Shown here piece after piece: positions 1 to 64,000 of a stretch of 64,000 nucleotides of DNA. The translations under genes were made by a program, and so were the position numbers. The first letter of the stretch is position 1, and every line of letters begins with the position of its first letter. The notes below the pieces were generated by a model. The model had not been told where the DNA came from. It saw nothing but the letters and a program-made list of their open reading frames with translations, and did no database searches. The stretch is from Massilibacillus massiliensis (GTDB lineage: Bacteria; Bacillota; Negativicutes; FLKF01): positions 745,166 through 809,165 of the forward strand of contig NZ_LT575483.1 in assembly GCF_900086705.1 (NCBI RefSeq), written 5' to 3'.

Positions 1-385
1 CATACGTACACGTATGTGAATCCGCACCAATTGTTAACAAACCAGGTGCGACCAGCCCCTTTTCCGGCAAAATTACGTGTTCAATCCCCATGCGTCCAAC
101 TTCAAAATAATTTACGATATCATATTGTTTTGCAAAATCGCGCACTGCTTTTGTCATCGCAGCAGTTTTTATATCTTTATTTGGTGTAAAATGATCCGGC
201 ACCAAAGCAATTTTGCTGCGATCAAAGACAGGCTTGCCGATTTTTTCAAATTCTTTAATTGCCGGTGGAGCTGTAATGTCATTGGCAAGCACCATATCTA
301 ATTTGCAATTAATCAATTGTCCCGGCACAACAGAATCTAAGCCTGCATGTTTCGCCAAGATTTTTTCAGTCATATTCATTCCCAT
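1..385 (-). CDS. leuC: 3-isopropylmalate dehydratase large subunit (partial, 3' end outside window)
   Basis: About 128 N-terminal residues of an aconitase-superfamily protein are visible and the gene runs off the left edge. It begins [15 protein letters not shown], continues through a PGQ segment and a VPDHF segment, and reaches GADSHTCTY, which contains the first iron-sulfur cysteine of the family. This is the LeuC/HacA type (about 420 residues) that isomerises 2- to 3-isopropylmalate in leucine synthesis together with LeuD. The start at 385 is chosen because GGGGAGG lies 7 bases upstream. It follows ilvC in the same direction after a 121-base gap holding a possible weak terminator. A homoaconitase role cannot be excluded from this fragment, but the ilvN-ilvC context favours leucine synthesis. 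Confidence 0.87.
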
Positions 386-442
386 ACAAAAGCCTCCCCA
401 ATTTTTGCATCTATACACTAACTTTTAAATACACTTTATTCT

Positions 443-478
443 TAAAAAAATGAGGATGCTGCCCAGCAACACCCCCAT
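443..478 (-). terminator. Possible intrinsic terminator after ilvC
   Basis: Read on the minus strand, GGTGTTGCTG and CAGCATCC form an imperfect hairpin followed by seven T residues. It lies between the ilvC stop and leuC, so it may terminate the transcript partially or reduce leuC expression. Confidence 0.45.
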
Positions 479-506
479 TTTCCTAACACATCTATAGCAA
501 AAATGC

Positions 507-2028
<1,522 letters not shown>

Positions 2029-2057
2029 TGGTTTTTATCTCCTTACTTGCTATAAAT

Positions 2058-2335
2058 GAATAAAATAAAAACCGCCCCTACTGACTCAATTCGCCAGTAG
2101 GGGCGGATCAATCACTACCGCGGTACCACCCTACATTATACTTCATACGCCTAAAACAGGCTTCTCATTAACGCTGAGCGTGACGTTCATGCCTAAAATG
2201 CAATGCATCTCGACACAAAAGCTCGTAGGCGAAGTCAAGCATTAGCCCCACACCGATTTGCAGCAACCATCGGCTCTCTGAAGTGGAAATGTAAAGCTCT
2301 TTACCTAGTCATAACCTTTTTTATATTCCGCTACA
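2058..2335 (-). ncRNA. T-box riboswitch leader of ilvN-ilvC
   Basis: On the minus strand the diagnostic T-box AGGGTGGTACCGCGG occupies 2118-2132. It is followed by a strong terminator: CCGCCCCTACTG (arm 2095-2106) pairs with CAGTAGGGGCGG (arm 2072-2083), then TTTTTATTTTATT. Upstream is an AGAGAGCC...GGTTGCTG stretch typical of the distal part of Stem I. T-box leaders read the charging state of a tRNA and let transcription pass when it is uncharged. A CTT triplet in GACTTCGCC, at about the expected specifier position, would suggest leucine, but I could not fold the stem with certainty. Confidence 0.9.
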
Positions 2336-2376
2336 TACTGTATACATTCACAATATGTAACCTTGTAAATATGTAT

Positions 2377-2407
2377 ACATTATTGCAATTTTTTTTAACT
2401 TTGTCAA
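2377..2407 (-). promoter_or_regulatory. Candidate promoter of the T-box transcript
   Basis: TTGACA (2402-2407 on the minus strand) is followed after 19 bases by TAATGT (2377-2382). The -35 is perfect, the spacer is long and the -10 is weak. Two copies of ATGTATACAT-like sequence (2339-2348 and 2371-2380) flank the likely start site. Confidence 0.4.
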
Positions 2408-2603
2408 CTGTTTTTTGTAATCCGTATTCATTTTGAATGGAAAATTGATAAATACAAGTTGAAAATAAATAAAATTACTATTATTTTCTATTTTTAACTT
2501 TGAAAAACTAATCCTACCATAAAAAAATAGGTATTCTTGTCGAAAAAAAATCAGATACTACTACTGTTCCCAAATAAAAAGATTATTAAAGGGAGGCTTC
2601 TTC

Positions 2604-3047
2604 ATGAAAACAACAAACAGTAAAACAGCAGAAAGTAAAAGAAAATATGGTTCATTAACAGCTTCTGCAGATGCGAATAATGATTATGCTTCAACATCAA
2701 GCAGTTCAACAAATTCAACACAGTCCAGTATGAACCAATACGGTTCTATGACAGCTCTTCAGGATGCAAACGGAGACTATTCTAAATCGAGCAGCGCAAC
2801 GAGCTCAACACAGTCTAGCATGAACCAATATGGTTCTATGACAGCTCTTCAAGATGCAAACGGAGACTATTCCCAATCGAGCAGCTCGACGAGCTCGACG
2901 CAGGATAGTATGAACCAGTATGGTTCTATGACAGCTCTTCAAGATGCAAATGGAGATTATTCTAAATCGAATAAAACTAGCAGCAAAAGTTTTTCTAAAA
3001 AACCTAACAGCATGACTGCAGCTTATGATGCAAATCAAAAACCTTAA
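2604..3047 (+). CDS. Serine-rich 30-residue tandem repeat protein, function unknown
   Basis: I do not recognise a named family. The 147-residue protein is built from about four and a half repeats of a 30-residue unit, NQYGSMTALQDANGDYSKSS plus SATSSTQSSM. Repeats 2 to 4 are nearly identical, the first is degenerate (KYGSLTASADANNDYAS) and the last is cut short (NSMTAAYDANQ). The DANGDYS core resembles a calcium-binding loop (D-x-N-x-D), but no full EF-hand is visible. It has no signal peptide, membrane segment or cysteine, and is low in hydrophobic residues, so it is probably soluble and largely disordered. GGGAGG precedes the ATG, and a strong terminator follows the stop, so it appears to be a free-standing gene. 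A spore- or stress-associated small protein is possible but not shown. Confidence 0.8.
   Translation: MKTTNSKTAESKRKYGSLTASADANNDYASTSSSSTNSTQSSMNQYGSMTALQDANGDYSKSSSATSSTQSSMNQYGSMTALQDANGDYSQSSSSTSSTQDSMNQYGSMTALQDANGDYSKSNKTSSKSFSKKPNSMTAAYDANQKP
2733..2999 (+). repeat. Three tandem 90-bp coding repeats
   Basis: Units begin at 2733, 2823 and 2913 with AACCAATA or AACCAGTA followed by GGTTCTATGACAGCTCTTCA. They differ at few positions, so the DNA itself is recently amplified or homogenised. The period keeps the reading frame. Confidence 0.9.
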
Positions 3048-3067
3048 AAAAAATCATATTTGATTGT

Positions 3068-3098
3068 AAAAGAGGTAGCCAATTGGCTACCTCTTTTA
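3068..3098. terminator. Bidirectional terminator
   Basis: AAAGAGGTAGCC, AATT, GGCTACCTCTTT forms a perfect hairpin with A- and T-rich flanks on both sides. It separates the convergent repeat-protein and asparaginase genes. Confidence 0.85.
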
Positions 3099-3135
3099 TC
3101 TGTCTATTTTATTTTGCTTCAAAATCAAAAATTTA

Positions 3136-4212
3136 TTAGTATTCGTTGAAAATTCTTTGAATTTCTTTTAAATCATTTGTTTTTGTTAACGCAAGTGATA
3201 ATAGAATTCTAGCTTTTTGTGGATTTAACGAATCACCATTTAAAAAATGCGCATCAATATAAGATTGTTCCGCATCAATCACAGTCCCATTACCAACACG
3301 GGAACTGCGCACTATTACAACACCTTTTTGCGCAGCTTTTGCTAAGGCTGTTTCTGCATTTTTATGTATGCTTCCATTCCCAGTACCTGCGTAAATAATA
3401 CCTTTAGCTCCGGCAGCAACTGCAGCATCAACAAATATTCCATCATCATCCGCATGACCATAAATTACTTTTACATAAGGCAATGCATTTAGCTTGGTAA
3501 CATCAAATTCACTTTTTGCAGTATGTTTCCGTGTACTTTCACGATAAAAATAAGGCTTTCCATCATTTACATAGCCTAAGAAACCAAGTTCCGGCGCTTT
3601 AAATGTAGCGACATTGTTCGTATTTGTTTTCGTAACCTCACGCGCACCATTGATTTCGTCATTCATCGTAACTAGGACACCTTTACCCACTGCTTCTTTA
3701 CTGCTAGCTACACGTACAGCATTCAATAAATTCAAAGGACCATCTGCACTGATTGCTGTCGCTGGGCGCATAGCACCAACAAGAACAACAGGTTTATCAC
3801 TCTTTACAACTAAATTAAGAAAATATGCAGTTTCTTCTAAAGTGTCTGTACCATGTGTAATAACAATACCATCAACATCACGATCAGCTAATACTTCATT
3901 AACTCTTTTGCTCAATGTTAGCCAAACATCATTTGACATGTCTTTACTATCAAGCTTACAAACTTGTTCCCCTGAAACATTTGCATACTCTTTCATCTGA
4001 GGCACAGCATCAATTAACGTTTGAATTCCAATTGCACCAGCTTTGTACCCAGTCATTTGTGTGTTAGAGCTTGCACTCCCTGCAATCGTCCCACCAGTAG
4101 CCAATATTTTGATGTTCGGTAAATTATTTTTTTCCGCCGCAAACACACTTTGTGCACCAAGTAAAACCATACAAAGAACTGTAAAAACAATCATCATCTG
4201 TCTTTTAAACAA
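3136..4212 (-). CDS. ansB: Type II (exported) L-asparaginase
   Basis: Hydrolyses L-asparagine to aspartate and ammonia outside the cytoplasm. A signal peptide is visible (FKRQMMIVFTVLCMVLLGA, cleavage near SVFAA). The mature enzyme shows the first catalytic-threonine motif ILATGGTIAGSA and the second motif GIVITHGTDTLEETAYF. Length of 358 residues matches AnsB. The start is set at TTG 4212 because AGGAGG lies 9 bases upstream and the resulting leader is an ideal signal peptide; an ATG at 4239 would place the Shine-Dalgarno inside the gene. It lies beside a dicarboxylate carrier transcribed in the same direction and a divergent two-component system, suggesting asparagine or aspartate catabolism, possibly ending in fumarate respiration. 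Confidence 0.93.
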   Translation of the reverse strand: MFKRQMMIVFTVLCMVLLGAQSVFAAEKNNLPNIKILATGGTIAGSASSNTQMTGYKAGAIGIQTLIDAVPQMKEYANVSGEQVCKLDSKDMSNDVWLTLSKRVNEVLADRDVDGIVITHGTDTLEETAYFLNLVVKSDKPVVLVGAMRPATAISADGPLNLLNAVRVASSKEAVGKGVLVTMNDEINGAREVTKTNTNNVATFKAPELGFLGYVNDGKPYFYRESTRKHTAKSEFDVTKLNALPYVKVIYGHADDDGIFVDAAVAAGAKGIIYAGTGNGSIHKNAETALAKAAQKGVVIVRSSRVGNGTVIDAEQSYIDAHFLNGDSLNPQKARILLSLALTKTNDLKEIQRIFNEY

Positions 4213-4355
4213 AATATCCCGCCTCCTCAATACATTCATAACTGTATTTACAATAAAACAACTTTGTTATTTTTATTAAATACCATTTGATTCTATAGGC
4301 AGCAATCTTCTGCATCAGATTACTGCCCGCATATGCAACTAGAAAATTTACAAAT

Positions 4356-5762
4356 TTAGAAGAAACCAAGTGCACTCATCCAAGGAAGACCAACGACCAT
4401 CCACACAATTAGATGAAGCGTTGTAACAATAAATCCAATTTTCCACCATTCACCTTGCGCCATATAATTTGCCCCAAAGAAGATTGGAGTTACACCACAG
4501 CCATAATGTGTCAACATAGAACAACTGTTAGCAAGTGTACCATAAAGAATTGCCACGCCTAAAGCAGGTGCACCTGCTGCAACCAAAATTGATGCAAAAG
4601 CAGCGAACAATGCCATAATATGTGCTGTATTACTAGCCAATCCATAATGCACATAAGTATACACTACAGACAGTACAATGAGCATTACCAACCATGAAGA
4701 ACCAGCCATTTGCGCACCAATCAGCTTCGCAAACCAGCTCATCAACTCAAGTTTGGATAAAAATGCTGCCATATTGACCAAAACACCCATCCATACTAAT
4801 ACATCCCAAGCACCTTTTTGATTTAAAACATCTTCCCAATCGAGAATTCTTGTAACGAGCATTGCAGAAAGACCAAGCAATGCTACAAAGGCCGAGTCAA
4901 TTTTATGAATACTGCCTGTTGCCCATAAAATTAAAGCAACAAGGAAAATAACACTTAAGATTTTTTCTGCTAAACTCATTGGTCCCATTGCAGCTAATTC
5001 ACGATTTGCCATTTCTTTTGTTTCTGGCGTTTCTTTTAACTCTGGATTGATCAATTTGTAAAGCAACCAAGGCGTTGCGATTGAAAGAATAATTCCAGGA
5101 ACGATACAAGCCATAAACCAAGACATCCAAGTAAGTTCTAAACCAAACATATCTTTAGTTAAAGTAACAACAACCGCGTTATTCGACGCACCTGTTAAGA
5201 ATATACAAGCAGATGTAATAACTGCACAGTAAGAGCTAAAGATTAGAAAAGCACCCGTACGTTCTCTTGCTGAACCAGGTTCAGAACCGATTGCAGAGCA
5301 AATGCTTCTAACAATTGGATAAACGATGCCGCCGCCACGCGCTGTATTGGATGGCGTAAAAGGCGCAACGATAAAATCTGTTGCAGAAAGTACGTAAGCG
5401 ACACTTAATGTGCTGCCACCGAATTTACTTAATAAAGCAAAAGCAATCCGTTTTCCAAGTCCAGTTTTAATAAAACCTTCCGCGAACATAAATGCCGAAA
5501 CGATCAACCAAATCGTACCGTTACTAAAACCAGCCAATGCCTCACTTGGTTTTAATACATTTAAAAATACAAGCATTGTACATGAAATCAATGATACTGC
5601 ACCAATCGACAAAGGTTGTAAAATAAAAGCTGCAATCGTCGCTACGAATATTGCCAACAAATGCCAAGCTTCTGGCTTCACACCTTCCGGTATTGGACAA
5701 AACCAAATGATCATACCGATTAGTACACATAATAACCCTTTTCCTAATTTGCCATTCACCAT
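4356..5762 (-). CDS. DASS-family anion:Na+ symporter or antiporter (dicarboxylate carrier)
   Basis: This 468-residue inner-membrane protein has a dozen or so hydrophobic segments and the duplicated SNT-type signatures of the divalent anion:sodium symporter family: FTPSNTARGGG in the first half and GLASNTAHIMAL in the second, plus GASNNAVVV. Closest recognisable relatives are CitT, TtdT and 2-oxoglutarate/malate translocators, which exchange C4-C6 di- and tricarboxylates. AGGAGGAATAT precedes the ATG. It is upstream of asparaginase on the same strand (gap 143 bases), so it may import aspartate or a C4-dicarboxylate, or export succinate in exchange. Substrate is inferred only. Confidence 0.9.
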   Translation of the reverse strand: MVNGKLGKGLLCVLIGMIIWFCPIPEGVKPEAWHLLAIFVATIAAFILQPLSIGAVSLISCTMLVFLNVLKPSEALAGFSNGTIWLIVSAFMFAEGFIKTGLGKRIAFALLSKFGGSTLSVAYVLSATDFIVAPFTPSNTARGGGIVYPIVRSICSAIGSEPGSARERTGAFLIFSSYCAVITSACIFLTGASNNAVVVTLTKDMFGLELTWMSWFMACIVPGIILSIATPWLLYKLINPELKETPETKEMANRELAAMGPMSLAEKILSVIFLVALILWATGSIHKIDSAFVALLGLSAMLVTRILDWEDVLNQKGAWDVLVWMGVLVNMAAFLSKLELMSWFAKLIGAQMAGSSWLVMLIVLSVVYTYVHYGLASNTAHIMALFAAFASILVAAGAPALGVAILYGTLANSCSMLTHYGCGVTPIFFGANYMAQGEWWKIGFIVTTLHLIVWMVVGLPWMSALGFF

Positions 5763-5939
5763 ATATTCCTCCTAAAATATAAAAATAATTTCTATATGAT
5801 TTACAAATTAAGTGTACTAATCTAACTACATAATCCGACAAAATCCTAAAAAATAATATTCTGACTATTTTTTTTTTTTATTTTAGTATTACTTTTCTAT
5901 ATACAATATAAAATATTTATATATGGATAAAAATAAATG

Positions 5940-5967
5940 TGGAAATATTCCAAATTCATGATATAAT
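5940..5967 (+). promoter_or_regulatory. Candidate promoter and operator of the two-component genes
   Basis: TGGAAATATTCCA (5940-5952) is a perfect palindrome lying where a -35 element would be, 9 bases before TATAAT (5962-5967). The divergent DASS gene starts 177 bases to the left, so the site could serve both directions. Confidence 0.4.
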
Positions 5968-6036
5968 CTAAATTAATTATTGTATACATTATACAGAGTT
6001 GTGTCATAAGTCTTATATATCATGGTAAGGAGCTTT

Positions 6037-7326
6037 ATGAAAACAAATCAAAATATTTATATTTTTATCTTAATGCTCATATTGGTACCACTCGCCGGTG
6101 AGCCAAAAATACATCCTTTCAGCGGTGAGCTAAGTTCATTTCGAGTTAGTTTTGGCTCTCCTATTTTTCTTTTATTTTTGCTTTGGATTCGCAATACTTC
6201 ATTTATATTTTCTGGCTTTTGTGTCGGATTATCTGTAACCGGGTTTCGTATACTTTTAGATTTATTTGCTTATGATGCATCTTTTTCTTCCAGTATTTTA
6301 CTTCGCGGTCCAACTTTTTTTTACTATCTAACCTATGCGACTTTTTTTCATCTTCCTAAAGGCGATACGTTATATAGTAAATCGATACAGATTGCCGGCT
6401 GGTCAATTCTTGCAGAATTTGCAGCTAGTATTGTTGAACTTTCATTAACAAATATTTTTTCAGCAATGGATTGGGCAATTACTTTAGATGTCATTACAAA
6501 AATAATCATGATTGCAATTATTCGTTGCTTTTTTATTCTTAGTTTCTTTTTTCTACTACAATTACATCAATCCGAAACAAAAGCAATTCAGGAACATAAG
6601 CAAAATAAACGTATGCTTCTATTAATTTCAAGCTTATATGAGGAAGTTATTCAGTTAAATAAATCGCAAAAAAATGCAGAAACTGTTACTAGAAACTGTT
6701 ATCAACTCTATGAAAAACTAAAAAATAAGGACTATATAATTGATAGAGATCAATTTTCTCTGGAACTCCTCAGTATCGCAGGACAAGTTCATGAAATAAA
6801 AAAAGATAATCAACGCATCTATGCTGGTTTGACACAATTAACAACAAATCGAAGATTAGACGATTATATGACCGTTGCCGAACTCGGCGATATCATCGTA
6901 CAAACAAACAAAAAATATGCACGATCATTAAAGAAAGAAATTAATTTTTCATTAGCGGTTGATCCTTTTATTCATAAGTTGCATGTATATACTATACTGT
7001 CCTTAGTAAATAATCTCGTTGCGAATGCTGTTGAAGCAATAGAATCTGTTGGCAAGATTGAAATTAAATTTTCTAAAATAAACACGTTGCTCGAAATTCA
7101 AGTTTCAGATAATGGGATTGGCATTCCCCAAAACAAAGTTAAATTACTATTTAAGCCTGGTTATACAACGAAATTTGACAGCCAAGGCCGACCATCTACA
7201 GGCGTAGGTTTACCTTATGTAAAACATTTAACCAATGAATTGGAAGGCACCATCCACTTAGATATTGAAACTCCAAATACAACTATTTTTTATTTAACAC
7301 TCCCACTCAAAAATTTGGAAGGATGA
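6037..7326 (+). CDS. Sensor histidine kinase, GlnK (YcbA)-like
   Basis: A 429-residue membrane kinase. The first 180 residues hold about six hydrophobic segments and little periplasmic sequence, so it probably senses within or at the membrane. A coiled segment (about 175-225) leads to an unusual SpoOB-type phospho-acceptor helix, AGQVHEIKKDNQRIYAGL, with the acceptor His near 252. The HATPase domain follows with NLVANAVEAIE (N box), SDNGIGIP (G1) and STGVGLPYV (G2). This organisation is that of Bacillus GlnK, the partner of GlnL. Start 6037 is chosen for AAGGAG just upstream; the ATG at 6022 has no ribosome-binding site. The response regulator starts 6 bases after its stop. Confidence 0.88.
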   Translation: MKTNQNIYIFILMLILVPLAGEPKIHPFSGELSSFRVSFGSPIFLLFLLWIRNTSFIFSGFCVGLSVTGFRILLDLFAYDASFSSSILLRGPTFFYYLTYATFFHLPKGDTLYSKSIQIAGWSILAEFAASIVELSLTNIFSAMDWAITLDVITKIIMIAIIRCFFILSFFFLLQLHQSETKAIQEHKQNKRMLLLISSLYEEVIQLNKSQKNAETVTRNCYQLYEKLKNKDYIIDRDQFSLELLSIAGQVHEIKKDNQRIYAGLTQLTTNRRLDDYMTVAELGDIIVQTNKKYARSLKKEINFSLAVDPFIHKLHVYTILSLVNNLVANAVEAIESVGKIEIKFSKINTLLEIQVSDNGIGIPQNKVKLLFKPGYTTKFDSQGRPSTGVGLPYVKHLTNELEGTIHLDIETPNTTIFYLTLPLKNLEG

Positions 7327-7332
7327 AAAATT

Positions 7333-8256
7333 ATGCGTTTTTTTCTAATTGATGATGATGAAGTAATTCGTTCTATGCTTACAGAAATTATCGAAGATTA
7401 TGATTTAGGGAAAGTAGTGGGTGAAGCCGAAAATGGCTCCACAATTGATAATCAATTACTCGACGTAAAGAATATTGACATTTTAATTATTGATATGCTC
7501 ATGCCAATTCGTGACGGCATTCAAACAGTAAAGGCAATCAAAAATTGCTTTAACGGAAAAATCATTATGCTGTCTCAGGTTGAAAATAAAGAACTAATCG
7601 GTAAAGCCTACGCTTTAGGCGTCGATAATTATATAACAAAACCAATCAACCGGAATGAAGTCGTCAGTGTAATAAAAAATGTAACCGAACATATGAAGTT
7701 ACGCAAATTAATAAACAATATTGAAAGCAGCTTAAATATTGCTTTACGCCCTGAAAAGCAAAAAAATCCTCCTATTTCCGGGGAAATGACCGCACAAAAC
7801 AAATTGACTTCAACGACTGAAATTTTACTAAGTGAAATGGGAATCGCAGGCGAAAAAGGCTCTAAAGATTTATTAAACATTATGCAATTTTTAGAAAAAC
7901 ATGAACTGGAGCACAAAGACAGTCATGACTTTCCATCATTAAAATCGATATTTCAAAGTATTGCTGTTCCAAGAGTTGGAGATGATAACGCTTTGAATAT
8001 TCAAAAAGAATGCAAAGCCATTGAACAACGGCTGCGAAGAACTGTATTTCAAGCCCTACTCAATCTTGCTTCAATGGGAGTCGTTGATTATGCCAATCCA
8101 AAATTCGAAGACTACGCTGCTAAATTTTTTGACTTTGCTGAGGTAAGAAAGGTTATGCTGCTTCTAGAAAATGAACAAAAACCAATCATGTCACAAGCAC
8201 ATATCAATATAAAAAAATTCATTAAAGTTCTCTTCATCGAAGCAAAAAAGGCCTGA
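7333..8256 (+). CDS. Response regulator with YcbB/GlnL-type output domain
   Basis: A 307-residue regulator. The receiver domain (residues 1-120) shows the acidic pocket LIDDDE, the phospho-acceptor Asp54 in ILIIDMLMP, and the conserved Lys in NYITKP. The C-terminal part (about 185-305), with KECKAIEQRLRRTVFQALLN and the DFAEVRKVMLLL segment, matches the YcbB domain of GlnL, which in Bacillus activates glutaminase and glutamine transport genes. By analogy this pair may sense an amino acid amide or dicarboxylate and control the neighbouring asparaginase and DASS carrier; that link is inference from position. A terminator hairpin overlaps the end of the gene. Confidence 0.9.
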   Translation: MRFFLIDDDEVIRSMLTEIIEDYDLGKVVGEAENGSTIDNQLLDVKNIDILIIDMLMPIRDGIQTVKAIKNCFNGKIIMLSQVENKELIGKAYALGVDNYITKPINRNEVVSVIKNVTEHMKLRKLINNIESSLNIALRPEKQKNPPISGEMTAQNKLTSTTEILLSEMGIAGEKGSKDLLNIMQFLEKHELEHKDSHDFPSLKSIFQSIAVPRVGDDNALNIQKECKAIEQRLRRTVFQALLNLASMGVVDYANPKFEDYAAKFFDFAEVRKVMLLLENEQKPIMSQAHINIKKFIKVLFIEAKKA

Positions 8257-8277
8257 CAAAATGTCAGGTCTTTTTTT
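8250..8277 (+). terminator. Terminator of the two-component operon
   Basis: CCTGACA, AAA, TGTCAGG hairpin followed by a run of T; the stop codon of the response regulator lies in its left arm. Confidence 0.85.
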
Positions 8278-8373
8278 GTGTAGACAAACTATCTTCGTAC
8301 TAGTTTATAAGTCGTACGGATTTGGTTATTTTCTAAATTATCAACATAAATATGTTATTTTGCTACAGTCTAA

Positions 8374-8400
8374 GGCCTAACAAAATGTTAGGCCATTTTT
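8374..8400 (+). terminator. Second, sequence-related terminator hairpin
   Basis: GGCCTAACA, AAA, TGTTAGGCC followed by ATTTTT. It differs from the hairpin at 8250 by compensating changes (CTGACA to CTAACA and its complement) and may also block transcription from the convergent gene weakly. Confidence 0.6.
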
Positions 8401-8413
8401 CAATGATTAGCTA

Positions 8414-9109
8414 TTATTTTTTCAATCGATAACCAGATCCCCATACCGTTTCAATATATTCTGGATTGCTTGTATCTTTTTCTATTTTTTCTCGTAATCT
8501 TTTGATATGTACCGTAACGGTAGATACATCTCCGATCGCTTCCATCCCCCAAAGCTCATCAAATAAAAACTCTTTTGAAAAAACTTTATTTGGATTTGAA
8601 GCCAAATAATATAATAATTCAAATTCTTTATTGGGTAATTTTATTTCTTTCTTTCCAATATACACTCTTAAGTCTTCCGGAAATATACGAAGCGCACCAA
8701 TTATAATTTTATCTTTTATTCCTGTGCTATTCTTAATTTTGGTCAATCTTTTATATCTATTTAAATGCGCTTTTACCCTTGCCACTAATTCATTTGGACT
8801 AAACGGCTTTACAATATAATCATCTGCACCTGTGCCTAAACCACGAATTTTATCTATATCTTCTTTTTTAGCCGTAACCATTAAAATAGGAATTTCTTTC
8901 ACTTTACGTATCTCTTCACATACTTCAAAACCAGTTTTTTTTGGTAACATCAAATCTAAAATGATTAAATCAAAATTCTCATTAATTGCTCGATCAAGAC
9001 CACTTTCCCCATCATTGGCAATCACAACATCAAAATTATTTAATTTTAAATAGTCTCTTTCCAGTTCTGCAATATTACAATTATCTTCAATAATAAGAAT
9101 ACGTTCCAT
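8414..9109 (-). CDS. OmpR-family response regulator
   Basis: A 231-residue DNA-binding regulator. The receiver domain (1-115) has the acidic pair IIEDN, acceptor Asp52 in LIILDLMLP, and the Lys in DYIVKPFSP. The winged-helix domain (about 135-230) contains LPNKEFELLYYLA and VTVHIKRLREKIE, ending in the conserved VWGSGYRLKK. It lies 34 bases after the kinase at 9144-10604 and is probably cotranscribed with it. The order kinase then regulator is the reverse of the commoner arrangement. No target transporter gene sits next to it. Confidence 0.95.
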   Translation of the reverse strand: MERILIIEDNCNIAELERDYLKLNNFDVVIANDGESGLDRAINENFDLIILDLMLPKKTGFEVCEEIRKVKEIPILMVTAKKEDIDKIRGLGTGADDYIVKPFSPNELVARVKAHLNRYKRLTKIKNSTGIKDKIIIGALRIFPEDLRVYIGKKEIKLPNKEFELLYYLASNPNKVFSKEFLFDELWGMEAIGDVSTVTVHIKRLREKIEKDTSNPEYIETVWGSGYRLKK

Positions 9110-9143
9110 TTTGACACACCATTTCTTTTAAACTTAAAAATAC

Positions 9144-10604
9144 TCACTGTTCTTTCGTTCTATCCAAGGGTATTTTAATAAATATATTTAAACCAGGATC
9201 ATTGGTTGCATAGATACTTCCACCGTGGGCACGAATAATTTGTTGCGAAATTGCCAGTCCTAATCCGCTCCCATCACAAGAATTACATCTTGAAGGATCG
9301 CCTCGATAAAAGCTTGTAAAGATTTGATCCAACTCTGATGCACTGACACCACTACCATTATCAGAGATCTTTAGTACGATTTGCTGCTCTTCTACAAATA
9401 AAACTATGTTTGCTTCGACTTTATCCCGCACCTTATACTTATAACAATTATCTAAAATATTCATTAACACTCGGTTAAATTCTTCACTGTCTATCTTAGC
9501 TTCCATCTCAGCATTACTATACTGCTCATAATTGATCGTAACACCTTTATCCGCAAATTCATTTTTTACTTTATTATAAAATTCTGTTATGTATACAGCA
9601 AAATCAAGTGTTTTAAATTCGAATGGAAAATTACCCATATTTAATTTAGAAAATAAAAATAATTTATCTACCAGACGATCCATATCACAAGCCCTATTAT
9701 ATATGATATCTATGTATTGCGCTCTTTTTTCCTGCGTATCGGCGACACCATCACGCAAACCTTCAACATAGCCTTTAATAATCGTAAGCGGTGTTCTAAT
9801 GTCATGTGAAATCCCTGCAATCAAAATATTACGATCATTTTCATATTTTTCTTCTACTTCTTTTGAATATTTTAGACGCATTCTCATATCATTAAAATCA
9901 TTACAAACTTGGCTAAACTCATCATCACCAGCACATTTCATATCAAATTCAAGGTTACCTCGCTTAATTGCTCTTGATCCACGCCTCAATTGCTCCAAAG
10001 GTTCGTTGATTCTTTTCGCTAAACTAGAAGATAACATCACATTCACAAACCAAATAATGAGCAAACCTACTAAAATAACCAAACTCATATAACTACGAAA
10101 AAAATAACTTAACTTTTTTTCAATACTGCTTACATCGCGTGATTGCACCGCAATCAAATGAAATTGCTTTTTATCTTTTTGAAACATACATTTTACAATG
10201 TTATTTGCCCGTAATATCAGAACCACTGAATTATCGGCAAACACAACGGGTGCTTTTTCATCACCTAAGGCATACCAATCATCACTTGTTAAATTGGACA
10301 AGATATATTCACCATCACACATCAACAGCATATGATAGCCCTTTGCCAAAACTTTATCTTGCAATTCATTTTGTAAACTACAAAATTCTCCTGTATCTTC
10401 TGCTTTTAACATAGCTTGTGAATATTCTTTTAAATCAAATTCTACTTGGTGAACCATTTTTTTGTCTTCATCTGGATTATTAAATGCATTACGATTCGAT
10501 TCATTATAAAGTAGATTCGCACCACCAGCGACAAATAAAATAACAACAAAAGGAATAATAAACATAATCAAATTTGATAAAATCAACCGATGACGAATCA
10601 ACAT
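9144..10604 (-). CDS. HAMP-domain sensor histidine kinase
   Basis: A 486-residue class I kinase. It has an N-terminal membrane helix (about 8-32), an extracytoplasmic sensor region (33-168), a second helix (about 170-192), and a HAMP linker with RINEPLEQLRRGS. The H box is GISHDIRTPLTIIKGYVEGL with acceptor His267. The ATPase domain follows with NILDNCYKY, ISDNGSGV and GSGLGLAISQQI. The sensor region is not recognised. The Shine-Dalgarno is weak (AAAGGG). It starts 19 bases after the PucR-type regulator stop, so regulator, kinase and response regulator may share a transcript; the signal is unknown. Confidence 0.93.
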   Translation of the reverse strand: MLIRHRLILSNLIMFIIPFVVILFVAGGANLLYNESNRNAFNNPDEDKKMVHQVEFDLKEYSQAMLKAEDTGEFCSLQNELQDKVLAKGYHMLLMCDGEYILSNLTSDDWYALGDEKAPVVFADNSVVLILRANNIVKCMFQKDKKQFHLIAVQSRDVSSIEKKLSYFFRSYMSLVILVGLLIIWFVNVMLSSSLAKRINEPLEQLRRGSRAIKRGNLEFDMKCAGDDEFSQVCNDFNDMRMRLKYSKEVEEKYENDRNILIAGISHDIRTPLTIIKGYVEGLRDGVADTQEKRAQYIDIIYNRACDMDRLVDKLFLFSKLNMGNFPFEFKTLDFAVYITEFYNKVKNEFADKGVTINYEQYSNAEMEAKIDSEEFNRVLMNILDNCYKYKVRDKVEANIVLFVEEQQIVLKISDNGSGVSASELDQIFTSFYRGDPSRCNSCDGSGLGLAISQQIIRAHGGSIYATNDPGLNIFIKIPLDRTKEQ

Positions 10605-10623
10605 AAAGATACCCTTTCACCAC

Positions 10624-11913
10624 TTACCACAATGCTTTACTTTGTTTTCTATTATTGCAATTTGCTTTATAATTTTCAACAATATTTCCTAAATAAACAG
10701 GTTTTAAAAAACCTAGCTCATTTAGTATATCACCAACTCTAATTGCAATAAACAAGTTAACCCTTATATCGGATAATGACAGATCCTTATCTAACAATTG
10801 TTCAATTTTACTATAACGATACCGCAGTGTATTGACATGAACAAATAATTGCTCTGCGGATAATTTCCAATTGAAATTGCAATCTAGCAGCACTCTAAGT
10901 GTTATTAACAATTCTGTATCAAAATCATGATCATGTTCTAACAATTTTCCAATTGCGTTCATACAAAAGCTCTTAATCTGTTCCATATCCTGCAAAAAAA
11001 TATGCGTAAATATCCCTAAATTCATAAAAGCTTGTACAAAGCTCCGCTCTCCTTTTATCAAATTAAATACCATCGCAATTCTTGCTTCATTATAACTCTT
11101 ATAGAGTTCATTTAGTTTATATACCCCACCAATACCAATTGCAACATTTAAATGATACTCTTCTTCAAAAGCTTTTTTCCAGTTCTTATATTTTTTTATG
11201 TTTAACCAATCTCTATCTAATTCTAATACTTCATCTTCAAAAATAGCGGACAAGATCATTACGTAATAGCCCTTCCAATAAATTGGAACTGCATATTCCA
11301 TATTATTTTTATTAGCATATTGGAACAAATTTGATTTCAGTTTATATGCATCGAAAGCTCGCTCTACTGTGTCAATTTTAATCATTAAAATTGCATATCG
11401 ATTGTTACTATCCAACTCGATTCCAGCTCGTTCAGCAATTTCTTCAACATGTGCATTTTTCTTGATACAGACTGCTTTTAAAAATTCTTTTTGATACTGT
11501 ATGATATTGTTTTTTAACTTTGATTCAGTTTTCATATAATGTTTAATTGCTAAATGAACCTCACTAAGATTCATAATAATGGATACGATATTTTCTTGTA
11601 CAACATTTTTAATTATGACAAATGCTCTTGTCTCTTCCACTCCTATTGAATAAATCAAAATATTCTCATTTTTTTCATAATAATATTGCCTTTCTCTAAG
11701 CTTAGAAAGATCACTTAGCAATGCTTCTATTTCCTCAATTACACTCATAGATTTTTCTGGATAATGTGCATATCCCTGATGATCTGCAATGATAATTGTT
11801 TTTTTAATCTTTCTACCAATGTACGTACCAACGTAATCTAAGCCTTTTTCAATAAGATTTTCTAATAAATTCACACTAGCATCAGCATCAGACATTTTGA
11901 TAACACCACTCAT
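10624..11913 (-). CDS. PucR/CdaR-type transcriptional regulator (module 1)
   Basis: A 429-residue protein whose C-terminal 60 residues form the PucR-type helix-turn-helix: LLDCNFNWKLSAEQLFVHVN then TLRYRYSKIEQLL. The middle is GGDEF-like as in CdaR regulators (about 165-300). The N-terminal 140 residues, with KKTIIIADHQGYAHYPEKS, are a probable ligand-sensing domain that I do not recognise. It is a paralogue of the protein at 15668-16969 over its whole length, ending in the same KQSKALW. It lies directly downstream of SLH porin 1 and flavoprotein 1, so it probably regulates that module. No clear Shine-Dalgarno precedes 11913; an alternative ATG is at 11895. Confidence 0.87.
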   Translation of the reverse strand: MSGVIKMSDADASVNLLENLIEKGLDYVGTYIGRKIKKTIIIADHQGYAHYPEKSMSVIEEIEALLSDLSKLRERQYYYEKNENILIYSIGVEETRAFVIIKNVVQENIVSIIMNLSEVHLAIKHYMKTESKLKNNIIQYQKEFLKAVCIKKNAHVEEIAERAGIELDSNNRYAILMIKIDTVERAFDAYKLKSNLFQYANKNNMEYAVPIYWKGYYVMILSAIFEDEVLELDRDWLNIKKYKNWKKAFEEEYHLNVAIGIGGVYKLNELYKSYNEARIAMVFNLIKGERSFVQAFMNLGIFTHIFLQDMEQIKSFCMNAIGKLLEHDHDFDTELLITLRVLLDCNFNWKLSAEQLFVHVNTLRYRYSKIEQLLDKDLSLSDIRVNLFIAIRVGDILNELGFLKPVYLGNIVENYKANCNNRKQSKALW

Positions 11914-11979
11914 AAAAAATTTTTATAATATAATAACACATATTCATAAACATATTATCAATAAATGAAACATGAATTA

Positions 11980-12001
11980 ATTATGAACAAATTATGAACA
12001 A
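11980..12001. repeat. Two adjacent 11-bp direct repeats
   Basis: ATTATGAACAA occurs twice head-to-tail (11980-11990 and 11991-12001) upstream of the module 1 regulator. It could be a regulator binding site. Confidence 0.5.
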
Positions 12002-12004
12002 ATA

Positions 12005-12042
12005 AAAAATAGTTCAAATCTTATAGATCTGAACTATTTAAA
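12005..12042 (-). terminator. Terminator after SLH porin 1
   Basis: On the minus strand AATAGTTCA, with an inner AGATCTATAAGATTT loop-stem, pairs with TGAACTATT and is followed by TTTTATT. Confidence 0.8.
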
Positions 12043-12044
12043 GA

Positions 12045-13490
12045 TTAATACCAAAATTCAAATTGCGCTTTAAATGTCTTGTCCAATTTTTTGGAAGTTA
12101 GATTTGTTAAACTTTGATCCTTAATTCTAAAATCTTGATATTCTAATGTCATAATGACATTTTTGCGCACTACATTTTGATATACAAAGCTCCACACATT
12201 TACATTGTCTGTCCCATGCGTAAATACACTGTATGGATTGTTTGGAACATAGGCAACCCCAATCGTATTAAATCCACCAACGCCATGCGGAACGGCTCCA
12301 GCATCGATTGATCGATAGCCAATCATCCATGCATCTGTCCCCGACTTACTTTTATCAACTAAATTTACTGCATTGTAATAAACTTTTGGGCCCACGCTAT
12401 TACTAAGTTGAACAGCCCATCCTTTAGGGTTGTCAGATAGTCCGTTTCCCGGTGTTACACCATCTAATTTCGTCACAATATAATCCGACATCAAAGTATA
12501 CTTACCAAATTTCCAATCGAAAGCAAGGCTGGCACCTTTCGCACTATCGTAAGCCTTACCACCAATCCCATCAATATTTAGATCCCCCGTGCCATTTTTA
12601 GCTGCATTTGCACTAGCATCTGACCAATAGTAACCTAACCCCACATTCATTTTATCGTTTAATTTTTGCGTAAAATCAACAGTAGTAATTTGCTGTGCAT
12701 TGCCAAGTGAACCATCTGCATAATCAGCATTGCTATTCACTTCAGGATCACCGGTAAATAGCTTAAGTTTTGTATCCCCGAAATTCTTTTCCAGCAAAAT
12801 ACCATCGACATTATTTGGTTTTCCTATTAATCCGTGTCCGATGGTATCCATTGGACTTCTGCCCACACGAATTTTATCAATACCAAAACTATCTTTTATG
12901 ATTATATTGGCAATATCCAAGCGTACCTCGGAACCTTTAGAACCATCTTTTTGCCCAGACATATCGCCAAATTTATCTTCGACGACTAATCTTCCCGTAT
13001 AACTCATTTTTTCATTAACATTTCCTTTAACACTGATGCGATGTCTAAAGTCAAATTTATCTGAACCCTTTAAACTTTTCCCGGTATTGGAACTATCATG
13101 CAAATAGCGTACCCGACTTTCGCCCTCAATCCAAGTATTCGTTTTCTTTTCCACCACTGTTACACGTTTCCCAAGCCGATTCAACTCGCCGGCAAATTCT
13201 GCTGATAGTTTATCAATGATCGCTTTATCGTGCTCATCGGCGGTTTCAAATTGATCAATGGCTTTTGCTACAACCATACTAAATTCATATCGCGTTAGAG
13301 GACGCTCGCCTTTAAATTCATGATCACTATAGCCTTGAAGAATACCATCTTTCGCTAGCTCCTGTACAGCCTGATATGCCCAATGCTCTTTTGGCACATC
13401 ACGAAATGAATCTTCTGGTGCAGCAAAAGTTACTCCAAACGACCCGATAATAAGCATCGCCACGATTGAGGCTGTCAAATTTTTATTCAT
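12045..13490 (-). CDS. SLH-domain outer-membrane porin, OmpM-like (module 1)
   Basis: A 481-residue exported protein. A signal peptide (MNKNLTASIVAMLIIGSFG, cleavage after TFA-A) is followed by one S-layer-homology domain (about 28-75: FRDVPKEHWAYQAVQEL, then GYSDHEFKGERPLTRYEF). A helical segment (IIDKLSAEFAGELNRLGKRV) and a long beta-strand-rich region end in a terminal aromatic, EFWY. This is the architecture of Negativicute OmpM porins, which tie the outer membrane to peptidoglycan and let small solutes through. Start 13490 is preferred to 13496 because AGGAG lies 9 bases upstream. It follows flavoprotein 1 by 114 bases, so it may admit that enzyme's substrate (inference). Confidence 0.9.
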   Translation of the reverse strand: MNKNLTASIVAMLIIGSFGVTFAAPEDSFRDVPKEHWAYQAVQELAKDGILQGYSDHEFKGERPLTRYEFSMVVAKAIDQFETADEHDKAIIDKLSAEFAGELNRLGKRVTVVEKKTNTWIEGESRVRYLHDSSNTGKSLKGSDKFDFRHRISVKGNVNEKMSYTGRLVVEDKFGDMSGQKDGSKGSEVRLDIANIIIKDSFGIDKIRVGRSPMDTIGHGLIGKPNNVDGILLEKNFGDTKLKLFTGDPEVNSNADYADGSLGNAQQITTVDFTQKLNDKMNVGLGYYWSDASANAAKNGTGDLNIDGIGGKAYDSAKGASLAFDWKFGKYTLMSDYIVTKLDGVTPGNGLSDNPKGWAVQLSNSVGPKVYYNAVNLVDKSKSGTDAWMIGYRSIDAGAVPHGVGGFNTIGVAYVPNNPYSVFTHGTDNVNVWSFVYQNVVRKNVIMTLEYQDFRIKDQSLTNLTSKKLDKTFKAQFEFWY

Positions 13491-13604
13491 CCTCATATTC
13501 TCCTCAATACTTTATTTACCTACAAATAAATTCCTTACATAATTCACAATATTAAGATGTTTCGCATACGGTCTTATCCTTGTTTATCTGTAGCTACTTT
13601 ACAT

Positions 13605-15323
13605 TTAACTGAGATTCAGTACATTTTTACCGGATAAATATCCAAATGTATAAGCACGTCCATGGCTATTTCCAGGAACAAAATTAGGGTAATCTGCACC
13701 AAAGAAACTGCCCGAGTTATTCCCGGCTGCATAAAGTCCTTGAATAATGTCTTTCTCTTTATCCAAAACTTGCATTTTGTCATTAATTTGTAACCCGCCG
13801 AGCGTAACAAGCATTGATGTTCCGATATTAGCGGCATAGAAAGGAGGCTTATCTATTGTTGTCATGAAAAGATTTGGTTTTCCAAAATCTTCATCAACGC
13901 CTTTTTTCGCTAACTCATTATACCGGGCTATTGTTTTCTTCAAAGTTTCTACAGGAAGTTTTGTTAATTCTGCCAACTGCTCGATCGTATCCGCTTTTTT
14001 TATCAGCCCTTTTTGAATATATTCTTCAATAACTTTTGGATTATGATGCTCTACTGTTAACATTTCTTTACAAGCAGTTTGTCTAAACTTAGGGCCTTCT
14101 TCCGGCCACTTAGAATCCCAGATATTCCACTTGCTATGACCCGGCTGCTGACGAACCGCATTTGAAAGATAACTAAACGGCAGATCTTCATTACCATAGC
14201 GTTCACCTTTTAAATTAACACCAAGCCACGGCTGTCGAACCAAAGAATCTGGATTTACTTTTGGATCATCAACAAATGCTTTATCAAAATACATTGCGCA
14301 ATGTGGACCTTCATCAATCGCCGCGCCTATCCATATGCCCATTTTTTGACCATCACCAGTATTGTATTTGCCCGGATAAGAAATCTTATGAATTGCCTCC
14401 GAAGTAGGCACGTAATACTTTAACATTTCTTCATCATGTCCATAATCACCGGCACAAAGGATAACACCCTTTTTTGCATTAAATTTAATATACTTACCAT
14501 CTTCTGCTTTTCCGATAACGCCCTGAACTCTGCCTTTATTTTCTACTCTAATTAACTGTTCTGCCGGTGTTTTATAACGAATCTCAACACCTAATTTCTC
14601 AGCAGTTGTAAGCAACGTATATGCTGTTGCTATCGTTGCTTTACCACCATATATACCTTTTTGTATTTTAGTTGCTGCTTCTTCTGGCGGTTCAAGTACG
14701 AAGGTCAAGCTTGGGAATGTTGGCAGCGTAGATACTGGAGCAACCAATTCCTCCTCAGTATGAATGTGCTTAATCGTACATCCAGCTTTAAGTGCAAGAT
14801 CCAGCAGCCAGTCATTTACTTTACCGCTATTGTTTACAAATTCTTGCACTACTTTTTGATCTGGCTTATAACTGCCAAATTTCATTATTTCTCGTGTAAC
14901 ATCCAAAGGATTGATCGTGATCCCGGCTTCTTTCTGTACCTTTGCATTAATCGCACCATAATCATAACTACGGAAATTTACACTTTGTGTTTTTTCTATC
15001 AATGTAACTTTTGCGCCTTCCTGCGCTGCTGAAATTGCAGCACAAAGCCCAGCCATGCCTGCACCGACTACGACCACATCAGCTTCAACTGTTTCTTTAA
15101 TGTCACTGTCCTTAATCGGTGTTGGCGTCTTTAAAAAACTAGGTTCTTGACCTGCAACCAATTTATTTCCTTCATCCGTCTTCTCTTCTCCAGCTTTTCT
15201 CCCCTTGCCGCAAGCAGTTAATAAAAAGCTTGATCCAACAACACCAGCAACCGACAATGCACTGTTTTTCAAAAACCCTCTGCGAGATATTCCACTTTTT
15301 CGTACTTCAAGATCTTTATCCAT
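13605..15323 (-). CDS. Tat-exported FAD-dependent reductase lipoprotein (module 1)
   Basis: A 572-residue flavoprotein of the fumarate reductase/succinate dehydrogenase superfamily. A twin-arginine signal (SRRGFLK, residues 13-19) leads to a lipobox LTAC with Cys38, so it is predicted to be a Tat-exported lipoprotein. The FAD motif is VVVVGAGMAGLCAAISAAQ (about 83-101) and the C-terminal FAD-binding end is GLYAAGNNSGSFFGADYP then HGRAYTFGYLSGKN. GERYGNED corresponds to the proton-donor Arg loop of fumarate reductases, but the usual HHTMGG is LVTLGG here. There is no CxxCH haem motif, so it needs an external electron donor. Start 15323 has GGAGG 8 bases upstream. Substrate unknown: an enoate or enone acceptor is likely. 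Confidence 0.92.
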   Translation of the reverse strand: MDKDLEVRKSGISRRGFLKNSALSVAGVVGSSFLLTACGKGRKAGEEKTDEGNKLVAGQEPSFLKTPTPIKDSDIKETVEADVVVVGAGMAGLCAAISAAQEGAKVTLIEKTQSVNFRSYDYGAINAKVQKEAGITINPLDVTREIMKFGSYKPDQKVVQEFVNNSGKVNDWLLDLALKAGCTIKHIHTEEELVAPVSTLPTFPSLTFVLEPPEEAATKIQKGIYGGKATIATAYTLLTTAEKLGVEIRYKTPAEQLIRVENKGRVQGVIGKAEDGKYIKFNAKKGVILCAGDYGHDEEMLKYYVPTSEAIHKISYPGKYNTGDGQKMGIWIGAAIDEGPHCAMYFDKAFVDDPKVNPDSLVRQPWLGVNLKGERYGNEDLPFSYLSNAVRQQPGHSKWNIWDSKWPEEGPKFRQTACKEMLTVEHHNPKVIEEYIQKGLIKKADTIEQLAELTKLPVETLKKTIARYNELAKKGVDEDFGKPNLFMTTIDKPPFYAANIGTSMLVTLGGLQINDKMQVLDKEKDIIQGLYAAGNNSGSFFGADYPNFVPGNSHGRAYTFGYLSGKNVLNLS

Positions 15324-15378
15324 GTATGGTACCTCCAACATTAAAATATTTTATCTTCATAATTTCTAAAGCAACTAC

Positions 15379-15450
15379 ATTTTAGCACCTGCATAAAAGT
15401 TCAGTCATCGACGAAAGCTGTAAATCTTTTGTCTATGTATTGTAGATAGA
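15379..15450 (-). promoter_or_regulatory. Candidate promoter and upstream box of flavoprotein 1
   Basis: An extended -10 TGCTAAAAT is read on the minus strand (hexamer 15379-15384). About 50-65 bases further upstream lies TCTATGTATTGTAGATAGA (15432-15450), an interrupted inverted repeat containing TGTAGATA, the same octamer found twice, in opposite orientation, upstream of flavoprotein 2. Confidence 0.4.
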
Positions 15451-15469
15451 ATCCATAAAAATAAATAAA

Positions 15470-15507
15470 AACAATGATATGATTAATGCCGCAATCATAC
15501 CATTGTT
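15470..15507. terminator. Long terminator hairpin between the two modules
   Basis: On the minus strand AACAATGGTATGATT pairs with AATCATATCATTGTT across GCGGCATT, followed by TTTATTT. It separates module 2 from the module 1 promoter region. Confidence 0.8.
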
Positions 15508-15573
15508 CTTTTCTACAAATTTTGACTTATATTATCGTGTAATTCATATAAATAAAAATTTAATCATAATAAA

Positions 15574-15616
15574 AAACCTGTCCAAAAAGAGTCTAGGCAC
15601 TCCATGAACAAGTTTT
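15574..15616 (-). terminator. Terminator after regulator 2
   Basis: On the minus strand AAACTTGTTC pairs, with G-U pairs, with GGACAGGTTT and runs into T residues. It lies about 50 bases after the regulator 2 stop. Confidence 0.6.
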
Positions 15617-15667
15617 AATTTCCACTTTACGAAAAACATCTTGCAGTAATTTTTCTTACCAAAGGGT

Positions 15668-16969
15668 TCACCATAAGGCTTTACTTTGTTTTTTTATATT
15701 ATTCACCTTGGAAATATCTAATGTATTACCAACAAAGATTGGCTGCAAGAAACCAAGTTCATGAAGAATATCCGCTACACGGATTGCGATAAATAAATTA
15801 CTTCTTTCTTGCGCTAAGGACAAATCAATCTGTAAAATTTGCTCAATTTTCTCATAACGATAACGCAGTGTATTTACGTGAACAAATAATATCTCAGACG
15901 CCAATTTCCAGTTAAAGTTACAGTCCAATAGTGTTCTGAGCGTTACGAGCAATTCTCCATCAAAATCATGATCATATTCCAAAATTTTCTCTATCGTTTT
16001 CATGCAAAAATTCTTTAATTTATCAATATCTTGTGAAAACAATTCAGCAAATACACCTAAATCAACAAATCGCTGCACAAAGCTAACTTCACCTTTTAAC
16101 AGATGAAAATGCATTGCAATTCTTGCTTCATTATAACTTTTATGTAATTCACTTAATTTATATACTCCGCCAATACTTACTGCAGCTTTTACATTATATT
16201 TTTCTTCAAAAGCATTTTTCCAGATGATTGAGTTTTTTGCATTAGGCCAATCAGATTTTATTTCTAACGTATCGTCATCATACACGCCCGATAAAATTGA
16301 AACAAAAAACCCGCGCCAATAAATAGGGGGTATGAAGAAAAGATTATTTTGCTTCGCATATTCGAAAATATTTGCCTTCAGATTATGATAATTAACCTGT
16401 TTATTATCTTCATCGATCTTTATAAGAAGAACTGCATAATATTGATTTAAATTTAACTGAATACCCGTTTTTTCTATAATATACCGAATATTAATACTAT
16501 TCTTAACGAAAAGATTCTCTAAAATTTCTGTTTGAAATGATTGTATTTTGGTTTTGAGCTTATTTTCATAATTGATATACATCTTCAAGGCTAATTTAGC
16601 TTCATTCAAAGTTAGTACGATAGAAGGAATGTTTTCATGCTTTACATTTTTAATAATAACAACTGCTTTAAGCTCCTCTTGCCCTACCGGGTAAATCAAA
16701 GTCGCTTCTGATTTCTTATAATAGTACTGATTCTCTTCTAAATCGGGTATATCAAAAAATAATTCTATGATTTCATCTACTATAACTTGGGATTTTTCTG
16801 GATAATGCATATATCCATAATTATCAACTATCAAAATAGTTTTTTTAGTTGTCTGGGCAATATAAGAAACGACCGCACCTAATCCATGATTAACTAATTT
16901 TTTTAATAAACTTTCACTATCTCCAATATTCGCCATAAAAATTTTCTTCCCATCATCTTGATTCTGCAT
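15668..16969 (-). CDS. PucR/CdaR-type transcriptional regulator (module 2)
   Basis: A 433-residue paralogue of the 10624-11913 regulator with the same layout: an N-terminal sensor-like part containing TKKTILIVDNYGYMHYPEKS, a CdaR-type middle domain (GVYKLSELHKSYNEARIAM), and a C-terminal PucR HTH (NWKLASEILFVHVNTLRYRY), ending KQSKALW. The HTH segments of the two are nearly identical, whereas the N-terminal sensor parts diverge, which suggests related DNA sites but different ligands. Its own promoter is visible at 16981-17010. A second possible start (MANIGDSES) lies 33 bases in. It sits downstream of porin 2 behind a terminator. Confidence 0.87.
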   Translation of the reverse strand: MQNQDDGKKIFMANIGDSESLLKKLVNHGLGAVVSYIAQTTKKTILIVDNYGYMHYPEKSQVIVDEIIELFFDIPDLEENQYYYKKSEATLIYPVGQEELKAVVIIKNVKHENIPSIVLTLNEAKLALKMYINYENKLKTKIQSFQTEILENLFVKNSINIRYIIEKTGIQLNLNQYYAVLLIKIDEDNKQVNYHNLKANIFEYAKQNNLFFIPPIYWRGFFVSILSGVYDDDTLEIKSDWPNAKNSIIWKNAFEEKYNVKAAVSIGGVYKLSELHKSYNEARIAMHFHLLKGEVSFVQRFVDLGVFAELFSQDIDKLKNFCMKTIEKILEYDHDFDGELLVTLRTLLDCNFNWKLASEILFVHVNTLRYRYEKIEQILQIDLSLAQERSNLFIAIRVADILHELGFLQPIFVGNTLDISKVNNIKKQSKALW

Positions 16970-16980
16970 AAACTTACATC

Positions 16981-17010
16981 ATTATATCATGTGCAATTCT
17001 TTTTTATCAA
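16981..17010 (-). promoter_or_regulatory. Promoter of regulator 2
   Basis: On the minus strand TTGATA (17005-17010), an 18-base spacer, and TATAAT (16981-16986), ending 11 bases before the ATG, so the leader is very short. Confidence 0.6.
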
Positions 17011-17017
17011 TTAAAAA

Positions 17018-17038
17018 GAACGCATTTAAAATGCGTTC
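17018..17038 (-). terminator. Terminator after SLH porin 2
   Basis: GAACGCATTT and AAATGCGTTC form a near-perfect hairpin followed on the minus strand by TTTTTAATT. Confidence 0.85.
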
Positions 17039-17056
17039 CAGTTTGCAATATATGCT

Positions 17057-18277
17057 TTAGAAGAAGAACTTAACTTCACCACGGAAGAAATTTTTATCTT
17101 TCTTCGTCGTTACATCTTCACCCCAAAAATATTTTAATCCGGCTTCAACATTTTTAGCCGGCGCATAGATAGCGCCAACTTCTGTACCTTTTACATTTCC
17201 ATGCGTGTACGCTTCGTAACGTGAAGAAATCGCCGTAGCATCGGTTACCTTGAAGTTTCTCAGCATAAACATAAATGAACCTGGATGATTGATATCCATC
17301 CGTTTATAATCAAGCTCCGTAAAATAGCCCTCATTCCCAACCGTCGTTCCTACATCACTCTTTGCATACAAGCCTACAAACCGTAAATTTTTAGCAAAAA
17401 GCGTATCAAAGCCGACTACACCCAGACCATAATTTTCTGAATTAATCAATTTTCCGTATTTTCCGCCAGCTTCTACACTGTGAAAAGAATGGTAACCACC
17501 AGTCAAATTGGTGGACTTATTCAGCTTGTAGCTAAATTCCCCTGCCGCATAATCCGCTTTAAAATTATTATTTGGATTTTCAATTTTACCGACCGAAAGA
17601 ACGGTTTTTAATCGATTGCCAAAACTGAACTGTGCACCGGACATTGGATCTTCATGAATATAAGCATAGCCATCCACAGTATCAAACTTACCTAATTTCG
17701 CTTTTGCACCAAACAAATTACCCTCAGCATACATATTGGTTGTTTCATTGGTGGTATCGGCTTCTGCTTTTAAGTCCGACGTAATCTTCGTTTTGCTTCT
17801 AACTTTCCATTCCTGATTAACCTGTGCATCCGTATATAATTCAATATAGCCTTTTACTGTATTATCAATGTCATTTGCCTTTTCAAAATTTTCCGCACGA
17901 ATACGATAAAATCCACTGAATTTTACATTATCCACTTTATTTTCAAGTGAAGATACACGTACACCCAAATTATTTAATTCAGTCGCATATTCTGCAGACA
18001 ATTTATTAATAACAGTTTGATCAACCGTGCTTACATGCTCTTTTGCCATTGCTTTCGCAACCATTTGTGCCATTTCATAACGCGTAATTTTTGCATCGCC
18101 ACGGAAAGTAGCATCGCCATAACCTTCGATTACGCCCTCATGCGCCAATTTTGCAACGGCATCAAAAGACCAGTGATCTCTTGAAACATCCGTAAAAGGG
18201 TTTGCTGCAGCAAATGTAACTGCACAAGCTCCAGTCATTAAAGCTGCCGTAACCATTGTCATAAGCATTTTCTTCAT
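17057..18277 (-). CDS. SLH-domain outer-membrane porin, OmpM-like (module 2)
   Basis: A 406-residue porin with a signal peptide (MKKMLMTMVTAALMTGACA, cleavage near TFAAA). One SLH domain follows (FTDVSRDHWSFDAVAKLAHE with GYGDATFRGDAKITRYEM), then the helical LSAEYATELNNLGVRVSSLE segment and a beta-barrel ending in VKFFF. Start 18277 is chosen because GGAGAG is 8 bases upstream; the longer reading to 18307 lacks a ribosome site. It is 33 bases behind flavoprotein 2, almost certainly in one operon. Its barrel is shorter than, and clearly divergent from, porin 1 (481 residues), while the reductases are much more alike, consistent with separate adaptation of the pores. Confidence 0.9.
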   Translation of the reverse strand: MKKMLMTMVTAALMTGACAVTFAAANPFTDVSRDHWSFDAVAKLAHEGVIEGYGDATFRGDAKITRYEMAQMVAKAMAKEHVSTVDQTVINKLSAEYATELNNLGVRVSSLENKVDNVKFSGFYRIRAENFEKANDIDNTVKGYIELYTDAQVNQEWKVRSKTKITSDLKAEADTTNETTNMYAEGNLFGAKAKLGKFDTVDGYAYIHEDPMSGAQFSFGNRLKTVLSVGKIENPNNNFKADYAAGEFSYKLNKSTNLTGGYHSFHSVEAGGKYGKLINSENYGLGVVGFDTLFAKNLRFVGLYAKSDVGTTVGNEGYFTELDYKRMDINHPGSFMFMLRNFKVTDATAISSRYEAYTHGNVKGTEVGAIYAPAKNVEAGLKYFWGEDVTTKKDKNFFRGEVKFFF

Positions 18278-18310
18278 TAAATGATCTCTCCAATTCACTT
18301 TTATCAATTC

Positions 18311-20035
18311 TTACCCTAATTTCACTGCATTTTTGCCTGACAAATAACCAAAAGTATAGGCCCGTCCATGGCTGCAACCGGTGACAACAATTGGATAATC
18401 GGTGGCAAAAAAGCTGCCAGAATTATTACCAGCTGCATAAAGTCCTGGAATTACATTTTTTTCTGTATCTAATACTTGTAATTTATCATTGATCGTTAAA
18501 CCGCCTAAAGTTACGAGTAATGCTGTACCAATATGACCAGCATAGAACGGCGCTTTTTCAACAGTAGTCAAATAGACTTTATCTTTTCCAAAATCTTCGT
18601 CATCACCTTTTTTAGCTAACTCATTGTATCTATCAACTGTAACTTTTAATGTCTCTACTGGAACTTTCATCTTTTGGGCAAGTTCCTCAATGCTATCTGC
18701 TTTTACAACAATACCTTTTTGAACCAAATCTTCTAACTCTGCTTTACGATGATGAAATTTTAAAGTTTTACAAGCACTCTGCTTAAATCTAGGTGCTTCA
18801 TCTTCATATTTATCATCCCAGATTGTCCATCTTGTATTCCCAGCCTGCTGCCGAACTGCATTAGATATATATGCAAACGGTAAATCTTCATTGGCATATC
18901 GTTCACCGCGTAAATTTACACTAAGCCAAGGCTGACGAACCATGGCATCTATTCTGCCTGCATTTTTTCCATCTGGGTCAAGTAACGCATTGTCAAAATA
19001 CATCGGTGCATGTGGTCCCTCATCCATCCCTGCGCCGACCCACATTCCCATTTTATGACCATCGCCAGTATTATAGGTACCAGGATACATAATCTTTTGT
19101 ATTTTTTCTGATGTAGGGATATAGTAGCCAAGCATTTCTTTATCATGGCCATAGTCTCCCGCACAAAGAATAACGGCTTTTTTTGCATTGAATTTTACAT
19201 ATTGGTCTTGCTTATTTTTCGCAATAACTCCAGTTACACGATCCTTATTATCTTTGCGAACAAGCTGGACTGCCGGCATTTCAAATTTAAAATCAACACC
19301 TAATTTTTCAGCAGTTGTTTTCAATGTGTAGGCCATTGCAACTACACCATTCCCGCCAATCATACCTTTTGGCGTTTTTTCAGCCGCATCAGCCGGTGGT
19401 TCTAAAACAAAAGATAATGTAGGAATATTGGGAATTGTTGCACCAGGAGAAATTTGCTCTTCTTTGGTCCAAACAGATTTTACTTTACACCCAACCTTTA
19501 ATGCATTATCAACAATCCAATCATTCACCTTACCACTTTGTTCTGAAAAAAGTTTTACCACCTTTTGATCTGCTTTGTATGCACCCCAACGCATAATTTC
19601 ACGTGTCACCACTTTAGGATCTAAGCTGTTTCCCGCTTGCACTTGGAGTTTTGAATTAACTGCACCATAATCATAACTGCGAAAATTAATATTGGGACCT
19701 TTTTCAATAATGATAACTTTTGCGCCTTCCTCAGCAGCAGCTGCCGCTGCACAAATTCCAGACATTCCGGCGCCAACAACAATTACATCGGCCTCCAATG
19801 TTTCTTTTATTTCACTGTCTTTAATTGGTTCCGGTGCTTTTAAGAAGTTCGGTGCCTTCATTGTTGCTTTTGTTCCTTCTTCGACATCTTGGGCTACACC
19901 ATTTTTTCTTCCCTTACCACAAGCCGTCAATAAAAATCCAGAGCCTACAACACCGGCAACTGTAACTGCGCTACTCTTTAAAAAGTTACGTCTTGATACA
20001 CCTTTTGCGGTATTTGCATCTTTTTCTAACTGCAT
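18311..20035 (-). CDS. Tat-exported FAD-dependent reductase lipoprotein (module 2)
   Basis: A 574-residue close paralogue of the 13605-15323 enzyme. It has Tat motif SRRNFLK (14-20), lipobox LTAC with Cys39, FAD motif VIVVGAGMSGICAAAAAAEE (about 84-103), GERYANED at the proton-donor loop, LVTLGG where fumarate reductases have HHTMGG, and the end YAAGNNSGSFFATDYP with HGRAYTFGYLSGKN. It carries no haem-binding motif. GGGGAG precedes the ATG by 8 bases. It is first in a two-gene operon with porin 2 and diverges from the five-haem cytochrome gene at 20472, the likely source of its electrons. Fumarate itself is an unlikely substrate given the missing residues; a methacrylate-, cinnamate- or enone-type acceptor is conceivable. 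Confidence 0.92.
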   Translation of the reverse strand: MQLEKDANTAKGVSRRNFLKSSAVTVAGVVGSGFLLTACGKGRKNGVAQDVEEGTKATMKAPNFLKAPEPIKDSEIKETLEADVIVVGAGMSGICAAAAAAEEGAKVIIIEKGPNINFRSYDYGAVNSKLQVQAGNSLDPKVVTREIMRWGAYKADQKVVKLFSEQSGKVNDWIVDNALKVGCKVKSVWTKEEQISPGATIPNIPTLSFVLEPPADAAEKTPKGMIGGNGVVAMAYTLKTTAEKLGVDFKFEMPAVQLVRKDNKDRVTGVIAKNKQDQYVKFNAKKAVILCAGDYGHDKEMLGYYIPTSEKIQKIMYPGTYNTGDGHKMGMWVGAGMDEGPHAPMYFDNALLDPDGKNAGRIDAMVRQPWLSVNLRGERYANEDLPFAYISNAVRQQAGNTRWTIWDDKYEDEAPRFKQSACKTLKFHHRKAELEDLVQKGIVVKADSIEELAQKMKVPVETLKVTVDRYNELAKKGDDEDFGKDKVYLTTVEKAPFYAGHIGTALLVTLGGLTINDKLQVLDTEKNVIPGLYAAGNNSGSFFATDYPIVVTGCSHGRAYTFGYLSGKNAVKLG

Positions 20036-20105
20036 ACAAAATTCTCCCCTACTCTAGAATAAATCATAAGTCCATAATTTATAAATTCGTCCTCATTCGA
20101 CAATT

Positions 20106-20181
20106 GTTATATTATCATCCAAATAAATCAACAGTCACTAAAGATATCTACAAAACGAATTAGCATTTACTGTAGATATCT
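20106..20181 (-). promoter_or_regulatory. Inverted repeat and candidate promoter of flavoprotein 2
   Basis: AGATATCTACA (20142-20152) and TGTAGATATCT (20171-20181) form a perfect 11-bp inverted repeat with an 18-base spacer. It sits upstream of a possible -10 (TATAAC on the minus strand, 20106-20111). The position fits an activator site; the same TGTAGATA octamer recurs upstream of flavoprotein 1. Confidence 0.5.
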
Positions 20182-20310
20182 ATAATCGATATTAATTTTA
20201 TCATAATTTTTAAATCAGAATTTCTAAATTTATATTGTTTAATTATTAAAATTTATTGTTGATAAAAATCTTTAGATAAAGAATTTTTTTGCAAGTTTTC
20301 TAAATTCTAT

Positions 20311-20369
20311 TTGTATATATTTCTTCAATTATATATACAAAAAGTTTTGTCGAATTATTGTATATATAG
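20311..20369. promoter_or_regulatory. TTGTATATAT inverted repeat upstream of the cytochrome gene
   Basis: TTGTATATAT (20311-20320) and ATATATACAA (20331-20340) form a perfect inverted repeat with a 10-base spacer. A third copy, ATTGTATATATA, begins at 20357. The cytochrome start is about 100 bases downstream. Confidence 0.4.
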
Positions 20370-20471
20370 CTAAAGCAAATAAACGTAATTAATTATAAAA
20401 TAATTAGGCAGAGTAAATTTTTTTGTCTGCATTCTGTAAGAAAATCTATTTAGAAAGGAAGAGATGCTCCT

Positions 20472-20993
20472 ATGAAAAATTTTTTATTAAAAATCGTAGA
20501 GTTCATAAAACGAAAACCACTCGTGGCGGCAGTTGCCTTAGTTGTGTTGATCGGCGCCGGATCTTTTGCGATGAAACAAGCAAGTGCCAATCCTGCCTTT
20601 TGCGCGAGCTGCCATAATCTTGAGCCTTATGTCGCTGGTTATGAAGATAGCGATTTATTAGCAAATGCGCATAATAAAGCGGGTGTTAAATGTATTGACT
20701 GTCATCAAAAATCAATTGCGGACAAAGTTGAAGAAGGTATTGCATATGTGACAGATGATTTCGATGATCCTATGGAAAAACGTAAATTAGATAATGATAC
20801 GTGTTTAAAATGCCATGATGTTGAAAAAATCAAAGCAAAAACACAATTTGGAGAGCAAAATCCGCACGATTCTCACATGGGTGATCTCGTATGCTCTGAT
20901 TGCCATAGCATGCATAGAAAATCAAAAACAACTTGTTCACAATGTCATAACTTTGAATGGATGAAAGAGTTGCCGTCTAATTGGGAAAAATAA
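20472..20993 (+). CDS. Membrane-anchored five-haem cytochrome c, NapC/NrfH-like
   Basis: A 173-residue protein with one N-terminal membrane anchor (about 16-36) and five CxxCH haem-binding motifs: CASCH (44-48), CIDCH (74-78), CLKCH (111-115), CSDCH (141-145) and CSQCH (155-159). The first, with the following NLEP, resembles the quinol-facing haem 1 of NrfH/NapC/CymA proteins. Those oxidise menaquinol and pass electrons to periplasmic reductases. Most members carry four haems, so five is unusual for this length. It diverges from flavoprotein 2 and precedes tatA and the ccm operon, which suggests that it feeds the two haem-free flavoprotein reductases. AGGAAGAG lies upstream of the ATG. Confidence 0.9.
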   Translation: MKNFLLKIVEFIKRKPLVAAVALVVLIGAGSFAMKQASANPAFCASCHNLEPYVAGYEDSDLLANAHNKAGVKCIDCHQKSIADKVEEGIAYVTDDFDDPMEKRKLDNDTCLKCHDVEKIKAKTQFGEQNPHDSHMGDLVCSDCHSMHRKSKTTCSQCHNFEWMKELPSNWEK

Positions 20994-21092
20994 TTTTTCT
21001 TCATTTATCATTCATACAAAAAACCGTTAGTTTTCTCATACGATTATGATAATGAATTTTTACATATTATGAAAAAAGGAAGTGCATAGATC

Positions 21093-21314
21093 ATGTTCGG
21101 TTTAGGTATGCCTGAAATTGCGCTTATTGCAGTCATTGGTCTTATTGTCTTTGGCCCCGGCAGATTACCTGAGGTTGGTAAATCGATTGGTAAAAGCATC
21201 GGAGAAATTCGCAATGCAATCAATGAGCCTCCACCAGCACAGCCACCACAGAAAATTATCGTGGAAGCCACTACTCCTACTACTGAAACAATCAAAAAAA
21301 CATCTGAAACCTAA
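21093..21314 (+). CDS. tatA: Sec-independent translocase subunit TatA
   Basis: A 73-residue protein with the TatA/E signature: MPEIALIAVIGLIVFGPGRL places the short N-terminal membrane helix and the FGPGRLPE hinge, followed by an amphipathic helix (GKSIGKSIGEIRNAIN) and a proline- and threonine-rich tail. It forms the pore-like part of the twin-arginine translocase that exports folded, cofactor-loaded proteins. No TatC is in the window. Its place between a cytochrome and the ccm operon, near two Tat-signal flavoproteins, suggests service to this respiratory cluster. AAAGGAAG precedes the ATG. Confidence 0.93.
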   Translation: MFGLGMPEIALIAVIGLIVFGPGRLPEVGKSIGKSIGEIRNAINEPPPAQPPQKIIVEATTPTTETIKKTSET

Positions 21315-21373
21315 ATATAACTACGATATATAAAGAATTTTAATTCATCCTAACCGTAGTCAAATGATACAAA

Positions 21374-21542
21374 GACATAACCTATTTTAAAATCATCAAC
21401 ATGAAAACAGGTTATGTCATCAGATAAATTCATATCATACAGCAGAAAAAATGAATCATGATGCTTATTCATGTCATTCATTTTATCACTAAAGTAGTAG
21501 GTTACAGATAAGACCATGCCGTTTAAGGAATGGTCTTATCTG
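21374..21542 (+). promoter_or_regulatory. Three-hairpin leader before ccmA
   Basis: The 247-base gap between tatA and ccmA holds three strong hairpins in a row. GACATAACCTATTTT pairs with AAAACAGGTTATGTC (21374-21418, one mismatch). AAAATGAATCATGA pairs with TCATGTCATTCATTTT (about 21448-21484). CAGATAAGACCATGCC pairs with GGAATGGTCTTATCTG (about 21505-21542, one mismatch) and is followed by ATTTTATT and the ccmA Shine-Dalgarno GGAGG. The last hairpin is terminator-like, so transcription or translation of the ccm operon may be controlled here. Confidence 0.55.
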
Positions 21543-21561
21543 ATTTTATTGGAGGAAAAAG

Positions 21562-22194
21562 ATGTCTATTGAGATCGAATTGTTAAACATCACCAAACGT
21601 TATGGAGATAAAATCCTATATCAGAACCTAGTCGGTAAAATAGAATCTAGTAGTTGCACCTGTATTACTGGCAATAACGGTTCAGGAAAATCTACTTTAC
21701 TAAAAATTATCGCTGGTATCATTAAACCAACCACAGGCACTATTGTGCCAAAAAAGGGGAACAAACAAATTCCTATGAATGATTATCGCACATATATTGG
21801 TATGGTATCACCGGAAATGAATATGTACGACACTCTGACAGCTATGGAAAACCTACAATTTTTTACTGGAATCATGCCCTCGACAGCATGCTCTGATCAT
21901 GCATTATTGCAAAATTCTTTAAAAATGGTAGGTCTGATGGAGGTTAAAGAAAAACCGGTAAAGACCTTTTCCACCGGGATGAAACAAAGATTAAAACTCG
22001 CTGTTTTACTTGCATCCGACCACCCCTTATGGATCTTTGATGAACCATCTTCCAATCTTGATGAAGACGGAAGAAAACTCGTGAAAAGTTGCATTGCGCA
22101 AGGTCTGAAGAAAAACAAAACCATCATACTGGCAACCAATGACCCGCTGGAGGTACGTTATGCAGACTCTGTATTTAAACTTACAAAAAATTAA
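21562..22194 (+). CDS. ccmA: Haem exporter ATP-binding subunit CcmA
   Basis: A 210-residue ABC ATPase. Walker A is GNNGSGKST (about 38-46), the ABC signature is FSTGMKQRLKLA, and Walker B is LWIFDEPSSNLDEDG. With CcmB it drives release of holo-CcmE in system I cytochrome c maturation. GGAGG lies close to the ATG, just after a leader hairpin. Its last 35 bases overlap ccmB. The generic ABC ATPase could not be named alone; the following ccmB, C, E and F genes fix the assignment. Confidence 0.93.
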   Translation: MSIEIELLNITKRYGDKILYQNLVGKIESSSCTCITGNNGSGKSTLLKIIAGIIKPTTGTIVPKKGNKQIPMNDYRTYIGMVSPEMNMYDTLTAMENLQFFTGIMPSTACSDHALLQNSLKMVGLMEVKEKPVKTFSTGMKQRLKLAVLLASDHPLWIFDEPSSNLDEDGRKLVKSCIAQGLKKNKTIILATNDPLEVRYADSVFKLTKN

Positions 22195-22837
22195 ACTTGT
22201 TTTTTATAAGGAATTGCGAACTGAATACCGTACACGCTATGCAGTCGGTGCTTTAAGCATGTTTGCTCTGACTACCCTGGCAAGTGTCAGCATGGCAATC
22301 GGCAGCATGCATTTATCACCAAAGCTCCTCGCCGTGCTTTTATGGATCATTTTATTTTTTTCTGCGATGGCTGGTATGTCGCGCGTTTTTATCCAAGAAG
22401 AAGAAACGGGTACAATTCATACGCTAAAGCTATACGGACAAGCCCAAATCATTTTATTCGGTAAGCTGATCTATAATATTGTACTGTTAAATGGTCTGAC
22501 AATTTGTTTAATACCTTTATTCATTATTTTACTCAACGTAGATATAAGCAGTTTCAGTTTCTTTATCCTTATTTTATTGCTCGGAAATATCGGTATGGCA
22601 GCCATTTCCACGTTAACCGCCGCACTCGTAGTCCATACGCAAAGCAAAGGTTCTCTATTTACGGTATTAACCTTTCCAATTTTATTGCCTTTATTTTTAA
22701 TGCTCATTCAATTAACTGCAATGGCAATTGACGACACAAGCTTTCAGGGAAGCAAACAATTACTTTTTATCGGTGCTTACGACTTTATCATGATCGGCAT
22801 CTCTTCTATTTTATTTGACTATATTTGGTATGACTAA
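22160..22837 (+). CDS. ccmB: Haem exporter membrane subunit CcmB
   Basis: A 225-residue membrane protein with about six hydrophobic segments and the CcmB-type N-terminus, FYKELRTEYRTRYAV, followed later by FIQEEETGTIHTLKLYG. It is the permease partner of CcmA. Start 22160 is taken because GGAGG lies 6 bases upstream; the in-frame start at 22139 has none. It overlaps ccmA and its stop is 13 bases before ccmC. Confidence 0.92.
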   Translation: MQTLYLNLQKIKLVFYKELRTEYRTRYAVGALSMFALTTLASVSMAIGSMHLSPKLLAVLLWIILFFSAMAGMSRVFIQEEETGTIHTLKLYGQAQIILFGKLIYNIVLLNGLTICLIPLFIILLNVDISSFSFFILILLLGNIGMAAISTLTAALVVHTQSKGSLFTVLTFPILLPLFLMLIQLTAMAIDDTSFQGSKQLLFIGAYDFIMIGISSILFDYIWYD

Positions 22838-22850
22838 GGAGGTTATTTTC

Positions 22851-23498
22851 ATGTTGAATTCTTTGTTAACTTTCTACACACTTTGTGTGCTTTGGGCAGT
22901 ATTTTATTTGGTTCCACCTGCTGAAGGTTTAGGTTATCTCGTCCGTATTGCATTTTTTCATATTCCTGTTGCATGGGTTTCGGTTCTTGCATTTTTACTA
23001 TCTGCCTGGTATGCACTTCGTTACCTTAACACCAAAGACCTAACCTATGATCATTTATGTGCACGTTCAGCTTATTTGGGTTTAATATTTTGCTTATTCG
23101 CTACAATAAGCGGTGCTATTTTTGCAAAGCTAACCTGGGGTGCATACTGGAATTGGGATCCCCGCCAAATTACGATCTTTATCCTTTTGATGATTTACGG
23201 CGCTTATACCGTTCTTCGAAGTTCAATCGAAGATCAAGAAACTAAGGCAAAATTATCCGCAGTATATTCTCTCCTCTCTTTTGTAACTGTTCCTTTTTTA
23301 GTATTTATCATTCCACGTTACTATTTTTCCCTCCATCCGTCACCAGTCATGAATCAGGCTGGAAAACTTGATATGGATCCGATCATGGTTTATGTTTTGC
23401 TGGCGGCGCTTATCAACTGTACTTTATTATTTCTCCGCATTTTATTCATCCACAAAAAACAACAAGATTTATTAAAAGAAAGTAGCGAATTTATATGA
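22851..23498 (+). CDS. ccmC: Haem handling protein CcmC
   Basis: A 215-residue protein with six membrane segments and the tryptophan-rich periplasmic motif WGAYWNWDPRQ that binds haem. It also has the two flanking histidine-bearing loops expected (FFHIPVAW in the first, SLHPSP in the second). CcmC loads haem onto CcmE. AAGGAGG is 8 bases upstream of the ATG; an in-frame start at 22815 falls inside ccmB and lacks a site. The stop overlaps the ccmE start (ATGA). Confidence 0.95.
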   Translation: MLNSLLTFYTLCVLWAVFYLVPPAEGLGYLVRIAFFHIPVAWVSVLAFLLSAWYALRYLNTKDLTYDHLCARSAYLGLIFCLFATISGAIFAKLTWGAYWNWDPRQITIFILLMIYGAYTVLRSSIEDQETKAKLSAVYSLLSFVTVPFLVFIIPRYYFSLHPSPVMNQAGKLDMDPIMVYVLLAALINCTLLFLRILFIHKKQQDLLKESSEFI

Positions 23499-23872
23499 AA
23501 AAACGTCAGATTAGCATCCTAATCTTCATTACCTTATTTCTAGGTTATTGTCTTTCCCAATTTTCAAATTCACTGAATCCTTATGTAAATTTTGCAGAAG
23601 CAAAATCTTTAAATACCACTGTGCAAATAAAAGGAACCTTAAACAAAGATAACGATTCTATTACGTATGAAAATAAACAGTTAAAATTTTTTCTTCGTGG
23701 TGAACAGAATGAAAAAATACTCGTTTCCTATAAAGGAATAAAACCTGAAAACTTTGAACACGCAGAAAGTATCGTTGTAATCGGTAAGTATAACAACGAT
23801 CAATTTATCGCTGAAAAGCTATTAGTGAAATGTCCTTCAAAATATGAACGCAAAGGAGAACCTAAACCATGA
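23495..23872 (+). CDS. ccmE: Haem chaperone CcmE, cysteine-type
   Basis: A 125-residue membrane-anchored OB-fold protein that carries haem covalently to CcmF. One N-terminal helix (about 5-20) is followed by strands including TTVQIKGTLN and KILVSYKGIKPENF. The canonical haem-binding HxxxY is replaced by CPSKY, with Cys113 and Tyr117, the CxxxY variant known from Desulfovibrio and some archaea. The short charged tail ERKGEPKP follows. It overlaps ccmC (ATGA) and ccmF (ATGA), so the three are translationally coupled. Confidence 0.93.
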   Translation: MKKRQISILIFITLFLGYCLSQFSNSLNPYVNFAEAKSLNTTVQIKGTLNKDNDSITYENKQLKFFLRGEQNEKILVSYKGIKPENFEHAESIVVIGKYNNDQFIAEKLLVKCPSKYERKGEPKP

Positions 23873-26022
23873 TTGGTGTCATTAGTCTATTTCTAGCCTT
23901 GATCACAGTAACAATTGCCGTCTTTTCTTCAATCAGTACATATGCTAAAGAAGGATTAAAAAAAGAATCTACCTCAACATTTACTTTGGGCTCGTTTTGT
24001 TACCAACTTTCGAATATTTTTATTCTATTTACAAGTGCTTTTTTTATCTATATTATCTTGACCGATCAATTTCAATATCGTTATGTTTGGAGTTTTTCTG
24101 CTAAGGATCTTCCTTTAGCTTATAAATTTGCCGCATTTTGGGCCGGACAAGAAGGTTCATTTTTACTTTGGACGTTACTTCACGCACTGATCGGCCTCTA
24201 TTTTGAGCGATCAAATACTATGGCCAAACCCGCTTTTATTGCCTACATGATCATCCAAGCAGTACTCACAATTTTGCTCATGATCAAAAATCCTTTTCTG
24301 CTTCAAGCGGGTCATCCAGTAGACGGCATGGGATTAAATCCACTTTTACAAGATCCTTGGATGGTAATTCATCCACCAATTATTTTCATCGGCTATGCAA
24401 CACTGGCAATTCCGTTTTCCTATGCACTAGGCGGTCTTATCACGGAAAAACATAGAGAATGGATGGAAAAAGCACTTCCCTGGACACTTTTCTCTTGGAG
24501 TTTTTTAGGCGCAGGTATCTTTATCGGTGGTTATTGGGCATATAAAACACTCGGCTGGGGAGGTTATTGGGGTTGGGATCCAGTAGAAAATTCGTCCCTT
24601 GTTCCTTGGCTGACAAGCTGTGCACTTATTCATTTATTGATTACAGCGAAGATAAAACCTGGTGCATTTAAATTAACCTATTTAATGGCAATTTGCAGTT
24701 TTCTCCTTGTACTTTATGGAACTTTTTTAACGCGTAGTGGCGTACTTAGTGATTTTTCCGTACATTCTTTCAGTGAAGATGGCACTGCCGGAACAATTGC
24801 AACATTATTTATTTTAGTGGCTGTCGTATCTTTACTACTATTATCCTTAAAATGGGGACGTCTCTATACAGCTCCTATTTATCAAAAGTTCCAGAGCCGC
24901 GAATTCGTAATTACAGCAGGTGCAATTGCGTTTATAGCGCTGGCTGCGCTCATTCTTGTTGGTATGTCAACCCCACTCGTCAGCAAATTTTTAGGCAGTC
25001 CGCAAAACGTAAATATTGAGTTTTATAACAATGCTACCTTACCCTTAATCAGCATTATTCTGGCTCTAATTACATTAACGCCAATGTTAAAATGGCTGCA
25101 AACAGAAACACCTAACTATCGTAACGTCTGGTATCTAACAATCCCTCTAGTAATTGCTATTGTAATTTGCATCTTCTATCAAATTTATCATCCACTTTGC
25201 ATCATCGCGATACTATTGGCCTGCACAGCATTTAGCAGCCATGTAATTCACTACAAACAGCTCTCTTTAGCAGCCACAATCGCGCACATCGGTCTATCGG
25301 TCATGACGATCGGCATCATTCTTTCTTCTGCCGGCAGTCAAAATCAAAACATTAGTTTTGAAGTCGACGAGATTCAATCAGTTTTTGGCTATAATATAAA
25401 GTATCTCGGTGAAACTAGTAACTTAGATAAACGGGAAAAATATCAAAACTTTGAACTGCTCAATGAAAATACAATGATAAAAGCATTAACTAAGCTCACT
25501 GACACTGGCGATGATGCTGCGAGAGAACCCGGAATATACAAGACGTTCACCGGTGATGTATATTTTGCTCCGGCACACAAGCATGACCAAGAAATCAACA
25601 TTCTCACACTAAAAACAGGCACTTCTGTTACTGAAGATAATCTTACGCTAACTTTAACCGATATCGTAATGGAACGAAATCATACAAGTCAAAATATAAA
25701 AGTTCATGCAACTTTTGAAGTAAACAATGAAACGATGACTGAAACAGTCATACTTGAAATGATCCATGATAACGGTCAATTCAAGCCCGTACCAGTTGAA
25801 ATACTCGACAATCAATATAGTTTATCACTGACTGGCGTAAATGCGGCCAATAAACAAGTACGTTTAGAACTAAAAAAACTCCAGCCAAGCACAACACCAC
25901 AGATTGATATCGATATAAGTTATAAACCACTGATAGGCTTTGTATGGTTAGGGTGCATTCTGATTACGATTGGGTGCCTTTATGCCGCGATGAAAAAAAT
26001 CGGACAAATAAAACAAACTTAG
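23869..26022 (+). CDS. ccmF: Cytochrome c haem lyase CcmF
   Basis: A 717-residue integral membrane protein with about 15 hydrophobic segments. The WWD motif is seen as WGGYWGWDPVENSSLVPWL, and other conserved blocks are FWAGQEGSFLLW and NPLLQDPWMVIHPP, with GTFLTRSGVLSD after the WWD. A periplasmic C-terminal domain (about 490-690) precedes the last helix. It attaches haem to CxxCH cysteines of exported cytochromes. No ccmD, ccmG, ccmH or ccmI follows, so thiol handling must be supplied elsewhere or differ. Terminator at 26204. Confidence 0.96.
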   Translation: MIGVISLFLALITVTIAVFSSISTYAKEGLKKESTSTFTLGSFCYQLSNIFILFTSAFFIYIILTDQFQYRYVWSFSAKDLPLAYKFAAFWAGQEGSFLLWTLLHALIGLYFERSNTMAKPAFIAYMIIQAVLTILLMIKNPFLLQAGHPVDGMGLNPLLQDPWMVIHPPIIFIGYATLAIPFSYALGGLITEKHREWMEKALPWTLFSWSFLGAGIFIGGYWAYKTLGWGGYWGWDPVENSSLVPWLTSCALIHLLITAKIKPGAFKLTYLMAICSFLLVLYGTFLTRSGVLSDFSVHSFSEDGTAGTIATLFILVAVVSLLLLSLKWGRLYTAPIYQKFQSREFVITAGAIAFIALAALILVGMSTPLVSKFLGSPQNVNIEFYNNATLPLISIILALITLTPMLKWLQTETPNYRNVWYLTIPLVIAIVICIFYQIYHPLCIIAILLACTAFSSHVIHYKQLSLAATIAHIGLSVMTIGIILSSAGSQNQNISFEVDEIQSVFGYNIKYLGETSNLDKREKYQNFELLNENTMIKALTKLTDTGDDAAREPGIYKTFTGDVYFAPAHKHDQEINILTLKTGTSVTEDNLTLTLTDIVMERNHTSQNIKVHATFEVNNETMTETVILEMIHDNGQFKPVPVEILDNQYSLSLTGVNAANKQVRLELKKLQPSTTPQIDIDISYKPLIGFVWLGCILITIGCLYAAMKKIGQIKQT

Positions 26023-26203
26023 CATACGTCTACAAAAAAAATGTTTTTAAAACTGTAGAAACGTACCAAGACAAATCGGCTGCATTCCTATAAAATAGGT
26101 TTTGTAAACGACATATAATATATTACACACAGTATAGTAATCAGTGTAGTTTTCTTGACTAAATCTGTTATTATACAAAATGAAGACAACCTAAAAACAC
26201 CCT

Positions 26204-26245
26204 GAAAAGCACCTGTAATCCCTAACAGGTGCTTTTCTATTTTTA
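26204..26245 (+). terminator. Terminator of the ccm operon
   Basis: GAAAAGCACCTGT and ACAGGTGCTTTTC form a perfect hairpin followed by TATTTTTATT. It lies about 180 bases after ccmF; nothing else is recognised in that gap. Confidence 0.85.
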
Positions 26246-26264
26246 TTATAATTTTATATACAGA

Positions 26265-26298
26265 AAAAGGTTAGTGCACCAAAGTACACTAACCTTTT
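26265..26298 (-). terminator. Terminator of nifJ
   Basis: AAAAGGTTAGTG and CACTAACCTTTT form a perfect hairpin, followed on the minus strand by a T-rich run. Confidence 0.85.
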
Positions 26299-26311
26299 CT
26301 CATGCCATCAT

Positions 26312-29300
26312 TTATTTACCGGCTAATTTTTCATAGCCTTCGCGTCTTTCTTTCGCGTCTTGTTCCGTCTTTTCAAATAAAGCATCCGCAATATCTGGAT
26401 ATTGACGTTTTAGGGATGAATATCTGACTTCACCCATCAAGAACTCTTTAAAGTCAGCCGTTGGTGGTTTTGAATCCAAAATGAATGGATTTTTATCCGT
26501 GTCTTTCAGGGCAGGATTAAATCTATACATAGACCAATAACCAGATTCTACAGCACGCTTGGTTTCTAATTGACTACAGCCCATGCCTACACGCAATCCA
26601 TGATTGATACATGGGGAATAAGCAATGATAAGAGATGGACCTTTATAACTTTCAGCTTCTGCAATCGCTTTCAATGCCTGATTTTTATCGGCACCCATTG
26701 CAATTTGAGCCACATATACATAACCATAGGTCATTGCCATCATGCCAAGATCTTTTTTCTTCGTTCTTTTACCGCTCGCTGCAAATTGTGCAATTGCTGC
26801 AGCCGGTGTTGATTTAGAAGATTGACCACCAGTATTTGAATATACTTCCGTATCAAATACCAAAACATTGATGTCTTCTCCGGAAGCTAATACATGATCC
26901 AAGCCACCGTACCCAATGTCGTAGGCCCAACCATCACCGCCGAAGATCCAATGTGAACGTTTTACAAGGAAATCTTTATTATCATAAATTCTTCCAAGTA
27001 CTGTATGACCTGCCTTTTCAGCTTCAAGTAATGCAATCATTGCATCTGAACGCTGGCGAGAATTTGTGCCCTCTTCCATATTTTCAATCCAATCTTCAAA
27101 GGCACTCTTTAATTCTTCACTTATACCGCCAGCTTCTATCGCTGCCTTCATATCGTTTGCTAAACCATTGCGTATTGCATTTGTCCCAAGAAGCATACCT
27201 AATCCAAATTCGGCATTATCTTCAAACAATGAATTTGCCCAAGCAGGTCCTTGTCCCTTATGATTTTTAGTATACGGAATTGCCGGCGCACTCGCTCCCC
27301 AAATGGAAGAACAACCAGTAGCATTCGCAATCATCATACGATCACCAAATAACTGCGTCACCAGTTTTGCATATGGAGTTTCACCACAGCCGGCGCAAGC
27401 ACCAGAGAATTCAAGCAAAGGTTTTTCAAATTGGCTGCCTTTTACTGTCATCTTATTCATTGGATTTTTCTTTGGACTTACCTGCATCGCATACTCCCAA
27501 TATGGAGCATTCGAAAGCTGTGTAGCAATCGGTTTCATGATCAATGCCTTTTCTTTCGCCGGACAAACTTGCGCACAATTACCGCAGCCAACACAATCAA
27601 GTGGTGAAACTACAATGCGATATTTACTGCCATCTTTTAATCCAACCGCAGGTTTGGTAACAAACCCTTCCGGTGCATTCGCAGCTTCTTCTTCGGTGAG
27701 TAAAACCGGACGAATTGTAGCATGCGGACAAACATACGAGCATTGATTACATTGAATACAATTTTCAACTTGCCATTCAGGCACATTGATTGCAATGCCG
27801 CGTTTTTCATAAGCAGCAGTTCCCACTGGGAAAGTACCGTCTTCCATTCCTTCGAAGGCACTAACTGGCAGGCTGTCACCTTCTTGGCGATTCATCGGAT
27901 CAAGAATATCCTTGATAAACGCAGGAACTTCTTTTACGTTCTGATCTGCATCTGTTGCATCTGCCCAGCTTGCAGGAATTTCAATTTTCACCAAAGCTTC
28001 TATACCTTTATCAATTGCACCATGGTTCATATCAACAATGTTCTGTCCTTTGTTTCCATAGGATTTGACCACTGCATCTTTCAGATATTCTACCGCGGTA
28101 TCAATTGGAATGATATTTGCCAATTTAAAGAATGCCGATTGCATAATCATATTAAAACGACCGCCAAGGCCTAATTTTTTTGCAATCTCAACTGCATTTA
28201 CAACATAGAAATTTATTTTATTTTTCGCTAAATAACGTTTCATATTCGCTGGTAATTTTTCCGAAATTTCCGTTTCACTCCAAGTAGAGTTGAGCAAGAA
28301 AGTTCCATTGGGTTTCAACCCAGCAAGCAAATCATATTTATCTACATAGGATTCTTGTGAACAAGAAATAAAATCCGCTTTATTAATTAAGTATGGAGAT
28401 TTGATCGGTGTTTTACCAAACCTTAAATGCGACATGGTAATACCACCAGATTTTTTCGAGTCATATGCGAAATAAGCTTGTGCATACATATCTGTTTTAT
28501 CACCGATAATCTTAATTGCACTTTTATTAGCACCTACAGTACCATCAGAACCAAGACCCCAGAATTTACAAGCAGTTGTTCCTTCTGAAGTAGTATCAAT
28601 GTCAAAGCTTGCTTCTGGAAGTGAAGTAAACGTAACATCATCAACTATACCGATTGTAAAGTTGTCCTTTGGTGCAGTTAAACCTAAGTTTTCAAACACC
28701 GACACAATATGACTTGGTGTAATGTCCTTGCCGCCCAGCGCATACCGTCCGCCAACGATTTGTGGACGTAATTCACTGGTATAGAAAGCATTTTTAACGT
28801 CAAGATATAATGGTTCAGCTAATGCACCCGGTTCTTTTGTTCTGTCTAAAACGGCAACTTTCTTCACTGTTTTAGGTATATATTTAAAGAAATGTTCAAT
28901 AGAAAAAGGACGATACAGATGTACATTCAATACACCGACTTTTTCCCCTTTTGCATTTAAGTAATCTACAGTTTCTTCGATTGCTTCACATACAGATCCC
29001 ATTGCAATGATCATACGATCTGCATCTTTTGCACCATAATAATCAAATAAATGATATTCGCGTCCAGTAATCTTGGCAAGATCAGCCATACATTCCTCAA
29101 CTAACGCAGGAAGTGTTTCATAATATTTATTAACTGCTTCACGTTCTTGGAAATAGATATCAGGATTTTGCGCTGTGCCACGAACAACCGGATGATCTGG
29201 ATTTAAAGCTCTACGGCGAAATGCATTGACAGCATCCCAATCCAATAGTTTTTCTAATGCATCATATTCCAAAACTTCAATTTTTTGAATTTCATGAGAC

Positions 29301-29827
29301 GTTCTAAATCCATCAAAGAAGTTGATAAAAGGCACACGGCTCTTTATTGCAACCAAATGTGCAACAGCACTCAAATCCATTACTTGTTGCACACTGCTTT
29401 CTGCAAGCATTGCACAGCCAGTTTGTCTAGCAGCCATAACATCTTGATGATCACCAAAGATATTGAGTGAATTTGCTGCAATTGCACGTGCACTCACATG
29501 AAATACACCTGGCAACAGTTCACCAGCAATTTTATACATATTCGGAATCATCAATAATAATCCTTGGGAAGCAGTATAAGTAGTAGTAAGTGCACCAGCT
29601 TGAAGTGATCCATGAACTGCGCCTGATGCCCCAGCTTCTGATTGCAGCTCAATCACTTTAACAGTTTGTCCAAATATATTTTTTTGCCCTTTTGCAGCCA
29701 ATTCATCAACGAATTCTGCCATTGGTGACGATGGGGTAATTGGATAAATCGCTGCCACATCTGTAAATGCATAAGAAATATACCCAGCAGCCGCATTACC
29801 ATCCATTGTTTTCATTTTTTTACTCAT
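26312..29827 (-). CDS. nifJ: Pyruvate:ferredoxin (flavodoxin) oxidoreductase, one-chain homodimeric type
   Basis: A 1171-residue enzyme that converts pyruvate and CoA to acetyl-CoA, CO2 and reduced ferredoxin. Domain order is as in NifJ/Por: the pyrimidine-binding domain starts AAGYISYAFTDVAAIYPITP; the transketolase C-like and gamma parts follow; two 4Fe-4S motifs, CIQCNQCSYVCPH and CVGCGNCAQVCPA, lie near 690-760; the TPP-binding C-terminal part has FSGACAGCGETPYAKL and GDGWAYDIGYGGLDHVL. Full length for the family. GGAG lies 7 bases before the ATG. It stands alone between terminators. Central for anaerobic pyruvate metabolism and a source of reductant. Confidence 0.98.
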   Translation of the reverse strand: MSKKMKTMDGNAAAGYISYAFTDVAAIYPITPSSPMAEFVDELAAKGQKNIFGQTVKVIELQSEAGASGAVHGSLQAGALTTTYTASQGLLLMIPNMYKIAGELLPGVFHVSARAIAANSLNIFGDHQDVMAARQTGCAMLAESSVQQVMDLSAVAHLVAIKSRVPFINFFDGFRTSHEIQKIEVLEYDALEKLLDWDAVNAFRRRALNPDHPVVRGTAQNPDIYFQEREAVNKYYETLPALVEECMADLAKITGREYHLFDYYGAKDADRMIIAMGSVCEAIEETVDYLNAKGEKVGVLNVHLYRPFSIEHFFKYIPKTVKKVAVLDRTKEPGALAEPLYLDVKNAFYTSELRPQIVGGRYALGGKDITPSHIVSVFENLGLTAPKDNFTIGIVDDVTFTSLPEASFDIDTTSEGTTACKFWGLGSDGTVGANKSAIKIIGDKTDMYAQAYFAYDSKKSGGITMSHLRFGKTPIKSPYLINKADFISCSQESYVDKYDLLAGLKPNGTFLLNSTWSETEISEKLPANMKRYLAKNKINFYVVNAVEIAKKLGLGGRFNMIMQSAFFKLANIIPIDTAVEYLKDAVVKSYGNKGQNIVDMNHGAIDKGIEALVKIEIPASWADATDADQNVKEVPAFIKDILDPMNRQEGDSLPVSAFEGMEDGTFPVGTAAYEKRGIAINVPEWQVENCIQCNQCSYVCPHATIRPVLLTEEEAANAPEGFVTKPAVGLKDGSKYRIVVSPLDCVGCGNCAQVCPAKEKALIMKPIATQLSNAPYWEYAMQVSPKKNPMNKMTVKGSQFEKPLLEFSGACAGCGETPYAKLVTQLFGDRMMIANATGCSSIWGASAPAIPYTKNHKGQGPAWANSLFEDNAEFGLGMLLGTNAIRNGLANDMKAAIEAGGISEELKSAFEDWIENMEEGTNSRQRSDAMIALLEAEKAGHTVLGRIYDNKDFLVKRSHWIFGGDGWAYDIGYGGLDHVLASGEDINVLVFDTEVYSNTGGQSSKSTPAAAIAQFAASGKRTKKKDLGMMAMTYGYVYVAQIAMGADKNQALKAIAEAESYKGPSLIIAYSPCINHGLRVGMGCSQLETKRAVESGYWSMYRFNPALKDTDKNPFILDSKPPTADFKEFLMGEVRYSSLKRQYPDIADALFEKTEQDAKERREGYEKLAGK

Positions 29828-30234
29828 TTCATAGCTCCTCTCTCAAGTTACAAAATTACTATACACCGTAGTATAGCCAATGAAACTGTAAATACACATA
29901 GGGACACTATTTTTAATGTAACTGACGTAACGCAAAATTTAAACAGCATTACGATTACATACACAAAATAATTCATGCGTATAACCAAGCGCATATAAAT
30001 GAAAATTTATAACAAAATCCATGTGTTTTTATGCAAATTATACGGATGAATACGATTTAATTATACACCTAAAAAAATTTAAAGTAAATATAACATAGCT
30101 ATTTCGACCTATCTATATTATCAATATTTATTTCACAATCAAAATTTTATAACTATAACAAATTGTTTTTCTCACATTTTTAGCATTTTTATCATAAACA
30201 TGTAGATAAAGTTTAAAATATTTCATCCGATACA
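29828..30234. other. AT-rich intergenic region
   Basis: About 400 bases between nifJ and the downstream end of the permease gene. Close to nifJ is the imperfect palindrome CTATACACCGTAGTATAG (29859-29876), a possible promoter or operator. I see no ORF, RNA or clear terminator in the rest. Confidence 0.5.
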
Positions 30235-31614
30235 TTATTTTCGATTTAATTTGCTATGTGAATAACCATACAGAAAATAGATAAAAGATCCAATGATACT
30301 CCAAATGAAAAACCGTTCCAAAGTCATCGCCGATAAATTACTCATAACATAAAGGCAAGAAATGATAGCAAGCGCTGCGATTAGGTTCACAGCCGGGCAT
30401 TTGAAAGGTCGATTGGCATCCGGATATTTATGCCGCATAACAACAACACCAATTGACGCGATTACAAACGCAAATAAAGTTCCACTGCTGCACATTTCAG
30501 CAACAATATGAATTGGTGTAAATCCGCTGATAATTGCAATAAAAAAACCAACAATCATCGTAATAATATGCGGTGTACCATACTTCTCATGCACTTTACA
30601 AATGCTCGCCGGAATCAATCCATCACGCGACATGGCAAAAAAAGCTCTCGTTTGCGCATAAATCATAACAAGTAATACGGTAGTTAATCCCGCGATTGCA
30701 CCTGTACCAACAATTGCCGAACCGAAATTATAACCAATTGCTCTTAATACATATGCCACAGGCTCCGCATTGTCAAGTTCGCTATAATGAACAACCCCCG
30801 TCATAACGCCAGATACAGAGATATATAAAATCGTACAAATAATCAACGAGCCGATAATACCGATCGGCATATCTCGTTTCGGATTTTTTGTTTCTTCAGC
30901 CGCTGTCGCAACCGCATCAAATCCAAGGTAAGCAAAGAAAATAACTGCAGCACCTGCAGAAACGCCCGCAAAACCAAACGGCATGAACGGCGTCCAATTC
31001 ATCACATCTACTTTCGGCCCCGCTAATAAAAGGAATGTAAAAATAGCAATAAATTTTACAGCAACTAAAATCTTATTCACTGTCGTACTTTCTCTCACAC
31101 CAAGCACAAGTAAATACGTTAAAAATAAGGTAATCAACATCGCCGGTAAATTAACAATACCGCCTTCTGCTGGTACGGCGGTCAATGCTTTTGGCAGTTC
31201 TATACCGCCCGATTTTAAAAGCCCCACCAAATAAGCTGACCAGCCGCCCGCTACTGCACTCGCACCAACTGTATATTCTAAAATTAAATTCCAGCCGACC
31301 AGCCAAGCAACAAATTCTCCCAAAGCAGCATATGTATACGTGTACGCACTGCCAGAGACTGGTACCATAGCAGCAAGTTCTGCATAAGCTAGGCTTACAA
31401 AAGCACAAGTCACACTTGCAATAACAAAAGACAACATCAATGCCGGACCTGCATATTTTGCAGCGGCAAGCCCCGTAAGCACAAATATACCGGTACCAAT
31501 AATGACACCTACACCTAACAATACAACATCTAGAGCCCCAAGCGATCTATGCAGCGAGGTTGTAGATGCTTCATTTTTTAAAATTTCAAGTCCCTTCGTA
31601 CGAAAAACATTCAC
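30235..31614 (-). CDS. APC-family amino acid permease, YfnA/CAT-like
   Basis: A 459-residue transporter with 12 or so membrane segments. The substrate-binding unwound helix shows GVGVIIGTGIFVLTG near residue 33-47, and the conserved FFAYLGFDAVATAAEE and RDMPIGIIGSL blocks mark the cationic amino acid transporter branch (YfnA, CAT). The start is GTG at 31614 with AGGAGG 7 bases upstream; no ATG suits. It is monocistronic. Substrate is probably a basic or branched amino acid, not determinable from sequence alone. Confidence 0.92.
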   Translation of the reverse strand: MNVFRTKGLEILKNEASTTSLHRSLGALDVVLLGVGVIIGTGIFVLTGLAAAKYAGPALMLSFVIASVTCAFVSLAYAELAAMVPVSGSAYTYTYAALGEFVAWLVGWNLILEYTVGASAVAGGWSAYLVGLLKSGGIELPKALTAVPAEGGIVNLPAMLITLFLTYLLVLGVRESTTVNKILVAVKFIAIFTFLLLAGPKVDVMNWTPFMPFGFAGVSAGAAVIFFAYLGFDAVATAAEETKNPKRDMPIGIIGSLIICTILYISVSGVMTGVVHYSELDNAEPVAYVLRAIGYNFGSAIVGTGAIAGLTTVLLVMIYAQTRAFFAMSRDGLIPASICKVHEKYGTPHIITMIVGFFIAIISGFTPIHIVAEMCSSGTLFAFVIASIGVVVMRHKYPDANRPFKCPAVNLIAALAIISCLYVMSNLSAMTLERFFIWSIIGSFIYFLYGYSHSKLNRK

Positions 31615-31914
31615 AATAAATCCTCCTAAAACTAGAAATAAATATACACTTAATTGTAAATTATAACATGTTTCTTCTTTCTTGTATTAACAAGTTAACA
31701 TTTATTACAATGTAAACATTATTATTTTATTATTTTTCGGACAAAATATCCATCTTCTCTAAGCAAATTAACGCTTTACACAATTCCAATATCGTTATGT
31801 TCAAAAACGGAACAAAAGCATTTCTATTTCTTTTTTATTTCATCATAATTTTGACTATTTTTCTTTACACTTACACATATTAAGGTTAAATCGAACGATA
31901 AACGAGGTGTAAGC

Positions 31915-32607
31915 ATGGGTTTTGAAGAACTATTTCGTGATACTTGGCAAACCAGTTTCATTTTTATTGCGCTATGGATTTTCACGCGTTTTTTAGGAAA
32001 AACACAAGTCGGACAACTCACGTTTTATGAATATATCAATGGTATTACGATTGGCTCTATTGCAGGAAACATCGTAGCGGCAGAGCCGGACAAAGTTTGG
32101 AGTCATTTTTATGACCTCGTATTATTTGCTCTGCTGACCTATATTTTTTCATTCCTCACTCTAAATAATCGCTCCCTCCGCAAAGTAATTGAAGGCGAAC
32201 CAACACTCATCATTGAGAATGGCATGCTGGTAAAAGAAAATATGAAAAAACTACGTTATGATCTCGATGAACTAAAGGCACAGCTCCGCGAACAAGGAGT
32301 TCTAGATATCACTGAAGTGCAATTTGCGATTCTTGAGACAACCGGTGGTCTTAGTATAATAAAGAAAGCCCAAGAACAACCTGTTACCAAAAGCGACCTA
32401 GGTCTTGCTCCAAACGAAGCCACACTGCCTATAGAGTTAATTATGGATGGAGAAGTCATTGATGAACATTTAGCAAGCAATAATATATCCCTCACCTGGC
32501 TAGAAAATGAACTAGCAAAGCAAGGGATTCAAAATAAAGACGATGTCTTATATGCAGTGATTGACAGTAAAGGAAAACTATTTATAAGCAAAGGGAAAAA
32601 TCAATGA
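31915..32607 (+). CDS. DUF421 (YetF/YrbG-like) membrane protein
   Basis: A 230-residue protein. The N-terminal 80 residues hold three membrane helices with the conserved TRFLGKTQVGQLTFYEYING block, then a cytoplasmic DUF421 domain (EGEPTLIIENGMLVKENMKK, and DITEVQFAILETTGGLSI). The role of the family is unsettled; Bacillus YetF-type members are linked to membrane or spore-related functions. GAGGTG precedes the ATG and a TTGACT at 31851-31856 may be part of its promoter. Its last 7 bases overlap the convergent AbrB-family gene. Confidence 0.9.
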   Translation: MGFEELFRDTWQTSFIFIALWIFTRFLGKTQVGQLTFYEYINGITIGSIAGNIVAAEPDKVWSHFYDLVLFALLTYIFSFLTLNNRSLRKVIEGEPTLIIENGMLVKENMKKLRYDLDELKAQLREQGVLDITEVQFAILETTGGLSIIKKAQEQPVTKSDLGLAPNEATLPIELIMDGEVIDEHLASNNISLTWLENELAKQGIQNKDDVLYAVIDSKGKLFISKGKNQ

Positions 32608-33662
32608 TCTGAAGCTACTTTTTGCGTTCGGAGTTTCAGAATCATTTTTACGATAAGAGGAAATAGCAACATGATAAATAATAGCCGAACGAGTTGATAC
32701 GCTGTCATCGTCGAAATATCAGCGCCAACAAGCAGAGCTGTGATTCCCATTTCGGCCAAGCCGCCAGGTGCCGTACTCAAAAATGCAGTTACAAAGGATA
32801 TCCCTGTTAATTGTACAACCATATATCCGGTTATTAAGGAAACTACAAGTACACCTGCAACACCAAAAAAGAGACTGGATAATAATCCGTGATACTGTTT
32901 AAGTTTCGCAAGATTAATACTAGCACCAATATAGGTTCCCACACAAATCTGCGCAATGCTGATCATATATGAAGGTACTGGAGGCGCCGGAACGCCCGTC
33001 GCTAAAATAAAAGCACCAGTAAACAGAATCGGACCTAATAAAAACGCAGTTGGCAATCGCATAAACTTTGCAAGAAATGCCCCGGCAACGGCAACAACAG
33101 CATACAGTAAAATATGCTCGCCACTGCTTACGATATGTTGTGAAGCAGCGCCAACCATCATCGGATCACCATCGTGAATAAAATGGATCGTCAGAAAAGG
33201 TACACTAAAAACAACGGATAACATCCGAATCGTTTGCATAATCGTAACAGCAGTCTGATCGGTATTTTCCATCTCCTCTGCAAGTACAACCATCTGGGAA
33301 AGACCGCCTGGTACACAACCGAGCAAGCAACTTTCCAAACTAATTCCCGTTTTCTTATAAGTTATATACCCAACAAGAACGCCTATAGATACTGTAATTA
33401 ATGTAGCAATCAACATCAACGGCAGTTGTTCCAGTATTTTATAACCGGTTTCAGCTGTAAAAGGTCTCCCCATTGCATACCCCAGCACAATCAGAGCCAA
33501 ATTACGGATTTTAATTGACCAATACACCTGCTTTTTCATTTTTAGCGCATACAAAGAAATCGCTGCAATAGGGCCTAATGTCCACGGCAATGGTATATAA
33601 AGAACTGAAAATAAAGCACCTGCAATCACAGAAATACATGCTGTTTTCAAAAATTCACGCAT
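32601..33662 (-). CDS. AbrB-family integral membrane protein (PF05145)
   Basis: A 353-residue protein with ten or more membrane helices in two repeated halves. CLLGCVPGGLSQMVVLAEE in the first half is mirrored by FLSTAPGGLAEMGITALLV in the second; the duplicated P-G-G motif typifies the AbrB/ammonia monooxygenase-type membrane family. Function is not established for the family; it is not the AbrB DNA-binding protein. It overlaps the convergent DUF421 gene by 7 bases. No strong Shine-Dalgarno is seen before the ATG (GTAGGTG). Confidence 0.88.
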   Translation of the reverse strand: MREFLKTACISVIAGALFSVLYIPLPWTLGPIAAISLYALKMKKQVYWSIKIRNLALIVLGYAMGRPFTAETGYKILEQLPLMLIATLITVSIGVLVGYITYKKTGISLESCLLGCVPGGLSQMVVLAEEMENTDQTAVTIMQTIRMLSVVFSVPFLTIHFIHDGDPMMVGAASQHIVSSGEHILLYAVVAVAGAFLAKFMRLPTAFLLGPILFTGAFILATGVPAPPVPSYMISIAQICVGTYIGASINLAKLKQYHGLLSSLFFGVAGVLVVSLITGYMVVQLTGISFVTAFLSTAPGGLAEMGITALLVGADISTMTAYQLVRLLFIMLLFPLIVKMILKLRTQKVASDH

Positions 33663-33687
33663 AAAATCAACACCTACTATAAATAAA

Positions 33688-33710
33688 GACCGGGCTTTAA
33701 TAGAAAGCCC
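33688..33710 (-). terminator. Possible terminator of the RND operon
   Basis: GGGCTTT, AATAG, AAAGCCC hairpin followed on the minus strand by GGTCTTTATTT. It lies about 175 bases after the RND stop and just before the AbrB-family gene. Confidence 0.5.
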
Positions 33711-33883
33711 ATCTAATTCTACTCTAACTCGAAACCAGAAACCTTACACTCTATTGTGTCCTATAAGAAGGCAGAAATATCAAAACAGACATTTTCTTTT
33801 AAATCTTACGACCCTTTTGCTTGTTCGTCAATAAAAAAGTGTACCACGATGATAGACGCCTCAATCAAGGCCTCGATAAGAGC

Positions 33884-36800
33884 CTATGCTTTAGAGACAC
33901 ATTTCTTTAAGCTGCTCCACCAGCTACGCATCGGGTGTTTTTCAAAAAACAAGAAAATAATCGGGATAACTACTAAAGTAAATACAGTTGACGTCAATAA
34001 CCCTCCGATAATTACCCAAGCCATGCTAACACGTGTTTCCGACCCTTCCGTAAGCGATAATGCTGTGGGCAGCATACCAACAACCATAGTTAAAGTCGTC
34101 ATAAAAATTGGTTTTAGCCGAACTTTACCAGCTTCAATAATTGCATCGTAAGCATTCATCCCACGATCCATGAGTGTCAATGTATAGTCTAAAAGCAAGG
34201 TACCATTTTTCGCGACTAGACCATCCATGACCAGAATTCCCACCAAAGAATATAAATTTATCGTATTATTGGTGAGGAAAAGTAACAGGATTGAACCAAT
34301 CATACCTAATGGCAATGAAAACATCCGAATAAAAGGAGTAAGTGTAGATTCATATAATACTGCAAGCAACATATAGATCAGCACCAAAGCCAGCGATAAA
34401 GCTTGCAATAATTCACCAAACGTATCATTCATACTATTTGCCTGTCCAGTAAATCGATACGTAACCCCTTTACCTAAATCTACATTTTTTAATACCTCAC
34501 GTGACTCTTTAATTACTTCATTCAATGGACGATCCGTTAAATTCGCACCAATAATAATAGAACGCTGTTTATCTGCACGACGAATACTTACTGGACCTAC
34601 ACCTTCTTTTATGCTTGCCACATCATCAATAAAAATAACCCGTCCATCTGCTTGCAGAGGTATCTTGGCAATATCCGATGCCTTGAACCCATCACTGCCC
34701 CTGAATCTAACTTGAATATCTGTATCATTTCCATCATTATTGACATCATTGGCGATCACGCCAGCTTGTTTACCGGCAATCGCAGATGAAAATGTATTCG
34801 TAACATCCTGGATAGAGGTTTTATATTGTTTTAACTTTTCTCTATCAATTTCTAATTGCAGCTCAGGCATTCCCTCTGTATAGGAGCTGCTCACATCTTT
34901 TATCCCTTTTACATTTTGTTTCAATAAATCTTGTACTTTATATGAAGCCGCAACCAGACTATTCAGATCATTTGCACGCAACTCTATTTGCAAAGCTCCA
35001 CTGCCGCGTCCAGATCCTGGCCCGCCGGCAACACCGGCTACAGAAGACTGGGTTTCTTTCACCTGTACACTGCCGCCACTAATATTCACATCGGCAAATT
35101 GCCGTACATCATTTGTAATCTGCCATACACTACGGCTGCGCTCTTTACGATCATAAAGTTGAACACTAATTCCGCCTTCATATTGATTGGTTCCACCGAT
35201 ATAGGATAGATAATATTTTACTTCTGGAATTGTTTCTAAATAACTTTCCATTTGTGAAATTACGATGTCCGTCTGCTCTACACTTTGGCCAACTGGCAAT
35301 TGCAAATTGATGTCGAAACTACTTTCATCGGTGCGCGGCATATACTCAGAACCAACAATCCCCGATGGAATAAAGCTCATCGTCGCAATAAACAATAGGA
35401 GTACGGACACAACAATTTTCTTACGATGATGTAAACTCCATTTTAATATTTTCTCATATTCCGTGACTGCACGGTTCTCAATTCGATCCATAAACGTCCA
35501 GATTTTTCGTTTTTCGCTTTTAATCCCTTGTGCAAAAAGCCTTGATGCCAACATTGGCGTAAGTGTAAAAGATATAAATAATGAAAATAAAGTAGCAAAT
35601 ACGATCGTTAAACCGAATTGTCTAAAAAACTGTCCGGTCATGCCATTCATAAATGCAATAGGTAAGAATACGACAACATCACAAAGTGTAATTGCAATCG
35701 CCGCCATACCAATCTCATTACGTCCTTCTTCTGCGGCTATTTTTGCCTCTTTTCCCATCATCATATGACGATGGATATTTTCCAGTACGACAATCGAATC
35801 ATCTACTAAAATCCCCACACAAAGCGCCATCCCCATCAATGACATCATATTAAATGTAAAACCCGCAATATACATTACGAGGAAAGTAGAAATCAAAGAT
35901 GTAGGAATTGCAATCATCACGGCGAGCGTAGAACGCCAGCCTCGTAAGAATAAAAATAGAACCAATCCTGTTGTGCATAACCCTTCGATTAATGTCCCCA
36001 AAGTATTATGTAACGATTTATTAACGTAATCTGCTGCATTATTTACAACGATAAATTCATACTCCGGATAATCTTTTTTCAATCTTTCCAAATTGCTCGT
36101 AACTGCCTCTGCAGTCGAAACGATGTTTGCATCACTATTTTTATAAATCACCATGGAAACTGCATCCTGGCCATTTACGCGTCCATAACGATTCGCTCTG
36201 GCCTCTTGCGCTTTAATATTTGCAATCGCCGTAATCGGAACATGGATGCCGGCAGAATTCGTAATTTGTAACTTTTCAATCTCTTCTACCGATTTATATT
36301 GCGCTGTGATGCGTACATTCGTTTGTGTCGTCGTTGTATAAATAGAACCAGATGGCAGCAAAGTATTTTCAGAATTAATTTTTTGGATGACTTGATTTAA
36401 GGTTAATTCATAAAAAGCCAATTTATCTTTATCTATTTCTACGGCAATTTCCCGATCCCGACCACCGCGCAATTCGATTTCAGATACACCATCGGACTGC
36501 TGTAAACGATCCTGAAAAAAATTCGTTGCTTTACTATACATATCCGATAAAGAATTTTTAGATACGACAGCAATCCTCATAATCGGCATTGCATTAATAT
36601 CCCGCTTGATAACTACCGGTTCATCCACATCATCCGGTAGTTTATATCTCGCTGCATTTACTTTTTTCGTTGCTTCAATAGAGGCATAATCTGCATTGGC
36701 AGAGAACTCCAACTGCAGCGTAATTCGAGCTTGCTCCGCACTGGCAGTAGCGGTCATCTGTTTTACATTTGACACAGAAGATAATGCATCTTCTAAGGGT

Positions 36801-36994
36801 TTAACAACTTGTTGTTCAACCGATTCTGCACTTGCCCCAGGATATTTTACATAGATTGTAACATAAGGCGTATTCAGCGCCGGTAATAACTCCACACCAA
36901 TTCGATAAAAACTATATAGCCCAAGTACTACAAACAAGCCTACGATCATACAAATTCCAACGGGTCTCTGGATAGAAAAACGCGTTAAATTCAT
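33884..36994 (-). CDS. RND-family multidrug efflux permease
   Basis: A 1036-residue inner-membrane proton antiporter of the AcrB/SwrC type. It has the N-terminal helix and periplasmic porter domain (GVELLPALNTPYVTIYVKYP), membrane helix 4 with the proton-relay acidic pair GILVDDSIVVLENIHRH, and a second half repeating the layout (GLVAKNGTLLLDY). It works with the membrane fusion protein encoded 4 bases upstream (overlapping start and stop). No outer-membrane TolC gene is in the window. Likely exports hydrophobic toxic compounds or lipids. Confidence 0.96.
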   Translation of the reverse strand: MNLTRFSIQRPVGICMIVGLFVVLGLYSFYRIGVELLPALNTPYVTIYVKYPGASAESVEQQVVKPLEDALSSVSNVKQMTATASAEQARITLQLEFSANADYASIEATKKVNAARYKLPDDVDEPVVIKRDINAMPIMRIAVVSKNSLSDMYSKATNFFQDRLQQSDGVSEIELRGGRDREIAVEIDKDKLAFYELTLNQVIQKINSENTLLPSGSIYTTTTQTNVRITAQYKSVEEIEKLQITNSAGIHVPITAIANIKAQEARANRYGRVNGQDAVSMVIYKNSDANIVSTAEAVTSNLERLKKDYPEYEFIVVNNAADYVNKSLHNTLGTLIEGLCTTGLVLFLFLRGWRSTLAVMIAIPTSLISTFLVMYIAGFTFNMMSLMGMALCVGILVDDSIVVLENIHRHMMMGKEAKIAAEEGRNEIGMAAIAITLCDVVVFLPIAFMNGMTGQFFRQFGLTIVFATLFSLFISFTLTPMLASRLFAQGIKSEKRKIWTFMDRIENRAVTEYEKILKWSLHHRKKIVVSVLLLFIATMSFIPSGIVGSEYMPRTDESSFDINLQLPVGQSVEQTDIVISQMESYLETIPEVKYYLSYIGGTNQYEGGISVQLYDRKERSRSVWQITNDVRQFADVNISGGSVQVKETQSSVAGVAGGPGSGRGSGALQIELRANDLNSLVAASYKVQDLLKQNVKGIKDVSSSYTEGMPELQLEIDREKLKQYKTSIQDVTNTFSSAIAGKQAGVIANDVNNDGNDTDIQVRFRGSDGFKASDIAKIPLQADGRVIFIDDVASIKEGVGPVSIRRADKQRSIIIGANLTDRPLNEVIKESREVLKNVDLGKGVTYRFTGQANSMNDTFGELLQALSLALVLIYMLLAVLYESTLTPFIRMFSLPLGMIGSILLLFLTNNTINLYSLVGILVMDGLVAKNGTLLLDYTLTLMDRGMNAYDAIIEAGKVRLKPIFMTTLTMVVGMLPTALSLTEGSETRVSMAWVIIGGLLTSTVFTLVVIPIIFLFFEKHPMRSWWSSLKKCVSKA

Positions 36995-38250
36995 TCAGCC
37001 GCCACCTGCCCATTTTCACTCTGCAGCATAACTTCTAATCCATTTCTTAACCGCGCTAAATTATTGACGGCTACAACATCGCCTTCCGCAATTCCTTCAA
37101 CAATTTCAACGTATGCATCATTTCTCAGCCCAAGTTTGACTTGACGTTCCTGTGCTTTATTTTCAGAGTCAATTATAAACAATGAAATTTTTCCATTTTT
37201 TTCAATTACACTGTCTTTAGGAACAAATAAAGTTTGCTTGCGCTGCAAAACTTCGATTGCCGTGCGCCCAAACATCCCTGCTTTAATGAATGAATCCTCT
37301 GCTTTCAACATAATTCTTGCTGTATATCCCTTTGTTGCACTATCTACCGCTGGACTTACATAAATAATTTCCCCTGTATAATGATTGCCTAAAGACTCAA
37401 TATTTACATCTACCTGCCCACCAATTTGAACGACTGCCACATCTTGTTCTGACAATTGACAATCCATATAGATCTGGCTATTATCCACTAGTTCTAAAAC
37501 TTTTTGGCCTGCCGCAGCAATCGCACCCACTTCAGCATTACGATACCCAATGATCCCGTCCCGCGGTGCCACTAAAATTAAATCAGATCGCTGTTTCGCC
37601 AATGATTCCGTGCCATGTTTTGATTTTTCAAATGCAGCACGTTTGGCCTCTACACTTGCAGGTACATCGCCTGTCATCGCTTGATTTAGCAGCGTATCCA
37701 AAGCTGCTTTACTATTGATCATTTCTTGATAAACGGTGTCTAAAGATTCCTTTGAAATCGCACCCTGCTCATAAAGTGCCTGATACCGTTCATATTTTGT
37801 TTTGGTCCGTTCATAATCGATTTGCTGTTTTTGATAAGAAGCATCGTATGTAGATTCCGTTTCTTTTACATCAGCCTCAGCCTGACGTACTGCTGCATTG
37901 TTTTGTGCTATAGATAAATCAAGATCCCCCGTATCTTGCACAAGTAAAACATCACCGGCTTTCACCTGCTGCCCCAGACGCACATTAACTGCAACTATGC
38001 GCCCTGTATATTTTGGGGCTATATCAACGCGTGCCTCTGAAACAGTCTGCCCAAAAAGTGAAACCCGCCGCATCAAATCTTTACGTTCCACAACGTAAGT
38101 ATCAACCATCGGTTTCACCATTTCTCGCTGCTGGCCGTCCGGATTTGCCTTATGATAAAATAAAGTATACAGGATGCCTAAGATTACAATACCAACCGAT
38201 CCAACTGCAATCAATTTCTTCTTATTCATTGCTGAAAAATTATGTCGCAT
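36991..38250 (-). CDS. RND efflux membrane fusion protein
   Basis: A 419-residue periplasmic adaptor. An N-terminal membrane anchor (about 12-30) is followed by the split lipoyl half-motifs (APKYTGRIVAVNVRLGQQVK and VAPRDGIIGYRNAEVGAIAA) around an alpha-helical hairpin (about 115-215), then beta-barrel and membrane-proximal domains with VFVPKDSVI-like segment. HlyD/AcrA family. It links the RND permease to an outer-membrane channel. GGAGAG lies upstream; the permease start overlaps its stop (ATGA type). Confidence 0.94.
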   Translation of the reverse strand: MRHNFSAMNKKKLIAVGSVGIVILGILYTLFYHKANPDGQQREMVKPMVDTYVVERKDLMRRVSLFGQTVSEARVDIAPKYTGRIVAVNVRLGQQVKAGDVLLVQDTGDLDLSIAQNNAAVRQAEADVKETESTYDASYQKQQIDYERTKTKYERYQALYEQGAISKESLDTVYQEMINSKAALDTLLNQAMTGDVPASVEAKRAAFEKSKHGTESLAKQRSDLILVAPRDGIIGYRNAEVGAIAAAGQKVLELVDNSQIYMDCQLSEQDVAVVQIGGQVDVNIESLGNHYTGEIIYVSPAVDSATKGYTARIMLKAEDSFIKAGMFGRTAIEVLQRKQTLFVPKDSVIEKNGKISLFIIDSENKAQERQVKLGLRNDAYVEIVEGIAEGDVVAVNNLARLRNGLEVMLQSENGQVAAE

Positions 38251-38382
38251 AAACTATTCACTCTCCACCTTAACGCTATCCACAACGCACCTATACAGCA
38301 TCTTGCATGTTTGACTTGACTAAAAATTGTCCATTTGACCACCTTATCATAAGAATGTGACAAAATCGTGACAAAAAAATAT

Positions 38383-38425
38383 AAGGTTGTTACAAAACAA
38401 TGTAACTCTATTTTGTAACAACCTT
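38383..38425 (-). terminator. Terminator after ridA
   Basis: AAGGTTGTTACAAAA pairs with TTTTGTAACAACCTT; T-runs follow on both strands, so it also may act on the plus strand. Confidence 0.8.
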
Positions 38426-38464
38426 ACTTTTTATTTTACAATGCTAAAATAAAAATCCGTCTTC

Positions 38465-38845
38465 TCATTTACAGACTGCAATCAATTCAATTTCAACCAA
38501 AGCACCCTTAGGTAATTTCGCAACTTGTACACATGCACGCGCTGGTGCTTCCGCTTCAAAATAGTTTGCGTAGACTGTATTCATCGCCGCAAAATCATTC
38601 ATATCATCTAAGAAAACACTCGTTTTCACTACATCCTTCATTGTACAGCCAGCCTCTTTAAGAATTGCTTTTAAGTTTTCTAAGGATTGTGTAGTTTGTG
38701 CGCTTATGCCGCCCTCAACGATTTCCCCCGTTTGTGGATTCACTGGAATTTGCCCAGATATAAATAAAAATCCATTTGCTTTTATTGCCTGGGAATATGG
38801 TCCAATTGCCTTTGGTGCATGATCTGTATGAACAACTTGTTTCAT
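38465..38845 (-). CDS. ridA: RidA family reactive enamine/imine deaminase
   Basis: A 126-residue trimeric YjgF/RidA protein that hydrolyses 2-aminoacrylate and related imines from PLP enzymes. The family signature is seen: [20 protein letters not shown], the substrate-carboxylate Arg in [14 protein letters not shown], and the ending [11 protein letters not shown]. Start 38845 has AAGGGAG 8 bases upstream; a longer start at 38866 would overlap this site. It follows aroH on the same strand (75-base gap). Confidence 0.96.
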
Positions 38846-38920
38846 GAAAAAAACTCCCTTATACATATTATTTTATGCTGTACAACTTCACGCTGCATAG
38901 CATGTATATTTTAGAAAGAA

Positions 38921-39289
38921 CTATAATAATTTTTTTGCTAAATCAGGTCGTAAACAATTGGAATCGCCTAAATAAACATGTACAATTTCCTTTTGTTTTT
39001 TTTCTGTGTTGACCAATAAAAGTACGCGCACACATTGATCTAAACCATTTTCAACATCAAGTTCCTGCGTTCCAAATAAAGGTACGAAATCCCAGCCAAT
39101 CTTTCTTGCTGCAGCTGCTGGAAACGCCGCATTTAAGTCAGGCGTAGCACTAAAAATCGCCGCTCCAATATCTTCAAGTTTCAGGTTATTTTTCTCGACT
39201 AATTCCATTAACAATTCTTGCACTGCCAAAAAAATGGTCTCTTTTTTATTCTCTGCTACAGTAATGGCTCCCCTTATTCCTTGTAACAC
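38921..39289 (-). CDS. aroH: Chorismate mutase, AroH type
   Basis: A 122-residue monofunctional chorismate mutase that converts chorismate to prephenate for phenylalanine and tyrosine. Family blocks are IRGAITVAENKKETI (with active-site Arg) and IFSATPDLNAAFPAAAAR, as well as LDQCVRVLLLVNT. It has a GTG start at 39289 with AGGAGG 6 bases upstream. Located upstream of ridA with no other aromatic gene near it. Confidence 0.95.
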   Translation of the reverse strand: MLQGIRGAITVAENKKETIFLAVQELLMELVEKNNLKLEDIGAAIFSATPDLNAAFPAAAARKIGWDFVPLFGTQELDVENGLDQCVRVLLLVNTEKKQKEIVHVYLGDSNCLRPDLAKKLL

Positions 39290-39408
39290 CTTAGCCCTCC
39301 TACCTCATCCTCATATAATAAAATATTCTTTAATGTATTTCGCACTAATTCGTAAAAATCCTATCTAAAATCTTATAAAATAAAAAATTTTTATTTTTTA
39401 GCTTATAG

Positions 39409-39662
39409 ACAGATGGACGGCGGGTCAGTGAAAGCGCATTTTAATGCGACGCTCCTTTGTTTTTCGTACCTGGCCTTTTCCGGAAAAATACGTTCCGAAG
39501 GATGAAAAAGGACCAACTTGCGTGAATAAATCTGTTTGTTTGAACGAAGTGAGTTTACAGATTTTAGCAAGTTGGTCTTTTTTCAAGTATTTTGGAGGGT
39601 TGAGGCCTAGACCTTTTGGTCCTTTTGTGTCGATGACAAAAGGACGCGTCCCTCTATCTGTA
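39409..39662. repeat. Multi-hairpin intergenic element with complementary ends
   Basis: A 254-base element between aroH and the aminotransferase gene. Its ends are complementary (ACAGATGGACG at left, CGTCCCTCTATCTGT at right). Inside are GACCAACTTGC...GCAAGTTGGTC (with a nested AATCTGT...ACAGATT) followed by TTTTTT, and GTCCTTTTGT...ACAAAAGGAC, plus small CCTTTTCC/GGAAAA and GCGCATTTTAATGCG palindromes. It is GC-richer than the flanks. It may be a MITE-like or other dispersed repeat; no second copy is in the window. An 86-codon ORF crosses it but lacks a ribosome site. Confidence 0.55.
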
Positions 39663-39675
39663 CATATTTTTAAAA

Positions 39676-41067
39676 TTACGGCAAATAATGACGCTTATGA
39701 TTAAAAATTTCCCCTTGCTCATAAGCTGAGGACTGCTCCAATTTACGATATTTTTCGATATACTGTGCAGTATGATTTGCAATTTGATGAACACCACGAA
39801 TCAAAATATCGGCTTCTTCATGTGTATTATACAAACCAAGGCTGACTCTAACCATTCCGGGGAAAGGAATATCATCATGTTTACGATAATATTCGATCTC
39901 CTCCTTTGTCAATCCTAATAGTTTTTGCACATAAGGATGCGCACAGAATAATCCACTCCGCACAGCAATGCCAAATTCATACGATAAAATTTTTGCAATT
40001 AATCGATGTTCAATATCAGGTAAAGTGAATGAAATAATGCTCACTTTATCACCTTGTTTTTTCGGACAACCAAACAATTTAATATTTTTCACATTTCTCA
40101 GACCGCAAATGATATGTTCAATCACCTGCTGCTCATATTGGTGAACATGCTGCATATCCACTTTTTTCAATGTATCAATCGCTTTTAATAAAGCAGCAAC
40201 CCCAATTACGTTAGGCGTACCAGCCTCCTCTTTATAAGGCGCACTATCCCAATCTACAAAATCATGCGTAACCAATTCAACGGCGCCGCCTCCTTTTAGA
40301 AAGGGCTGACATTTCTTAAAAATATAATTTTTCCCAATGAATATACCAATACCAAAAGGAGCATACATTTTATGCGCTGAAAACACCAAATAGTCTATAT
40401 GTTCCATATGATGAAAGGGTTTCATATCAACTGCCCAATGCGGTACAAGCTGTGCACCATCCACTAAAATTTCCGCTCCATATGTATGTGCAAGTTTCGC
40501 GATTTCATAAATTGAATTGATATACCCAGTTACATTCGATGCGCCAGTCACACTGACAAGTTTTACTTTGCCACGATATTGAATTAATTTATTTTCCAAA
40601 TCATTTAAGTCTAATTTACCAACTGCATCGATTTTTACATAATCCATAGCAAATTTATACCGCCAAGGTAAGTCATTTGCCAAATGTTCCATCTCTGTAC
40701 TAAGAATCACTGCATCTGGATATACAGCATGAAAAGCATTTGCGAAAAGATTAATTGCTTCTGTCGTTGTTTTCGTATAAATCAAGGTATCTTTCTTCTC
40801 ATCTGCCCCAACAAAATTTTTAATTGTTGCTCTGCCATTTTCATAAAGATCCGAAGATAAAATAGACTTATACCCCATACCTCTATGCACAGATGAATAC
40901 CATAACGCAAATTCGTTGATTTCGTTCATAACAGATATGAAAGGAGGCGTTGTAGCAGCATTATCAAAATTGATCGCTTTTATCATCTTACCGTTGAGTA
41001 ACGGAACACGCTGTTCTATCCCCACGACCAATTGTCGCATTCTTTTTACAAAACTTTGTTTTATCAT
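39676..41067 (-). CDS. Class V aminotransferase, cysteine desulfurase-like
   Basis: A 463-residue PLP enzyme of the SufS/CsdA/NifS superfamily. It has the N-terminal FDNAATTPP, the PLP Asp in EILVDGAQLVPH, the Schiff-base Lys in DYLVFSAHKMYAPFGIGI, and a catalytic-type Cys in RSGLFCAHP near residue 380. The N-terminal 30 residues precede the usual start and the C-terminal 40 residues (up to GEIFNHKRHYLP) go beyond the usual end. No SufU, NifU or IscR partner is adjacent, so it may act outside general Fe-S assembly. AGAGGG precedes the ATG. Confidence 0.9.
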   Translation of the reverse strand: MIKQSFVKRMRQLVVGIEQRVPLLNGKMIKAINFDNAATTPPFISVMNEINEFALWYSSVHRGMGYKSILSSDLYENGRATIKNFVGADEKKDTLIYTKTTTEAINLFANAFHAVYPDAVILSTEMEHLANDLPWRYKFAMDYVKIDAVGKLDLNDLENKLIQYRGKVKLVSVTGASNVTGYINSIYEIAKLAHTYGAEILVDGAQLVPHWAVDMKPFHHMEHIDYLVFSAHKMYAPFGIGIFIGKNYIFKKCQPFLKGGGAVELVTHDFVDWDSAPYKEEAGTPNVIGVAALLKAIDTLKKVDMQHVHQYEQQVIEHIICGLRNVKNIKLFGCPKKQGDKVSIISFTLPDIEHRLIAKILSYEFGIAVRSGLFCAHPYVQKLLGLTKEEIEYYRKHDDIPFPGMVRVSLGLYNTHEEADILIRGVHQIANHTAQYIEKYRKLEQSSAYEQGEIFNHKRHYLP

Positions 41068-41208
41068 ATCTATCCCTCTAAGTTTTATTTTTCCGATTCT
41101 TTTCTGTTTATTCTATTCAACCGGCTTCTTAGAGGTTACGCTTTCCGTCCTTACACTTTCATCCTTCAACAAAATATTATGTAAAATCATAAGCCATAAA
41201 TTGCAATC

Positions 41209-41874
41209 TTACATTCCTACCAAAAGTTTCTTTAATTCCGCAACTGAATGTACAATTTTTTTTGGATTTGATTCCGTCAGTTCAGTCATACTGCCGTATC
41301 CATAGCTAACACCAACAGCAGCGATTCCATTTTCACGAGCTCCTAAAATATCATGCTTGCGATCTCCAATCATAAGCGTACGCTGAAGATCCACATGTTC
41401 AAGCTGAGACAAGGCAAAGTCAATAACTTCGCCCTTATGTTCACGCGTTCCGTCAAAATTACTTCCCGCTATAACTGTAAAATAATGATCAATTTGATAA
41501 TAGGATATGATTTCTTTTGCATGTTCGGTTGGCTTAGCTGTAGCAAGCACAAGTGTCTTCTGTTGTTTTTTTAGCGCTTCTAGCATTTCACCCACGCCCT
41601 CAAACATTGCATTTTCCTTTATGCCTTCACGTTCAAAACGTTCACGATAAAAAGCCGTCGCTCGCATTGCCTCTTGTTCATTCATTTTGTAACCTTCCAT
41701 ATAGGTTTCAGTTAAAGAAGGTCCAATAAAACAACGCAATTTTTCTATTTCAGTCTCCATGATTCCCACTTTCTCCAACGAATATTGAAGACAACGAATA
41801 ATGCCTAAAGCTGAGTCGGATAAGGTTCCATCCAGATCAAAAAACAGCGTATTATATTTTGCAAAATCCTGCAT
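41209..41874 (-). CDS. HAD-superfamily phosphatase, phosphoglycolate phosphatase-like
   Basis: A 221-residue HAD hydrolase. Motif I is FFDLDGTLSDS (nucleophile Asp), motif II is the Thr in LVLATAKP, motif III Lys is in REHKGEVI, and motif IV is MIGDRKHDILGA. The helical cap follows motif I, as in the Gph/PpaX group. AAGGAG lies 7 bases upstream. Substrate specificity cannot be read from sequence; nothing around it helps. Confidence 0.93.
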   Translation of the reverse strand: MQDFAKYNTLFFDLDGTLSDSALGIIRCLQYSLEKVGIMETEIEKLRCFIGPSLTETYMEGYKMNEQEAMRATAFYRERFEREGIKENAMFEGVGEMLEALKKQQKTLVLATAKPTEHAKEIISYYQIDHYFTVIAGSNFDGTREHKGEVIDFALSQLEHVDLQRTLMIGDRKHDILGARENGIAAVGVSYGYGSMTELTESNPKKIVHSVAELKKLLVGM

Positions 41875-42153
41875 ATCAAAACTCCTTTATCTAAGTAATT
41901 CTTTGTATTTATAACATATAAAAATTAAATTCTTGTTTTTTTCAGATTACCCTGCATAAAATAACATTTATATCATAAATATGACTATAATAACTCTCAA
42001 TTATCTAGAAAGGTTTTTCTCTCTCTTATTCTCTCATATGCAAAAAAAAATTACCAATTTTCTCATAATTGAAAGGTATTTATTGGTACATGTTGTATAT
42101 AATACTTATTGAAAATAAAAATACTTAAAAAAAACAGTTTAGGAGATATATTT

Positions 42154-43980
42154 ATGAACAAACGGTACCTCAAGAAAGCTCTTGACACAGAATTGGCTGC
42201 CTATCATGATGATCATATAACTTTTGTTGATAATTTACCTGCTACTGTTTTTGTAGTCGACTATAAAAACCGCATCTTAACGATCAACGAAGCCGGAGAG
42301 CAACTCTTTCAGCAATTAAATTTTACACAAGAAATAGATCTAAAAGAATTCAATTTACCAGATTGGCTGATTCATGAATTATATAAATTTCGTCAGCTGC
42401 AATATCTGTCTATTAAATTTCATAAAAACATCTCTGTAGACGACTCAATAGTCATTTTTGAAATAACTTTTTCCAAGCAAGATGCGAACAATACCTTGGA
42501 AAATATAAAAATAAGTATAAAAAAATTATCTCAAAATATCATTTTACCTGACTTTCAAGATTTACACAAACTATACTATGATGCGTTTTACTATAATAGC
42601 ACTGCGATGGTTATTTTTGACGAAAACATGCGCATTGTTTCCCTAAACAAAAGTTGTGAAAAACTCTTTGATATCAGCAGTGAAGATTATGAAGGTAAAC
42701 AAAGTTATTTAGGACGGATATCAAAAAAATCTTATCGTTATCTCATTCATTATAATCACCAGCATCCTGCTGAGGAAAGACTGCCCAATTATCAAACCAT
42801 TGAAGTTAAAACTGCGAAGGGTATCCGTAAAACCCTTTATATTACAACCTCTTTTATTCCGCATAGCAAACAAACTTTAGTTTCCATTACAGATGTAATT
42901 CAAGAAAAAACGATATTTAAAAAACTTTTGCTGGATAGCAGCATTGTTGGAAATCCATTCGATCAGCTACCAATTATCACCTTTATTTCCTCCTTAACCG
43001 GCGAAATTATGGAAGCAAATCAAAGTTTTTGTATTGCCACAGGTCTGTCTCATGATCATATTTATCATAAAAATTGGTTGGATTTAGCACTCGATGCCAA
43101 ACCCGATTTACATCGCGACATCCTAAGAAAATTAGAAGCCAATGCGATTGTTGAAAATATTGAGATGACATTCAATTGGGTCGCTTTAGAACCTCCACAA
43201 CGTATCGGCTTATTATCCGCACGCAAAATTTGTTTTAAAAACAAACCTGCTATCATTTTCACAATCAACGATATTAGTCAAGTTCACGAACTCGCCAATG
43301 AAATCTATCGACTAGAACGGCTCAATATTGCCAGCGAACTTGCAGCTGGTGTTGGTCATGAAATTCGTAATCCAATGACGTCAGTTCGCGGATTTTTACA
43401 AATGCTCAGCAAAAAAGCCGAAATGAAAACCTATCAATCTTATTTTGAATTGATGATCGAGGAATTAGATCGAGCCAATTTAATCATTACAGAATATTTA
43501 TCTCTGGCAAAAAACAAACTCAGTCAAGTTGAGTCTACAAATATAAACTGTATTATCAGACAAATTCTTCCTTTACTTCAGACGAATGCGATTACACATA
43601 ACAATTTTATCGACATTGATTTAAATGAAATTCCTGATTTACTACTTGACGGAAAAGAAATCAGACAGCTGCTTTTAAACATTGTAAAAAATGGTTTAGA
43701 AGCAATGCAATCCGGTGGAAAAATAACCATTGCAACAAAACAAGACACACAAAATATTATTTTATCAATTAAAGACGAAGGCCCTGGGATTCCAGACGAG
43801 ATCAAAGAAAAAATCGGTACACCGTTTTTTACGACAAAGGAAAATGGAACTGGACTTGGTCTCTCAATTTGTTATACAATTGCCAGCAAAAATAATGCTA
43901 CTATTACAATTGATTCTTCCTCTAAAGGCACTACCTTTTACATAAAATTTCCACTGCCTAATTTTGATACAATGACATAA
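42154..43980 (+). CDS. Soluble PAS-domain sensor histidine kinase, sporulation-kinase-like
   Basis: A 608-residue kinase without membrane segments. Three PAS-like domains are seen at about 20-110 (VDNLPATVFVVDYKNRILTI), 145-250 (STAMVIFDENMRIVSLN) and 270-375 (FISSLTGEIMEANQSFC). The H box is ASELAAGVGHEIRNPMTSVR with His near 402, then N box LLLNIVKNGLEAMQ and GTGLGLSICYTIA. The H box is of the KinA-KinE/HisKA type that phosphorylates Spo0F or Spo0A in endospore formers, so this orphan kinase may feed sporulation or an energy-state phosphorelay. Start 42154 has TAGGAG 8 bases upstream; the TTG at 42109 is not supported. Confidence 0.92.
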   Translation: MNKRYLKKALDTELAAYHDDHITFVDNLPATVFVVDYKNRILTINEAGEQLFQQLNFTQEIDLKEFNLPDWLIHELYKFRQLQYLSIKFHKNISVDDSIVIFEITFSKQDANNTLENIKISIKKLSQNIILPDFQDLHKLYYDAFYYNSTAMVIFDENMRIVSLNKSCEKLFDISSEDYEGKQSYLGRISKKSYRYLIHYNHQHPAEERLPNYQTIEVKTAKGIRKTLYITTSFIPHSKQTLVSITDVIQEKTIFKKLLLDSSIVGNPFDQLPIITFISSLTGEIMEANQSFCIATGLSHDHIYHKNWLDLALDAKPDLHRDILRKLEANAIVENIEMTFNWVALEPPQRIGLLSARKICFKNKPAIIFTINDISQVHELANEIYRLERLNIASELAAGVGHEIRNPMTSVRGFLQMLSKKAEMKTYQSYFELMIEELDRANLIITEYLSLAKNKLSQVESTNINCIIRQILPLLQTNAITHNNFIDIDLNEIPDLLLDGKEIRQLLLNIVKNGLEAMQSGGKITIATKQDTQNIILSIKDEGPGIPDEIKEKIGTPFFTTKENGTGLGLSICYTIASKNNATITIDSSSKGTTFYIKFPLPNFDTMT

Positions 43981-44059
43981 ATGAATCAAAAGGATATCCT
44001 ATAAAACCTACAGTCTTTCTGATCTTTGTCTGCTGAAAGTTTCCCCAAAATAAAAACTG

Positions 44060-44120
44060 ACCAACCTCCTAAAATTCGTAAACTTATTTCGCTTAAGTCT
44101 ACGTATTTTAGGAGGTTGGT
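44060..44120. terminator. Long bidirectional terminator
   Basis: ACCAACCTCCTAAAAT and ATTTTAGGAGGTTGGT (16 bp, perfect) enclose a partly paired loop. T-rich sequence follows on both strands. It separates the kinase and the PTS operon. Confidence 0.85.
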
Positions 44121-44139
44121 TATTTTATTACTGCTACTT

Positions 44140-44985
44140 TTATCCTATTGTTCGGGTATGAAAAACCTTGTAATAGTGCTTCAACATATTTTCCATGCCT
44201 TGAACCAGAAGTTTCTTCACCTCAAAATAATCCGCAGCTTTGCCTTCCCGTAAATTTTGATAAGCATTCACAACAAAATCCGTATAGATATTAATTTTAG
44301 CAATACCTTCTAATGCACATTTTTCTAAATTTTCATCACCGGATGATGACCCGCCATGCAATACCAACGGTATCTCTATCGCTTGTGCCAATTCTCGCAA
44401 CCTTGCAAAATTAATTTGCGGTGTCCCCTTATACAGTCCATGCGCCGTTCCTATTGATACAGCCAAACTATCAAGACCACTTCTTTGTACCATTTGTTTT
44501 GCTTCTTCTACCGTAGTATAGATACTTTCATCTCCGGCATCTGTCTCTCCTTGTCCGACATTGATGCCTGTTCCTACATGTCCTATTTCAGCCTCTACCG
44601 GAATATTTTTTCTATGCGCGAAATCCACAATGCTTTTCGTCATTTCTATATTTCCCTCGAGATCCTGTGTCGAAGCGTCAATCATAACCGAAGTAAAGCC
44701 AGCCTCAATTGCCTTTTTGATAAACACAGCATCAGTACCATGATCAAGATGCAGCGCAATTGGAACCCTTGCCCGTTCAATATAAAATTTTCCAATCATA
44801 GCTGCTTCTTCTATATTCTGATAAACTGAATGCGCTTGTGCATAAGATAAGATCAGCGGCAGCCCCATTTCTTCAGCTACCCTGATATACGCTTTCGCCG
44901 ATATTTGATCGACAAAATTGGCCGACGGTATTGCAAAGCCCCTTTGTTTCGCTTCCTGAAGCATTTCTTTTGTCGATACCAGCAT
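44140..44985 (-). CDS. Class II fructose/tagatose-bisphosphate aldolase family protein
   Basis: A 281-residue zinc-dependent aldolase of the FbaA/GatY/KbaY family. It shows zinc and active-site segments IALHLDHGTD, VEAEIGHVGTG, GTAHGLYKG, LVLHGGSSSGDENL and KINIYTDF. It cleaves a ketose-1,6-bisphosphate (or related) to dihydroxyacetone phosphate and an aldehyde. It is the last gene of the PTS operon. In galactitol operons the equivalent gene is gatY, but no tagatose-6-phosphate kinase or dehydrogenase is present here, so the true substrate is open. Confidence 0.92.
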   Translation of the reverse strand: MLVSTKEMLQEAKQRGFAIPSANFVDQISAKAYIRVAEEMGLPLILSYAQAHSVYQNIEEAAMIGKFYIERARVPIALHLDHGTDAVFIKKAIEAGFTSVMIDASTQDLEGNIEMTKSIVDFAHRKNIPVEAEIGHVGTGINVGQGETDAGDESIYTTVEEAKQMVQRSGLDSLAVSIGTAHGLYKGTPQINFARLRELAQAIEIPLVLHGGSSSGDENLEKCALEGIAKINIYTDFVVNAYQNLREGKAADYFEVKKLLVQGMENMLKHYYKVFHTRTIG

Positions 44986-45052
44986 ATGGATTCCTCCTTT
45001 TAACTTTTATACAATGACATAACCTGTTCTGACAGCCTGCTCTCATCAACTC

Positions 45053-45697
45053 TCATTTTCCTTGCCCATAATGCTCAAAGACCGCAACAGCCTGTTCAAT
45101 TTGACTTTCTGACAAAAGGGCAATATCCTTGCTTACAGCTCTGGCTGCCAAATAAGTTTTCGCTGCCTCCTCCAAATAAACACATGCACAAAGTGCCTGC
45201 TTTAAGTCCGCCCCAACAGCGATCACACCATGATTTTTTAAGATCACCGCAAGCTTATCTTCTATATTGGCTACCATTTCAATTCCCATTTGTTCACTGG
45301 CAGCCGAACTAAACGGACAAACCTTTACACTGCCTCTCACCGAATTGGCTAATGTAGTAAGAACGCACGGCAGCTCATCGGCAATAAGGCTGACAGCCGT
45401 TGCATATGGCTGATGTGTATGGATGATTGCATTTACATTTGGCATATGTTTATAGATATACCGCAAAGCCACCGTATCCACAGACGGTTTTCTGGTGCCT
45501 TCTAAAATCATGCCGTCAATATTGACAACTAAAATATCCTCTTTAACAAGGTCTTCATATATCATGCCTGAGGGAGTCACCAAAATTTCTCCAGTAGTCA
45601 TACGCCAGCTGACATTTCCTCCCGAAAGAGCAATCAGTCCATACCGATCAATTTTTATCCCCGTCTCAATCATTTTTTGCTTTTCTTTTTCAAACAA
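45053..45697 (-). CDS. Class II aldolase/adducin family, L-fuculose-phosphate aldolase-like
   Basis: A 214-residue enzyme of the FucA/AraD/RhaD family. It has the phosphate-binding SGGNVSWRM and VTPSGMIYEDL, the zinc histidines in IIHTHQPYATA, and the third in LKNHGVIAVG. Family members cleave L-fuculose-1-phosphate or similar ketose-1-phosphates, or epimerise ribulose-5-phosphate. In this operon it could act directly on the ketose phosphate formed by the PTS. No strong Shine-Dalgarno (GAGGTAAAAGAAATT) but spacing and context fit. Confidence 0.92.
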   Translation of the reverse strand: MFEKEKQKMIETGIKIDRYGLIALSGGNVSWRMTTGEILVTPSGMIYEDLVKEDILVVNIDGMILEGTRKPSVDTVALRYIYKHMPNVNAIIHTHQPYATAVSLIADELPCVLTTLANSVRGSVKVCPFSSAASEQMGIEMVANIEDKLAVILKNHGVIAVGADLKQALCACVYLEEAAKTYLAARAVSKDIALLSESQIEQAVAVFEHYGQGK

Positions 45698-45715
45698 TTT
45701 CTTTTACCTCATTTA

Positions 45716-46183
45716 CTATATTTGATGATATGCAATGCTCTTCAGCGATTTCGGATGTATTTTAAATTCCAGCTCCACAATGCTTTTATATAATGCATCA
45801 CCATCTTGAAAGCTATTTGCATGAATCCAAAATCTTCCCTTATTTAACAAAGGTTTATTGATTCTCACGAACATAGCCAAAGAATATCTTGATTCTCGCA
45901 CTTTAAAATACCGTATATCACAGTATTTATACCGCTGCACTTTGCCCATAGAAGAAAAGGAAATATGATCATCGGCAATGATAATTTTATCCGGGTAACT
46001 GCCGGTCAGAAACGTATTATAAATCGTATACAAGCAGATCGTGCTGATCAGTAGGGCAAGGATCAGATGCTCCGGGTATAAATAAGCGCCGACGATGCAG
46101 GAAATACCTCCGCCAATAGCAACCAAAACCGGAAGGATCACCTGAAACATAAACTCCCTTTTGCGGCAAACATAGATTTTCAT
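45716..46183 (-). CDS. Small two-helix membrane protein, possible PH-like domain
   Basis: I do not recognise a named family. The 155-residue protein starts MKIYVCRKREF, has two hydrophobic helices (about 12-60), then a beta-rich tail with DKIIIADDHISFSSMGKVQR and YFKVRESRYSLAMFVRI, a pattern like bacterial PH (DUF304-type) domains behind membrane helices. Start 46183 is chosen because GGGG lies 10 bases upstream and it removes the overlap with the EIIC gene. It sits inside the PTS operon between EIIC and an aldolase. Confidence 0.72.
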   Translation of the reverse strand: MKIYVCRKREFMFQVILPVLVAIGGGISCIVGAYLYPEHLILALLISTICLYTIYNTFLTGSYPDKIIIADDHISFSSMGKVQRYKYCDIRYFKVRESRYSLAMFVRINKPLLNKGRFWIHANSFQDGDALYKSIVELEFKIHPKSLKSIAYHQI

Positions 46184-46187
46184 ACGA

Positions 46188-47564
46188 TCACATCCCCGTA
46201 TTATCACTTGCCGCATGTATTTCCCGTGCTTCTCTGATGATCCTATTCCTGTTGATGATCGCCATACCGATTGCTACAATAGCCAGCAAACCGATTCCTG
46301 CAATACCGATATCATTGATATGCACAATCGCCCAGGTAAGAGGATTCGCACCATCGCAAATACTGGAAATAGCCATAGCCCCCTCCGGCATTTTGAATTT
46401 GGCATTGACCGCCGCCGTAGTCATCAGCGGTGAAAGATCGGTAGCGATCAAAAGTCCCGCTGCGATTGTGATAATTCCGGTAACTAAAGCTCTAAAGCCA
46501 TTTCCGTTCACCATTGGGATGATCAAAACAAACATGAACGGAATAACGGCAAGATCTGCAAATGGCAGAACTTTATTTCCCGGAAGCACAACTGCCATAA
46601 AAACCGTCAAAGGTACAAGAATCAAAGAAACTGCCAACGTGATCGGATGCCCTATCCCAATCGCCGAATCAAGCCCGATATAAATTTTGCCCCTGTCTTT
46701 AAAGCGTGTCTCAATAAATTCAGATGCAGCATCCGATATCGGCAGCAATCCTTCCATCAGCATTGCAGCCATTTTAGGAATGAGAACCAACACCCCGCCC
46801 AAAGTTATCCCGAGTGTCAGCACCGGACCGATCTCATACCCTGCAACGACGCCAATGATCAGCCCCAATACAGTGCCTACCAGGATAGGCTCGCCAAATA
46901 CACCAAATTTATTTTGTATTTTATTTAAATCAATATTAATATCTCTTACACCCGGAATCATGTCAATCACTTTATTGATGATCCACGCAACAGGTACATA
47001 TGCGCCGCTAAATCCATGCGGCAGAGAAATTCCCGCGAGCCCATTGGTTTTCTCCAGAGCAGGCGCTGTATAATCGGCAATCACCATAATGATGATCATA
47101 TTCAACACCGCCGCTATAATTCCAAGCATCTGGCTGTCTGTTAGTATCGCAACCAAAGCCCCGGTAAAAGCAAAATGCCAATAATCCCAGATATCAACAT
47201 CCACAGTTTGCGTTGTATTGGTAAACAACATCACAATATTAACCAGCAAGCATAAAGGAATAATAACGGTCCCAACAGTAGATGCAAATGCGATCGCTGC
47301 GGCTGCCGGCCAGCCTACATCAATCACTGACAAACTCAAACCATAACGTTCTACCATTTGCTGAGCTGCCGGCCCCAGGCTTGAACTCATAAGACCGATG
47401 ACAAGATTCAGCCCAATAAACCCGATGCCCACGGTCAGCCCTGCTCTGATTGCCTTTCCTACTCCCGTTTTTAACACAACTCCTAAAATAAAGATGATGA
47501 TTGGCATCATAACCGAAGGCCCCAAACCTTGTATAAATTTAAAAGCAGTCAATACTGTATCCAT
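46188..47564 (-). CDS. PTS galactitol-type EIIC permease
   Basis: A 458-residue membrane subunit of the Gat (SgcC/GatC) family, with about ten hydrophobic segments and conserved blocks GWPAAAAIAFASTVG, PHGFSGAYVPVAW, EPILVGTVLGLIIG and DSAIGIGHPITLA. It transports an alditol or sugar coupled to phosphorylation by the EIIB and EIIA proteins encoded just upstream. Start ATG 47564 has GAGGTGG close upstream; a GTG at 47573 would overlap this site. Substrate is uncertain: Gat-type EIIC members handle galactitol, pentitols and other compounds. Confidence 0.93.
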   Translation of the reverse strand: MDTVLTAFKFIQGLGPSVMMPIIIFILGVVLKTGVGKAIRAGLTVGIGFIGLNLVIGLMSSSLGPAAQQMVERYGLSLSVIDVGWPAAAAIAFASTVGTVIIPLCLLVNIVMLFTNTTQTVDVDIWDYWHFAFTGALVAILTDSQMLGIIAAVLNMIIIMVIADYTAPALEKTNGLAGISLPHGFSGAYVPVAWIINKVIDMIPGVRDINIDLNKIQNKFGVFGEPILVGTVLGLIIGVVAGYEIGPVLTLGITLGGVLVLIPKMAAMLMEGLLPISDAASEFIETRFKDRGKIYIGLDSAIGIGHPITLAVSLILVPLTVFMAVVLPGNKVLPFADLAVIPFMFVLIIPMVNGNGFRALVTGIITIAAGLLIATDLSPLMTTAAVNAKFKMPEGAMAISSICDGANPLTWAIVHINDIGIAGIGLLAIVAIGMAIINRNRIIREAREIHAASDNTGM

Positions 47565-47602
47565 ATTTTCCACCTCTCCAGCATATCGCTAAATTTATCC
47601 AG

Positions 47603-47884
47603 TTACTTTTCTAATTCCGCTAAAATCTGCTTAACAACATCATCGAGCCCTCTTCCTGTCAGGAAAGCAATTCCCATAATAAAAGGACATTTAACATCAG
47701 ATACCATCGTCGTTGCGATACATAAATCGCAGTTTGCCGATTTAGAAGGCACCTCTGCAATCTTACATTGAAATAATTCATATTTGCCTTTCCAGCCATG
47801 ATCATCTAAAATCTTTTTCAGTTTGTTTAACACTGCCGTCGATGTACAAACACCGGCTCCGCATGCTACGAGAATCTTTTTCAT
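47603..47884 (-). CDS. PTS galactitol-type EIIB
   Basis: A 93-residue phosphocarrier with the P-loop ILVACGAGVCTSTAVLNKL; Cys8 is the likely phosphorylation site. It takes phosphate from EIIA and gives it to the sugar bound by EIIC. A GGGGGCG lies near the ATG. It is 38 bases upstream of the EIIC start. Confidence 0.93.
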   Translation of the reverse strand: MKKILVACGAGVCTSTAVLNKLKKILDDHGWKGKYELFQCKIAEVPSKSANCDLCIATTMVSDVKCPFIMGIAFLTGRGLDDVVKQILAELEK

Positions 47885-47984
47885 TGATACGCCCCCTTAT
47901 TTTATCTTAAGTTTTATCCTGTACCGTAATCCCTTCTATACGTCTGCCACTACGATAACCCCAAATCAACAATGACACTTCCTG

Positions 47985-48467
47985 CTACTTGCTAAACAAC
48001 ATGTTAAATGTATGCAATAATGCAGTCTTAGATTTACTTGTAATCAAATTCCGTAATACGCCTTCACGCTGGAATTCTGTCATCAAGGTCTGTAAAAACT
48101 CCATATGACTGTGGGCCTCTTTGATTGCCAGCATAAATACAATTTCCACATTTACCTTTGTTCCCGGCATTCCCATGCCTTGAAAAATAATCGGATTGTT
48201 TAATACTGCTATACTGATTGCCGGTATATTGACATGCTGCGTATCGGTGTGAGGAATTGCTATACCTGCCTCATCAAATTGCAGTCCTGTACAAAAATTT
48301 CTTTCCCTTTCCAAAATAGCTGGAACAAAGCTATCCTTTACCACCCCCTTTGCATTTAAATTTTCTGCCATTTTTCTAATGACTTCCATATCATCATTTG
48401 CTGTAAAATTAATAAATATAAAATCTAAGTCTATATTCATATCTAAAATCTTATTGTCAGATTTCAC
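47985..48467 (-). CDS. PTS fructose/mannitol-type EIIA (Gat-like)
   Basis: A 160-residue EIIA of the PTS-EIIA type 2 family. The phosphorylated His is in AGIAIPHTDTQHV; family blocks ILERERNFCTGLQF and VEIVFMLAIKEAHSHMEFL are present. It receives phosphate from HPr. The regulator ends 17 bases upstream, so both are in one operon. GGAGG lies a few bases before the start. Confidence 0.93.
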   Translation of the reverse strand: MKSDNKILDMNIDLDFIFINFTANDDMEVIRKMAENLNAKGVVKDSFVPAILERERNFCTGLQFDEAGIAIPHTDTQHVNIPAISIAVLNNPIIFQGMGMPGTKVNVEIVFMLAIKEAHSHMEFLQTLMTEFQREGVLRNLITSKSKTALLHTFNMLFSK

Positions 48468-48484
48468 ATAAGTACCTCCTACTT

Positions 48485-50428
48485 TTATTTTTTTAATTCT
48501 GTAATCAATGTATCAAAAGAAGGTGATTTTAATAAAACCTCTCCACTGTTTCCCTCTATGAAATTATCGTATATTTTTTTAAATATATCTTCCCATGTAT
48601 GGTATAACCGCTGTGGTATCCCAAGTAGAAATACAATTTGCACCCTCTCTTTATCCCACACAATAGATTTTTTTAATATCGCCACACTAATCGCTGGTTT
48701 ATCCATATGATTTTCCAAAGAATGTGGTATCGCAATAAACTTGGAAAATTCCGTAGACGCCATACGTTCTCTGTCGAAAATTGATTGTTTCACACTTTCA
48801 TCCATATAACCGTTTTTTATCATCCCATTTGCCATTTTTTCTATGACTTCTTCGGAAGATTCCGCTTCTAATGCCGAGAAAAATAGATTTTCCTTAAAAA
48901 ATTCATTGCAGTTTACATCAATTTTCTCTGTACATACCTGATTGATTTCCTTCTCCACTCTTGTAAGGTCATATTCGGTCATAATAGGCTCTACACGAAT
49001 AATTTTTTCAGATTTGATCTGGTGTATCGGTACAGTTGTAAAGACAAAATCAGTCTGTCGTAGAATTCTCTCGTCGAGTTCATAACAGCTCATGACTTTT
49101 TTGATCTGTAATATAGCGCCAAATCTTCTTTGCAGTTTACTTTTGAGCAAGAGACCCGATGAAAGGCCTGTCCCACAAACAATCACAGCGGTCTTTCCCA
49201 TTTCACTGCTTAGCTTATTACGCTCTAAGGCCGCACCAAAATGAATAGCCAAATATCCAATTTCGTTTTCATTTGTTTTTACGTTTTCTTCTTTTTCGAT
49301 AACTTCTCCAGCAATCAATGCCATATCAAAAGCCAATGGATAATTTGTCTTAATTGACTTTAAAATATCATTTCTTATATTCATATTAAATCGAAGCCTG
49401 CTAATCGCAGCGATCAGATGTATTGTTATTCCAGAAATCAATTCATCATCATTGGACAAGTCAATCTCTGTATTATCATTTATTTTTTTTAATATTGAAC
49501 GAATTAAAATTTTCAGCTCATCACTATTTTTTGATGATTCTATAAATTTTTGACTCGCAATAAAATGCTGCGTTAAATAATATATCTCATTTTTGATATC
49601 CACGCCCAGCTGTTGATCAACGATGTCGAGAATTTCCCCTGCCGGAATAAAATAGCTTGATTGCTCCAGTCTCAAACATTCATTTGCAGTATACTCTACC
49701 GTATTCTTCTTGCCAGCTCTGCGCATCGTTATAATAATATGTACCAACAAATTTTTGAAAGCAATATCCGTCAAATGAATATTATGTTTTAAAATGACTT
49801 TCAGTAGAATATGCTTTATGGCTTCTATTTCTTGGCTCGGAAACAAATCATTGAAAAATTGATTCTTGGGTAGATTTAAAAGATCATCTCGATTAAAAAT
49901 ATATTCCGATATGCAATACCTGATCTGAGCTTCATCGCCGCTTATCTTTATACCATTTTTTCGATCCGTTGTAAGTTTTAAATTAAAACGCTCTACACTC
50001 TTTTTAATATCACCTAGATATTTCTTCAAAGTGGATAGACTGATGAATAATTCATCTGATAGATCCTCTTGCTTGACGACCTTATTATATAATGAATTCA
50101 GTAAAATTCTGGCAATAATGAAAGAAATACGATCATGATAATCAGACGGGACTACATTGATTCCTTTATAATCTTTTGCACTATGAATAGAATATAGCAA
50201 TGCCTCGTATGTCTCCTCATCATCTACTGCCAATGTATATCCATTTCTTGTTTCAGCAACAATATGAGCACCTTGCCCTCTCAGCAGCCATGCTACTTCT
50301 TTCATATCACTTCTAATTGTACGACTGCTCACGCCTATTAAATCCGCTAAATATTTTCCTGTAACACTTCCATTGTTATGATTTAATAATTTTAGAATCT
50401 GTAAAATTCTTTTATTTTGAATCACCAT
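48485..50428 (-). CDS. PRD-containing PTS-controlled transcription regulator (BglG/MtlR/LicR-type)
   Basis: A 647-residue multi-domain activator. It contains an N-terminal HTH (residues about 3-60: KRILQILKLLNHNNGSVTG then LADLIGVSSRTIRSDMKEV), two PTS regulation domains (about 165-390), a GatB-like EIIB domain (AVIVCGTGLSSGLLLKSKL) and a C-terminal EIIA domain with IAIPHSLENH. Such proteins sense sugar flux through phosphorylation by HPr and by cognate EII proteins and activate the operon. The ATG at 50428 has GGAGG 8 bases upstream; 50443 would include it. It is the first gene of the PTS operon, so autoregulation is likely. Confidence 0.94.
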   Translation of the reverse strand: MVIQNKRILQILKLLNHNNGSVTGKYLADLIGVSSRTIRSDMKEVAWLLRGQGAHIVAETRNGYTLAVDDEETYEALLYSIHSAKDYKGINVVPSDYHDRISFIIARILLNSLYNKVVKQEDLSDELFISLSTLKKYLGDIKKSVERFNLKLTTDRKNGIKISGDEAQIRYCISEYIFNRDDLLNLPKNQFFNDLFPSQEIEAIKHILLKVILKHNIHLTDIAFKNLLVHIIITMRRAGKKNTVEYTANECLRLEQSSYFIPAGEILDIVDQQLGVDIKNEIYYLTQHFIASQKFIESSKNSDELKILIRSILKKINDNTEIDLSNDDELISGITIHLIAAISRLRFNMNIRNDILKSIKTNYPLAFDMALIAGEVIEKEENVKTNENEIGYLAIHFGAALERNKLSSEMGKTAVIVCGTGLSSGLLLKSKLQRRFGAILQIKKVMSCYELDERILRQTDFVFTTVPIHQIKSEKIIRVEPIMTEYDLTRVEKEINQVCTEKIDVNCNEFFKENLFFSALEAESSEEVIEKMANGMIKNGYMDESVKQSIFDRERMASTEFSKFIAIPHSLENHMDKPAISVAILKKSIVWDKERVQIVFLLGIPQRLYHTWEDIFKKIYDNFIEGNSGEVLLKSPSFDTLITELKK

Positions 50429-50553
50429 ATTTACATCCTCCATCTGCTGTTATTATATAAACATTAGTCTGATAATTCCAGTTATCAAATTTCCGCATAT
50501 TTAGGAAATAAAAGATTCCGCTTAAAATTTATAATTACTTCATAAGGTGCCAA

Positions 50554-50601
50554 TTACAAAAGAGGTCAGCAGCTCTTTCCAGCCGCTGACCTCTTTTGTA
50601 A
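50554..50601 (+). terminator. Strong terminator-type hairpin with no obvious gene to end
   Basis: TTACAAAAGAGGTCAGC and GCTGACCTCTTTTGTAA (17 bp, perfect) are followed on the plus strand by TTTTTT. The only upstream gene is on the minus strand, so it may stop antisense transcription or be left over from a lost gene. The 170 bases that follow (50602-50772) hold nothing I can recognise. Confidence 0.7.
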
Positions 50602-50772
50602 TTTTTTCAGTATTTAGGCTCCCAGCGCTTCTTAAATAAAGTAAAAAACACCACGCCTTTCATTTAAGTTTCAAAATCCACGCCCGTTGACAAACATTCC
50701 TCAAAAGCAGCTTATGTACTCCATACAGCTACTCTCCTTTGCGTGAATATTATACGCAATCGTGCATACTGA

Positions 50773-50803
50773 TTTGTTTAAATTATATTATAATTTAAAC
50801 AAA
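50773..50803. promoter_or_regulatory. 31-bp perfect palindrome, candidate operator
   Basis: TTTGTTTAAATTATA and TATAATTTAAACAAA are separated by one base. It lies 33 bases upstream of a 27-codon ORF and probably overlaps its promoter (TATAAT included). Confidence 0.6.
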
Positions 50804-50835
50804 TTCAATATTTTACAAATTAGGAGGACGATTCT

Positions 50836-50919
50836 ATGGCATCATCACCAACAGTAGTTTGGGTAATGCAGCAAAAGCATGGTCAGGTATTTTGTGCTAT
50901 AATAGCTGAAGCACTTTAA
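50836..50919 (+). CDS. 27-residue small ORF, function unknown
   Basis: AGGAGG lies 8 bases before an ATG that opens 27 codons, beginning MASSPTVVWVMQQKHGQVF and ending AIIAEAL. I do not recognise it. The perfect ribosome site and the palindrome upstream argue for real translation; the frame continues for a further 18 codons after the stop, so it may instead be a decayed gene. It could act as a leader peptide for the MFS gene 100 bases downstream. Confidence 0.45.
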   Translation: MASSPTVVWVMQQKHGQVFCAIIAEAL

Positions 50920-50930
50920 TATGGCTTTCC

Positions 50931-50967
50931 ATTTGTAAATGTTTTTTTAAAGCAAATATTTACAAAT
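50931..50967. promoter_or_regulatory. ATTTGTAAAT inverted repeat before the MFS gene
   Basis: ATTTGTAAAT (50931-50940) and ATTTACAAAT (50958-50967) form a perfect 10-bp inverted repeat; a related TTTTACAAAT is at 50811-50820. Possible repressor sites for the exporter. Confidence 0.45.
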
Positions 50968-51020
50968 TCGATATAGTATTTTAGGTTATCGTTACGAATG
51001 AAAGGAAGTATCTTGTTTTT

Positions 51021-52187
51021 ATGTCAAAGGAAAAATTATGGACGATAGAATTTATTATGATGAGTTGCAGCAATTTTTTTCAATTCATATCACAATATAT
51101 TCTGGTAGCAGCATTGCCAATTTTTATTATGGATGAACTGAGCGGGGGAGAGCTTGAGGCCGGACTGGCAATGACTTTTTTTCAAATCGGGACAGTCTGC
51201 TGCAGGCCTTTCGCAGGCCGCTGGATCGATACAGTGAATAAACAAAAGCTGCTGCTTGTTACAACCGGGCTGTTTTTTTTAGTTATGGCAGGTTTCAGTT
51301 TTGCAAATTCTCTGCATGCAGTACTTTTATTGCGTTTGTTGCACGGGATATTATTTGCATTAGGTACAACCGCAGCATCTACGATGGCAGCTTTAATATT
51401 GCCCAATTCCTGTAAAGGTGAAGGTATCGGATATTTTGCTGTTTCAACAAACTTGGCAATGGTTGTAGGACCTCTTATCGGATTACTCATTATTCATCAA
51501 TGGGGAGCCTCTGCCTTATTTATTTTTTTAACAATCGTAGCTCTTTTTACAATAGGAGTTAGTAATTGCAAAAAGTTGGAATCTGCAATTACAGAACCTG
51601 CTTTAAGAGAAAAAAAGGGCTGGAACCTGCAGGATTTCGTAGAAAAAAAATCCTTACCGATGGCGTTTCTTGGTGGGTTGGTATTTTTTGCTTATGGAGG
51701 TATTTTGACGTTTATTCCGTTATATGCAAAAACCTTAGGACTTAGCACTGCTACAAGTTTATTTTTCATGGTATTTGCTTTAGTGATTGTCATCACACGC
51801 CCTTTTATTGGACGGATTTTTGATTATAAAGGTGCAGATTTTACAGTCTATCCAGGATTTTTATTTTTTATTGCCGGACTTGTTTTATTTAGTTCGGTTA
51901 CTACGTTAACCGGATTACTTTTTTCCGCAGCTGTTTTAGGGATCGGTTTCGGAGCTCTGAGCCCTGCTTTTCAGACCTTAGCGATTCAGAGTGCTCCTGC
52001 GGAACGAGCTGGTGTTGCAACAGCTACTTATTTCTGGTCTTTAGATATTAGTGTCGGCCTTGCGGCAATATTACTGAGCATGGTAGCAGAGCGGAATGGC
52101 TACGCTTTTATGTATGGTGTTGTGTGTGCAAATGTAATACTTGCAGCTGTAATTTGTTACAGCATATGGAGAAAATTCAGAAGATAA
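51021..52187 (+). CDS. Major facilitator superfamily exporter
   Basis: A 388-residue transporter with 12 membrane segments. The MFS motif A between helices 2 and 3 is GRWIDTVNKQKLL, repeated in the second half as GRIFDYKGAD. It resembles drug or metabolite exporters of the DHA1/YfmO kind. AAAGGAAG lies 12 bases upstream of the ATG, a long spacing. It is monocistronic, follows inverted repeats that look like operator sites and ends at a terminator. Substrate unknown. Confidence 0.9.
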   Translation: MSKEKLWTIEFIMMSCSNFFQFISQYILVAALPIFIMDELSGGELEAGLAMTFFQIGTVCCRPFAGRWIDTVNKQKLLLVTTGLFFLVMAGFSFANSLHAVLLLRLLHGILFALGTTAASTMAALILPNSCKGEGIGYFAVSTNLAMVVGPLIGLLIIHQWGASALFIFLTIVALFTIGVSNCKKLESAITEPALREKKGWNLQDFVEKKSLPMAFLGGLVFFAYGGILTFIPLYAKTLGLSTATSLFFMVFALVIVITRPFIGRIFDYKGADFTVYPGFLFFIAGLVLFSSVTTLTGLLFSAAVLGIGFGALSPAFQTLAIQSAPAERAGVATATYFWSLDISVGLAAILLSMVAERNGYAFMYGVVCANVILAAVICYSIWRKFRR

Positions 52188-52242
52188 TCATAGTAAAATA
52201 TGAGCTTCCATATGGTATGCCACCTCCAGATAGGACAGTGAA

Positions 52243-52288
52243 AAAGACCGTTATAACGCATTTATGCGTTTCAACGGTCTTTCTTTTT
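52243..52288 (+). terminator. Terminator of the MFS gene
   Basis: AAAGACCGTT and AACGGTCTTT with an inner ACGCAT/ATGCGT stem, followed by CTTTTTG. Confidence 0.85.
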
Positions 52289-52382
52289 GATTAAATTTGG
52301 AGGAATACAGACTTTTTCAGTGGCCTTGCTTTTCTTGGCATAATATTACCTAGATATGAAAAAGGCTTCTCTGTATCCGTTT

Positions 52383-53996
52383 TCATTTATGTTTCAATAT
52401 GCTATATAACAATCTACTGCATAAAATCAGCGCGCCAATATAGCCGAACACGCCCAGCAATGGAATGCCCATAATTTGAGGTGACATCTGTGTTGTAGCA
52501 ATAATACTTGAGCCAAGCAACAAGGCAGAGCTGATAATACAAACGATCAACTTATTAATCATCTTGTCGAACTGTTTAATTGGTTCTTCCGAGCCAGTTA
52601 AATCTAAATTTACCTTTGTCTGTCCCTTAATTGTCATTTTTAATATATCCGACAACTGCCCTGGAATATCAACTGTCTTTCGCGTAAATTTGTATAACAA
52701 TTTCTGTGTATGCTGCAATTGTTCTATCAAATCAAAATTACGTTTGAAATCCGATCTCATATGCTTTGACAATAATTCTACGAGATTTACCTCCGGGCAG
52801 CAGGATCTAAGAACGCCTTCAATCGTAATCGCACCACGCGCTAACATACTGATTCCCGGAGCAAAACTAATATTGTGACGTTTTGCGATTTCAAGCATTC
52901 TGCGAATGAGTTGTCCAATATCCAAACTGCCAAAATCCAGATTACTGTATTTATTCATGACATCGTCAATATCTGCATATAGCTTTGCATGATTAATTCT
53001 TCCATTTGGTATTCCAATAGAAAGTACAACATTTTTCATTTCATAGGCATCATTATTTACAATTGCAAGAACGGCCTTGCGAAACATCGTCTTATCCCGA
53101 TATGACAATTTACCAATCATGCCCAAATCAAGCCAAACAATATCTCCATTTCTTATCCATATGTTTCCAGGATGAGGATCTGCATGAAAATATCCATCAT
53201 CTACAATCTGTTTCACATAATTTTCACCCAGTTTTTTACCGATTTCAGTCATATCATAACCGAGCTCTACCAGCTCGTCCACTTTATCAATGGGGATGCC
53301 TTCTATATACTCCATTACAAGAATATGCGCTGTCGTTAGATTACGTTCGATGATCGGGCATGACACATACGCTACATCACGATTGAAGTTTGTAAATTCA
53401 TAGTTGTGGTTTGCCTCCATTAAAAAATCCATCTCTTGCTTGGCAACTGTCCACATTTCCTCAATAATCATATTAAAATCAAGAACACTACTCGTATCAC
53501 TGATAATTTTTAAAATTTGAGCAGCCCTGCGAAGCAATACAATGTCCTGCGCCATAATCTCGTAGATTCCGGGTCTTTGCACTTTAACGACTACTTTTTT
53601 ACCATTTAGCAAAACGGCCTCATGAACCTGCGCAATTGAAGCTGAGCCAAGTGAAACCGGTTCAATTTTTTCAAACACATCAGAAAGTGGCATATTATAC
53701 TCTGTCTCTACGACCTTGATAATCTGTTCAAAAGGCACAGGCGTGACTTCAGCACGTAATTTGATCAATTCATCACAGTACTCCTGTGGCATAATATCAG
53801 GCCGCATCGACATAATTTGTCCCAATTTCACAAATGTTGGCCCCAAATCTTCCAAAATTAAACGCAGTTTTTTAGGGGTCAACCCATGGACAATTTCGCG
53901 ATTATTTAAAACCGAAATAATTTCCTTTAATCGATCCGTAGATATATTTTGATTGTTTGCTTCTTTACTATATTTTAAAAAGCTACCCATCAACAT
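52383..53996 (-). CDS. ubiB: ABC1/AarF/UbiB-family atypical kinase
   Basis: A protein of about 537 residues with the ABC1 atypical-kinase fold: the KxGQ motif in GPTFVKLGQIMSMRPD, the Ala-rich nucleotide loop LGSASIAQVHEA, the catalytic DPHPGNIW and the metal Asp in VWLDLGMIG. Two membrane helices close the protein (about 480-535). UbiB/Coq8 supports isoprenoid quinone or lipid handling; here menaquinone is the likely quinone. Start 53996 has GGAG 9 bases upstream; the ATG at 54011 has no ribosome site but is possible. Confidence 0.92.
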   Translation of the reverse strand: MLMGSFLKYSKEANNQNISTDRLKEIISVLNNREIVHGLTPKKLRLILEDLGPTFVKLGQIMSMRPDIMPQEYCDELIKLRAEVTPVPFEQIIKVVETEYNMPLSDVFEKIEPVSLGSASIAQVHEAVLLNGKKVVVKVQRPGIYEIMAQDIVLLRRAAQILKIISDTSSVLDFNMIIEEMWTVAKQEMDFLMEANHNYEFTNFNRDVAYVSCPIIERNLTTAHILVMEYIEGIPIDKVDELVELGYDMTEIGKKLGENYVKQIVDDGYFHADPHPGNIWIRNGDIVWLDLGMIGKLSYRDKTMFRKAVLAIVNNDAYEMKNVVLSIGIPNGRINHAKLYADIDDVMNKYSNLDFGSLDIGQLIRRMLEIAKRHNISFAPGISMLARGAITIEGVLRSCCPEVNLVELLSKHMRSDFKRNFDLIEQLQHTQKLLYKFTRKTVDIPGQLSDILKMTIKGQTKVNLDLTGSEEPIKQFDKMINKLIVCIISSALLLGSSIIATTQMSPQIMGIPLLGVFGYIGALILCSRLLYSILKHK

Positions 53997-54078
53997 ACGC
54001 GTTTGCTCCATTCAAGAAAATTTACTACCGTGCATCATGTTATTAGTATACATCGAAATTGCTTTATAATGAAATGCT

Positions 54079-54112
54079 AAAAGACGAAATTCATAATGAA
54101 TTTCGTCTTTCT
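54079..54112. terminator. Hairpin between the ABC-F and UbiB genes
   Basis: AAAGACGAAATTCAT and ATGAATTTCGTCTTT form a perfect hairpin with T-rich sequence on either side. It lies behind the ABC-F gene on the minus strand. Confidence 0.75.
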
Positions 54113-54125
54113 TAATTTTTGAAAA

Positions 54126-55748
<1,623 letters not shown>

Positions 55749-55879
55749 TTAATTTATCAGTCCTTTAAAAAAATTTCTTTATATCGCAATATTTTATCAT
55801 ATTCTACGGGCTAAGTCTAATCAATACAATCCCACGAATCGCCTACTTCATTTATTTCTGCAGGAGCAAATAAACCGCC

Positions 55880-57352
55880 TTACTCTACAAGCAGTCTTTT
55901 TAAAATTTTTCCTGTCTGACTTTTCGGTAATACATCTACTACATGAAACTCCCGCGGAATTTTATACAACGCTAAATTTGCCTGCAAATACTCTTTTAAC
56001 GCTTTTTTTTGAAGACTCTTTCCTTCTTCCATAACAATAAACGCAGCCCCCGCCTGTCCGCGGAGTTTATCAGCTACACCAACGACCGCCGCTTCAATAA
56101 TCCCCGGATACATATATAGCACTTCCTCAATTTCCCGAGGATATATATTTTCCCCATTGCTGATGATCATATCTTTCAGACGATCTACAACAAAAATATA
56201 TCCGTCCTCATCTTGATAAGCCATATCTCCCGTATGAAGCCATCCATCGCTAAGAACTCGTTCTGATTCTTTTGGCAAATGAAAATACGCTTTCATTACA
56301 TTTTCTCCCTGTACAATCAATTCACCAACTTGTCCCATTGGCATTTTCTCTCCCTGCTCATTTACAATCGCAACGCGAACACCAGGCAAAGCTAACCCTA
56401 TTGAACCCCCTTTGACTTTTCCTGGACGGTTCACAGCAACAACAGGTGATGCTTCAGATAATCCATATCCTTCTAATAATTCAATTCCAAATTTAGTTGT
56501 AAAATCTTCAGCGATTTTCAACGGCAATGTTGTCCCGCCAACAACAATGAAACGAACCGTGGATAAATCATTTACATCTGCCAATCGTGTAAACAAACTG
56601 CAAATCGATGGCACCAAATAAAGAATACTAATACGTTCTGTCTTAATCACTTCTAGGGTTTCTTTCGGTGCAAAAGTTTCAATAATTGTAATGGTCGCTC
56701 CAGTTAATAAAGGATTTAATACCGCACAAGTCCAAGCAAAACAATGATACATTGGCAATACGCATAAAATATTATCGTGACTACAAATATTTAATGCCTC
56801 TTTAAACATCTTGGCATTGCTCGTCAAATTTCGATGAGACAACACCGCTCCTTTAGGATTACCAGTTGTACCCGAAGTATAAATGATGACACAAGTATCC
56901 TGATCCGTCATTGTTACACGCTGCAAGAATTCATCCGTGGCGGCGTCTTGCTCTTTGACAGCACAAACAATATCAGAGATTCTCAGAAGCGTTAAGTTTT
57001 TATTATACGCTTGATTTGCTAATGCTTGATTTAAATCAACACTTTGATTTGTAATAAAAAAATTCATCTCAGCATCTTTTACAATGTAAGCAATCTCACG
57101 TTCACTCAATTGAAAATTGATCGGTACCACGACAGCACCTAAACTCACAACCGCCATATAGCAATATATATACTCAACTGAATTTCTTGATAACAACCCA
57201 ACATTTTCTCCTGCACGAATTCCACAACGATAAAAATAACTTTGATATTTTTTTACCATAGATTCTAATTCACCATACGTAATTCGCTTTTCTCCATCAA
57301 TAACAGCAATTGTATCCTTCTCGCCCTGCTTGATAAGCTCTTGTACTAACAT
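55880..57352 (-). CDS. AMP-forming acyl-CoA ligase (fatty-acyl-CoA synthetase-like)
   Basis: A 490-residue adenylate-forming enzyme. The P-loop is IIYTSGTTGNPKGAVLSHR, the A5 motif is GYGLSEASPVV, the A7-A8 region is DGWLHTGDMAYQDEDGYIFV with the hinge DRLKDMIISNGENIYPREIE, and the catalytic Lys is in PKSQTGKILKRLL. It activates a carboxylic acid to its CoA thioester. The start ATG 57352 lies 9 bases after GGAGGAG; the GTG at 57370 would contain this site. Chain length of the substrate cannot be told. It stands alone. Confidence 0.93.
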   Translation of the reverse strand: MLVQELIKQGEKDTIAVIDGEKRITYGELESMVKKYQSYFYRCGIRAGENVGLLSRNSVEYIYCYMAVVSLGAVVVPINFQLSEREIAYIVKDAEMNFFITNQSVDLNQALANQAYNKNLTLLRISDIVCAVKEQDAATDEFLQRVTMTDQDTCVIIYTSGTTGNPKGAVLSHRNLTSNAKMFKEALNICSHDNILCVLPMYHCFAWTCAVLNPLLTGATITIIETFAPKETLEVIKTERISILYLVPSICSLFTRLADVNDLSTVRFIVVGGTTLPLKIAEDFTTKFGIELLEGYGLSEASPVVAVNRPGKVKGGSIGLALPGVRVAIVNEQGEKMPMGQVGELIVQGENVMKAYFHLPKESERVLSDGWLHTGDMAYQDEDGYIFVVDRLKDMIISNGENIYPREIEEVLYMYPGIIEAAVVGVADKLRGQAGAAFIVMEEGKSLQKKALKEYLQANLALYKIPREFHVVDVLPKSQTGKILKRLLVE

Positions 57353-57471
57353 AAACACTGACTCCTCCACTTATGAAATTCTATCAACGATAAAAAAGTA
57401 ATTCGCTACATAGGATTTCCCAATCATACATATCTAAAACACTTTCTCTTATGATCTTAATAAAAACAAAA

Positions 57472-57495
57472 ATTCATGACGAATGCGCCATGAAC
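57472..57495 (-). terminator. Terminator of the glucosaminidase gene
   Basis: On the minus strand GTTCATGGCG and CGTCATGAAT form a hairpin followed by TTTTGTTTTTATT. Confidence 0.75.
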
Positions 57496-57555
57496 CTTTG
57501 ACTACTTACTCGTATACAAAAACAACAACGTTTTATCATACCAGGCACAATTCCC

Positions 57556-58197
57556 CTATTGAAGTAAGATCTCACGATGGATTTTCAAGATTTTTTCTCC
57601 ATAATCTCTGCCCGGTATTGCCCATACGCCATTTAGGTCTGTCCAATTTTTTGCTTTGCCAAAATTCTTCGTTGTCGTAACCAGACGATATCTTGGATCA
57701 ACGATATTTGTCTTCGGTGGAATCTTGCTGGAATAGGCGAGAATATGCTGGATGTGCGCCCGCACACCTACTTGTGAGTTTGGAAACCAGGCACCTTTAG
57801 CAGAAGCACCAACCGAACCTAAACCACAATAATTATTCTGCTGTGCTACCACCAAACCGCCATAACGAAAATAGCCAGTCTCATGCAAAGCTTGCGCAAA
57901 AGCAACATCTGGTTTTATACCTTCTCTTTGTGCTTCTTCATAATAAAAATCCACTAATTTTTCCGGAGAAACCATAATTGCAGGTTTGGGATTATGCCTT
58001 AGCAAATATTTCACACATTGTTCTTTTGTCGCTGTAGCCTTACCCATAATTGCAATATTCGAACTCTTTTTCTGTAAAAAATCTTCTCTATCATTCCATT
58101 TAAACGGAGCTGCCGAAACATGCTGATAACTTACTCCAATGACCATTGTAAAAATAACGATCCATATAACACTCATTCTTTTAAAGGAAAAATGCAT
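57556..58197 (-). CDS. Exported endo-beta-N-acetylglucosaminidase-domain protein
   Basis: A 213-residue peptidoglycan hydrolase. A signal peptide (KRMSVIWIVIFTMVIGVSYQ, cleavage near HVSAA) precedes a glucosaminidase domain (about 70-210) with the catalytic Glu in FAQALHETGYFRYGG and the conserved NNYCGLG and VGVRAHIQHILAY blocks. It has no cell-wall binding repeats. AGGAGG lies 6 bases before the ATG. Likely role: cell-wall turnover or separation in the periplasm. Confidence 0.92.
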   Translation of the reverse strand: MHFSFKRMSVIWIVIFTMVIGVSYQHVSAAPFKWNDREDFLQKKSSNIAIMGKATATKEQCVKYLLRHNPKPAIMVSPEKLVDFYYEEAQREGIKPDVAFAQALHETGYFRYGGLVVAQQNNYCGLGSVGASAKGAWFPNSQVGVRAHIQHILAYSSKIPPKTNIVDPRYRLVTTTKNFGKAKNWTDLNGVWAIPGRDYGEKILKIHREILLQ

Positions 58198-58279
58198 ACT
58201 AAACCTCCTAAGACAAATCTATGTAAAAACACAATTACTTTAATCATACCATTAAAGCCTTATAGTTTCTACATAAAAA

Positions 58280-58318
58280 TAACGAATCCATCAATCGCAA
58301 TCATTGACAGATCCGTTA
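58280..58318. terminator. Terminator after the purine permease
   Basis: AACGAATCCATCAAT pairs imperfectly with ATTGACAGATCCGTT; T-runs follow on both strands. Confidence 0.65.
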
Positions 58319-58364
58319 TTTTTTTTATATTCATGTAAAACGAAGCTGAACCATCACCGTTTCA

Positions 58365-59663
58365 TTAATGACTCAAAAATCCTATTTGGATAATAAATAA
58401 AATTTGAAACACATACATGATCGGATGAATTTCTTTGCCTTTACCTCGCAACAGTTTCAATAAAGGATAAAAAATGAAACCAATTCCAATCCCTGTCGCA
58501 ATACTATAGCTAATCGGCATAAGGAACACGACTAAAAAAGCCGGGAAAGCTTCTTCCATATTAGACCAATCAATTTGACGAAGACCATTCATCATTAAAA
58601 ATCCAACAATAATAAGCGACGGTGCTGTTACAGCAGCGACTCCAGCTAGCATTTGAGCAATTGGTGCACAAAATAAAGTAAGCGCAAATAAAATTGCAAC
58701 AACAACGGCAGTAAAGCCGGTACGTCCGCCAGCGGCAACACCAGCACCCGATTCTACATAGGCAGAAGTAGGACTTGTCCCTAAGCAAGCACCAAATGTA
58801 CTGCCCACAGCATCTGCTAATAATGCGCTTTTCACTTGTGGAAACTTACCATTTTTAATTAAACCGGCTTGTTCACCAATCCCCAGCATCGTTCCCGTAG
58901 TATCAAATAATGTAACAATAAAAAACGTAAAGATAATTGCATATAAATTACTATCAAACACACCTGCTATATCCATTTGCATTGCCGTATGTTCTAACCC
59001 GCTCGGCATTGCAAATAAACGGTCAGGAACGACAACCAAACCTTGAAAATAGGCAATGGCTGCTGTACAAAGCATACCAATAAACAACGCACCTTTTACA
59101 TTATAAACCATCAACAGCAAACTAATGACTAAACCAATCACCGTAAGCAGTGTCATCGGTTCTGATAAATTTCCAAAAGTAACTAAAGTTGCTGGTGAAT
59201 CTACAATAAGTTTTGAATTTTGCAATCCGATAAACGTAATAAACAAACCAATCCCTGCGGTAATGCCTTGTTTTAAACTCATAGGAATCGCATCAATTAA
59301 AACATAACGAAACTTTGTAAAAGACAGAAGCAAAAAGATAACAGACGAAACAAATACCGCGCCCAAAGCAGTCTGCCATGGTACACCGGCAGCAATAACG
59401 ACAGCAAACGCAAAATATGCATTCAATCCCATACCGGGTGCTATTGCAATTGGACAATTAGCAAAAACTCCCATGATTAAAGTTGCAACCATACTCGCAA
59501 TAATCGTTGCAATGAAGACCCCATTAAAATCCATACCTGTTTTGCTAAGCACTGCTGGATTTACAATCACAATATAAACCATTGTAACAAAAGTGGTAAC
59601 CCCTGCTAGCACCTCTGTAGAAAGATTCGTCCCTCTTTCCTTAAATTTAAACCATTCGTTCAA
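58365..59663 (-). CDS. AzgA/PbuG-type purine (adenine/hypoxanthine/guanine) permease
   Basis: A 432-residue member of the NCS2 branch of nucleobase transporters with 12 or more helices. It contains the AzgA-type blocks VTTFVTMVYIVIVNPAVLS, APGMGLNAYFAF and LFDTTGTMLGIGEQAG, and GTSPTSAYVESGAGVAAGGR. It imports a purine base with protons. The start is TTG at 59663 with GGGAGG 7 bases upstream; there is no suitable ATG. A terminator-like hairpin lies in its leader at 59695-59725. Confidence 0.93.
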   Translation of the reverse strand: MNEWFKFKERGTNLSTEVLAGVTTFVTMVYIVIVNPAVLSKTGMDFNGVFIATIIASMVATLIMGVFANCPIAIAPGMGLNAYFAFAVVIAAGVPWQTALGAVFVSSVIFLLLSFTKFRYVLIDAIPMSLKQGITAGIGLFITFIGLQNSKLIVDSPATLVTFGNLSEPMTLLTVIGLVISLLLMVYNVKGALFIGMLCTAAIAYFQGLVVVPDRLFAMPSGLEHTAMQMDIAGVFDSNLYAIIFTFFIVTLFDTTGTMLGIGEQAGLIKNGKFPQVKSALLADAVGSTFGACLGTSPTSAYVESGAGVAAGGRTGFTAVVVAILFALTLFCAPIAQMLAGVAAVTAPSLIIVGFLMMNGLRQIDWSNMEEAFPAFLVVFLMPISYSIATGIGIGFIFYPLLKLLRGKGKEIHPIMYVFQILFIIQIGFLSH

Positions 59664-59694
59664 TTTTAGTCCTCCCTAAATTCAATAGTAGAAA

Positions 59695-59725
59695 CAAAAA
59701 AGTTCATAACTCATGAGTCATGAAC
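59695..59725 (-). promoter_or_regulatory. Terminator-like hairpin in the leader of the purine permease
   Basis: On the minus strand GTTCATGACT, CATG, AGTTATGAAC is followed by TTTTTTG, 32 bases before the start codon. A TGGTAAAAT extended -10 lies upstream at about 59755-59765. This could be an attenuator, or simply the terminator of the preceding gene. I see no purine riboswitch aptamer. Confidence 0.45.
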
Positions 59726-59886
59726 CCTATAAAGTAAAAGAAACACTTCACTTAGCTATTTTACCACATTTCCTAAATATGAACAGCAAAATTTGTTATA
59801 TTTTTAATAAAATATTTCTTAATTTTACATTTATTTTATCAGCATCTTTCATCCCTGATGAAACAATCATGCTCTTTAGTCAACCA

Positions 59887-60897
59887 TTAAATTTGCGCTA
59901 CTTGCCGCATCAGCGTAACCATGGCTACATGTGATTCCGCAGGACAACCATCGACACTCGTACCTAAGCATCCATACATACCATCATGAAAACCAGCCTG
60001 TGCTGAAGCTTCCAGAATACGCATTTCTTCCACCGGAGTCTGCAATGCTGTTCCTTGCCCGCTCATTACCGCAAGCATTGCCGCAATTGCATAAGCACCC
60101 CAATTTGAAATAGAAGATGTCAATAATAAATCTACCTTCGTTGCAGCGGCAATTCCTAAACCGCAGGAGCACTGACATTTACAACCATTTGGTACTTTCT
60201 TTTCAACAATGTCTTTAATATTTCCCATGCCAAGTTCATTTCCACCATCACCAATAGCCACAGTAAAAATGCCTTTTTCTCTCGCATATTGAAACATATA
60301 ATCCATAAACGCCTGCTCAGCTCCGGTATTTGCACCCAGCATGTTATGAATAACCCCTTTTTCATTCATACCACCACGTTCAATAGAAATACACAATTTC
60401 GGTTCATATTTTTCTAATGCTTCCTTACCGAAATTTTTTCCAGCTTCATGTCCTCTTGGGAAACCAATCACCGACAATGTTCTGAGGCGATTTAACTTAA
60501 TCGCATATTCTAAGTGCTCTACCGGCACACACTCAAATCCCGAAGCACACGCTACTTTCTTTATAGATTTCACTAAACATTCATCGACCATAATAATCGG
60601 ACACGCTTTACAAGCTACACTCAACGCTCTTGCTAAAGCAACCGCGCCCGCAGGACCATCAGATTCACCACGATCCGGCGAAACGAGCGGCTGATCAATC
60701 CAGCCTGTTACAATCAGCACTTTATCCATAGGATTGACTTTCTCCAAGCAGGCCTTTGCCACAGTATAGCTAAGCGGATTTTCTGTTAACGCTCGCGCCG
60801 CACGATATAAGTGATGAATGATTCCCCTTGATGCCATATCTGTACACATTAAATTATCTATGGATTCTGCTACTTTTATCAACGTATCATTCGACAT
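59887..60897 (-). CDS. DUF4392 / D-glutamate cyclase-like protein
   Basis: A 336-residue protein of the glutamate cyclase domain family (DUF4392). Conserved blocks are VTGWIDQPLVSPDRGESDGP, PIIMVDE, SIERGGMNEKGV, AIGDGGNELGMGNI and LTSSISNWGAYAI. Mammalian members convert D-glutamate to 5-oxo-D-proline; bacterial roles are less clear. A Cys-rich KCQCSCGLG stretch lies just after the GNELGMGN motif. GGAGGAG lies upstream of the ATG. It is 223 bases upstream of the purine permease on the same strand; no functional link is obvious. Confidence 0.88.
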   Translation of the reverse strand: MSNDTLIKVAESIDNLMCTDMASRGIIHHLYRAARALTENPLSYTVAKACLEKVNPMDKVLIVTGWIDQPLVSPDRGESDGPAGAVALARALSVACKACPIIMVDECLVKSIKKVACASGFECVPVEHLEYAIKLNRLRTLSVIGFPRGHEAGKNFGKEALEKYEPKLCISIERGGMNEKGVIHNMLGANTGAEQAFMDYMFQYAREKGIFTVAIGDGGNELGMGNIKDIVEKKVPNGCKCQCSCGLGIAAATKVDLLLTSSISNWGAYAIAAMLAVMSGQGTALQTPVEEMRILEASAQAGFHDGMYGCLGTSVDGCPAESHVAMVTLMRQVAQI

Positions 60898-60965
60898 ATT
60901 TCTCTCCTCCTAAACTTACAATTAAAAACAATGAATACAATACACATACCTCTAAAAATGCAAAA

Positions 60966-60997
60966 AGCACTTATCAATATAAAAATTGATAAGCGCT
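60966..60997 (-). terminator. Terminator after the GH18-like gene
   Basis: AGCGCTTATCAAT and ATTGATAAGTGCT (minus strand) with a TTTTTG run after. It ends the operon 62184-61150. Confidence 0.8.
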
Positions 60998-61149
60998 CCA
61001 TTGAGCTTATAATATAATTGTATTATAACATACAACAAAAATATTACAATATAAAATTTATTCTTCATTAAAAATATAATTTTCTATTCATAATTTGTTT
61101 AAATATATAAACAAACATTGTTCTATGGTCATTGATTACTTAAAATTTC

Positions 61150-62184
61150 TCACTTAATTTTATGCACTGCTATATTTCCGCCAAGTCTCCAAATACTACT
61201 TTGATAAATTCCTTTATCTTTCGCAATTGAAACCCAATAATTTAATGTCTTATAATCCGCATACCAAACGTCATAGTGCACATCTTGATCTTGATAGGAG
61301 AAAACCATACATTGACTGTCCTTATCCCGCTTAGGCTTCGCCCTATATTTTTCAGCGAGCGCTACTGCCTCAGCCTCAGTCAAAAACTTTTTTTCTCCGT
61401 TGCTGCCCCATTTACATCCGCCCGTAGAAAAAGCAACAGCTTTTTTATCTGGCAAAACAGCCATTTTATCAATGGTTTTTTCAATAAACTTTCTATCCGC
61501 CTTCGGCCCAGGTCCACTATGCACTCCGTAAAGATTATACAGCATAACCACGTACTCTGGTCCCTCTATAAATTTATCCTCGGAAAAAATGACTCCAGGC
61601 TCCAACACCAGACGCACTTTCATATTATGCTGCAAAGCCTTTTCATAAAGTTTCGAAAAGAACCGTAGAAAATTTTTCTCTAATGCTTCGTCTCTCCATA
61701 CTCTTTCATAATCCATCTCAATTCCATCATATCCACCTTGCAACGCTAATGCAATGATATCGTCAACATGCTGCTCCATCGATTCTTCCGTGGAAAAAAT
61801 ACGTTTCAACACATCTATATCTTTAAAAATAACAGAACCATCTTCATTTTCTTTATCATTTACAAACGTAAGATATGTTTCATAATGATCGTTTTCCGTC
61901 TTCATCGCACTGATTTTTTCAGCAAATTCCGCTGGAATAAAAAGTTGATCCTGTGCGTTAAAATACGCACCAAAAAAAGAAACTTTCTCTACTTTATCTT
62001 CTATTTTCTTAAGTTCTTTCTCTCCCATATCAAAATCCCAGGACGTGATCCATGCTGACAAATTTGTTTTTTTCCTTGCATGTGCATTTACATCGCTCTC
62101 ACTATAAACGTAGCAACCAAATAGCACAATCAATGTACATGTTACCGCAACCGTTTTTAAGCCCAAACAAATTACTTTTTTCAC
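61150..62184 (-). CDS. Exported GH18-like glycoside hydrolase
   Basis: A 344-residue protein with an N-terminal export signal (LGLKTVAVTCTLIVLFGC); Cys24 in LFGC may be a lipidation site. The TIM-barrel shows the GH18 motif as GGYDGIEMDYERV, with the catalytic Glu, and KVRLVLEPGV and VVMLYNLYGVHSGPGP segments. In canonical chitinases the motif is DGxDxDxE; here the first acidic positions are G-I-E-M-D-Y-E, still with the final Glu. Family members cut N-acetylglucosamine polymers or spore cortex glycans. It follows a polysaccharide-deacetylase-like gene by 21 bases, suggesting joint action on an exopolysaccharide or the cell wall. Confidence 0.85.
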   Translation of the reverse strand: MKKVICLGLKTVAVTCTLIVLFGCYVYSESDVNAHARKKTNLSAWITSWDFDMGEKELKKIEDKVEKVSFFGAYFNAQDQLFIPAEFAEKISAMKTENDHYETYLTFVNDKENEDGSVIFKDIDVLKRIFSTEESMEQHVDDIIALALQGGYDGIEMDYERVWRDEALEKNFLRFFSKLYEKALQHNMKVRLVLEPGVIFSEDKFIEGPEYVVMLYNLYGVHSGPGPKADRKFIEKTIDKMAVLPDKKAVAFSTGGCKWGSNGEKKFLTEAEAVALAEKYRAKPKRDKDSQCMVFSYQDQDVHYDVWYADYKTLNYWVSIAKDKGIYQSSIWRLGGNIAVHKIK

Positions 62185-62205
62185 CGATTTACTCCTTTCT
62201 CATCT

Positions 62206-64000
62206 TTACAGGTATTGAATAAACCAGTTTATGATAACTTCCCAAAACTTCTTGGCATTAAATACAAAGCCTTCAAAACCATGCAATGTCATATCAAAAA
62301 GAATGTTTTCTTTTGCTCCGTCTTCTGCACGATTCTCTGTAATAATAAGCTTTTCAAAAATCCCATCATAAACATCATCCGCTAAATTTCTTTGACTCCA
62401 TCCGTAGCCGCCCCATGCCGATGCGAGATAAACTGAACCGGCTGCGGTAACAGATACGTCCAAATCCTCTACAACATTTTGATCATTGATAGTCACACTA
62501 ATTTGGTTATTTCTAACAGCGATGCTTACTTTGCGATCACCTTTTTCATGTACACTAATTTGCGGTACATAAACCTCTGCACCATCCTGCAATGTTGGAA
62601 CTTTTTCTAAATTTTTATTTTTCAGCTGCTCCGTATAAATTTTGCCTTCTTCCACAGAGTCTGCATAACGTATCCGTGCTTCCAACTCACGTACTTGTGC
62701 TGCTTTTTCATCCTCTGCAATTGAAAGTTTGGGCTTTCCATCATGAACGTCCAAATCAAGTTTAAACAATTCGATTTCATTTCCTTCATTCTGTTCTGTT
62801 ACATATAAAACATTATTTACGATACTGACAGCCAAGAATCTTTGCAGATTTTCACTTGCTCTAACGTATACTTTTTGCAATCCAAATTTATTGCCTTTCA
62901 TTTGTACTGAAAGTTTTAGATCACGATACGCATCGCTATTTTTCAATCGCAACAAACCACGTTCCTTAGGAATTGAGGTTAATATCACACTTTCGTCCCT
63001 AAACTCCGAAGCGCCTTCTATCGTATCCCAGTTTTTTTGTTTTTTCTCATCGCCCTGTACAAAGGCTAAATCTTTATTTATATCATATCGAATCCGCATC
63101 AATAGATGATTCACAGACCAATACGCCTGCGGCTGCATTCTCGTTAAGTCATATATACTACTATTCAATTGATTAAAGCTAAACCCTTCACGATTAAAAT
63201 TCATCTGAAATAATTCGCGTATCCATTTTTCATTTACCGCGCTTACCTTTTCATGATTACCAAACTTACCTGTGTTAGAATGCATCAAAATGTACATAGG
63301 TGGTACGTAACCAATAGAACTTTGGTAATGATCACGTAATGCTTCATAATCATAACTGATACGATCTTTCATTCTTTGATAGCTTTCCTTCGGGATACCA
63401 TCAGCATCACGAATATAATCCATCAAATAATGATTGTATCTGCGGCCTAAATAAGGTGATACCATCGCATATTGCAATGGATCAAGCTCACCTAGATAAT
63501 GATGGTAACGATCAAAAACATTGATAAATGACAATCGATAACCATTCGTTCCCATTTGCCAATACGTGGTATTCTCTAAATCGATCAATTCTTCCGGAAC
63601 TAAAAATTTCGGATCTTTCTTCTCAAACTTTTCTGGATAGGTTAAAATCGTCGCTTTAAAATTCAAATCTTCTAAAAGTTTTTGTGAGAAAATCGCCGTA
63701 TCTCGGCGTCCATCTTCAAAGATCAAAAACAATGATTTCTCTGGCAACTTTTTTTTATTCTGATAATACGCAATGATATCTTCCTGCGTAACTGTCACAT
63801 ACCCTAAATCCTTCAATGCTTTCAAATGTTCTTGCAAACGGTTCACACCAATTAACTGCTGACTTCCAACTCTTTCAACACCAAAATAGGATAATGCGAT
63901 AAATCCTGTATCCTCTTCGCCCTCTGCTATAACCGAATCGCTCTTTGCATAAGGGCGATAATGTTGGAATGTAAACAAAGCCTGCACTGATACAACAATT
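62206..64000 (-). CDS. Polysaccharide deacetylase-like exported protein (5' end outside window)
   Basis: At least 597 residues; the reading frame is open to the window edge, and the residues at the edge (IVVSVQALFTF) look like the end of a signal or membrane segment, so the true start lies outside. The visible N-terminal part has a NodB-like fold: QLIGVNRLQEHLKALKDLGY, SLFLIFEDGRRDTAIF (metal Asp positions, with FEDG in place of the usual TFDDG) and FKATILTYPEKF. The C-terminal 250 residues are beta-rich and may bind a glycan (SVYLASAWGGYGW). It is in an operon with the GH18-like hydrolase. A role in modifying an N-acetylated exopolysaccharide such as PNAG or Pel is plausible. Confidence 0.8.
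   Translation of the reverse strand, partial: IVVSVQALFTFQHYRPYAKSDSVIAEGEEDTGFIALSYFGVERVGSQQLIGVNRLQEHLKALKDLGYVTVTQEDIIAYYQNKKKLPEKSLFLIFEDGRRDTAIFSQKLLEDLNFKATILTYPEKFEKKDPKFLVPEELIDLENTTYWQMGTNGYRLSFINVFDRYHHYLGELDPLQYAMVSPYLGRRYNHYLMDYIRDADGIPKESYQRMKDRISYDYEALRDHYQSSIGYVPPMYILMHSNTGKFGNHEKVSAVNEKWIRELFQMNFNREGFSFNQLNSSIYDLTRMQPQAYWSVNHLLMRIRYDINKDLAFVQGDEKKQKNWDTIEGASEFRDESVILTSIPKERGLLRLKNSDAYRDLKLSVQMKGNKFGLQKVYVRASENLQRFLAVSIVNNVLYVTEQNEGNEIELFKLDLDVHDGKPKLSIAEDEKAAQVRELEARIRYADSVEEGKIYTEQLKNKNLEKVPTLQDGAEVYVPQISVHEKGDRKVSIAVRNNQISVTINDQNVVEDLDVSVTAAGSVYLASAWGGYGWSQRNLADDVYDGIFEKLIITENRAEDGAKENILFDMTLHGFEGFVFNAKKFWEVIINWFIQYL

Follow-up and report, generated by a model that had tools for sequence, protein, structure and literature searches.

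A divergent four-gene locus at positions 3136–8256 of the window, the 64,000-nucleotide stretch of Massilibacillus massiliensis DNA analysed here, probably encodes a switch of the GlnK-GlnL (GlnKL) family that serves acidic amino acids and activates the genes of a dicarboxylate carrier and an asparaginase. Gene identities, a conserved neighbourhood, a conserved array on the carrier side and a predicted fold of the regulator's output domain were all established by computation, and the array in front of the carrier gene suggests that the sensor-switch pair controls the carrier and asparaginase as uptake genes. For a regulator family described chiefly through a single glutamine switch, the analysis provides a testable operator and a target list; it also connects the YcbB output domain with Spo0A and suggests how asparagine and aspartate might be sensed and used by anaerobic Negativicutes.

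Gene content of the locus

The first-pass annotation had described a GlnK/GlnL-type sensor pair diverging from neighbouring genes for an exported asparaginase and a DASS carrier. The asparaginase and carrier genes indeed lie on the minus strand and the kinase and regulator genes on the plus strand (Table 1), and domain profiles confirmed both the pair, through the REC and YcbB domains of the regulator and the HATPase_c domain of the kinase, and the two neighbours.

Table 1. Features of the asparaginase-carrier locus, in window positions
Feature	Position	Strand	Length or basis
ansB, type II L-asparaginase, predicted to be exported	3136–4239	-	367 aa; PF00710/PF17763, TIGR00520
DASS-family dicarboxylate carrier	4356–5762	-	468 aa; PF00939, TIGR00785
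Predicted operator, three units	5826–5851	-	de novo motif
GlnK-type membrane histidine kinase	6022–7326 (ORF)	+	434 aa; HATPase_c PF02518
GlnL-type response regulator, REC + YcbB	7333–8256	+	307 aa; PF00072 + PF08664
Terminator-like hairpin and T-run, reaching into the 3' end of the regulator gene	8252–8277	+	direct reading of the sequence

The regulator has the REC-YcbB architecture of the GlnL family, matching PF08664 (YcbB) at 150.9 bits against a cut-off of 27.4 and PF00072 (REC) also above its cut-off, and an alignment of 13 sequences shows no variation at Asp54 or Lys103. PF08664 has a single match site in the 4.0-Mb genome and, among 14 control genomes, was found in B. subtilis only. 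The kinase matches HATPase_c at 65 bits, and no HisKA match was returned by the profile scan; its H-box, HEIKKDNQR, lies at residue 257, and His257, Lys260, Lys261, Gln264 and Arg265 are invariant across 64 aligned kinases. Translation of the kinase probably begins at ATG 6037, ahead of which AAGGAG was recognized by eye at 6027–6032. At the end of the regulator gene, a terminator scan around the hairpin gave a match on the opposite strand only (8268–8252).

The ansB product scored 478.5 bits with TIGR00520 (cut-off 314.3) and carries, by eye, an N-terminus resembling a signal peptide together with GGTIAG and HGTDT motifs, consistent with an exported type II L-asparaginase. Enzymes of this type convert asparagine to aspartate and ammonia. 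The carrier matches PF00939 at 468.9 bits and TIGR00785 at 399.2 bits and contains two SNT motifs (by eye). The link to a dicarboxylate carrier made in the first-pass annotation is borne out by its solved relatives: the list comprises the chloroplast proteins DiT1 and DiT2.1 and the chains 6wtw and 6wu1 and no others, which are described as exchangers, 6wu1 as LaINDY. The carrier may be a DASS exchanger of the DiT and LaINDY subgroup rather than a Na+ symporter.

A three-unit array precedes the carrier gene

The stretch between the carrier and kinase genes (5763–6036), for which the first-pass annotation had suggested a check of regulator binding, contains a conserved putative operator. It consists of three TTTTGTAG-like units, TTTTAGGA, TTTTGTCGGA and TTATGTAG, which are spaced by 10 bp, read towards the carrier and lie 63 bp from its start codon. 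Direct-repeat TTTTGT-like units at 10 bp stand before the presumed target, as in B. subtilis, where the GlnL box is reportedly TTTTGTN4TTTTGT. Satomura 2005 and de Been 2008 may already contain part of the operator.

De novo motif search over 46 of 68 regions, near-copies dropped, gave 25.3 bits per sequence (60 seeds) against 10.1, with a largest value of 10.8, for 12 shuffled sets (30 seeds). The site in the window, which belongs to the training set, scored 30.1 bits in the resulting model, a level at which 0.00017 matches are expected per 4 Mb. An 18-base pattern was also derived from this site and necessarily matches it exactly; the informative part is that no second match with fewer than three mismatches exists in the 4.0-Mb genome. 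A shorter two-unit pattern with two mismatches allowed had 215 genome matches versus 213 for its reversed control, and the three-unit model was adopted because of this.

Relatives were compared at 80 named loci, those ranking highest among 286 in similarity to the window regulator, a choice that under-samples GlnL of the B. subtilis group. The array is present in 78 of these and lies within 450 bp upstream of a same-strand carrier or glutaminase match in 74, hits that are partly circular given that 39 of the 80 loci, like the window, belong to the training set. The independent part of the operator evidence is formed by the eight named loci with a non-divergent carrier, all untrained, in which the array precedes the carrier in seven. 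In divergent and non-divergent loci alike, the array therefore tracks the carrier and not the sensor pair. That the sensor pair and carrier genes merely stand side by side, with no regulatory link, is very improbable given this behaviour and the lack of a second close match in the genome.

The same genome has one further array, which scores 21.9 (0.095 such matches expected per genome) and lies 1.3 kb upstream of aspA. It was dropped as a regulon member, as it lies between convergent genes and behind an opposite-strand gene, and in relatives no array scoring at least 18.6 was present in the 1.5-kb flanks of the 26 aspA-type loci scanned among 30 returned. Two of these had weaker scores of 13.7 and 17.8, and many of the 30 were paralogs. 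Close in front of aspA itself, no array was detected in the genome.

Carrier linkage among relatives and the nature of the signal

Loci of the class were examined alongside the named set, with which they have at least four genomes in common. A carrier gene is found no further than 6.5 kb from the regulator in 75 of the 80 named relatives and in every one of the 14 same-clade class loci (clade A), which indicates an association beyond chance; a kinase of the same type adjoins the regulator in 57 and 14 of these, respectively. In the named set the carriers are of the DAACS (43), AGCS (24) and DASS (8) families, and other neighbours there include AspA (17), malic enzyme (10), glutaminase (3) and AnsB (2). 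The first-pass annotation had pointed to conservation of the four-gene neighbourhood as a check, and the complete set occurs in the window and two more genomes, a Massilibacillus sp. MAG (L066) and Propionispira arboris (L067), with the carrier link kept in nearly all relatives.

In the class's distant regulator clade, DAACS genes are nearby in 17 of 21 loci, and AnsB lies directly behind the regulator in five, all of family f5. With AnsB in both this and the window clade, asparaginase joined this type of switch in two separate clades. The window-clade operator model passes 18.6 in only two of the 21 loci. When 10 of the 16 carrier promoters gathered from the distant clade (near-copies dropped) were searched de novo on their own, the same kind of unit emerged in nine, with L064 a clear miss (80 seeds, against 40 seeds in six sets shuffled by neighbouring base pairs).

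The signal is probably asparagine or aspartate. Asparagine is not necessarily it, since among 17 distinct loci with a DASS link (the window, eight named and ten class loci, with the pairs L031=L066 and L040=L112 each taken as one) just three have AnsB. The 14 loci lacking AnsB, the transport of C4-dicarboxylates by DASS carriers, the listed solved relatives, and the AspA and malic enzyme genes near relatives, whose products also handle C4 acids, would suit a DcuSR/DctSR-like switch for fumarate, malate or succinate that serves fumarate/succinate exchange, with asparaginase as a co-regulated supplier or a passenger. Such a switch is unlikely, as the commonest partner is a DAACS symporter, the presence of glutaminase and asparaginase as partners speaks for amino acids, and the glutamate/aspartate profile GltP outranks DctA for all four DAACS class-locus proteins tested, below cut-off and with a near tie in L045 (432.6 vs 431.0 bits).

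The Bacillus comparison drawn by the first-pass annotation holds for the type of kinase and regulator and fails for the glutamine system as a natural template. In a midpoint-rooted tree holding 65 of the 113 regulators after thinning of near-copies and removal of L031, a copy of L066, glutaminase-linked regulators are nested among those linked to the DAACS glutamate/aspartate-type symporter. This suggests, within the limits of sampling, that the family ordinarily deals with acidic amino acids. A glutamine/glutamate switch as in B. subtilis, with AnsB acting as a glutaminase-asparaginase and the carrier exchanging glutamate or 2-oxoglutarate in a DiT-like manner, is partly for this reason doubtful, more so than a C4-dicarboxylate switch. 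Solved glutaminase-asparaginases are related to AnsB, yet they are the last six of 45 solved sequences matching at E ≤ 1e-50, the best of which are named L-asparaginases. Likewise, glutaminase occurs in three named loci, DiT proteins are the carrier's best solved matches and some distant-clade relatives adjoin glutamate mutase genes, but aspartase and malic enzyme outnumber glutaminase in the window clade, although AGCS is frequent there. No glutaminase or AGCS match was found among nine proteins scanned in 3136–15341. The kinase and regulator families are those of the glutamine system, and the window kinase is 39–42% identical to kinases from three glutaminase-linked loci; because the sensor's conserved residues are common to glutaminase-, DAACS- and DASS-linked kinases, the ligand cannot be read from the sequence.

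The YcbB domain is predicted to resemble the DNA-binding domain of Spo0A

As REC filled the structure-match lists of the full-length regulator model and left them uninformative on the output domain, the YcbB domain was predicted separately (model pLDDT 95.3). In the second-look structure aligner, this model matched the Spo0A C-terminal domain 1fc3_A (Z 10.2, 113 residues, 2.8 Å) and 1lq1_A (Z 9.8), with the next chain at Z 4.0. The predicted fold is like that of the DNA-binding part of Spo0A, though a Z of about 10 lies below the aligner's caution line of about 13 for common helical-bundle arrangements. Foldseek with the domain model returned no match at E ≤ 0.001, and Spo0A was not among the best 50 listed.

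Profile comparison with hhalign gave a weak alignment to Spo0A (E 0.0049 over 38 columns, probability 7%), scoring 22.3 in the true orientation versus 9.6 for a reversed Spo0A profile; a global run gave E 0.12 in another, meaningless register. Among PDB sequences, the domain profile retrieved no relative, its best hit being a nuclease at E 0.027. PF08769 (Spo0A_C) had no match in the regulator, and its single match in the genome is Spo0A itself, near C6:330545.

The three-unit array resembles tandem Spo0A boxes. The 0A box core is TGTCGAA (PMC3485338); the operator core TGT(A/C)G shares G2 and G5 with this box and has C or A at position 4. In contrast to Spo0A, the array rule for YcbB relatives is three units at 10 bp, and the recognition helix S-R-V-E-R of Spo0A differs from the invariant Q-R-x-R-R of YcbB. 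The two belong to different Pfam families and are listed as separate output-domain families in PMC3353171.

Comparison with described systems

B. subtilis GlnK-GlnL (YcbA-YcbB) with glsA-glnT is alike in its kinase type, its REC-YcbB regulator and a carrier/amidase target unit, although that unit combines glutaminase with AGCS where the window has an exported asparaginase and DASS. Glutamine induces glnT via GlnKL (PMC2743287). In B. cereus, a GlnKL-like pair (BC1742-BC1743) likewise adjoins aspartate uptake and breakdown genes (BC1739-1741: aspartate symporter, aspartate ammonia lyase and a third gene), which supply a symporter and an aspartase where the window has DASS and an exported asparaginase; aspartate sensing by this pair was raised in 2008, and the parts of PMC2358912 covered describe no operator for it. 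The ansB-aspA-dcuA cluster of Actinobacillus succinogenes (Asuc_0140-0142) encodes a putative periplasmic asparaginase and an aspartate/C4-dicarboxylate exchanger that feeds fumarate respiration (PMC10634366). It follows the same asparagine-aspartate-fumarate logic as proposed here; unlike the window locus, it includes aspA and an exchanger of the Dcu family, and the parts of that paper covered mention no GlnKL-type regulator. The literature covered, mostly from outside subscription journals and in part, contains no YcbB-Spo0A link, triple array or AnsB-DASS unit under a GlnKL-type pair.

Proposed mechanism

In the proposed mechanism, the membrane sensor of the kinase would respond to extracellular aspartate or asparagine, and the kinase would phosphorylate Asp54 of the regulator, whose YcbB domain, with its predicted Spo0A-like fold, may then bind the array at 5826–5851. 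The bound regulator would activate, rather than repress, the minus-strand carrier-ansB unit, presumably as a co-transcribed pair. AnsB would cleave periplasmic asparagine, and aspartate would be imported by the DASS carrier, probably against succinate or another C4-dicarboxylate. The aspartase encoded elsewhere would yield fumarate and ammonia, providing nitrogen and possibly an electron acceptor for fumarate respiration.

A broader reading has about an even chance of being right. YcbB regulators would be Spo0A-fold proteins that in Firmicutes commonly, and probably ancestrally, serve to turn on acidic-amino-acid carriers via triple 10-bp Spo0A-like boxes; GlnKL of B. subtilis would be derived, and the asparaginase-DASS locus would be a Negativicutes branch that joins asparagine capture to anaerobic C4-acid exchange. 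Its ancestral element depends on a tree of 65 of the 113 regulators, on the midpoint root and on loci chosen by similarity.

Although aspA is absent from the asparaginase-carrier locus, the genome carries an aspartase gene elsewhere whose product is 74% identical to the aspartase adjoining DASS in a relative, so that a route from asparagine or aspartate to fumarate is possible.

A two-component pair beside an exported asparaginase and a carrier

The first-pass annotation had placed a GlnK/GlnL-like histidine kinase and response regulator beside an exported asparaginase and a dicarboxylate carrier, and reading of open reading frames (ORFs) together with profile matches recovered all four genes where they had been described. 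The H-box of the kinase is HEIKKDNQR, with His257, Lys260, Lys261, Gln264 and Arg265 invariant in an alignment of 64 kinases, and a profile search gave no HisKA match in this protein. The DNA-binding output domain of the regulator, YcbB (PF08664), is matched at a single place in the 4.0-Mb genome, and Bacillus subtilis is the sole one of 14 control genomes with a match. Within this genome and 59 others of its class, full-length regulator relatives (counted at E below 1e-30) were present in 28 of 60, half of them (14) in the window's clade and the other 14 only in a distant clade.

Genes of the locus and the candidate operator
Feature	Positions	Strand	Basis
Exported type II asparaginase (AnsB)	3136-4239	minus	ORF and family matches; export judged by eye
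DASS carrier	4356-5762	minus	ORF and family matches
Array of three units (candidate operator)	5826-5851	minus	30.1 bits; carrier start 63 bp on
Histidine kinase	6022-7326, start probably 6037	plus	ORF and family matches
Response regulator, REC and YcbB domains	7333-8256	plus	ORF and family matches

Conservation of the neighbourhood

Using tblastn, genes up to 6.5 kb from the regulator were called as neighbours at 80 named loci (the best 80 of 286 regulator relatives) and at 35 class loci, of which 14 belong to the window's clade and 21 to the distant one; at least four genomes are common to the two sets. A carrier lies near the regulator in 75 of these best 80 of 286 (DAACS 43, AGCS 24, DASS 8), two of the remaining five carry a glutaminase without a matched carrier, and the other neighbours are aspartase (AspA, 17), malic enzyme (10), glutaminase (3) and AnsB (2). 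Both AnsB loci, one from a Massilibacillus MAG and one from Propionispira arboris DSM 2179, hold the complete four-gene set in the same order. Every same-clade class locus has a carrier (14/14; DASS 10, DAACS 6), with AspA in eight and AnsB in one, which is the identical Massilibacillus MAG. In the distant clade DAACS is found at 17 of 21 loci, and an asparaginase directly behind the regulator at 5 of 21, all from one family. Because AnsB occurs in the window's clade and asparaginase in these five, this type of switch has acquired the enzyme in two separate clades.

Distant-clade regulators of one family (L045, L054, L055, L060-L062) adjoin glutamate mutase genes, identified as MutE and the B12-binding subunit in L045 and as equivalent ORF clusters in the others, which is another acidic-amino-acid link. 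When searched by tblastn with the window kinase, 23 of the 80 named loci (best 80 of 286) showed no kinase closer than 6.5 kb to the YcbB regulator. At such loci (L085:3314-9339 and similar Paenibacillus loci) the regulator stands opposite an AGCS carrier, followed in L085 by an MCP-signalling-domain protein, and would be an orphan or answer to a different sensor. The DASS-adjoining aspartase of L042 (G010:C17:65485-66873) contains one in-frame TGA.

A putative operator accompanies the carrier

A de novo search of 46 non-redundant divergent intergenic regions yielded a single strong motif, 26 bases long and lying on the strand of the carrier; it scores 25.3 bits per sequence, whereas 12 dinucleotide-shuffled control sets give 10.1 (largest 10.8). 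Its consensus is three TTTTGTAG-like units spaced 10 bp apart, and 44 of the 46 training regions score at least 18.6. The score of the window array has an expectation of 0.00017 per 4 Mb under a first-order model of its own genome. An 18-base pattern written from this site matches the genome exactly only there; three mismatches admit five further matches, one overlapping the site, and two for a reversed control pattern.

Whole-locus scanning of the named set (best 80 of 286) gave a match of at least 18.6 in 78 of 80 loci, missing in L084 and L125, and in 74 the array lies on the same strand within 450 bp upstream of a carrier or glutaminase match; in L083, L124, L133 and L145 it matches at other places. 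Among the eight named loci with a non-divergent carrier, none used in training, the array precedes the carrier in seven, the exception being L083. All 14 same-clade class loci possess it. Only 2 of 21 distant-clade loci pass with this motif model, and a separate de novo run on distant-clade carrier promoters recovered a like unit in 9 of 10 (18.7 bits per sequence versus 13.1-13.6 shuffled). From these scans, including the untrained loci and the distant-clade promoters, the array accompanies the carrier rather than the kinase, as would be expected of the regulator's operator.

On the kinase strand, a second conserved stretch, TTCTGACTATTTTT, is present at 5859-5872 in the window, the Massilibacillus MAG and P. 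arboris, and may be part of the kinase promoter. A further strong array of 21.9 bits (L160:2606-2641; own genome C6 near 3305600) lies 1.3 kb ahead of aspA; by eye its flanking genes are panD and an AI-2E-like gene on the opposite strand. No such array was found at the relatives' aspA-type loci scanned.

Predicted resemblance of the YcbB domain to Spo0A

Predicted alone and at high confidence (pLDDT 95.3), the YcbB domain gave the Spo0A effector domain as its top two structural matches, free (1fc3_A, Z 10.2, 113 residues, 2.8 Å) and DNA-bound (1lq1_A, Z 9.8), although for helical bundles the aligner cautions that Z below about 13 may reflect a common arrangement. These two matches cover most of the domain and are separated by a large gap from the next chain, at Z 4.0 in the second-look alignment; Spo0A was not among Foldseek's own top 50. 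A local profile alignment, weak by itself (E 0.0049, probability 7%, 38 columns) and in a different register in the global run, aligns the recognition helix of Spo0A with YcbB's invariant Q-R-x-R-R (Spo0A numbering by eye). The array units read TGT(A/C)G, compared with the Spo0A box core TGTCGAA, contacted at G2, C4 and G5 (PMC3485338). On these models, a Spo0A-like domain acting on tandem Spo0A-like boxes would be a coherent mechanism. In the available text of the literature searched, no description was found of the array across carrier types or of the Spo0A link of YcbB.

What the switch may sense

The proposal that the pair senses asparagine or aspartate stands in part: of the readings compared, a switch for asparagine or aspartate ranks first and is probable, while the presence of AnsB in just 3 of 17 distinct DASS-linked loci counts against a simple asparagine switch. 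Among 45 solved matches AnsB is closest to named L-asparaginases, with glutaminase-asparaginases last. The main rival, a switch for C4-dicarboxylates, is unlikely. For the carrier, the solved relatives among the matches listed (DiT1, DiT2.1, 6wtw and 6wu1) are taken to be exchangers. The genome also encodes a second asparaginase (L161), with no obvious signal peptide by eye, and elsewhere an aspartase ortholog (74% identical). For Actinobacillus succinogenes it has been proposed that an AnsB-AspA-DcuA cluster lets asparagine and aspartate supply fumarate respiration (PMC10634366), and by analogy the window genes could possibly serve likewise, as first suggested.

Less likely still is a switch for glutamine or glutamate, the precedent being B. 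subtilis, where glutamine acts through GlnKL on glnT (PMC2743287). In a midpoint-rooted tree of 65 regulators, three glutaminase-linked Bacillaceae regulators nest with three DAACS-linked ones (100/98), and DAACS-linked regulators are the largest group on either side of the deepest branch (29/51 and 11/14); the glutamine switch therefore looks derived, subject to the sampling bias of the best 80 of 286 and the midpoint root. The window regulator pairs with that of the Massilibacillus MAG (100/98) inside a DASS-linked Negativicutes group (100/100) of ten rows, seven with DASS and three with DASS plus AnsB. Aspartate sensing was raised in 2008 for a B. cereus GlnKL-like pair adjoining an aspartate symporter and aspartase (PMC2358912); given both Bacillus systems, the pair in the window belongs to an already known family, and its set of targets is new.

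Other features of the window

A T-box leader (RF00230, 100.3 bits) at 2096-2321 on the minus strand precedes genes 1486-2028 and 507-1574, which by eye resemble the acetolactate synthase small subunit and IlvC. The plus-strand gene 2604-3047 encodes a small repetitive protein of recurring SMTALQDANGDYS units, which has no NCBIfam match; ORFs resembling it occur in the Massilibacillus MAG (65%) and in L053 (47%). At 10624-20993 a module of a PucR-like regulator, an SLH-domain protein and an exported FAD-binding reductase stands in two tandem copies, followed by an NrfH-like multihaem cytochrome; the Pfam scan covered the first copy and the remainder was read by eye, including the SLH-domain protein as porin-like. 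The module suggests that an organic acceptor is respired outside the cytoplasm.
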